A stretch of 32,336 nucleotides of DNA from Herpetosiphonaceae bacterium (GCA_036374795.1 DASUTC010000086.1:1-32336); one strand, 5' to 3'. Shown: positions 1 through 32,336, numbered from the stretch's first letter. Notes: generated by a model from the sequence alone, not told the origin. Numbers and translations are program-made.

Positions 1-177
1 CAGACCACTAACGGAAGATCAGGATCGGGTCAGCCACGGACATGATTGGGCACCTTTGCCGACAATGGATCTGTGCAGTATTGATGAGAATCATTGAGCA
101 CTTGCGGGCGACACTTGACACATGTACAAAAATGGCTCGAAAGCCTACTCGATTTCTGGCTGCCGCGCCACTCCGGG
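1..177. other. Non-coding 3' flank of the VWA gene
   Basis: This stretch lies after the stop of the minus-strand VWA gene. No convincing coding sequence or strong hairpin followed by a T run was seen. A small minus-strand frame at 30-308 overlaps the real gene in another frame and was not accepted. Confidence 0.4.
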
Positions 178-3100
178 TCAGCGCAACTGCTTGAAGATCT
201 GCGAGATCCGCCGTCCGACCGACACCGGAAACTCCTTGAGGTCGTTGATCTGCACCCAGTTGCCCGGCCCATAGAGTTCGTCCATCTGCTGCGCCGGCGC
301 GCGGGCACCCAAAAAGATCCCGAAGGTCACCACGCCATTCCGCCGTGCCTCCTTCAGGATCGCAACGGCCTCCTGATGGTCACCAAGCGATCCATCGCTG
401 AGCGCCACGAAGAGCTTATTGCCTTCCTCCCGCGCCCGCAAGGCGTGCGTCGCCAGGCCAGCCGTTCCCGCCATGTGCGTCCCGCCCCGATCACCCGCGG
501 CCAGCATGGCAGACCGCTCTGGGTCAAAGCGTGGATCACCCATCGACTTAAACTGCGCGTCGTCCGACCCAAAGCCGCGCACCTCGTGCGCGATCGCCAG
601 GTCATCAAACGTGTCGCTCAGGATCATCGTCGCGTCGAAGAGCGACGCATTCTGGATCAGCGTCGCCATACTGCCCGACAGATCCACCGCCACGCTCGCG
701 GCGAACGCCGTCGCCGGCAGCTCTTTGATCCGGGTTTTGACATCCTCCGCGCCTTTGACCGCCGCCACAAAGCGCCGCCGGTCGATCCGGCCTTCCTTTT
801 GAAAGCGCAGGCGCTGCTCCGTCTGCTCGCGAATCGCCTTGAGCTGCCTGGCCAGATCCCGCGCAATCTCCCGATGCCTGGACCGGCGCCGCTCCAGCGA
901 GTCGTTGAGCGGCGCATTGCCACTCTTCGGCGTGGCGACCGGCACCGTTTCGACGCGCCCATCCGGGGTTTTGTAGCGTTGGCGGGTTGCTGCGCGATCG
1001 TCCATCGGCCGGTGGAGATCGCGGCCCAGGGCCTCGGGCGTTGCCGCCGCGCGGACGCCTTCTTCGATTGCATGCGCCGCGGCGGCTTCGACCTCGGCGA
1101 CCGCGTCGGCGATCTGGGCCTCGGTAAACGGCGAGTCCCAATCGCGGAGCTGCCCGCTGCCACCCTGGACGCTGGCCCGACCACCCCGCCCGGCCTGCCC
1201 GGTCGAGCCGGACACCGTTCCCCCGTCATCGGAGAAGAACCCGTCGTCGCCGTCGCCGCCGCCGACATACGGATCGCCATCGGCCCACGGGTCCCCATCA
1301 TCGTCGTCGTCGTCGTCCCCAGCACCACCACGACCGCGGCCGGTGCCCGTCGCATCCTCCTCAGCACGCGAACCGGCGCCACCGCCAGCCGGGTCCTCGG
1401 GCGCGCCGGGTTGGGCGGGCGCCGCAGCGCCGTCATCCGTGCCACCCGGTCCCCGACCGGTACCGGGTTCGTCGTCCTCAGCGGTCCGACCCTGGCCACC
1501 CCCGGCCCCATCGTCCTCGGCCGCTGCGGGACGCCGCTCGGTTGGCGCGTCATCATCCGCGCTTGCCCCACCTCGGCCCGTTCCGGTTTCATCGTCCTCT
1601 GCCTTCCGACCGCCGCCGCCACTGCCGCTGGCCTCGTCCTCGGCCGCCGCCGGACGTCGTCCCGTCGGCGCGTCGTCCTCAGCCGCTCCCGATCCACGCC
1701 GGCGACCACCGGTGGCGTCGTCCGCATCCTGGCTACCCTGCCCGCGCCCACCACCGGTTTGGCCAGACGGTTCGCTGCCTGGTTGGCCGCCCTGCTGCCC
1801 ACCTTGCTGCCCGCCGGATGGTCCCCCAGACGAAGCGCCGGATTGACCACCGGATTGTCCGCCCGCCTGGCCGCCTTGCTGTCCACCGGCTTGTCCACCG
1901 GATTGCCCGCCCGACTGACCACCTGACTGCCCACCTTGCTGCCCGCCCTGTTGGTTGCCCTGCTGCTGGCCACCTTTGGGCTGGCCCCCTTCATAGGTCA
2001 CGCCGCCGCTGAAGGTCGCCTGGCCGCCCCCCTGCTGTCCATCCAGGGCATCGGCGTTTTTGATCGTGACGTGCCCCGTAAACTCGACGTCGACCTCCGG
2101 ACCACCACCACCCCCGCCGCCCATCTCCCTGGCGTCGATCACCTGATCGCCGTCGATCGTGATCTTGGGCCGGCGGGCCTTCGTCCCTGGGGGCGGTGGC
2201 GGTGGCGGCGTCATGCCGCGTCGTTTGGCCTCGTCATGATCGACGATCCCCTCCTCTTCCAGGCGCCGGGCAATGATCACCGCGGCGGCGAACGCATCGT
2301 CGGTCGAGCCACGCACCGCCTGCTGCACGAGGGGGCGCAGCTCCTCGAACAGCCGCCGCGCCCGGGGCGATAGCCGCTCCTCGACGACCTCGGGTCGCAC
2401 CCGGTAGTAGGGCAGCGCCTCATACAAGAGCGCGCCGGTCAGATCGCCGTAATCGTCGCGCTGCTCCCCTGGCTCCCAGTGCCAGCGGTCTTCCAGCCGG
2501 CAGCTCGCCGCCAGGATCTCGCCCGCGCCGGGATAGGTCCGCGCCACCTCGCGCTCCATGCGGCCGTCTTCCACGATGTTATAGATCTGCGGCAGAAACC
2601 GCCGCCCCGCGTCGAGGGTGAGCGTGCCGCCCGTGGACGTTGCAAAGTCGACCGGCGTCTCGCTCGTGTGCGCTTCGAGCACCGCCGCCCACAGCTCCGG
2701 CGGCGTGAACTGCTCATGCCCGATTTCGTGGTACAGCCCCGCGCGGGTGACGATCAGGTTATCCCGTGGATCGGCGTTGGGGCCGAGCGGCGTCGGGTCG
2801 GCCATGATCTTGCCGCGCATATCGGTGGCAAAGCCGCTCGTGAGGTACCGTTGCTCCCCGGTCGCCGGGTTGACGTGGAGCGCGCCCGGCCGTAAGTAGA
2901 CCCGGCGCGGCTGACCGACCAGGCCGCTACACAGCCGGCTGTACAGATCTTCCAGGTGCTTGTTATCGACCGGGCTGACGTCGTCGTCGAGGTGCCGGGC
3001 GGCCTCGGCGATCGTCTTGGGTTTCGGATTGCCGTCCCGGTCCAGGCCCTGGCGGTTGTAGCCATCCCGATCGTACCCCTGCCGATCATAGCCGAAGACA

Positions 3101-5313
3101 TCGTAGCCTTCCCGCGTGTAGCCCTGCCGGTCCTGCCCCGCCCGGTTATAGCCCTGCCGGTCATAGCCGTCGGCATCGAACCCCTCCTGATTGTACCCGC
3201 CCCACTGGTAGGTCGGATCGTAGTCGGGCTTGCCCGGCACGACCACCAGCGCATTCTGCGACAGCACCAGCCCCGAGACGTAGGTGCGGACCCCGGCTGC
3301 TTGCGCCGGGAACGACGGGCAGCGGTGATCCGTGCCGTTGGTGAACTGCCCGCAGTGCGGACACTTCAGCAGCACGCCGTTCCGGCACGCCTTGGCGTCG
3401 AAGCGCGCCCGCGCCATCGCCCAGCGTTGCTCCGGCTGCGGATGCTGGATCTGCTGCTCCTGGGTTTTCGCCCGCTCATCCGTCTGCTGCACGGTGTAGG
3501 GATGGCCGGTCACGTTGCCCTGCGCGCGGCGGTAGTCGGCGTAGGTCATGTCCGCGTGGGGCGTGACCGGCGGGCCTGCTTGGGTGCGCCGCTGCGGCTG
3601 CCCCGGGTCTTGCCCATAGCGATCGTTCCCCCGGATCACCACCCCGCGTTTCTTCCAGCGATCCCAGAAGAACGACCCCGGGCTGTAGGCGCCGCCCTCG
3701 CCAGTGTGGGGCACCCGGTACGCCGGATCGGCCGGGTCGGAACATTCCTGCGTCGCCGGGTCATAGATCCAGCCCCAGGGGTTGCGCTGCACGCCCTGGG
3801 CGTCGGGCGCGGTCAGGCCGGTCTTGCGGTGATAGCCCCAGCGATCGAAGCCGGCTTTGTCCCAGCCCGATTTGTTGTAGGTGGCTTCGACCAGATGGCC
3901 CTTCCGGTCGGTCGTCATCCGCGGCTGGCCGTTCCGATCCAGACCGTTTTTGTCGTAGCCGGTCCAGCTGAAGCCCTGCGCGTCAAAGCCCTCGGGGTCG
4001 TAGCCCGCGCGATTCCGCGGCACGCCGTCCGGTCCCGGCTTGAATCCGGCCCGATCGTAGCCGTCGCGGTCGAGGCCGTCCGCGTTCAGGCCCTGCTTGG
4101 TGAACCCGTTGCGATCGTAGCCCGCGCTGTTGTATCCGCTGCGATCGAAGCCGTAGCGGTCCCGCCCCTGGGCGTCATAGCCATCCGGCCCACAGCCCCA
4201 GGCATCCAGGCCGTCGCCATAAATCCCATGGGCATCAGGCTGCCACTGCGGGTGGAACTGGCCCTGCCGGTCCTTCCCCGCGCGGTCGTAGCCGTTGCGA
4301 TCGTAGCCCTGCGCGTCATAGCCCTCCTGGTCGTAGCCGTCCCGGTCGCGCAGCACGTGCGCCACATCCAGCCGATACCCCTCTTTGGTCCACCCGTGGG
4401 CATCCTTGCCGTCGCGGGTGTACCCGGCGGTGTTCAAGTCATTCCGGTCATAGCCATTGGCGTCATAGCCGTGGCGGTTATAGCCCGCTTGAAAGCCGCT
4501 CGCCTCATAGCCCTCGCGGTCGCGGCCCTTGCGATCAAAGCCCTCGCGATCAAAGCCCTCGCGATTGTAGCCCTCGGCGTCGTAGCCGTTGCGGTCGTAT
4601 TTCGGCTTGGGCCGCGGACACACATGCGCCAGCGTCAGGCTTTGGAAGCGCTGGCAGTGGGGACAGCGCGTCAGGCCCCCCGCTTCGCAGACGGCAGTGG
4701 CAAACCGGACGGCGACCTTGTGGTACGTCGAATAGCCACGAAAGCCGATGGCGGCACCCAGGATCTCCTGCGGCAACGTGCTGTCGTTGGACCAAGTTGC
4801 TGCAAGCGCCGTGAGGTGCTCAAAATCCCGATTGCCGTGCGGTCCCTGGCGAAAGGTGTACGCATCCGCCGCAAGTTCGATTAGTTCCGGGCAGGCCGCG
4901 AGCGCGGCTCGCGCGGCGTCGCGGGCGGCCTCCGGCACCACCGGCGCGGTCGCTGCCGGGGTGGATGGCGGCGCGGCGGCCATCGCCAGAACCGGCTGGA
5001 CCGGCTGGGCCGGACCACTGCTTAACCACCCGCGCTGTTTGAGGAGATCGTACACGGCGGCGTAGCCCGGCTGCGACTCCCGTCGAGGCAGCCCATCCGC
5101 TGCATGCGTCGGCGGCTTGTAGCCCGCCTGCTGCATTGCCACAAACAGCGCGCGCGTTTTGGCCTCCGCCGTCAGTGCCGCGTGCTGATCCGCTGGCTGC
5201 CTGCGCCGGGCCTGATACAGTTGCTCCAGGTCGGCCACCCCCACGCCCGCGCCCGCGCCCACTCCGGCGACGACGTGCTGAAAGTATTTGGTACGATTTC
5301 CGTCGCAGGACAT
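178..5313 (-). CDS. Giant VWA-domain protein with zinc knuckles, YDRxG pentads and an HExGH motif (1711 aa)
   Basis: Seen, in order: an N-terminal domain of about 95 residues beginning MSCDGNR and shared with the AAA+ protein encoded upstream; a Cys/His knuckle at about 217-235 (CPHC...HVCP); about forty pentads of the type YDRNG/FDAQG at about 237-501; a second knuckle at about 647-668 (CPHCGQF...HRCP); about eleven more pentads at 692-764; a metallopeptidase-like HEIGHEQF at about 860 followed by IVEDGRMER at about 909; a Gly/Gln-rich tract (about 1107-1186); Asp-rich linkers (about 1186-1358); a basic helical stretch; and a C-terminal VWA domain with the MIDAS motif DLSGS at about 1541. 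Family knowledge: MoxR/NorQ/CobS-type AAA+ ATPases work with VWA partners such as NorD and CobT. Inference: this is the VWA partner of the AAA+ protein. The ATG at 5313 was chosen because it aligns with the MSCDGNR start of the AAA+ protein and follows the same GAAAGG leader; the open frame reaches 5412. Substrate and role are unknown. Confidence 0.85.
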   Translation of the reverse strand: MSCDGNRTKYFQHVVAGVGAGAGVGVADLEQLYQARRRQPADQHAALTAEAKTRALFVAMQQAGYKPPTHAADGLPRRESQPGYAAVYDLLKQRGWLSSGPAQPVQPVLAMAAAPPSTPAATAPVVPEAARDAARAALAACPELIELAADAYTFRQGPHGNRDFEHLTALAATWSNDSTLPQEILGAAIGFRGYSTYHKVAVRFATAVCEAGGLTRCPHCQRFQSLTLAHVCPRPKPKYDRNGYDAEGYNREGFDREGFDRKGRDREGYEASGFQAGYNRHGYDANGYDRNDLNTAGYTRDGKDAHGWTKEGYRLDVAHVLRDRDGYDQEGYDAQGYDRNGYDRAGKDRQGQFHPQWQPDAHGIYGDGLDAWGCGPDGYDAQGRDRYGFDRSGYNSAGYDRNGFTKQGLNADGLDRDGYDRAGFKPGPDGVPRNRAGYDPEGFDAQGFSWTGYDKNGLDRNGQPRMTTDRKGHLVEATYNKSGWDKAGFDRWGYHRKTGLTAPDAQGVQRNPWGWIYDPATQECSDPADPAYRVPHTGEGGAYSPGSFFWDRWKKRGVVIRGNDRYGQDPGQPQRRTQAGPPVTPHADMTYADYRRAQGNVTGHPYTVQQTDERAKTQEQQIQHPQPEQRWAMARARFDAKACRNGVLLKCPHCGQFTNGTDHRCPSFPAQAAGVRTYVSGLVLSQNALVVVPGKPDYDPTYQWGGYNQEGFDADGYDRQGYNRAGQDRQGYTREGYDVFGYDRQGYDRDGYNRQGLDRDGNPKPKTIAEAARHLDDDVSPVDNKHLEDLYSRLCSGLVGQPRRVYLRPGALHVNPATGEQRYLTSGFATDMRGKIMADPTPLGPNADPRDNLIVTRAGLYHEIGHEQFTPPELWAAVLEAHTSETPVDFATSTGGTLTLDAGRRFLPQIYNIVEDGRMEREVARTYPGAGEILAASCRLEDRWHWEPGEQRDDYGDLTGALLYEALPYYRVRPEVVEERLSPRARRLFEELRPLVQQAVRGSTDDAFAAAVIIARRLEEEGIVDHDEAKRRGMTPPPPPPPGTKARRPKITIDGDQVIDAREMGGGGGGGPEVDVEFTGHVTIKNADALDGQQGGGQATFSGGVTYEGGQPKGGQQQGNQQGGQQGGQSGGQSGGQSGGQAGGQQGGQAGGQSGGQSGASSGGPSGGQQGGQQGGQPGSEPSGQTGGGRGQGSQDADDATGGRRRGSGAAEDDAPTGRRPAAAEDEASGSGGGGRKAEDDETGTGRGGASADDDAPTERRPAAAEDDGAGGGQGRTAEDDEPGTGRGPGGTDDGAAAPAQPGAPEDPAGGGAGSRAEEDATGTGRGRGGAGDDDDDDDGDPWADGDPYVGGGDGDDGFFSDDGGTVSGSTGQAGRGGRASVQGGSGQLRDWDSPFTEAQIADAVAEVEAAAAHAIEEGVRAAATPEALGRDLHRPMDDRAATRQRYKTPDGRVETVPVATPKSGNAPLNDSLERRRSRHREIARDLARQLKAIREQTEQRLRFQKEGRIDRRRFVAAVKGAEDVKTRIKELPATAFAASVAVDLSGSMATLIQNASLFDATMILSDTFDDLAIAHEVRGFGSDDAQFKSMGDPRFDPERSAMLAAGDRGGTHMAGTAGLATHALRAREEGNKLFVALSDGSLGDHQEAVAILKEARRNGVVTFGIFLGARAPAQQMDELYGPGNWVQINDLKEFPVSVGRRISQIFKQLR

Positions 5314-5340
5314 TGCTCCATTGACCTTTCGCTTCACTGA
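5314..5340 (-). promoter_or_regulatory. Leader and ribosome binding site of the VWA gene
   Basis: The minus strand of 5322-5339 reads CAGTGAAGCGAAAGGTCA, identical to the leader at 9188-9205 before the AAA+ gene. GAAAGG is the likely Shine-Dalgarno sequence, and a GGAG also lies just before the ATG. The match helps fix the start at 5313. Confidence 0.55.
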
Positions 5341-5426
5341 CTGCCTACCCGACCGCGGCAGGGCCTCGCCGGTCCACCGCCGTGCGCCCCCTACCCACAC
5401 CGGCGGCGTCATGGTACGATACCGCC

Positions 5427-5666
5427 ATGCTGGATACCGAGCTTGAAACCCTGGCCCGGCGGGCCTTTCCCGACGCCACCCAGATCGTCATCCTGGCCGC
5501 CAGCGATCCGGGCTGGACCCTGTTTCAGGACGCCGACGCTGCCTTGGAGGCCGCCGGGATCGCCGCGACGAGTTGGAATCCCACCACCGGGGTCCTCTAT
5601 CTCCGCCGCCTCCCGACTGCCCGCGGACCTGGCCCGACGCCACCATCCGCTCCCGGCGCCACCTGA
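5427..5666 (+). CDS. Small hypothetical protein (79 aa)
   Basis: This frame sits in the 402-bp gap between the two giant minus-strand genes, divergent from the VWA gene and convergent with the AAA+ gene. It reads MLDTELETLARRAFPDATQI onward and ends in a Pro/Gly-rich tail. TACGAT at 5415-5420 lies 6 bp before the ATG, so a leaderless transcript is possible. I do not recognise a family. The composition of the first 60 residues is protein-like rather than a shadow, but the high GC makes chance frames common, so it remains tentative. Confidence 0.4.
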   Translation: MLDTELETLARRAFPDATQIVILAASDPGWTLFQDADAALEAAGIAATSWNPTTGVLYLRRLPTARGPGPTPPSAPGAT

Positions 5667-5715
5667 TGGATGCGTGGCGCACCGGAGCCGCAGCCGTCGG
5701 CGCGTCCCTACCGGG

Positions 5716-8700
5716 CTAATCCTGCGCCGGTGCCGACCGGCTGAGGGCCTCGCCGTCGTCGCCGAAGTGGCGGGCGAAGGTTTCCTGCACCAGACGCCAC
5801 TGTTCTTCAAACGTGTCATCTTGATCGCAAAGTATTTTTAGAATCTCCAACGCCGAGAGCCAGCCTTGGGTCTTGCCAAGCGCCATGAACCTATTCAGCC
5901 GACGGGGACCCGGCGCGGTCGGCGTATCGCTGTTCAGGCCCAGCTTCCGCCCACCCCCAAAGCCACTGGCTAATTGGGTTAACTCGGAAAAGAAGCGAAC
6001 CGCCGCCGCTTTTTCCGCCGCGCTTGGGATGAGCGCCTGGCCACTCGGAATCCCGTAGGTGGTGGCCAGGATCTGCTGCCGCCGCCGTTCGTTGTCCGCC
6101 GCCGTGGTGCTCCCGCCGGTGTCTGGCGTGCCGAACTGCGCGAAGAACGCGTCGATCCGCCCCTCCTGTTCTTTCGCGCTCGGCGCGCCCAGGTGCAGCG
6201 GAATAATCCGCTCCAGCGGCGCCTGCGCCGGACGGTCGGGATCGCCCTCGTTGCCCGGGTTCCAGGTCAGCACAAACACCGTCGAGGGATGGACCGGCAC
6301 CTTGATCAGGTCGCCCGTCTCCGGACTGTTGACGTGGATCTCGCCGTCTTCCAGCATCGCCTGGAGCGCCGTCGCCAGCTTGGGATTGCGCACGATCTCG
6401 TTGACGCAGATCACCGAGCCCATTGCCGCGGCCAGGCCGATCTTGCCGAGCGCGACTTTCGACACCGTCGCGCCAGATTGCGGGTCGGTCGTCAGGATCG
6501 TCGTGCCGATCATCTCGTCCATCGACGATTCCGGGGTGATGTTCACCTCGGCGTAGTTCATGCCCTGGGTGATGGTCCCCGCGCTGTCGCGGGTTTTGAT
6601 CGACGCCGCGAGCTGGCGCGCGGTCGTATTCTTGCCGGTGCCGGGCGGGCCGTAGATGCCAAACGCCCGCGACCAGGTGTTCTGGGCTTTGCCGCCGCCG
6701 AGCTGGAGCATCGCCGACATGGTGCGCAGAATCTTCTCGGTTTGCTCGTTGATCGCGAAGTTCGGATCGACGTCCGGTACCCATTCGGTCAGCGGCCGGT
6801 CGAGATCGCCGCCGACGGCGCGCGGCACGTTGGTCAAGAAGGGATCGGGCGCGTCGAGGACCACCAGGTCCACAATATGTTCCTGCGCTGTTTTCGGACG
6901 GGTGATGTCGATCGGCTTCCCCGCCGTGCGCACGCGCGGCCCGGTGCGGTCCTCTGACTGTGCCGCCGGGCGCGCCGTGGTTGGATCGTCCGCCTGCGCC
7001 ACGCGCCGCCGCCGTCCCCCATCCTCGCCGACGGGCAGGCCCGGCCCATTCGCCGCGACGGCCTGCATCGCCGCCGCCAGCTCACGCAGCGCCGCGCCCA
7101 CCTCCGAGAGATCTGCCGAGGTGGTCGCCTGCGTTGCTGCCGCCGGGGCGATGGTCCGCAGATTGGTCGCCAGGGCTGCGGCAAAGGCGTCGGCATCCAG
7201 GGGCACCGTGACGTCGATCTTCGGCTCGACCGTGACGGTGATCGGCGGCGTTTCCGCCGGCGTCTGGGTCGGGTCCAGCTTTGCCGCAACCGTGACGTTC
7301 GGAGATCCGAGCGTGACGTTGGGGGCGGCAACATCGAGCTGGGGCGCAGCACCATGCACATCCACCTGGGGTTGGACGACCAGGGGCTGGGCGGGATCGG
7401 CGCTGGGTGGTTGTGGCGCCGTGGCACCCAACGCGGGTGCCGGTGCTGCCACATCGGCTGCCGGCGCGACCACCTCGCCGACCGGTTCGGTCCCTGCTCC
7501 ATCTGCCAGAATCGGCGCATACGGGTCGGTAGGGGTGTCGTAGTAGCCCGTAGCAGGGTTGACACCACCCGTTGCCGGATCGAAGGAAGCCGCCGGATCT
7601 GGGGCAGCAGCACCCGAGGCTGTCGCCGACGGCTGGTTCGCGCCTGTCGATGGACAGGCATGCGCGTCACCCATAAATTGCCCGCACGCGGGACACTGCT
7701 GGGTGCCGACCTGGCCACCAAAGTGAATCGTCCCGCCACCCGCCAGGGGGCCATTCTTGAGCGCGATATAGGCCCCATCCGCAGCCGCAAGCGGCTCGCC
7801 CGTGCCCTGCTGCGCGCGAATCAGGTCGTTGGCGAGCGCCACATCCGAGGCCGTTTGCGGATGGAGCGCCAGGTACGCGATCACGGCGGCGACCTGCGCG
7901 GCAGAGGCGTTGGTCGAGCCCTGGGTGTCGCCGACGGTATTCGTCGCAGGATCGTACACGCTGAGCAGCTGCCCGCGGCCTTTGGTGTACACCTCCACCG
8001 TCCCATCGCTCGTTTCGACGACCTCGCCGTCGAGGAGTACGCCCACGGCCGCATACGTCGTGCGGCCCACGCCAACACTTGGGTTCTGCGGGTTCGGATT
8101 GCGCTTGGTGGCCCCGGGCACGGGCTCCACACCACTCTGCCGGGCACTGCCCCATGCCTGGGGCGTGGTGACCCGTTGACCGACCGTGTAGGTTGTGCCC
8201 TGGACCGTAATGGGCGTCCCCAGCGCGTCCGTTTTGCGATACTCGGTGCCGACGAAGTGACCCAGGTCATATGCCTGCCCGCCCGTCACGCTCGTGGTGG
8301 CTGCCGCCGCCACCGAATGCGCCGCAAACCTGGGCAGCGTGGTCGCCGTGCCGGGAACGGTTCCCATCGGGATCTGCCGCCCGTACGCCTGCGCGGCCTG
8401 CCCGATCGCCGTCGGCGCGACCGCCACGCGCTGCAAGCCGGTGGCATCGAAGACCGGCACGACGCGCCCGCCGGGGGCTGCGGCCAGCGTGAAGCCGCGC
8501 TCGCTCCGAAACCAATCGGGCAGAAAGCCGCCGCCGAGCGCCTGGGGCAGCCCATCCAGCGACACGGCAACCTGTTCACCGCTCACGCCGTGCGCCATCT
8601 GGATCGGGCCTTGCCTGGCCTGCTCGATCAGCTTCGCCAGGACGCCATCGGGATAGGCGGTCGCTGGGACACGGAGTCGCCGCCGCAGCGTGCGAGTCAA

Positions 8701-9180
8701 CGCCTCAGGCGTGGCGGTCTGGGGACACAGGTGCCCGCCCTGAGCCTTCACAAACTGCCCACAGCTGGTGCAGTGCAGGCGTCCGATCGCGTTCAGGCCG
8801 CGCGCGTCGATCGTCCGCTGCTCCTGTCTCGCCACCAGGACCTGGCGCGCGAGCGGCGGCAGCGTCTGCCCACGTTTGAGCGCTTCCAGGGTGTGAAAGA
8901 CGACATGATAGCCGCGCTGCGCATCCGCGCGCGGCAGGCCGGACTGGGAGTGCGTGGGCGGCTTCAGTTCAGCGGCCCGCATCTGGGCAAAGAGCGCGCG
9001 GGTGCTGATCTCCGCCAGCTTGGGCAGCTGTGCATCCGTCACCGGCTGACTGCGTGCCGTCGCGAAGATCTGTTCCAGCGCCGCCTGCGCTTCGTCCGCT
9101 CCGCCAAATGCGGCCGCAGCGGCACTCCCTGGTGCGCAGACGTGGGCAAAGAATTTATTCCGATTTCCGTCGCAGGACAT
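5716..9180 (-). CDS. MoxR/NorQ-like AAA+ ATPase with N-terminal MSCDGNR domain and zinc knuckles (1154 aa)
   Basis: Residues 1 to about 95 match the N-terminus of the VWA protein (MSCDGNR, then TRALF..M..A..KPPTH...GLPR). Cys/His knuckles lie at about 134-153 (CTSCGQF...HLCP) and about 492-513 (CPACGQF...HACP). A long Ala/Pro/Val-rich linker follows. The C-terminal AAA+ module has Walker A GPPGTGKN (about 842-852), a Walker B-like segment VICVNEI (about 920) and a sensor-1-like stretch VFVLTWNPGN (about 970). In family terms this is the MoxR/NorQ/CobS class, which remodels targets together with a VWA partner; the adjacent VWA gene fits. Two Mg-coordinating positions are unusual: Asn replaces Ser/Thr after the Walker A Lys, and Asn replaces the Walker B Asp. 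Activity could be altered, or these may be normal variants in this subfamily. It is probably transcribed from the element at 9329-9414. Confidence 0.87.
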   Translation of the reverse strand: MSCDGNRNKFFAHVCAPGSAAAAAFGGADEAQAALEQIFATARSQPVTDAQLPKLAEISTRALFAQMRAAELKPPTHSQSGLPRADAQRGYHVVFHTLEALKRGQTLPPLARQVLVARQEQRTIDARGLNAIGRLHCTSCGQFVKAQGGHLCPQTATPEALTRTLRRRLRVPATAYPDGVLAKLIEQARQGPIQMAHGVSGEQVAVSLDGLPQALGGGFLPDWFRSERGFTLAAAPGGRVVPVFDATGLQRVAVAPTAIGQAAQAYGRQIPMGTVPGTATTLPRFAAHSVAAAATTSVTGGQAYDLGHFVGTEYRKTDALGTPITVQGTTYTVGQRVTTPQAWGSARQSGVEPVPGATKRNPNPQNPSVGVGRTTYAAVGVLLDGEVVETSDGTVEVYTKGRGQLLSVYDPATNTVGDTQGSTNASAAQVAAVIAYLALHPQTASDVALANDLIRAQQGTGEPLAAADGAYIALKNGPLAGGGTIHFGGQVGTQQCPACGQFMGDAHACPSTGANQPSATASGAAAPDPAASFDPATGGVNPATGYYDTPTDPYAPILADGAGTEPVGEVVAPAADVAAPAPALGATAPQPPSADPAQPLVVQPQVDVHGAAPQLDVAAPNVTLGSPNVTVAAKLDPTQTPAETPPITVTVEPKIDVTVPLDADAFAAALATNLRTIAPAAATQATTSADLSEVGAALRELAAAMQAVAANGPGLPVGEDGGRRRRVAQADDPTTARPAAQSEDRTGPRVRTAGKPIDITRPKTAQEHIVDLVVLDAPDPFLTNVPRAVGGDLDRPLTEWVPDVDPNFAINEQTEKILRTMSAMLQLGGGKAQNTWSRAFGIYGPPGTGKNTTARQLAASIKTRDSAGTITQGMNYAEVNITPESSMDEMIGTTILTTDPQSGATVSKVALGKIGLAAAMGSVICVNEIVRNPKLATALQAMLEDGEIHVNSPETGDLIKVPVHPSTVFVLTWNPGNEGDPDRPAQAPLERIIPLHLGAPSAKEQEGRIDAFFAQFGTPDTGGSTTAADNERRRQQILATTYGIPSGQALIPSAAEKAAAVRFFSELTQLASGFGGGRKLGLNSDTPTAPGPRRLNRFMALGKTQGWLSALEILKILCDQDDTFEEQWRLVQETFARHFGDDGEALSRSAPAQD

Positions 9181-9207
9181 GGAGCACTGACCTTTCGCTT
9201 CACTGGC
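9181..9207 (-). promoter_or_regulatory. Leader and ribosome binding site of the AAA+ gene
   Basis: The minus strand of 9188-9205 reads CAGTGAAGCGAAAGGTCA, an exact 18-nt match to the leader of the VWA gene. GAAAGG is the likely Shine-Dalgarno sequence for the ATG at 9180. Confidence 0.5.
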
Positions 9208-9292
9208 ACCGTCGGCTCATACGGATGACCGACCATGGGATGATCCGGTGGGTATGCGAGGATCAGGAGGTCCACGCCTGCCGTCAAGCGAG

Positions 9293-9304
9293 AGGTGTAC
9301 ACCT
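9293..9304. promoter_or_regulatory. Perfect 12-bp palindrome AGGTGTACACCT
   Basis: This self-complementary 12-mer lies in the predicted 5' untranslated region of the AAA+ gene, about 25 bp downstream of the -10-like box. It has the size of a dimeric regulator's operator; no regulator can be assigned. Confidence 0.35.
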
Positions 9305-9310
9305 GTGCAA

Positions 9311-9331
9311 CTGACGGCACCCCTCCGTCAG
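9311..9331 (-). promoter_or_regulatory. Inverted repeat overlapping the start of the AAA+ transcript
   Basis: CTGACGG and CCGTCAG form a perfect 7-bp inverted repeat with a 7-nt loop. It abuts the TATGCTG box, so it could be an operator over the transcription start or a 5'-end hairpin in the mRNA. Confidence 0.4.
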
Positions 9332-9414
9332 CATAGCAAGCCTGGGCGGAGCGGATTACTCGTTATCTGCCAACTTTCCCTGTCGGTGGGCTATGCCGGA
9401 ACCAGGACCGTTGG
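9329..9414 (-). promoter_or_regulatory. Promoter-like element of the AAA+/VWA operon (copy B)
   Basis: On the minus strand this reads CCAACGGTCC, 31 bp, TTGGCAGATAA, 27 bp, TATGCTG. The same boxes, with the same 31-bp spacing, lie before the first parB gene at 30157-30243. A shorter version precedes the 137-aa gene at 30788-30832. TATGCT is a plausible -10; no standard -35 is evident at 17 bp, which suggests an activator. The AAA+ start codon lies about 150 bp downstream. Confidence 0.55.
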
Positions 9415-9700
9415 TGGCGATGATCGATACAGTGAGCGAAGCGATGGGTGGGAGGGACCAGCGGGCGGCACGATGGGGTCTGCGCACTGAGGCAGGGGGG
9501 AGATCGGGTCCAGCCCATCGTTGCCATTGTTGGCAACAAAGACGGTCACCCTATGCAGCGCGATCCGATCGCTCACGTTCGATCCCATGGCGCCGGGACG
9601 CATAGCTGTGATCAGCATGGGCGGATGCCGGCGAAGGTCGATCACGAGCCGCCGTGCCGGGTCCAGGCGGGAAGGATACTGAGCCAGATTCAGGCATGCG
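9415..9700. other. Intergenic region without a supported gene
   Basis: This lies between the promoter element of the AAA+ gene and the stop of the serine hydrolase gene. A 122-aa minus-strand frame (9391-9759) crosses it but overlaps both the promoter element and the hydrolase gene, and shows no domain. Nothing else was recognised. Confidence 0.35.
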
Positions 9701-10780
9701 CTATGGCTCAGGTGCCTGCCCGCCCGTGTCAGCACCGCCCGGCCCCGCCTCCGCTCCAAACATTGCTGCCGCCAGCGCGTCCGCTACCGAGTCGGGATCG
9801 CAGGTTTGCAGATTACACAGCACCGCGATACAGACCTGCGCATCGGGATAGCGCGCCAGCAGCACGCGGAAGCCATCGATCCGCCCGCCGTGATAGACCA
9901 CGCGCCGCCCGAAGCGCACGCCGATCTGCCAGCCGTAGCCGTAGCTCGAGCCGTCGCCGACCGGCACATGCGGCGTAAACATGGCCGCGAGCGACGGCTG
10001 TGTCACCAGCACACGATCCCAGCGCAGCAGATCCTCGACCGTGGAATACAGCCCACCCGCTGCGTACGGGTCTTCGAGATCCAGGAACGAGGCGTTGACC
10101 AGCGTACCATGCTCGATCGCGTAGCTCGCGGCGCGCAGGGGCAGCACCGCCTTGCGATCGACGTAGCCGCTGCTCGTCATCCCCGCCGGAGTCAACACAT
10201 GGCGCTGCACAAACACCGCATAGGGCAGCCCCGACACCTGCTCGATCACGTAGCCGAGCAGCATATAGCCCCAGTTGCTGTACACAAAGGTCGTGCCGGG
10301 CGTAGCGGCGAGCGGCCTTGCGCCAAAGAGTTGCTGCAAGGCGGCGGGCGTGATCGGTCCCGGCTGCGCCGGATCGATGCAGTGCGGCCAGAACGGGAGA
10401 TCGGGAATGCCCGATGTATGCGTGAGGAGCTGGTGGATCGTCACGTCTTGCCACGCAGGTATGCCGGTCGGCACCAGGCTGTTGAGCGCGGCGTGAACCT
10501 GGAGCCTGCCCTGCTCCTGTACGATCAGGATCGCCAGGGCCGTGAACGGCTTGGTGATCGACGCGATCGGGAACTTTGTCTGCGGCGTGTTGGGCGTCGA
10601 CTGCTCGATGTTGCCCAGGCCATAGCCGCGACAGATGAGCGGGCTGCCGCCCCGCGCGACCAGCACCGCCCCGCTGAACTCGCCGCGCTCGGCACGCCTC
10701 GCGAGCGACGCCTCCACCGCCGCGAGCATCGCCGGTGGTCCGTCGGATTGCGCAGCCGTGTGTTGGTCCGATCCGGTCAC
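9701..10780 (-). CDS. Serine hydrolase, class C beta-lactamase/DD-peptidase family (359 aa)
   Basis: Seen: the catalytic tetrad S-x-x-K as SITK at about residue 74, YSN at about 167 and the HGG box (YHGGRIDGF) at about 297, in the order and spacing of the Pfam Beta-lactamase family (AmpC, EstB, D-aminopeptidases). The motif QLLTHTSGIPDLP typical of this family is also present. No signal peptide is evident, which suggests a cytoplasmic esterase or peptidase rather than a secreted resistance enzyme (inference). I chose the GTG at 10780 because AGGAGG lies 8 nt upstream and a TATACT box lies further upstream; ATG at 10828 and GTG at 10864 are in-frame alternatives. It is divergent from the STAND regulator. 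The exact substrate cannot be told from sequence. Confidence 0.85.
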   Translation of the reverse strand: MTGSDQHTAAQSDGPPAMLAAVEASLARRAERGEFSGAVLVARGGSPLICRGYGLGNIEQSTPNTPQTKFPIASITKPFTALAILIVQEQGRLQVHAALNSLVPTGIPAWQDVTIHQLLTHTSGIPDLPFWPHCIDPAQPGPITPAALQQLFGARPLAATPGTTFVYSNWGYMLLGYVIEQVSGLPYAVFVQRHVLTPAGMTSSGYVDRKAVLPLRAASYAIEHGTLVNASFLDLEDPYAAGGLYSTVEDLLRWDRVLVTQPSLAAMFTPHVPVGDGSSYGYGWQIGVRFGRRVVYHGGRIDGFRVLLARYPDAQVCIAVLCNLQTCDPDSVADALAAAMFGAEAGPGGADTGGQAPEP

Positions 10781-10816
10781 TCCTGCGACCTCCTGCGGTA
10801 TCGCGCGACGAGCACC

Positions 10817-10822
10817 AGTATA
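10817..10822 (-). promoter_or_regulatory. -10-like box before the serine hydrolase gene
   Basis: The minus strand reads TATACT, about 37 bp before the chosen GTG start and upstream of the AGGAGG ribosome binding site. No good -35 hexamer is seen 17 bp upstream. It supports the shorter start because the longer frames begin at or before this box. Confidence 0.4.
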
Positions 10823-10906
10823 GCCCATCGCCTTGCAGATCTGGCGGGGTTGGGTAAGATACACCTGCGATCGGGAGCGTCATCGCCCGACCGCTAGATT
10901 AAGTGT

Positions 10907-13708
10907 ATGAGCACCACACACCAGCCCTTCAGCCACATGCTGGGCGACGCCATACGCCGCGCCCACGCCAGCGTTGTGCAACTTCATGCGCTGACCGATA
11001 TTCCGCTTGAGACGATCAAGAACTGGCTCGACGGGCGCGCGCTGCGTCCTCGGCGCTGGCAGGATGTGATCAAGCTCGCGGCGGCGCTGCACCTGACGGT
11101 GCGCGAGACCAACGAGCTGCTGCACGCCGCGCGGCACCCGCCGTTTCATACGCTGCCACTGAACGAACTTGCGGACAGCTACCCGGATCTGCTGGCCCGC
11201 TGGTACGCCGGCCGGCATATCCAGGGCCTGGGCGGAGTGGGATCGCGCGTCGATGGCGGCGTGCTGTCCGCCGCGCAGGCCCTGCTGGCGACAGTGCCCA
11301 CGCAGGCCCTGCCGCCGATCGCGCCGCTCCCGCCGGGGTCGCGCATGTTCCTGACCCCGAACCCATGCTTTGTTGGCCGGGCCGAGGCGCTGCTCGCCGT
11401 GGCCCGCGCGCTCGTCCGCCAGCCAGCCAGTGGGATGGGAGCCGTAGCTGCGGCGACCGGCTTAGGCGGCATCGGCAAGACCCAGCTCGCGACCGAGTTC
11501 GTCCACCGCTACGGGCAGTTCTTTGCGGGCGGCGTCTTCTGGCTCAGCTTCGCCGATCCGTCCGCAGTTGCCGGCGAGGTCGCGGCCTGCGCCGGGAGCG
11601 CCCATCTCGACCTGCACCCGAACGTTGCTCAGCTCGCGCCCGACGATCAGGTCGCGCTCGTGCGCGCCGCCTGGCAGAGTCCGCTGCCCCGGCTGCTGAT
11701 CTTCGACACCTGCGAAGATGAGCATCTGCTCGCGCGCTGGCGACCGGCCTGTGGCGGCTGCCGCATCCTGATCACCAGCCGCCGCGCACTGTGGGACAGC
11801 ACCATGCAGGTTCATATACTGCCGCTCGATGTGCTGCCGCGCGCCGACAGCATCGCCCTGCTGCGGCAGCACCGCCCGGACCTCTCCCCCAGCCTGGACG
11901 TTCTCGACGAGATCGCCGCCGAGCTGGGCGATCTTCCGCTGGCGCTCCATCTTGCCGGGGCGTATCTGGCGCGCTATCGATCCGACCTGACGCCGACCGA
12001 GTACGTCGCCCAGCTCCGCCAGCCGACGCTCTTGCGGCACCCGTCGCTCCGGGGCCAGCGCGTCTCGCCGACCGGCCATGTCCAGCATGTCGCGCGGACC
12101 TTCGCCCTGAGCTATGAGCGCCTCGATCCTACGGATGCCGACGATCAGGTAGCGCGGCGGCTGCTGGCCGGTGCGGCCTGCTTCGCGCCCGGCGAGGCGA
12201 TCCCGCGCCCGCTGCTGCGCTCTACCCTCCAACACACTGCCGAGGCGATCTCACCACTGGATGCCGCCGCCGCCCTTGACCGCCTGATCGATCTGGGCCT
12301 GCTCGAAGCGGTGGGCCGCGACGCCCTGCGGATGCATCGCCTGCTCCGTCTGTTCATCCGGCAGCAGCAGACCGATCCGCAGGCCCAGGCCGCCGTCGAG
12401 GAGGCGCTCCTGGCGTTCGCCGCGCCCGTGAACGCCGCCAGCGAGCTTGCGCCGCTCGTCGGCATCCAGCGCCACCTGCGCTCGGTCGTCGATGCCGCGA
12501 TCGAGCGGCGGGACGCGCGGGCCGCCGATCTGTGCGAGGCGCTGGGCCATCACCTCTGGCTCAGGAGCGATGCCGAGGCCGCGCGCCACTACCTGGAGCA
12601 GACCCTCGCGATCCGCGAGGACGGCAAGCTGCGCTCGGTCGAGCAGCTCGCCGATAGCTGTAATCTGCTCGGCCTGATCCACCACATGCGCGGCGACTTT
12701 CCGCGGGCGCGGCACTTCATGCAGCGGGCGCTCGCGCTCTGGGAGGCGCATCTGCCGCCCGACCATCCGCATATCGCCGTGGCGCACGAAAATCTTGGCG
12801 TCTTGCTGAGCCTGCTGGCCGAGGACGATGCGGCCCACGCCCATCTGCGCCATGCCTTCCGGCTGCACCGGCGGCGCTGGGGCTATCGAGCACCGCAGAC
12901 CGCCCGTGCGCTCGCCAATCTGGGATCGTTCTTTTTGGAGCAGGGCCGCTACCGCCGCGCCCGGCTCTACCTGACGCGCGCGCTCGCCATCCGCGAGCAG
13001 GTCTTACCGCCGAGCCATATGTCCACCGCGCAGACCCTGAGCAGCCTCGGCGATCTGCGGTATGCGCAGGGCCACTACGCCGAGGCGTCATCTTACTACG
13101 AGCGCGCGCTGGCGATGCGGCTGGCCGTGTTCGGCCCGCAGCACCCGGATGTCGCCGAGAGCTGGGCCAGCCAGGGCCGCGTGGCGCTGGCGCTGGGCGA
13201 CATCGACCGGGCACGCGATCTGCTGGAGGCGGCGCTCGATCTCCAGGTCGCGACGCTCGGCCCCGATCATGTCGAGGTCGCGGCCCGCCTCGACGGCCTG
13301 GGCCTGGCGTATCTGGCGCAGGGCGATGCCGCCACCGCCCGATCGTATGTCGAGCGCGGGCTTCAGGTGCGCGCGCACCGCTACGGGCCGCAGCATCCGT
13401 TCACCGCGCGCTCGCTGCGCAGCCTGAGCCGCTGCGCGCTGGCTGAGCGTCACAGCGCTGAGGCGCAGGCGTTGATCGAGCGGGCAATCGCCATCCAGCG
13501 GCACACGCTCGACGCGGCGCATCCCGATCTGGCGAGCAGCCTGCTGCTGCTGGGCGAGATGCTCCACGATCAGGGACTCCCGGAGCAGGCGCTGGCGGTC
13601 ACCCGGCAGGCCGCTGCCATCGCTGAGCGTCGGCTGGGCCTGCGCCATCCCCTCACGCAGCAGGTGCAATCCCACCTGAGTATCCTCCAACCTGCCGGCT
13701 CCCACTGA
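10907..13708 (+). CDS. HTH-NB-ARC-TPR STAND-family signalling protein (933 aa)
   Basis: The N-terminus (about 10-80) resembles an XRE-type helix-turn-helix (ALTDIPLETIKNWLDGRALR...). An NB-ARC NTPase follows: P-loop GLGGIGKT at about 185-192, a Walker B-like LLIFDTCEDE at about 263, a sensor-like CRILITSRR at about 286 and the GLPLA-type motif DLPLALHLAG at about 343. A winged-helix-like region is followed, from about 590 to the end, by TPR units of about 42 residues of the kinesin-light-chain type. Family knowledge: STAND proteins are NTP-dependent switches that oligomerise when the repeat domain senses a ligand; with an HTH they usually act as regulators, and related ones serve in antiphage defence. 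It lies between a divergent hydrolase and the dpp operon, so local control of those genes is possible (inference). A TAGATT box lies just before the ATG. Confidence 0.88.
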   Translation: MSTTHQPFSHMLGDAIRRAHASVVQLHALTDIPLETIKNWLDGRALRPRRWQDVIKLAAALHLTVRETNELLHAARHPPFHTLPLNELADSYPDLLARWYAGRHIQGLGGVGSRVDGGVLSAAQALLATVPTQALPPIAPLPPGSRMFLTPNPCFVGRAEALLAVARALVRQPASGMGAVAAATGLGGIGKTQLATEFVHRYGQFFAGGVFWLSFADPSAVAGEVAACAGSAHLDLHPNVAQLAPDDQVALVRAAWQSPLPRLLIFDTCEDEHLLARWRPACGGCRILITSRRALWDSTMQVHILPLDVLPRADSIALLRQHRPDLSPSLDVLDEIAAELGDLPLALHLAGAYLARYRSDLTPTEYVAQLRQPTLLRHPSLRGQRVSPTGHVQHVARTFALSYERLDPTDADDQVARRLLAGAACFAPGEAIPRPLLRSTLQHTAEAISPLDAAAALDRLIDLGLLEAVGRDALRMHRLLRLFIRQQQTDPQAQAAVEEALLAFAAPVNAASELAPLVGIQRHLRSVVDAAIERRDARAADLCEALGHHLWLRSDAEAARHYLEQTLAIREDGKLRSVEQLADSCNLLGLIHHMRGDFPRARHFMQRALALWEAHLPPDHPHIAVAHENLGVLLSLLAEDDAAHAHLRHAFRLHRRRWGYRAPQTARALANLGSFFLEQGRYRRARLYLTRALAIREQVLPPSHMSTAQTLSSLGDLRYAQGHYAEASSYYERALAMRLAVFGPQHPDVAESWASQGRVALALGDIDRARDLLEAALDLQVATLGPDHVEVAARLDGLGLAYLAQGDAATARSYVERGLQVRAHRYGPQHPFTARSLRSLSRCALAERHSAEAQALIERAIAIQRHTLDAAHPDLASSLLLLGEMLHDQGLPEQALAVTRQAAAIAERRLGLRHPLTQQVQSHLSILQPAGSH

Positions 13709-13723
13709 CCCGAAATCGGGTCA
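13706..13723. promoter_or_regulatory. Perfect inverted repeat between the STAND gene and the dpp operon
   Basis: TGACCCGA and TCGGGTCA are separated by AA and overlap the stop codon of the STAND gene. No T run follows, so an operator for the dpp operon is as likely as a weak terminator. The dppB start lies 51 bp downstream. Confidence 0.45.
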
Positions 13724-13774
13724 TTCGCCCCCCGGTCTGTTGGGTATCCTCGTGTCTATGTTCAGGAGATTCGT

Positions 13775-14857
13775 ATGAAGGCTGTGCCTGCTTCCACCAC
13801 CATCCTGAGCCGGGGACGAACGCGCATGGCGATCGCGCGCGCCGCGTCCCATCCGATCCTGCGGAGTCTGCTCAAGACCGCTATCATCCTGTGGGTCGTC
13901 GTCACCCTCACCTTTCTGGTGATTCGGGCGCTCCCCGGCAACCCGGTCGATATTTTCGTCCAACAGTTGATCACGAGCGGCCTCTCCGAGGAGCAGGCGC
14001 GCGCGCGGGCGGCGGGCCTGCTGCGGATCGATCTCGACCAGCCGCTCCGCGCGCAGTACCTCGACTTTCTCCGCAACCTCGCGCGCGGCGACCTCGGCGA
14101 CTCGTACGTGCTGGCGCGGGGCACGTCCGTGCGCCAGATCGTGATGCAGCGGCTGCCCTGGACCCTGTTCAGCGTGGGCACGTCGCTGCTGGTCAGCTTC
14201 GCGCTGGGCAGCTTCCTGGGCATGCTCGCCGCCTACCGGCGCGGCTCGTGGCTGGATCACGCGCTGACCACGCTGAGCGCGATCCTCGACGCGGTGCCGC
14301 CGATTCTGATCGCCGTGCTCTGCGTGCTGCTCATCGGCGTGCATTGGAAGCTGCTGCCGCTCGATCAGCTGCGCGGCTCGCGCTCGCCGGGGATCAGGCC
14401 CGGCTTCACGCTGGCGTTCTTCGTCGATCTCATCAGGCATGTGCTGGCTCCCGGCGCGGTCTATGTGCTGTCGACGCTGGGAAGCTGGATTCTTGCCATG
14501 CGCAGCAGCACGCTCGGCACGCTCGGCGAGGAGTACGTGACCGTCGCGCGGGCGCGCGGCCTCTCCGATCTACGAATCATGACCGCCTACGTCGGGCGCA
14601 ACGCGAGCCTGCCGCTCGTCACCGGCCTGGCGATCTCGCTGGGCTTTGCCGTCGGCGGCGCGATCGTGATCGAGCAGGTCTTCGTCTACCAGGGCGTGGG
14701 CCTGCTGCTCAGCCAGGCCATCGCCCGGCGCGACTATCCGGTGATCCAGGGCGTTCTGCTGGTGACGACGATCACCGTGCTGCTCGCCACGGGCCTGGCC
14801 GATCTGCTCTATAGCTGGCTCGATCCGCGCGTGGGCACGCCTGGGAGGGACCAATGA
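13775..14857 (+). CDS. dppB: Peptide/nickel-type ABC transporter permease, DppB-like
   Basis: This 360-aa membrane protein has an N-terminal helix after a basic stretch (LLKTAIILWVVVTLTFLVIRALPGNP), the PGNP signature of DppB/OppB permeases, a long extracytoplasmic segment and about five further helices. The permease coupling loop, EEYVTVARARGLSDLRIMTAYVGRN, sits at about 250-275. It should form the membrane channel with the DppC-like partner. AGGAG lies 6 nt before the ATG. The stop overlaps the next start as ATGA, showing a tight operon. The substrate (oligopeptide, dipeptide or other) is not determined by sequence. Confidence 0.93.
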   Translation: MKAVPASTTILSRGRTRMAIARAASHPILRSLLKTAIILWVVVTLTFLVIRALPGNPVDIFVQQLITSGLSEEQARARAAGLLRIDLDQPLRAQYLDFLRNLARGDLGDSYVLARGTSVRQIVMQRLPWTLFSVGTSLLVSFALGSFLGMLAAYRRGSWLDHALTTLSAILDAVPPILIAVLCVLLIGVHWKLLPLDQLRGSRSPGIRPGFTLAFFVDLIRHVLAPGAVYVLSTLGSWILAMRSSTLGTLGEEYVTVARARGLSDLRIMTAYVGRNASLPLVTGLAISLGFAVGGAIVIEQVFVYQGVGLLLSQAIARRDYPVIQGVLLVTTITVLLATGLADLLYSWLDPRVGTPGRDQ

Positions 14858-15695
14858 GCCGCCTGCGGCTGCTGGCGCGCAGCCCCTCCGGCCTGCTCGG
14901 CGCGACATTGCTGGCGGCGCTCGTGCTGCTGGCCTTCGTCGGGCCGCTGGTGGTGCCGCCCGAAGCCCGCGCGCACGTCGAGCGGATCTACCAGGGGCCG
15001 TCGCCGCAGCACGTGCTCGGCACCGACTTCCAGGGCCGCGACAATCTGGTGCTGCTAATCCACGGCGGTCGCGACGTGATCCTGCTGGCGTTCACTGCCG
15101 GGCTGCTGACCACGCTGCTCGCCTGCACGATCGGCGCGATCGGCGGCTTCGTGGGCGGCGCGGTTGACCGTCTGCTGATGACGATCACCGACATCTGGCT
15201 GACGCTGCCGCGCTTTCTGCTGCTGGTCGTGCTCGCCAGCCTGGTGCGGCTCGACGATGTGTGGTCGCTGGCGCTGCTGCTGGCGCTCTTCGGCTGGCCC
15301 GGCCTGGCGCGGCAGGTGCGGGCGCAGGTGCTCTCGCTCACGCGGCGCGCGTACGTCGAGGCCGCGCGGCAGCTCGATCTCGGCACGCCGCACATCATCT
15401 TCCGCGAGATCCTGCCAAACATGCTGCCCTTTATCTCGATCGCGCTGATCGGGACGATGACCCAGGCGATCTACGCGCAGACCGGCCTGGTCTTTCTCGG
15501 CATCGTGCCCTTCGGCAACACCTGGGGCGTGCTCTTCAGCCTGGCCTACGCCAAAAACGCGATCTACCTGCCGCGCGCCGCGTGGAGCCTGCTCTGCCCG
15601 ATGGCCGCGATCATCCTGTTTCAGCTTGCGCTGGTGTTGCTGGCGCGCGCGCTGGAGGCGGTCTTCAACCCGCGCCTGGGGACAGGAGGCGCGTC

Positions 15696-15699
<4 letters not shown>
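14854..15699 (+). CDS. dppC: Peptide-type ABC transporter permease, DppC-like
   Basis: This 281-aa protein has a first helix near the N-terminus, the sequence HVLGTDFQGRDNLVLLIHGG typical of DppC/OppC, and a coupling loop YVEAARQLDLGTPHIIFREILPN, followed by NMLPFISIALIG. It pairs with the DppB-like permease. Start and stop overlap the neighbours by 4 bp (ATGA) on both sides, so translation is probably coupled. Confidence 0.93.
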
Positions 15700-16713
<1,014 letters not shown>

Positions 16714-16739
<26 letters not shown>

Positions 16740-17742
16740 TCGCGTCAGCCGCTCGTTCGCCGTCAAGCGCCGGACGATCACCGCTGTGGACGATCTCTCG
16801 CTGGCGATCGACGCGGGCGAGATCCTCTGTCTGGTCGGCGAGTCCGGCTGCGGCAAGACCACGACGGGCAAGCTGATCGCCGGGCTGCTCGCGCCGAGCG
16901 CCGGGACGATCCGCTTCCGAGGCAGTGACATTGCCCGCCTCTCAGGCGCGCAGCGCCGCGCGTACCGGCTGGGCGTGCAGCTGATCCACCAGGACCCCTA
17001 CGCCGCGCTCAATCCCGCGCACACGATCTCCGAGACGCTCGCCGCGCCGCTGCGCCATCATCGGCTGACGCGGGGCAGCGCCCAGACGCGGCAGCGCGTG
17101 CGCGAGCTGCTGGAGTCGGTCGATCTGACGCCCGCCGACGATCTGCTTGGCAAATACCCGCACCAGCTCAGCGGCGGGCAGCGCCAGCGCGTGGCGATCG
17201 CCCGCGCGCTGACGGTCAATCCGGCGCTGATCGTCGCCGACGAGGCCGTCTCGATGGTCGATGTCTCGATCCGTATCAGCCTGCTCAAAACGCTGACACG
17301 GCTCACCGAGCGCATGGGCCTGGCGGTGCTGTTCATCACCCACGATCTGGCGCTGGCGACGTATTTTGCATGGCAGGGACGCATCGGCGTGATGTACCTC
17401 GGCAGGCTGGTCGAGCTTGCGCCGACGCCGCTGCTGATCGAGCGTCCGCAGCATCCCTACACGCAGGCGCTGCTGGCGGCGGTTCCTCAGGTCGATCCCG
17501 ATGCGGAGCGCCGCAGGCCGCAGGTCGCGCTGCGCAGCATGGACCTGCCCAGCCTGCTCGATCCGCCAACCGGCTGCCCGTTTCATCCGCGCTGCCCGCG
17601 CTTTGAGGGCGAGATCTGCATGCGTGCTGTGCCGGAGCTGGTGCCGTTTCGCGACGGATCGGCGGTCGCGTGCCATCCGGTCCAGCGCGAGAGCGCAAAA
17701 GCAAAAATCTTATGTCAAGGAGATAGCCATGTTAAGTCCTGA
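16714..17742 (+). CDS. dppF: ABC transporter ATPase, DppF/OppF-like (342 aa)
   Basis: Walker A GESGCGKT, Q-loop LIHQDPYAALNP, signature LSGGQRQR and the ITHD switch are intact. Walker B reads LIVADEAVSMVDVSIR, with Val in place of the usual Pro-Thr-Ser-Ala-Leu context but with the catalytic D-E kept. A C-terminal CPFHPRCPRFEGEIC segment marks the peptide-transport subfamily. I chose ATG 16714, preceded by AAGGAG; the frame is open further upstream. The start lies inside the end of dppD and the end overlaps the small membrane gene. Confidence 0.92.
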
Positions 17743-17914
17743 GCTGGGACGATCCGGCGTGCGGATCGCCACGCTGCTGACGCTGGCCTCGGCGGGGCTG
17801 CTGCTGGCTCAAACGCCCGGCAGCGCCGAGTTCGTGCTGATGGCAACCACGCTGGCGATCGGCGTCGTCTCTCTACTGCTGATCGTCGTGCTGATCAGAT
17901 GGTCCAGCCGCTAA
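17729..17914 (+). CDS. Small two-helix membrane protein in the dpp operon (61 aa)
   Basis: It begins MLSPELGRSGVRIATLLTLA and has two hydrophobic stretches (about 12-26 and 32-56), ending in RWSSR. AAGGAG lies 5 nt before the ATG and the start overlaps the dppF stop by 14 bp, so it is translated as part of the operon. No family is recognised. A transporter accessory subunit or assembly factor is possible (inference). Confidence 0.7.
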   Translation: MLSPELGRSGVRIATLLTLASAGLLLAQTPGSAEFVLMATTLAIGVVSLLLIVVLIRWSSR

Positions 17915-17967
17915 GCGCAGCCGAATCGTTTGTTCGCCCCTGCTGTAGAGCGATTGTGAGGACGTGT

Positions 17968-19818
17968 ATGCGTAGAATCCTATCGTTGAGCCTGCTGCTG
18001 ATCCTGACCGCCGCGCTGGTCGCCTGCGGCGGCGCGCCGCCGCCCTCGATTTCCCAGGCGCAATCGACAACCACTGCTGTCGCCAGCAGGCCTGCCGCAA
18101 AGCCCACGCCCGCGCCGCAGCCGACGACCACGATCCTGACGGTGAAGCTGCGTCCGGGGCTGCGGTGGAGCGACGGCTCGCCGCTGACCGCGCAGGATCT
18201 TGTCGGCACCTATGATCTCTCCTGGGCCACGCAGAACGGCACCTGGGATGTGCTCAACGAGGTCGTCGCCAGGGATGACACGACCGTCGAGTTCCAGCTG
18301 ACGACGCCCTCGCTGAGCGCGCTGCGCCTGCTGCTGCGCTCGTACGTGCCCGCGCCGCGCTCGCAGTACGCCCGCTGGATGGATCAGGCGCGCACGCTCC
18401 GCCAGCAGCGCCGCGATCCTGAGCGCGACGAAGTCAAGCGGCTGGTCGACGACCTGTACGCCTTCAAGCCTGACGAGGCGGTGGTCTACGGCCCGTACCA
18501 GCTCGATACCACGTCGATCACCGAGGCGCAGCTCCAGCTGGTGAAAAATCCGAGCGGCCATCGCGCGGATCAGGTCGGCTTCGAGCGGCTGATCGTCTAC
18601 TACGGCGAGACCGCCGCCTCGGTGCCGCTGATGCTCGCCGGCGAGCTGGACTACAGCACGCACGCCTACACGCCCTCGGATCTCGCGGCGTTCGCGCAGC
18701 TCCCGAACGTGCAGATTATTCGGGGGCCGACCGGCACCGGCCCCGGCCTGTGGTTCAACCAGGCGGTCGCGCCGCTGAGCCGCAAGGAGGTGCGCCAGGC
18801 GCTCGCCTACGTCATCGATCGGCAGGAGAACGCCAGGGTCGCGCTCGGCGACGCCGCTCAGCCGATCGTCAAGCTGGCGGGCTTTCCCGACGAGGCGGTC
18901 GATCAGTGGCTCTCCAAAGATGCTGCCGCTCAGCTCAACACCTATCCGAAGGACCTGCGAAAGGCCGAGGCGCTGCTGAGCGGGATCGGCTTCACGCGCG
19001 GCGCGGACGGCGCGTGGCTGGACGACCACGGCCAGCCGCTGGCCTTCGAGATCGCGGTTCCCGCCGATTTCGCCGACTGGCTGAGCGCCGCCGAGAACGC
19101 CGCGCAGCAGCTGACCGCATTCGGCTTGAAGACCACCGTGCGCGGCTACCAGTCGGCGGAGCGCGCCGACATCCAGAAGGCAGGCCGCTACCAGATCTTG
19201 ATGGATCTCGGCACCTACTACATCCCGCCGTATCCATTCGCGTCGTACCGCTACATGCTCGACGCGCCGCGCAACAATCCTGAGGCGGCCAGCGGGCAGC
19301 GCGGCATGGGCTGGTCCTGGCGGCAGATCGGAGCCGACGGCCAGGAGGTGTATCTTCCCGATCTGCTGAAGGGCGCGGCGGCGGGGCTGGATCTGGACGC
19401 GCAGAAGCCGTACGTCGAGCAGCTCGCGCTGCTGGTCAACGCGCAGCTGCCGGTCCTGCCGCTCTTCCAGCGCTCCTCAACCGATCCGATCAACACGGCG
19501 GCGCGGGTGACGGGCTGGCTGCCGCTGGACCATCCGATCTACCGGAACAACCAGGGCTCCGACAACTACATCTCGATCCAGATTCTCGACGGAACGCTCA
19601 CGCCGGTCGCCGGCGCGGACGGAACCTTCCGCACCAGCTTTCCGTATCCGCAGCCGCCGACCTACGATCTCAACTTCTTCTCGGAGAACAGCCTGCCGCA
19701 GAGTCTGGGCTACCCGGCATCCGATCTGCTGTATCCGCCGCTGTTCTGGTATATGTTCGCCGAGCAGCAGTACGCGCCGGAGATCGCCGCCAGCTACGAG
19801 CTACGGGACGCTCGTTAG
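17968..19818 (+). CDS. Peptide-type ABC substrate-binding lipoprotein, apparently circularly permuted (616 aa)
   Basis: A signal peptide ends in lipobox LVAC with Cys20, followed by a Pro/Thr/Ala-rich linker. The mature domain starts at about 57 with LTVKLRPGLRWSDGSPLTAQ, which in family SBP_bac_5 (DppA/OppA) normally comes some 70-80 residues into the mature domain. The segment that should precede it is found at the C-terminus instead: about 549-616 contains GTFRTSFPYP, then DLLYPPLFWYMF and YAPEIAASYELRDAR, matching the usual N-terminal strand and the LyepLf...vPdLAeswe motif. The order thus looks circularly permuted. Termini of this fold are close together, so the fold could be kept. The gene follows dppBCDF and should supply ligand to that transporter. 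ATG 17968 is chosen because it gives the signal peptide; GAGGA lies upstream. Confidence 0.88.
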   Translation: MRRILSLSLLLILTAALVACGGAPPPSISQAQSTTTAVASRPAAKPTPAPQPTTTILTVKLRPGLRWSDGSPLTAQDLVGTYDLSWATQNGTWDVLNEVVARDDTTVEFQLTTPSLSALRLLLRSYVPAPRSQYARWMDQARTLRQQRRDPERDEVKRLVDDLYAFKPDEAVVYGPYQLDTTSITEAQLQLVKNPSGHRADQVGFERLIVYYGETAASVPLMLAGELDYSTHAYTPSDLAAFAQLPNVQIIRGPTGTGPGLWFNQAVAPLSRKEVRQALAYVIDRQENARVALGDAAQPIVKLAGFPDEAVDQWLSKDAAAQLNTYPKDLRKAEALLSGIGFTRGADGAWLDDHGQPLAFEIAVPADFADWLSAAENAAQQLTAFGLKTTVRGYQSAERADIQKAGRYQILMDLGTYYIPPYPFASYRYMLDAPRNNPEAASGQRGMGWSWRQIGADGQEVYLPDLLKGAAAGLDLDAQKPYVEQLALLVNAQLPVLPLFQRSSTDPINTAARVTGWLPLDHPIYRNNQGSDNYISIQILDGTLTPVAGADGTFRTSFPYPQPPTYDLNFFSENSLPQSLGYPASDLLYPPLFWYMFAEQQYAPEIAASYELRDAR

Positions 19819-19880
19819 CCTGCCCCGGGCGTGACGCGCGGAGTATGTGGCGCATCACGTCCGGCCCCAGTGAATACCTT

Positions 19881-21023
19881 ATGCAACCTGATCTTTCCGC
19901 CCTCGAAACGATCATGCAGGAGGCTGTGCCGCAGATCTGTCCCGCCACGCAGCTTGTCGTGTACTGGCACGGCGCGACGCTCTACGAGCGCGCCTACGGC
20001 TGGCTCGATCCCACCACGCGCCGGCAGCCGACGCAGCCCGACACGCTCTTTGATCTGGCCTCGGTGACGAAGCTGTTTGTCGTCACGGCGTTTCTGCGGC
20101 TGGTCGAGGCGGGAGCGACGGCGCTGGATCAGCCGCTCGCCGGCGCGCTGCCGGCGTTTCGCGGCGCTCGTCCGATTCAGCCCTACGAAGATCCGCAGCA
20201 GTCGGGCGCGCTGATCAGCCTGGAGCCGGCTGCGCTAGAGGTCGATGTGGGGCGGATCACCTTCCGGCAGGTGCTGACGCATACGGCGGGACTCCCGGCC
20301 TGGCGTCCGCTCTTCCGCGCGCCGACGCCCGCCGCCGCGCGGCGGATGGCGCTCGCCACGGCATGTGCCTGTCGGCCCGGCACGCAGATCGTCTACAGCG
20401 ACATCGGGCTGATCCTGCTGGGCCTGGCGATCGAGCGGCTGGCGGGCGACGCGCTCGACCGCGTGGTCGCGCGGCAGGTGACGCAGCCGCTCAACCTGCG
20501 CCATACATGCTACCGACCGATGCGCGCGATGGATCGGCCCACACCGGCGGTCGCGCCGACCGAGATCTGCCGCTGGCGCAGCCGGCGTATCCAGGGCGAG
20601 GTTCACGACGAGAACGCCGCCGGATTGGGCGGCGTCGCCGGGCATGCGGGGCTGTTCAGCACGGCAGCCGACGTGGCACGCTTTGGGCAGATGCTCCTTG
20701 ACGGCGGCGCGCCCCTGCTCAGCGCCGCGACCGTCGCCGAGATGACGCGGCTGCAAGCCACAGACGGTCCTACCCACCGAGGGCTGGGCGTCGCGCTGTG
20801 GTCGCCGGACCCCGCCGCCAGCAGCCATCCGCTGAGCCGGCGCGCCTTTGGACACACCGGCTTTACCGGCACCTCGCTCTGGATCGACCCGCAGCGCAGC
20901 CTGGTGGTCGTGCTGCTGACGAACGAGGTCTATCACGGACGGATGGGGCGTGGCATTGGCGCGCTTCGCATGGCCGTGCATCGGGCGATCGTCCAGGCGA
21001 TCGATCGCGCCGCCACGTTGTGA
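19881..21023 (+). CDS. Serine hydrolase, class C beta-lactamase/DD-peptidase family (380 aa)
   Basis: The S-x-x-K motif is SVTK at about residue 61, the Tyr motif is YSD at about 172 and the third box is GHTGFTG near 317. VLTHTAGLPAW is the family motif after the first box. No signal peptide is visible. It follows the binding protein by 62 bp and is probably in the same transcription unit, making it the second such hydrolase flanking the peptide transporter. This suggests hydrolysis of an imported peptide or cell-wall fragment (inference). ATG 19881 gives the better-aligned N-terminus; ATG 19845 is in frame upstream. Confidence 0.86.
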   Translation: MQPDLSALETIMQEAVPQICPATQLVVYWHGATLYERAYGWLDPTTRRQPTQPDTLFDLASVTKLFVVTAFLRLVEAGATALDQPLAGALPAFRGARPIQPYEDPQQSGALISLEPAALEVDVGRITFRQVLTHTAGLPAWRPLFRAPTPAAARRMALATACACRPGTQIVYSDIGLILLGLAIERLAGDALDRVVARQVTQPLNLRHTCYRPMRAMDRPTPAVAPTEICRWRSRRIQGEVHDENAAGLGGVAGHAGLFSTAADVARFGQMLLDGGAPLLSAATVAEMTRLQATDGPTHRGLGVALWSPDPAASSHPLSRRAFGHTGFTGTSLWIDPQRSLVVVLLTNEVYHGRMGRGIGALRMAVHRAIVQAIDRAATL

Positions 21024-21113
21024 GCGATCGGGTCGAAACTGAGGATGCGATCGACGGTCGTCGCGCGCGTGGTCTGGGTGCCGCCGTCCCACCCATCCAG
21101 CCCTGGAGATTAT

Positions 21114-21797
21114 ATGTTGCGCCTCCTCCTGCACTGTCTGCTCATGCTGGCCGCCGCGCTGACGGTGAACGCGACCATGCATCTGCTCAACCTGCTGCTG
21201 ATTCGGTCGGCCTGGCCGTACGACGTGTACGTCGGCGTGTATGCCGTCCTGGCAAGCCCTATTATCCCGCTGTACGGCCTGATCAGCGGCGCGCCGTCCT
21301 GGTACGCACCCGCACCACAGGGCGGCCTCGTCCTGCGGCTGATCGTCCTCAATGGCCTCGTCTGGGGCATGGTGGCGGCGATGAGCTGGGCGACGCTTCA
21401 CCGCATCGCGACGCGCTGGAACCGGGACGTGTGGCGCGTGCGAGCTACCCTCACCTCGCCCCGTCTGGCACCCTTCGCGATCCTGATCCTCGCGCTCAGT
21501 CTCACGGTCCTTTCGCTCTGGCACATCGAGCCTGCCGCATGCGCTGTCCGGCGGTGTAGCGACGGCAGGCTGCAAGCGGGGTTTCCCCTGATCATGGTGC
21601 GAGATGACGTCGGCGGCTCGCCGATCAGCGGGTGGGGCAACCTCGGCACCGAGGATCTTGCGGATGCGCGTCCGGCGGCGCTACTCGGCAATGTCGTGAT
21701 CTCTAGCGGCCTGATCGGCGTGCTCTGGATCGGGATCGTCCTCATCCGGCACGGGCGCGGGAAGACTACCCAGCCGCCGGGGCGCTCCCGCGCTTGA
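21114..21797 (+). CDS. Hypothetical membrane protein (227 aa), paralogue of the next gene
   Basis: Four hydrophobic segments are visible (near 1-30, 40-65, 75-100 and 118-136), followed by a loop with two Cys and the sequence AGFPLIMVRDDVGGSPISGWG, then a final helix. The next gene carries a similar loop (AGFPFAVLRDHEAGSPTGGWG), so the two appear related by duplication. GGAG lies 7-8 nt before the ATG. No named family is recognised; function unknown. Confidence 0.72.
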   Translation: MLRLLLHCLLMLAAALTVNATMHLLNLLLIRSAWPYDVYVGVYAVLASPIIPLYGLISGAPSWYAPAPQGGLVLRLIVLNGLVWGMVAAMSWATLHRIATRWNRDVWRVRATLTSPRLAPFAILILALSLTVLSLWHIEPAACAVRRCSDGRLQAGFPLIMVRDDVGGSPISGWGNLGTEDLADARPAALLGNVVISSGLIGVLWIGIVLIRHGRGKTTQPPGRSRA

Positions 21798-21829
21798 ATC
21801 CGTCTATGCGTTTGGAAAGGTGGTTGAAC

Positions 21830-22720
21830 ATGCGCTTTGGGTATGCCAGGCCGTGGCACGTCGTCTTGATCGGCATCGCCGCCATCCTGATGACGCTGGG
21901 ATCGATAGCCTACGTGCGCCCGGCCAATTGCCACACGCTCTGCTCTGAGCCTGAGCAAGCGCCCTGTCCCAGCGGCTCGTGCCGATTTGGCGAGCAGCGG
22001 GCCGGCTTCCCGTTTGCCGTGCTTCGCGATCATGAGGCTGGCTCGCCCACGGGCGGCTGGGGCAAGATCGGGCCTGAGGATTTCCCCAATCCCGCAGCAT
22101 TTGTCGTGGATGTCCTCGTCTATAGCGCCATCCTCTGGCTCCTCGGCTGGATGGTGGCGCTGTGGCGCACGCGCGGGCATCCTGCGGCATGGCTCCCAGC
22201 GGTGGCACTGATCGCGACGCTCCTCGCCGGACTGCTCGGCATGTTCGTGCATGATCGGCCAACCGCCTGGAGTCCGCCAGCCACGGATGAGCCAGAAACC
22301 CTGATTCTCGGAACGTGGCAGGCCATAGATGCCGCCGGTCATACCATCCTGCTCCGCGTCTATGACGACGGGCGCGTGACGATCACCATGCCGCGCGGTT
22401 GGATGCTCTACGGGACGTATACCTGGACGGATGCTGCCACGATCCGGCTGGCCTTCACGTCGACCACGTCACCCAGCCAGGACGAGCCGGGATGGTGCGC
22501 CGATCTGCTGCCGGTGCTGCGTGGCGTCTGCCGCGCCACGATCGTCAATCCCGGCTCCTATCCGGCACCCAATCAGGGAGCATATCCGATACCTCCGCTC
22601 CCGCAAACCGTGTTCAGCACCATCGACGATGTGTGTACGGTGCGCGTGGACCGTGATGCGCTGACGTTGACCCATGCCTCCGGCACGGCCCAAACATTCC
22701 GTCGCGTGGTCGGCACCTGA
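21830..22720 (+). CDS. Hypothetical membrane protein with C-terminal beta-rich domain (296 aa)
   Basis: It has an N-terminal helix, an extracytoplasmic Cys-containing loop (CHTLCSEPEQAPC...C), the AGFPFAVLRDHEAGSPTGGWG motif shared with the preceding protein, then two more helices. After about residue 160 a soluble part begins with LILGTWQAIDAAG and YGTYTWTDAATIRLAF, resembling small lipocalin-like or calycin-type domains (weak similarity, by eye). ATG 21830 is preceded by GGAAAGG at a good spacing; ATG 21806 and TTG 21794, which overlaps the previous stop, are alternatives. Function unknown. Confidence 0.7.
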   Translation: MRFGYARPWHVVLIGIAAILMTLGSIAYVRPANCHTLCSEPEQAPCPSGSCRFGEQRAGFPFAVLRDHEAGSPTGGWGKIGPEDFPNPAAFVVDVLVYSAILWLLGWMVALWRTRGHPAAWLPAVALIATLLAGLLGMFVHDRPTAWSPPATDEPETLILGTWQAIDAAGHTILLRVYDDGRVTITMPRGWMLYGTYTWTDAATIRLAFTSTTSPSQDEPGWCADLLPVLRGVCRATIVNPGSYPAPNQGAYPIPPLPQTVFSTIDDVCTVRVDRDALTLTHASGTAQTFRRVVGT

Positions 22721-22728
22721 CGGAAAAG

Positions 22729-22775
22729 AACCCGCCGCACGCCATGCCGTTTTAACGACCGTGGTGCGGCGGGTT
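22729..22775 (+). terminator. Hairpin after the membrane-protein genes
   Basis: AACCCGCCGCAC and GTGCGGCGGGTT form a perfect 12-bp stem around a 23-nt loop, 8 bp after the stop codon. It is not followed by a long T run, but position and strength fit a transcription terminator or an mRNA 3'-end structure. Confidence 0.6.
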
Positions 22776-22836
22776 GTTCGCTGGCTTCAGCCAGGATGCC
22801 GCCGACGCTGGCTCCTCGCTCACTGAACGACTACGC

Positions 22837-22842
22837 TACAAT
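22837..22842 (+). promoter_or_regulatory. -10-like box before the disrupted antitoxin gene
   Basis: TACAAT lies 29 bp before the ATG at 22872, with AAGGAG at 22859-22864 in between. No clear -35 is seen. The intact module at 26185 also has a TACAAT box. Confidence 0.4.
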
Positions 22843-22911
22843 CCTGGTGATGTGCTCGAAGGAGAACAACCATGCGCGCCTTAACGATTCATAGAAAAAC
22901 TGGCACGGAGA

Positions 22912-22931
22912 CCGCCTGCTTTAGCTGGCGG
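22912..22931. repeat. Left-end hairpin of the IS605-type element
   Basis: CCGCC and GGCGG pair around TGCTTTAGCT. The core matches the right-end hairpin at 24127-24146, as expected for sub-terminal structures recognised by a Y1 transposase. Confidence 0.6.
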
Positions 22932-22958
22932 AGGAAGTGCCACCCTCTCAACATCTGC

Positions 22959-22987
22959 TTGCAGTGCAAGTACAAATGTACTATACT
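22959..22987 (+). promoter_or_regulatory. Sigma-70-type promoter of tnpB
   Basis: TTGCAG at 22959-22964 and TATACT at 22982-22987 are separated by exactly 17 bp. The predicted transcription start falls at about the ATG (22994), so the message would be leaderless or nearly so. Confidence 0.6.
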
Positions 22988-22993
22988 ACCTCA

Positions 22994-24112
22994 ATGAGTG
23001 ATATTTTCTCCACACGTACCGTATGCTGTAAACTGCGTGTTGATAGCGCAGTTGATACGGCCTTGCGCGAAACGCAGGCGGCGTTCAATGCTGCTGCCAA
23101 CTATTGCGCGTCCGTGGCGTGGGAGCAATGGATTACCAATAAAAACACGCTGCATCACGTCGTGTATGGCGCGACCCGCGCTCAGTTCGGGCTTGGCGCA
23201 CAACTGGCGTGCTGTGCGCGCGGGTGCCCTTAGGGCGAAGCCGCCGAAGCGGTCCGCGCCAGCCGCCAGCACGCGAACGCAATGTGTCCAACCTTCCATC
23301 CTGATAGCTCGATCCGCTACGACGCGCGAACGTACCGCTTGATGGAGCGTGATCAAGTCTCGCTGAATACGTTGTATGGTCGGGTGGTCGCACAGCTTGA
23401 TCTTGGCGACTTCCAACGCCGCTCCTTGTACGATGTGACGTGGGCGATCGGCGGCGCGGAATTGATCCGCAAACAGAACGTGTGGTATCTGTGCATCACG
23501 CAATCCAAGAAATTGCCGGAACCCGATGAGCCGTTGGGCGTGATTGGTTGCGACTTCGGGATCGTCAACCTGTGTACTACCAGCGACGGCGATACGTTCA
23601 GCGGTGAACACATTGATCGGGTACGTGATCGCTACCATTTGCGCCGCCAACGGCTGCAAGCGGTCGGAACGAAAAGCGCCAAACGTCGCTTGAAACGAAA
23701 CAGCGGCAGGGAGCAACGCTTCCAAAAGAACACGAATCATGGGATCAGCAAACGCCTCGTACAAAAAGCCGCCGGTAAACGCAAGGCACTCGCGTTGGAG
23801 GATTTGACGCATATCCGCCAGCGGGCTACGGTTCAGCGTTCGCAGCGTAGGCGGCATAGTTCGTGGGCGTTTCACCAGTTGCGAATGTTTGTGCAGTACA
23901 AAGCGGTGCTGGCTGGCGTGCGCGTGATCGTCGTTGATCCGCGTAACACCAGCCGAACGTGTAGTGCCTGTGGCTACTGTGACAAACAGAACCGTCACTC
24001 TCAATCCTCGTTTGTGTGCGGTTCGTGCGGGTTCGCTGCATCCGCCGATTGGAACGCCGCTGTAAATATCGAACGGGCTGCTGTCAATCAGCCTATGGCG
24101 GCACGGGCATAG
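22994..24112 (+). pseudogene. tnpB: tnpB (IS605 OrfB) with an in-frame stop codon
   Basis: The frame runs from ATG 22994 to TAG 23231-23233 and continues in the same frame to 24112, so one nonsense codon (codon 80) interrupts an otherwise open 372-codon gene. The part after the stop has RuvC-type motifs: Asp in IGCDFGIVNL, Glu in ALALEDLTHI, a zinc ribbon CSACGY...CGSCGF and the last Asp in SADWNAAVNI. TnpB is an RNA-guided endonuclease that helps IS200/605 elements persist. A start at ATG 23282 would lack the N-terminal region, so the product is probably inactive. The bases around the stop look locally scrambled compared with usual TnpB sequence, so a small compound mutation is also possible. 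Confidence 0.8.
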
Positions 24113-24126
24113 CCCGTAGCTGCAAG

Positions 24127-24146
24127 CTGCCTGCTTGAGCTGGCAG
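24127..24146. repeat. Right-end hairpin of the IS605-type element
   Basis: CTGCC and GGCAG pair around TGCTTGAGCT, matching the left-end core. It lies 15 bp after the tnpB stop and 8 bp before the inferred element end. The guide-RNA scaffold of TnpB systems usually overlaps this region. Confidence 0.6.
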
Positions 24147-24365
24147 TTATTGACGTGCCAGACGATCTCGGATCGAAAGACAAGCGACAACTGGAAGCGC
24201 TCGCGCGCGCGGCGTTGATCGTCAAGCTGTCTGCGCAAGGCGAGATCAGCTCGGGCTATGCCGCCGACACGCTTGGGGTGTCGCGGCGGGCGTTTCTCGA
24301 TCTGCTCGGCGACTACGGCGTCTCGATCTTCGATCCCGCGACGGATGTGGCGGCAGAGGCAGGCC

Positions 24366-24624
24366 ATGCGTAGACCGCCGGTTGTCGCCGATACCAGCCC
24401 GCTGATCATGCTGATCGGGGTCGGCCACCTCGAACTGCTGCGGCACCTGTACGGACGGATCGTCATTGAGATTCGGGCGCGGAACATCGCACGGAATACG
24501 AGGTTAAGAGCTGCCGGAATTGATCCCGCCGGTGCAACCGATCCTTGATACCATGTTGGCCCAGGGGCGGCCGTTCAGCCCGCAGTTCCTGGCAGATGTG
24601 CTGCGTACCGCTGGCGAGGAATGA
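24366..24624 (+). pseudogene. DUF3368 PIN-domain toxin, internally deleted
   Basis: The start is intact: MRRPPVVADTSPLIMLIGVG contains the first PIN acidic residue (ADTSPL), followed by LELLRHLYGRIVIE. The frame then shifts, and a different frame ends with ELPELIPPVQPILDTMLAQG and LADVLRTAGEE before the stop at 24622-24624, which matches the C-terminus usual for DUF3368. Roughly the middle half of the protein is missing, including the central acidic residues, so the nuclease cannot be active. The start overlaps the UPF0175 gene by 8 bp, the standard arrangement of such pairs. Confidence 0.7.
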
Positions 24625-24645
24625 TCGCCCGTATCTTTGCGCTCC

Positions 24646-24727
24646 GTACCAATCCGCCGACCAGCAGCAGGCGATCCCCGATCTGCGACGACCGTGCGCG
24701 CGTCACCCTGGTCGCCGAGATCTTCCC
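24646..24727 (+). repeat. 82-bp direct repeat, copy 1
   Basis: It starts GTACCAATCCGCCG and ends GAGATCTTCCC. It differs from 27433-27514 at 4 of 82 positions with no gap. It lies 21 bp after the toxin pseudogene. I do not recognise what it derives from. Confidence 0.75.
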
Positions 24728-24798
24728 ATCTGCTCCAGATCGTGCTCCACTGATTCTTGTGTGCAAAACGTAGGTCGGTCATGGTGGACCGCAGCTCA

Positions 24799-24808
24799 GC
24801 TAGGTCGT
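24799..24808. repeat. 10-bp target-site duplication, left (GCTAGGTCGT)
   Basis: This is identical to 26129-26138 on the other side of the ISAs1 element. Confidence 0.85.
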
Positions 24809-26128
24809 CAGGGGAAGTGCAAAGTCGGAACAAGCAACGACACCAGAATTGGGTATGATAGCGGTGCTGAATCCCATCACGCCAAACTCAGGTGTCCGAT
24901 GCACTCTACCACCTTGCCGTTCACCCTGCCATTACCCGCTGACCTGCCGTGTGTCGTTGATCTCCGTGCGCTCGCAGCGCATCTCGCCAGCTTGGTCGAT
25001 CACCGTGACCCGCGCGGCGTGCGCTATCCGTTGGCACCCTTGCTCACCCTGGCCGTCTGTGCCAAGCTTGCCGGGCATCGTCGCATCACCGCCCTGGCCG
25101 ATTGGGCGCGTCTGCGAGCCCGTGACCTTGCCGACCTCTTTGGCCTGGCCCGCGCGACCCTGCCGCATCCCACGACCTGGAGTCGTCTGTTTGCCGAGGC
25201 CGTTGACGTGCCGGCGTTGGAAGATGCCCTCGGCAGTTTCTTTCGCACGACCACGGTTTCGGCAGAGGTTCCGGCACGTGGCAGTCGCATTCTGGCAGTG
25301 GATGGCAAACCATTACGTGGCACGATTCCTAGTGGTCACACGACCGGCGTCCATTTAGTCGCCGCGTATCTCCCCGACACCGGGGTGGTCTTGGCCCAGT
25401 TGGCCGTGGACCGCAAAGCGAATGCAATCGTCGTGGTGCCGACGCTGCTTGCCCACCTTGATCTCACCGGCATGGTTGTGGTCGGCGATGCCATGCAGAC
25501 GCAGCGCCACCTCAGTCTCCAGATTGTGGAAACCGGCGGCGACTACCTCTGGTTCGTCAAAGCCAATCAGCCGACCCTCCACGCCGACATCGAACGCCGC
25601 TTCACGCCGTTGCCCGTCCTGCCCGGCACCGCAGAAGCGCCAACGGATTTCACGATGGCACACCAGATAGACAACGCGCATGGGCGGCTGGAAGCGCGGC
25701 GGATTACCGTCAGCAGTTGGTTACAGGACGATAGTAACTGGCCGTATCTCGCCCAAGTCTTCAAATGGGAACGCACGGTGGGGCGCGCGGGCAAGGCCGG
25801 CACGGAGGTCCGCTATGGCGTCACGAGTTTACCGGCGACGGTGGCAGATGCGGCGCGCTTACTCACGATTGCGCGGACGGAATGGGGCATTGAAAACGGG
25901 CTGCATTACCGGCGCGATGTGCGTTTGGCGGAAGATGCCAGCCGCCTGCGCCGGGGACGCGGGCCGCAGGTCATGGCCGCGCTCAATAACGCGGTCATCG
26001 GCTTGGTCCTCCAGGCCGGGGAACGCAATCTGGCCGCTAGTCAACGCCGCGTTGCCTATCACTTTGATCGCTGGTTAGCGCAGAAAGCAAAAGCATAAGT
26101 GCTGGTATCCGACTTTGCAACTCCCCTG
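24809..26128 (+). mobile_element. Complete ISAs1-family insertion sequence (1320 bp)
   Basis: Terminal inverted repeats of 21 bp lie at 24809-24829 (beginning CAGGGGAAGTGC) and 26108-26128 (complement beginning CAGGGGAGTTGC) and differ at 2 positions. A perfect 10-bp direct repeat flanks the element. The single transposase gene fills the interior. Perfect duplication and an intact gene indicate a recent insertion. It landed upstream of the promoter of the second toxin-antitoxin module. Confidence 0.9.
24899..26098 (+). CDS. ISAs1-family DDE transposase (399 aa)
   Basis: Begins MHSTTLPFTLPLPADL. The N-terminal part (VRYPLAPLLTLAVCAKLAGHRRITALADWAR) and the catalytic motifs AVDGKPLRG, VVGDAMQTQ, DYLWFVKANQP and REWGIENGLHYRRDV-type sequence (here RTEWGIENGLHYRRDVRLAEDASR) are those of ISAs1/H-repeat transposases. 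Length is typical and the frame is intact. The frame is open upstream to 24545 but that part lies outside the element, so ATG 24899 is used. Confidence 0.92.
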   Translation: MHSTTLPFTLPLPADLPCVVDLRALAAHLASLVDHRDPRGVRYPLAPLLTLAVCAKLAGHRRITALADWARLRARDLADLFGLARATLPHPTTWSRLFAEAVDVPALEDALGSFFRTTTVSAEVPARGSRILAVDGKPLRGTIPSGHTTGVHLVAAYLPDTGVVLAQLAVDRKANAIVVVPTLLAHLDLTGMVVVGDAMQTQRHLSLQIVETGGDYLWFVKANQPTLHADIERRFTPLPVLPGTAEAPTDFTMAHQIDNAHGRLEARRITVSSWLQDDSNWPYLAQVFKWERTVGRAGKAGTEVRYGVTSLPATVADAARLLTIARTEWGIENGLHYRRDVRLAEDASRLRRGRGPQVMAALNNAVIGLVLQAGERNLAASQRRVAYHFDRWLAQKAKA

Positions 26129-26138
26129 GCTAGGTCGT
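26129..26138. repeat. 10-bp target-site duplication, right (GCTAGGTCGT)
   Basis: This is identical to 24799-24808 and directly abuts the right inverted repeat of the ISAs1 element. Confidence 0.85.
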
Positions 26139-26171
26139 TCGGTGTGCCTCGCATTCCTCAGCGGTTTGGGC

Positions 26172-26177
26172 TACAAT
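26172..26177 (+). promoter_or_regulatory. -10 box of the intact toxin-antitoxin module
   Basis: TACAAT ends 7 bp before the ATG at 26185, which places the transcription start at or next to the start codon and suggests a leaderless transcript; no ribosome binding site is present between them. Confidence 0.5.
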
Positions 26178-26184
26178 AGCCACT

Positions 26185-26436
26185 ATGAGAACCTTATCAA
26201 TACCCTACAGCGACGATTTGCTTGTCGCCACCGGGCAGTCGCCGGAAGACCTCGAACACGATCTGCGGATCTTACTCGCAATCAAGCTCTTTGAAGTGCG
26301 GCGGCTATCGCTCGGAAAAGCGGCTGAACTGGCTGGCATCCCCATCCTCAGCTTCCTTAACGAACTGGGCCACAACGGTGTCGCCGTCATTAATCTTGAT
26401 GACGACCAAATCGAGGACGAGCTTCGTGATGCCTGA
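26185..26436 (+). CDS. UPF0175-family antitoxin (83 aa)
   Basis: It starts MRTLSIPYSDDLLVATGQSP and carries the family core LAIKLFEVRRLSLGKAAELAGIPILSFLNELG, a HTH-like segment. Family knowledge: UPF0175 genes are found directly before DUF3368 PIN-domain toxins. Here the stop overlaps the toxin start by 8 bp. The N-terminus is similar to the MRALTIH of the split copy at 22872, but the two proteins differ considerably, so the modules are not recent duplicates. Confidence 0.85.
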   Translation: MRTLSIPYSDDLLVATGQSPEDLEHDLRILLAIKLFEVRRLSLGKAAELAGIPILSFLNELGHNGVAVINLDDDQIEDELRDA

Positions 26437-26920
26437 GGGGAGTCTGGTCGTCGATAGTGGGCCGCTCATTGCCTTCGCCCGCATTGGGCAGCTTGCCCTC
26501 TTGCCACACTTGGGGTCACGGATCGTTATCCCACCTGCGGTATGGCAGGAAGTAACGCTGAGCAACCAGGACGCGCCAGGAGCCCATGAGGTCCGGCAGA
26601 TCCCGTGGCTGGATAGGCAAGCCCCCGATCCACTACGAGTCGAGCCGCTCACCATCTTGCTTGGGCGCGGCGAGGCAGAAGTGATTGCGTTAGCGCAAAC
26701 GCTGCCACAGAGCATGGTGGTGCTTGACGACGCACGCGCGCGGCGGGTCGCTGAACGGTTGAGCATGCAGCGCATCGGCACCGTCGGTTTGCTCCGCCGC
26801 GCGAAACGGATGGGATTGATCGCCCTGATCCGGCCACACCTCGACGCCTTACAAGCTCAGGGGATCTATATGCGCCAAGCCTTGATCGATGCTGTCCTCA
26901 ACGATGTTGGAGAAGGCTAA
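26429..26920 (+). CDS. DUF3368 PIN-domain toxin (163 aa)
   Basis: MPEGSLVVDSGPLIAFARIGQLALL holds the first PIN Asp (VVDSGPL). The central part has GRGEAEVIALAQ, with the conserved Glu, and VVLDDARARRVAERL, with Asp pair, then IGTVGLLRRAKRMGLIALIRPHLDAL, the DUF3368 signature. All usual acidic residues are present, so an active RNase toxin is likely. It pairs with the overlapping UPF0175 antitoxin. Confidence 0.87.
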   Translation: MPEGSLVVDSGPLIAFARIGQLALLPHLGSRIVIPPAVWQEVTLSNQDAPGAHEVRQIPWLDRQAPDPLRVEPLTILLGRGEAEVIALAQTLPQSMVVLDDARARRVAERLSMQRIGTVGLLRRAKRMGLIALIRPHLDALQAQGIYMRQALIDAVLNDVGEG

Positions 26921-26974
26921 CATGCCCACCGACCAAGGTGCTCCCGAGAAACGCTCGTTCGTCCAGGCTCCAGC

Positions 26975-27425
26975 ATCGCCTCGATGATGGATGCACAGCA
27001 GGTGTGAGGGGTATCCGAGCTTCGCGGCGCGCCGGCTTAACTGCTGGAGATCCCGTTCCCGGCGTTGGTGCTCATACACGGCGGCGGGGGCTTCCCGATC
27101 CGGCTCGCCCTACTTGAGGAGGTGGGCGACGATGCGCGCAATCGTATGCGCCGTGGCCACGATCGCCGGTTGGGGTCCTTTCCGGGAACGCACCGCCCAA
27201 ACAGAGACCCCTACCGCAATAGCGCTATGAATCACCGATTGGGCCGCCAGGCGGAAGGCGTGGTTCGCCCGCCTGGTCACCTGCAGCGTCCGCGAATGCA
27301 ACACCTTCCCGCCCGAAATATCATTACCGGGGTGCCAGCCCTCGCCACGAGCAGCAATGCTTCACCATCGGAAACCGCGTCATATCGGTGCCAATCTCAC
27401 TGAGAATCGCCTGGGCCAGCCAGAT
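26975..27425 (-). pseudogene. Remnant of an IS110-family (Transposase_20) transposase
   Basis: On the minus strand, three shifted frames give in order: AQAILSEIGTDMTRFPMVKH with CCSWRGLAP; then NDISGGKVLHSRTLQVTRRA, FRLAAQSVIHSAIAVGV and IVATAHTIARIVAHLLK; then VYEHQRRERDLQQLSRRAAK LGYPSH. These match the C-terminal half of IS116/IS110/IS902 transposases. At least two frameshifts are present and the N-terminal DEDD domain is missing. The upstream border coincides with the 82-bp repeat at 27433. Confidence 0.72.
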
Positions 27426-27432
27426 CCTCCTC

Positions 27433-27514
27433 GTACCAATCCGCCGGCCAGCAGCAGGCGATCCCTGATCTGCGACGACCCTGCTCGCGTCACCCTGGTC
27501 GCCGAGATCTTCCC
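27433..27514 (+). repeat. 82-bp direct repeat, copy 2
   Basis: It differs from copy 1 (24646-24727) at 4 of 82 positions. It ends 38 bp before the stop of the second parB-like gene. The two copies bracket the ISAs1 element, the intact toxin-antitoxin module and the IS110 remnant. Confidence 0.75.
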
Positions 27515-27552
27515 TCGGGTCGTGATCACGCTCCCCTCATTGGATTCCTGAT

Positions 27553-28749
27553 TCAAGCGAGCTCAACGGAGGTGTCGTACCCCGGAAGCTCCGTGGCCGC
27601 ATCCCGCAGGAGGGCGAGCGCGTACTGAGCATAGCCGCCCCAGGGCTCGCCCAGCGCGGCGATCGACCGGGTGCCCACGGCGGTGTTGAAGGCGACCAGG
27701 GCCGTCGTCACGGAGCTGGCGACGTTAATCAGCTCCATCACGGCGTCGATCACGGCCTGGTCGACGTGGGCCGACTCACCGTCCGCCGGGGTCGGCGCGT
27801 TCGCGTCGTCATCCGCAGCCGCTTCCGCCAGATCGTCGTCACGTCCGATCGCCGTCACCTGGTCGCGGACCGCGCTGCCCTCCCGCTCGGCAGCAAACCG
27901 AACCCGGCCGCGCGCCTCGTCGAGTGCCTGGTCCAGCGTGTAGGTGCCCTTGGTCACGGTGCTGGCAATGCGGCGAATTTTCCGCGCCAGCCGCGGGTCC
28001 TGCGCCACTTCGCCGATCAGCCGCTGTTGCTGCTCCGGTGCCAGGGTCCCAATGGCGCGCATGGCTGCCGGGCTGAGGTCAAGCACGCGGGCCTGCGCCT
28101 GCACGGCGCTATCGAGCGAGAGCAGGCGCATCCGCCGTTTGCGCTGCGCCGGACTCAGATCCAGGCCCAAGCGGTCCAGCACCTGATCCCACGTCACCGC
28201 CGGACGGGTCGGCGTGAAGTTGACCGTGGCCAGCAGGGCTCCCAGCTGCGCGAGCGTCTCGGCGGGTGCCTGTTCCTGCCCGAGAATCTCCCGCGCCGCG
28301 TCGCCGGTGCCCAGCGCATCGGCGTTGGCGCGGAACCAGGCGATGCGCAGCGCACAGGCTTCATCCAGGGCATCCAGCGCGGCGCGATGGAGGTTCTCGA
28401 TGAGGCGCAGCTCGTGGGCCTGGGCCGGATCAAGCCGGGGATAGACCAGACAGGCCAGCGTCGCCCAGCCCGCCGCCGTGACCGCGCGCACGCGCCGCTC
28501 GCCAGCGATCAGCCGATACTCCCGCTCGCCGAGGTGCTCGACCAGGGGCGGCTGCGCAAGATACGGCTCGGACTCGACGGCCAGGCTGGCAATCAAATCG
28601 TCCAGTGCCGTATCCGCAGCTCGCGGATTCTGCGGCGTGGTCCGAATGGCCTGCACGGGCAGCACCTGGAGCGTGGGCCGAACATGGGCATCCGCCGTGC
28701 CACGCGCAGCAGCACGGCGAACACCAGATGGGGGGGACGAAGCGCGCAT
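27553..28749 (-). CDS. ParB-like protein, second of a pair (398 aa)
   Basis: A ParB N-terminal nuclease/CTPase-like domain is visible from about residue 25: LPVQAIRTTPQNPR, QPPLVEHLGEREYRLIAGERRVRA and LRLIENLHRAALDALDEACA, which are the box I, GERR and ENLxR motifs of ParB/Spo0J. A central helical part (VTWDQVLDRLGLDLSP) probably corresponds to the KorB-like DNA-binding region. An acidic linker and a C-terminal helical part follow. ATG 28749 is preceded by AAAAGG and lies 44 bp after the stop of the other parB gene; the open frame extends to 28866, overlapping that gene. No parA lies in the window. Confidence 0.85.
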   Translation of the reverse strand: MRASSPPSGVRRAAARGTADAHVRPTLQVLPVQAIRTTPQNPRAADTALDDLIASLAVESEPYLAQPPLVEHLGEREYRLIAGERRVRAVTAAGWATLACLVYPRLDPAQAHELRLIENLHRAALDALDEACALRIAWFRANADALGTGDAAREILGQEQAPAETLAQLGALLATVNFTPTRPAVTWDQVLDRLGLDLSPAQRKRRMRLLSLDSAVQAQARVLDLSPAAMRAIGTLAPEQQQRLIGEVAQDPRLARKIRRIASTVTKGTYTLDQALDEARGRVRFAAEREGSAVRDQVTAIGRDDDLAEAAADDDANAPTPADGESAHVDQAVIDAVMELINVASSVTTALVAFNTAVGTRSIAALGEPWGGYAQYALALLRDAATELPGYDTSVELA

Positions 28750-28793
28750 AACATGACAACCTTTTGGAACAGGACCGACGAACGATGATCGAT

Positions 28794-30074
28794 CTACTCC
28801 AGACGTGCCTCCAGACCGGCAGACTCCAGGCGGATCACCAATTCCTGCCACATCGGTCGCAGCCACCCCTGGTGCTGCTCGGTCAGATAGGCCGGCCCCA
28901 CACTATCCAAAACCTTCAGGGCCGCTTCCAAGGCACCAGAGAGCTGGAGCGCCTGATCTTCCGTCCAGCATGCATGACCCGGCGGCGGCGGTGAGCCACG
29001 GCCAATCTCGCCCCGGTCGGAGACCAGCGTCTGGCCGTTGCCCTTCGAGAACGGCATCGCCAGTGTCGGATCAGGAACAACGGTCGATCGCTGATCGGCA
29101 TCCATATCGAGCGGCAGCGCATCATCAGCGCGATCCAGCGTGGCATGGCCGGCTGAGTCGTCGGTGGTTGGAGCATCCAGGGCGTGGGCGAACGTGTCCG
29201 GCGACCAGTCACCTGTCCGCGGTGGGTCATCGTCGGCCACCAGCGGTGCGTTCAGCGCCTGCCGGAGCGCCGCGCCGACATCCTCCTGATCCTGCACCTG
29301 CGCGATGAGCGCACGCTGCTCATCTGGTGGGCGCTGCGCGAGATCGCGCAAGGTCCGCTGGCTCACGTCGACACCGGCCAGCGCCTCTTGTGCTTCCAGC
29401 GAGAGATCCAGGAGGCTCAACAGCCGCTTCCGCTGGTCAGGGGTCATCTGCGCCAGCCCAGTGGCTTGCAACACGGTACTCCAGGGGACGCGCACATGCG
29501 CACCGCTTCCCAGGTATGCGTCGCGGCTGGGAAAGCCGGAGAGGTCACAGAGCCGCTCGCGCAGCGCCTCGATTTGCCTGGCAGGACTGCCCGCCGCCGC
29601 GACGAGCGCTGCCGTCTGCGTGCCATCGTCGTCAGCGTCGGCTTCAAACGCCGCGATCTGGTGTCCCAGCCAGAGCAACTCCAGCGTCTGGGCCAGCTCC
29701 AGGTGCGTCAGGGATTGGTGGAAACCGTTGGTAATGAGCTGGTTCTGCTTGATGGTGAGCCAATCCACCTCGGCGCTCAGGACACACGGGACCTCTCGCA
29801 GGCCCGCGGCCTCCGCCGCGCGCTTGCGGCGGGCGCCGTCGACCACGAGATAGCGCCCATGCCCCGCTGGGCGGACGATCAGGGGCTGCTTGATGCCGGC
29901 CACGGCCACACTCGCGGTGAGCTCCTGCTGGCGATCGTCGGGAAAGTCCTGGCGCGGCTGGGTCAGATCCTCATCCAGATCCACGAGGGCGATGCGCAGC
30001 GGTACGCCAGACGGATGATCCGCCACGACCACGCCACGCTCGGCGCTGGGTGCTGCAGTGTGTTGTTTGGGCAT
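28794..30074 (-). CDS. ParB-like protein, first of a pair (426 aa)
   Basis: The N-terminal ParB domain reads ALVDLDEDLTQPRQDFPDD, then GIKQPLIVRPAGHGRYLVVD followed by GARRKRAAEAAGL. The GERR motif is GARR here, and the ENLQR box is replaced by NQLITNGFHQSLTHLELAQ, so CTP binding may differ from canonical ParB. VPWSTVLQATGLAQMTPDQRKRLL resembles the middle part of the other ParB-like protein (VTWDQVLDRLGLDLSPAQRKRRM), so the pair probably arose by duplication. AAAGGA precedes the ATG. The promoter element at 30157-30243 matches that of the AAA+ gene. Confidence 0.83.
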   Translation of the reverse strand: MPKQHTAAPSAERGVVVADHPSGVPLRIALVDLDEDLTQPRQDFPDDRQQELTASVAVAGIKQPLIVRPAGHGRYLVVDGARRKRAAEAAGLREVPCVLSAEVDWLTIKQNQLITNGFHQSLTHLELAQTLELLWLGHQIAAFEADADDDGTQTAALVAAAGSPARQIEALRERLCDLSGFPSRDAYLGSGAHVRVPWSTVLQATGLAQMTPDQRKRLLSLLDLSLEAQEALAGVDVSQRTLRDLAQRPPDEQRALIAQVQDQEDVGAALRQALNAPLVADDDPPRTGDWSPDTFAHALDAPTTDDSAGHATLDRADDALPLDMDADQRSTVVPDPTLAMPFSKGNGQTLVSDRGEIGRGSPPPPGHACWTEDQALQLSGALEAALKVLDSVGPAYLTEQHQGWLRPMWQELVIRLESAGLEARLE

Positions 30075-30156
30075 AGCTCATCCTTTGTGCACGGACTGCG
30101 TCCGATCCTGGCGTGTCCCTGGCAGTGAACCACCGTCCGAGACAGCGTGCCGCTTG

Positions 30157-30243
30157 CAGCATAGCGCAGCAGCACCCGGCAGGACGCCCGCTTATCTGCC
30201 AAGATCGGCCGGTGATGGCCTACGCTGCGTCCGGGACCGTTGG
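30157..30243 (-). promoter_or_regulatory. Promoter-like element of the parB pair (copy A)
   Basis: On the minus strand: CCAACGGTCC, 31 bp, TTGGCAGATAA, 28 bp, TATGCTG. Box sequences and the 31-bp spacing equal those at 9329-9414. About half of the 31 intervening bases also match, including TAG.CCA. The parB start is 83 bp downstream. Confidence 0.55.
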
Positions 30244-30298
30244 GGGATTTCAGGGGAAGATTGCGCGTGCAAGGGACGCAAGCACGTTCTGAAACCGC

Positions 30299-30712
30299 TC
30301 ACCGGCACGACGCGGCGGCCTGCGGTACCGGATGCGCCAACGCCTGGGCATCGGCCTCCAGATGCCGCCGGAACTGGGTCACGAAGTCGGGACCATGCCA
30401 GCGCAGTTGGCCATACGGGTCCGCGAAGCCGAGCCAGCGGAGCTGGCGAAAGGACGTCTCGAACTGGGCCAGCGCCTCGGCGGCGGAACAGAACGCAAAG
30501 GGTTGGCGAACAATCAGCGATGCGGGAAGCGCGAGCCGCGGCGGCGGCGTTTCCGCCCGGAGCGGCCAGACGAGCAGGGCGCGGCCGACCCCGCTGCCGA
30601 GCGTGCGCGATTGGTACAGCACCACGCCGGGCAGGTGCTCCGTGAGGTAGCCCAGCTCGTAAAATCCGGCCTGGGGATTGCGATAGAAAAAATAGGTGCC
30701 GGTGTCTGGCAT
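30299..30712 (-). CDS. Hypothetical protein (137 aa)
   Basis: It begins MPDTGTYFFYRNPQAGFYEL and is rich in aromatic residues (GYLTEHLPGVVLYQSRT; FRQLRWLGFADPYGQLRWHG). No membrane segment or signal is seen and no family is recognised. The start at 30712 is fixed by GAGGAG 6 nt upstream; the frame is open to 30739. It lies upstream of the parB pair with a 224-bp gap that holds the parB promoter element, and has its own related element at 30788-30832. Confidence 0.65.
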   Translation of the reverse strand: MPDTGTYFFYRNPQAGFYELGYLTEHLPGVVLYQSRTLGSGVGRALLVWPLRAETPPPRLALPASLIVRQPFAFCSAAEALAQFETSFRQLRWLGFADPYGQLRWHGPDFVTQFRRHLEADAQALAHPVPQAAASCR

Positions 30713-30787
30713 CGGATACTCCTCAGGATCGACCACCATGATGATGGAGTCGGCAGCTATGAATCAGCGTGGGGGTCTGACCTCCTT

Positions 30788-30832
30788 CAGCATACCAAGC
30801 CACACGCGCGCGACAACGGTGGTAGCTGCCAA
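30788..30832 (-). promoter_or_regulatory. Promoter-like element of the 137-aa gene (copy C)
   Basis: On the minus strand: TTGGCAGCTA, 28 bp, TATGCTG. The bases around the -10-like box, GGCTTGGTATGCTGAAGGAGG-type, are almost the same as in copy B before the AAA+ gene. The CCAACGGTCC box is not found at the 31-bp position; only CCGGGACC occurs nearer. The gene start is 76 bp downstream. Confidence 0.5.
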
Positions 30833-30897
30833 TTTGGCCACGCCGGGACCAAACGACTCATAGGAGGGAAGTGGATTGAAGCGCGAACCGGGCATGT

Positions 30898-30928
30898 CGT
30901 GCGTGCGTGTCCAAGCACCGCACGCACG
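30898..30928. repeat. Inverted repeat with 10-bp arms
   Basis: CGTGCGTGCG and CGCACGCACG are separated by 11 nt. It lies between the terminator-like hairpin of the right-hand operon and the promoter of the 137-aa gene. It may contribute to termination on the minus strand. Confidence 0.45.
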
Positions 30929-30965
30929 CTACGAGGTTCCGGCGTCAATCAGCACAACGGGAGCA

Positions 30966-31517
30966 CTACAAACAGACAGCGTCGCAGTGCGACGCTGTCT
31001 GCAGCACGCTTCTCCGAGAGATGGAGCGCGCGAAGCGCTCCACAGCAAGGGCGCGCAATTCAGCGGTCGCCAGGGGCGCTGCCAGCGTGGTGAAGAGGCC
31101 GCCGTTGCTCATCTCAGCCAGGCCGGTCATTGCGGGACGCTCGATCGCGTTGGCGGGCGGCCCGACGACGATGCGCGGATCGTCGACATCGTACAGCCGC
31201 TCAACGGTTTCAACCTTCAGCTCGCCCACCTCGTCGTCGGTGGCAAAGATCGAGATCTGGTCCTGGTAGAGGTAGGTGACCTGCTGACCAATGAAGAAGT
31301 CGAGCGCGATGTGATCCGTCGAGCCGTCATCCGCCGAGATCCAGATCTGGTACTGGCTGGTCGGTGTGCCAGCGATGGTTTTGCTGCCGATGCTGGTGAC
31401 GGGCGCGTTCGACACATCGACCTGCGGCGCTGGGGTGGGTTCATCAACTGGCAGATCGGGCATCCATGCGACATCCACAGGGATGTTCCGCGTGTTCCTG
31501 CGGCAGGTCCGCATCAT
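30966..31517 (-). CDS. Hypothetical protein, third gene of the right-hand operon (183 aa)
   Basis: The ATG overlaps the stop of the preceding gene (ATGA), showing translational coupling. The protein starts MMRTCRRNTRNIPVDVAWMP, has a Pro-rich stretch, then a region that looks beta-rich (QYQIWISADDGSTDHIALDF, FIGQQVTYLYQDQISIFA). No membrane helix and no recognised family. The last dozen codons coincide with the hairpin at 30973-31001. Confidence 0.62.
   Translation of the reverse strand: MMRTCRRNTRNIPVDVAWMPDLPVDEPTPAPQVDVSNAPVTSIGSKTIAGTPTSQYQIWISADDGSTDHIALDFFIGQQVTYLYQDQISIFATDDEVGELKVETVERLYDVDDPRIVVGPPANAIERPAMTGLAEMSNGGLFTTLAAPLATAELRALAVERFARSISRRSVLQTASHCDAVCL
30973..31001 (-). terminator. 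Strong hairpin at the end of the right-hand operon
   Basis: CAGACAGCGTCGCA and its exact complement TGCGACGCTGTCTG are separated by one base, giving a 29-bp near-perfect palindrome, followed on the minus strand by TTTGT. It probably ends transcription of the three-gene unit, although it overlaps the 3' end of the coding frame. A smaller 7-bp hairpin lies at 31022-31040. Confidence 0.6.
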
Positions 31518-31846
31518 GGCAGCGGATCAGGGGCGGGAGCGAAGACCTCACCAATACGGCGCTGAACCAGGTACAGCACGATGGCAAGGAGTATCCAAAT
31601 TTTGAACCCCGCGTTCCCGCTCAGGAAGGCCAGCGTGATCGTAGGCAGGCCAACGCAGATGATCAGGGCCCGTGCCCACGCCTGGCACCCCCAGAACCCC
31701 CACGCCAGGAAGAGGGTGAGGGGGATGCTGACCGTCGGCGGGAAGATGGTGGGCGGTGCTCCCGGCAGCGTGCCACCGGCGAGTCTGAGGGACGGCACGA
31801 GCACTGAGACGAGGTCTCCCACGGCCACCAGGATGAAGTACAGCAC
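31514..31846 (-). CDS. Small integral membrane protein (110 aa)
   Basis: It reads MLYFILVAVGDLVSVLVPSL onward with four hydrophobic segments (about 1-18, 32-52, 56-75 and 80-97). The GTG at 31846 is used; it starts 3 nt after the stop of the upstream gene and its own stop overlaps the next start. No family is recognised. Confidence 0.62.
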   Translation of the reverse strand: MLYFILVAVGDLVSVLVPSLRLAGGTLPGAPPTIFPPTVSIPLTLFLAWGFWGCQAWARALIICVGLPTITLAFLSGNAGFKIWILLAIVLYLVQRRIGEVFAPAPDPLP

Positions 31847-31849
31847 AAT

Positions 31850-32336
31850 CTAGGTCACGCCCAGCGGACGGGGTGTGGACCCGGGCGTTCGCTGGGGTGC
31901 GGGGAGCGCTGCCTCCAGGATCGGCAGCAGGGCTGAGCCAGCGGCACTGATCACGCCCAGGCCCAAGATGCCAAACGCGTGCCACGCCGCGTTGTGAAAT
32001 TCCAGGTAGGTCCCCCACCAGGCCCAGCTCCCCGCGCCGCCTGATCCCGTGAACGATTGCGTCATCATGATCCGATCGATGGCTTCCACGCCATACCACC
32101 CACCCGCCAGGCCACACAGCGCCAACCAGACGCGGAGCCGGGGCTGGGTTAGCATGCCCAGGCTGAGGAGGCCCACCATGACGGCGACATAGGCGAGAAA
32201 GCCCCACCCCTGAAACCCGAGCAACGCGTGCCAGAACGCCTGACTCCCGAAACCGGCTGGTCCTGGACCGAGCCGGAGCTGTCCCGCCGCCGCGAGTCGC
32301 TCGAACGCCTGAGCGCCACTGACCACGGCCACGATC
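31850..32336 (-). CDS. Membrane protein, 5' end outside the window
   Basis: The frame is open to the window edge (GTG at 32332 is the last possible start seen inside), so the true start probably lies outside. Three hydrophobic stretches are visible (near 30-60, 68-90 and 112-142), with WHALLGFQGWGFLAYVAVMV and EFHNAAWHAFGILGLGVISA. It is the first visible gene of the three-gene unit. Function unknown. Confidence 0.6.
   Translation of the reverse strand, partial: IVAVVSGAQAFERLAAAGQLRLGPGPAGFGSQAFWHALLGFQGWGFLAYVAVMVGLLSLGMLTQPRLRVWLALCGLAGGWYGVEAIDRIMMTQSFTGSGGAGSWAWWGTYLEFHNAAWHAFGILGLGVISAAGSALLPILEAALPAPQRTPGSTPRPLGVT

Follow-up and report, generated by a model that had tools for sequence, protein, structure and literature searches.

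Pairs of a MoxR-type AAA+ ATPase and a VWA protein are found on many plasmids and phages without an assigned job. In the NorQ–NorD pair, a finger of the VWA protein is reported to reach into the AAA+ ring; the MIDAS of this protein is indispensable and has been proposed to hold the client by one of its acidic residues, and the use of ATP remodels that client (PMC9976466, PMC13036017). MoxR-VWA genes are also carried by the conjugative elements pCAR1, R478, Rts1, SXT and R391 (PMC2642839). A phage-borne pair in jumbo phages, whose VWA protein bears an N-terminal metallopeptidase, has been proposed to act in virion assembly (PMC7824862). For MoxR-vWA ternary systems, it has been proposed that effector-associated domains (EADs), which are helical coupling domains, co-localise the components (PMC7159879).

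We have examined a locus of this kind in a stretch of 32,336 nucleotides (the window) from a Herpetosiphonaceae bacterium that belongs to the Chloroflexota, as judged from its relatives. The original prediction, made from the sequence alone, placed here a MoxR-type ATPase and a giant VWA protein with a common N-terminal domain (hereafter the N-domain) and four Cys/His knuckles. Both open reading frames were confirmed as adjacent genes on the minus strand (Table 1). The VWA frame had been listed as 178-5412, with an upstream ATG; homology places the true start 33 codons downstream, at M34 (MSCDGNRTKYF).

Table 1. Positions of the MoxR-VWA gene pair, its domains and motifs, and the neighbouring element genes in the window.
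Feature	Position	Strand	Remarks
VWA/metallopeptidase-like protein	181..5313	-	1711 aa; stop 178-180; all orthologues begin MSC[DE]
MoxR-type AAA+ ATPase	5719..9180	-	1154 aa; stop 5716-5718
N-domain, VWA protein	5017..5313	-	residues 1-99
N-domain, MoxR protein	8836..9180	-	residues 1-115; predicted all-helical, pLDDT mostly >90
VWA knuckle 1	4615..4665	-	residue 217; CPHCQRFQSLTLAHVC / CPHCQRFQSLTLAHVCP
VWA knuckle 2	3316..3363	-	residue 651; CPHCGQFTNGTDHRC / CPHCGQFTNGTDHRCP
MoxR knuckle 1	8722..8772	-	residue 137; CTSCGQFVKAQGGHLC / CTSCGQFVKAQGGHLCP
MoxR knuckle 2	7651..7695	-	residue 496; CPACGQFMGDAHAC / CPACGQFMGDAHACP
GYDxxG hexapeptide repeats, VWA protein, main block	3679..4608	-	approximate bounds
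Metallopeptidase-like domain, VWA protein	2224..2967	-	HEIGHE 2713-2730, EDGRME 2554-2571; assigned from motifs and profile matches
Helical lead-in and C-terminal VWA domain	181..1131	-	MIDAS DLSGS 670-684
AAA+ module, MoxR protein	5719..6783	-	Walker A GPPGTGKN 6628-6651
ParB-like protein 2, element operon	27553..28866	-	true start probably downstream of 28866
ParB-like protein 1, element operon	28794..30074	-	
Insertion between ParB2 and MoxR	9184..27583		~18.4 kb; STAND-TPR, peptide ABC transporter, DDE transposase

Judged by its motifs and profiles, the core of the locus is of a known kind, namely a MoxR-VWA pair whose VWA partner carries a HEXXH metallopeptidase-like domain. The MoxR protein has a Walker A motif (GPPGTGKN, residue 844), a Walker B-like motif, VICVNEI, in which Asn takes the place of the usual Asp, and a sensor-1 TWNPG, all present in the orthologues, and it matches AAA_5 above the cut-off (E 1.4e-7). 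In the VWA protein, the MIDAS reads DLSGS at residue 1544 and D[LMF]SGSM in all five orthologous proteins. The HEXXH motif (HEIGHE, residue 862) and the EDGRME downstream of it, which the original prediction had not mentioned, are invariant across the orthologues in the form HE[ILV]GHE plus EDGRME. By profile comparison, the AAA+ core is related to phage and plasmid CobS/CobT-like proteins (E 3.5e-19), and the VWA core to proteins of a phage, an Aeromonas plasmid and a Miltoncostaea plasmid (E 2.4e-20). The HEXXH domain matches the Miltoncostaea plasmid protein (profile E 6e-11) and, weakly, the phage and Aeromonas proteins. Its profile found nothing in the PDB, and AlphaFold modelled residues 770-1711 of the VWA protein with a pLDDT of only 38, so that the assignment of this domain rests on motifs and profiles.

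As in the jumbo-phage pair (PMC7824862), the MoxR ATPase adjoins the VWA protein, in which a putative HEXXH domain lies N-terminal to the VWA domain; the N-domain, the knuckles and the GYD repeats set the present pair apart from that one, as far as the accessible description extends. With the conjugative-element pairs (PMC2642839) and those of the Aeromonas and Miltoncostaea plasmids, it has in common that MoxR and VWA genes with related cores sit on a mobile element. Unlike here, however, no N-terminal domain is common to the two partners in the Aeromonas and Miltoncostaea plasmid pairs and the one phage pair that were compared. The combination of a MoxR ring with a MIDAS-bearing VWA partner recalls NorQ–NorD, and among PDB sequences the VWA profile matches NorD best, if weakly (E 0.023). 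In contrast to the present pair, NorQ–NorD belongs to another operon and has another client, and its architecture, as described, is without a common domain. Nitric oxide reductase genes do not lie beside our pair, whose neighbours are ParB proteins and type IV secretion system (T4SS) genes.

The front end of the two proteins, the N-domain, looks to be the new part of the pair. The first 99 residues are 45% identical between the partners (pairwise E 6e-22), which bears out the common domain that had been predicted. When searched against databases, as had been suggested, the domain fitted no Pfam, NCBIfam or PDB family at the sensitivity of these searches. Pfam and NCBIfam returned no family save for one weak stray match, and the sequence had no credible match in the PDB. 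Its AlphaFold model is a compact helical domain, for which comparison with PDB folds gave at best E 0.85 (Foldseek) and Z 3.5 (VIA-align), an absence of match that is not the same as a new fold. Searches of phage and plasmid proteins reached the AAA+, VWA and GYD-repeat parts only, and scans of viral contigs with MoxR, VWA and N-domain found no relative, though the N-domain profile is too variable to suit the scanning tool.

The knuckles, two in each protein as predicted, have the CCHC form C-x2-C-x2-F-x(4-6)-H-x-C. The spacing from Phe to His is thus 4-6 residues and not the 6-8 given originally, and one knuckle begins with CT instead of CP. Shuffled proteins contain at most ~0.001 such motifs each, and strong matches to a knuckle profile (E <1e-7) in six genomes were confined to the proteins of these elements. 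The number per VWA protein varies from 1 to 3. In the second MoxR knuckle of two relatives (ZM16-3 and KT5, see below), the His is replaced by Cys with the other putative ligands conserved, a change that fits what a zinc ligand would show. The GYDxxG hexapeptide has about 27 matches across the VWA protein, including a second, short block at ~3018-3225; the VWA protein of one orthologous pair (genome G013) is without GYD repeats. Similar repeats are found in phage proteins whose annotation is pentapeptide-repeat or structural (Caulobacter RapA, Rhodococcus E3).

The same two architectures are paired elsewhere. Five pairs that are complete or almost so were found, and in each of them MoxR and VWA both carry the N-domain: the window, a second copy on another contig of the same genome (C347; 86% DNA identity over both genes), G013, Chloroflexales bacterium ZM16-3 (G017) and Anaerolineales UBA6092, where the contig ends within the VWA gene. 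For KT5, the comparison covered the MoxR gene only. The expectation that homologues would keep the pairing holds for these five orthologous pairs; there are also homologous MoxR-VWA pairs that lack the N-domain, such as those of another Chloroflexota genome (G257) and the Miltoncostaea plasmid. As for the claim of an undescribed system, the part that stands is an N-domain that fits no family searched and recurs together with the knuckles in all five pairs; the part that does not is the pair itself, since MoxR proteins with VWA-metallopeptidase partners are known from jumbo phages (PMC7824862), and MoxR-VWA pairs from conjugative elements (PMC2642839). The distribution is patchy: the MoxR profile matches in five of the 158 genomes of the class, and a scan of genome contigs with it gave three loci only.

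Two ParB genes head the operon. The order ParB1-ParB2-MoxR-VWA is found in C347, G013 (with other genes between ParB1 and ParB2) and ZM16-3, and ParB2-MoxR-VWA in UBA6092. T4SS genes lie close by, encoding a VirD4-like ATPase (TrwB_AAD_bind, E 1.4e-10) and VirB4-like ATPases, and the ZM16-3 neighbourhood includes two Replic_Relax proteins. The pair also marks out a family of T4SS-bearing elements in Chloroflexota, one that did not come up in the library searched.

The shared domain extends beyond the pair: these genomes encode at least four further proteins that carry it, and a host RtcB has it in divergent form. On contig C347 it starts proteins of 397, 1044 (with four knuckles) and 609 residues, the last encoded 87 kb away. 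In G013, it starts an 803-residue protein carrying a ddrB-ParB domain (E 7e-30), in which the first 332 residues of MoxR recur at 42%. Two genomes from the same genus as the window encode an RtcB ligase (PF01139, E 4e-67) preceded by a diverged N-domain. The extension aligns with the N-domain over 114 columns (hhalign E 6e-10), and the real scores, 34 and 24 bits, compare with a best of 12 among 10,000 shuffles. The MoxR profile scan found no MoxR of this type in either genome. The N-domain on RtcB, and on a lone 259-residue protein of another genome (G229), occurs with no MoxR-VWA pair at hand, and hence it cannot serve the pair alone. Since related pairs without the N-domain also exist, we regard the N-domain as an addition to a known pair.

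Several further occurrences may be recorded. The two RtcB genes (L100:4552-6303 and L101:6724-8481, both minus strand) are each adjoined by an HNH endonuclease. The lone protein (L075:9923-10702, minus strand) starts MSCDYQRN, has the second half of the N-domain and lies amid housekeeping genes. A contig-end fragment in G079 (L099, ~7800-8799, plus strand) combines a diverged N-domain (lSCDTSARAYC) with a knuckle, CLACGRYVELDGAHTC.

The sharing of the N-domain is old, because in the tree the VWA copies form one clade with the MoxR copies outside it. The exception is G013, where the N-domains of MoxR and VWA are sisters (100/100) with an insertion in common. They are 55% identical to each other and 26-38% identical to their window orthologues, whereas the remainders of the two proteins are orthologous (49-53%). 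Constraining the five VWA N-domains to one clade was rejected (p-AU 1e-63). The simplest reading of these sequences is that, in G013, one partner lost its own N-domain and received a copy of that of the other. Such an outcome, here a single event in one element, is what one would expect selection to favour if the partners couple through a common contact.

It is plausible, as originally suggested, that the two proteins dock on the same target. The explanation we put forward, to which we give about an even chance, is that the pair is a remodelling machine of Chloroflexota conjugative elements, in which the N-domain and knuckles form an element-specific adaptor module that brings the motor, its adaptor and further proteins of the element together in a single complex. 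By analogy with NorQ–NorD, the MoxR ring would drive its VWA partner, and the MIDAS of the latter may grip the client by one of its acidic residues. Cleavage of that client, or processing of the proteins themselves, may be the task of the HEXXH domain. The N-domain and knuckles would bind one another or a single shared partner, so that the motor, the adaptor, the ddrB-ParB protein and the large helical proteins could assemble. Candidate sites for such a complex are ParB-bound DNA, the relaxosome and the secretion channel, a ParB-marked nucleoprotein complex being our first guess. The domain, ~100 residues long and common to both partners, offers a direct handle on pairs of this kind; its binding partner would reveal both the working place of the machine and its client.

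The N-domain and knuckles could instead bind nucleic acid, either DNA of the element or an RNA, and bring their carriers directly to the DNA of the element without protein–protein docking. CCHC knuckles are commonly nucleic-acid binders. The two ParB proteins at the head of the operon and the fusion of the N-domain to ddrB-ParB and, distantly, to RtcB RNA ligases are in keeping with this explanation. However, the model of the N-domain matched no DNA- or RNA-binding fold, which is weak evidence, and the sister N-domains of G013 are not specifically predicted by it. We consider nucleic-acid binding possible, if somewhat doubtful.

A broader form of the adaptor explanation is also tentative, and we think it rather unlikely. 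Here, the N-domain and knuckles would be a new coupling code of this family of conjugative elements, joining the AAA+ motor and the VWA/protease adaptor with several proteins of effector or structural function in one assembly, which perhaps travels with the transferred DNA or processes it. Host enzymes such as RtcB would then have captured the domain.

Alternatively, the N-domain might be a secretion tag, with its carriers passing through the type IV channel into the recipient together with the DNA, like polyvalent proteins. The domain is N-terminal in position, and the N-domain pairs lie near T4SS genes wherever flanking DNA is present. One carrier is a ddrB-ParB protein of the polyvalent type, and zincins are frequent in the polyvalent proteins that phages and conjugative elements encode (PMC5512222). 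The proteins studied here likewise are large and multi-domain, with a putative zincin-like domain and, on one N-domain protein, ddrB-ParB; unlike here, a MoxR-VWA pair and an N-domain fall outside that description as far as it was accessible (PMC5512222). A hexameric motor would, however, be an awkward secretion substrate, and the domain is also found on chromosomal RtcB and on the lone protein, whose 15-kb contig has no T4SS genes. Such a tag therefore seems improbable.

The resemblance of the N-domain to EADs raises a further explanation, in which the pair would be a MoxR-vWA ternary conflict (defence) system and the N-domain would play the part of the EAD. Both are small, non-enzymatic helical domains with copies on adjacent proteins, and neighbouring copies are sometimes each other's closest relatives; coupling is predicted for EADs (PMC7159879), and such systems occur in Chloroflexota. 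In contrast to the EAD arrangement (PMC7159879), the N-domain is present on both MoxR and VWA, and no third component (VMAP, iSTAND, FtsH or beta-propeller) was found among the neighbours scanned, those of the second copy and the relatives. For the VWA protein, PADLOC returned no significant match, and the setting is one of conjugation and partition. A defence role is thus very unlikely. A last possibility, a cobaltochelatase (CobS/CobT) with which a mobile element would boost cobalamin synthesis, as proposed for tailed viruses (PMC8651126), is barely credible. In its favour, the AAA+ module weakly matches phrog_249 (porphyrin biosynthesis), and the VWA protein weakly matches phrog_1576, to which a phage protein with the annotation CobT is also matched. 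Nevertheless, it is largely refuted by the absence of CobN/Mg-chelatase large subunit (PF02514) from the window genome (estimated 100% complete; the control search was positive in 5 of 14 genomes), the pair has no Pfam CobS/CobT match up to E 1, and its operon partners are ParB and not cob genes.

Two loci related to the pair have neighbours of another kind. In G020 (L025:52-644, ~880-2526 and 3430-5070), a VWA gene of a similar kind adjoins an eight-repeat CRISPR array. A MoxR protein nearby starts MSCDYQ, and an N-domain in it is only suggestive (hhalign probability 33%). The pair without the N-domain in G257 (L076:7528-10731, plus strand) lies beside a serine recombinase, HEAT-repeat proteins and an Hsp70-like ATPase, and its VWA protein has HEIRGH, a HEXXXH variant.

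Finally, the gap between ParB2 and MoxR holds the inserted DNA in the window and measures <50 bp in the second copy. The cargo of the insertion includes the STAND-TPR gene (10907-13708), the peptide ABC transporter and the DDE transposase (24545-26098). A STAND-TPR protein (36% identity) is also encoded between the ParB genes of G013, and the ParB-MoxR-VWA operon may therefore be a hot spot for cargo.
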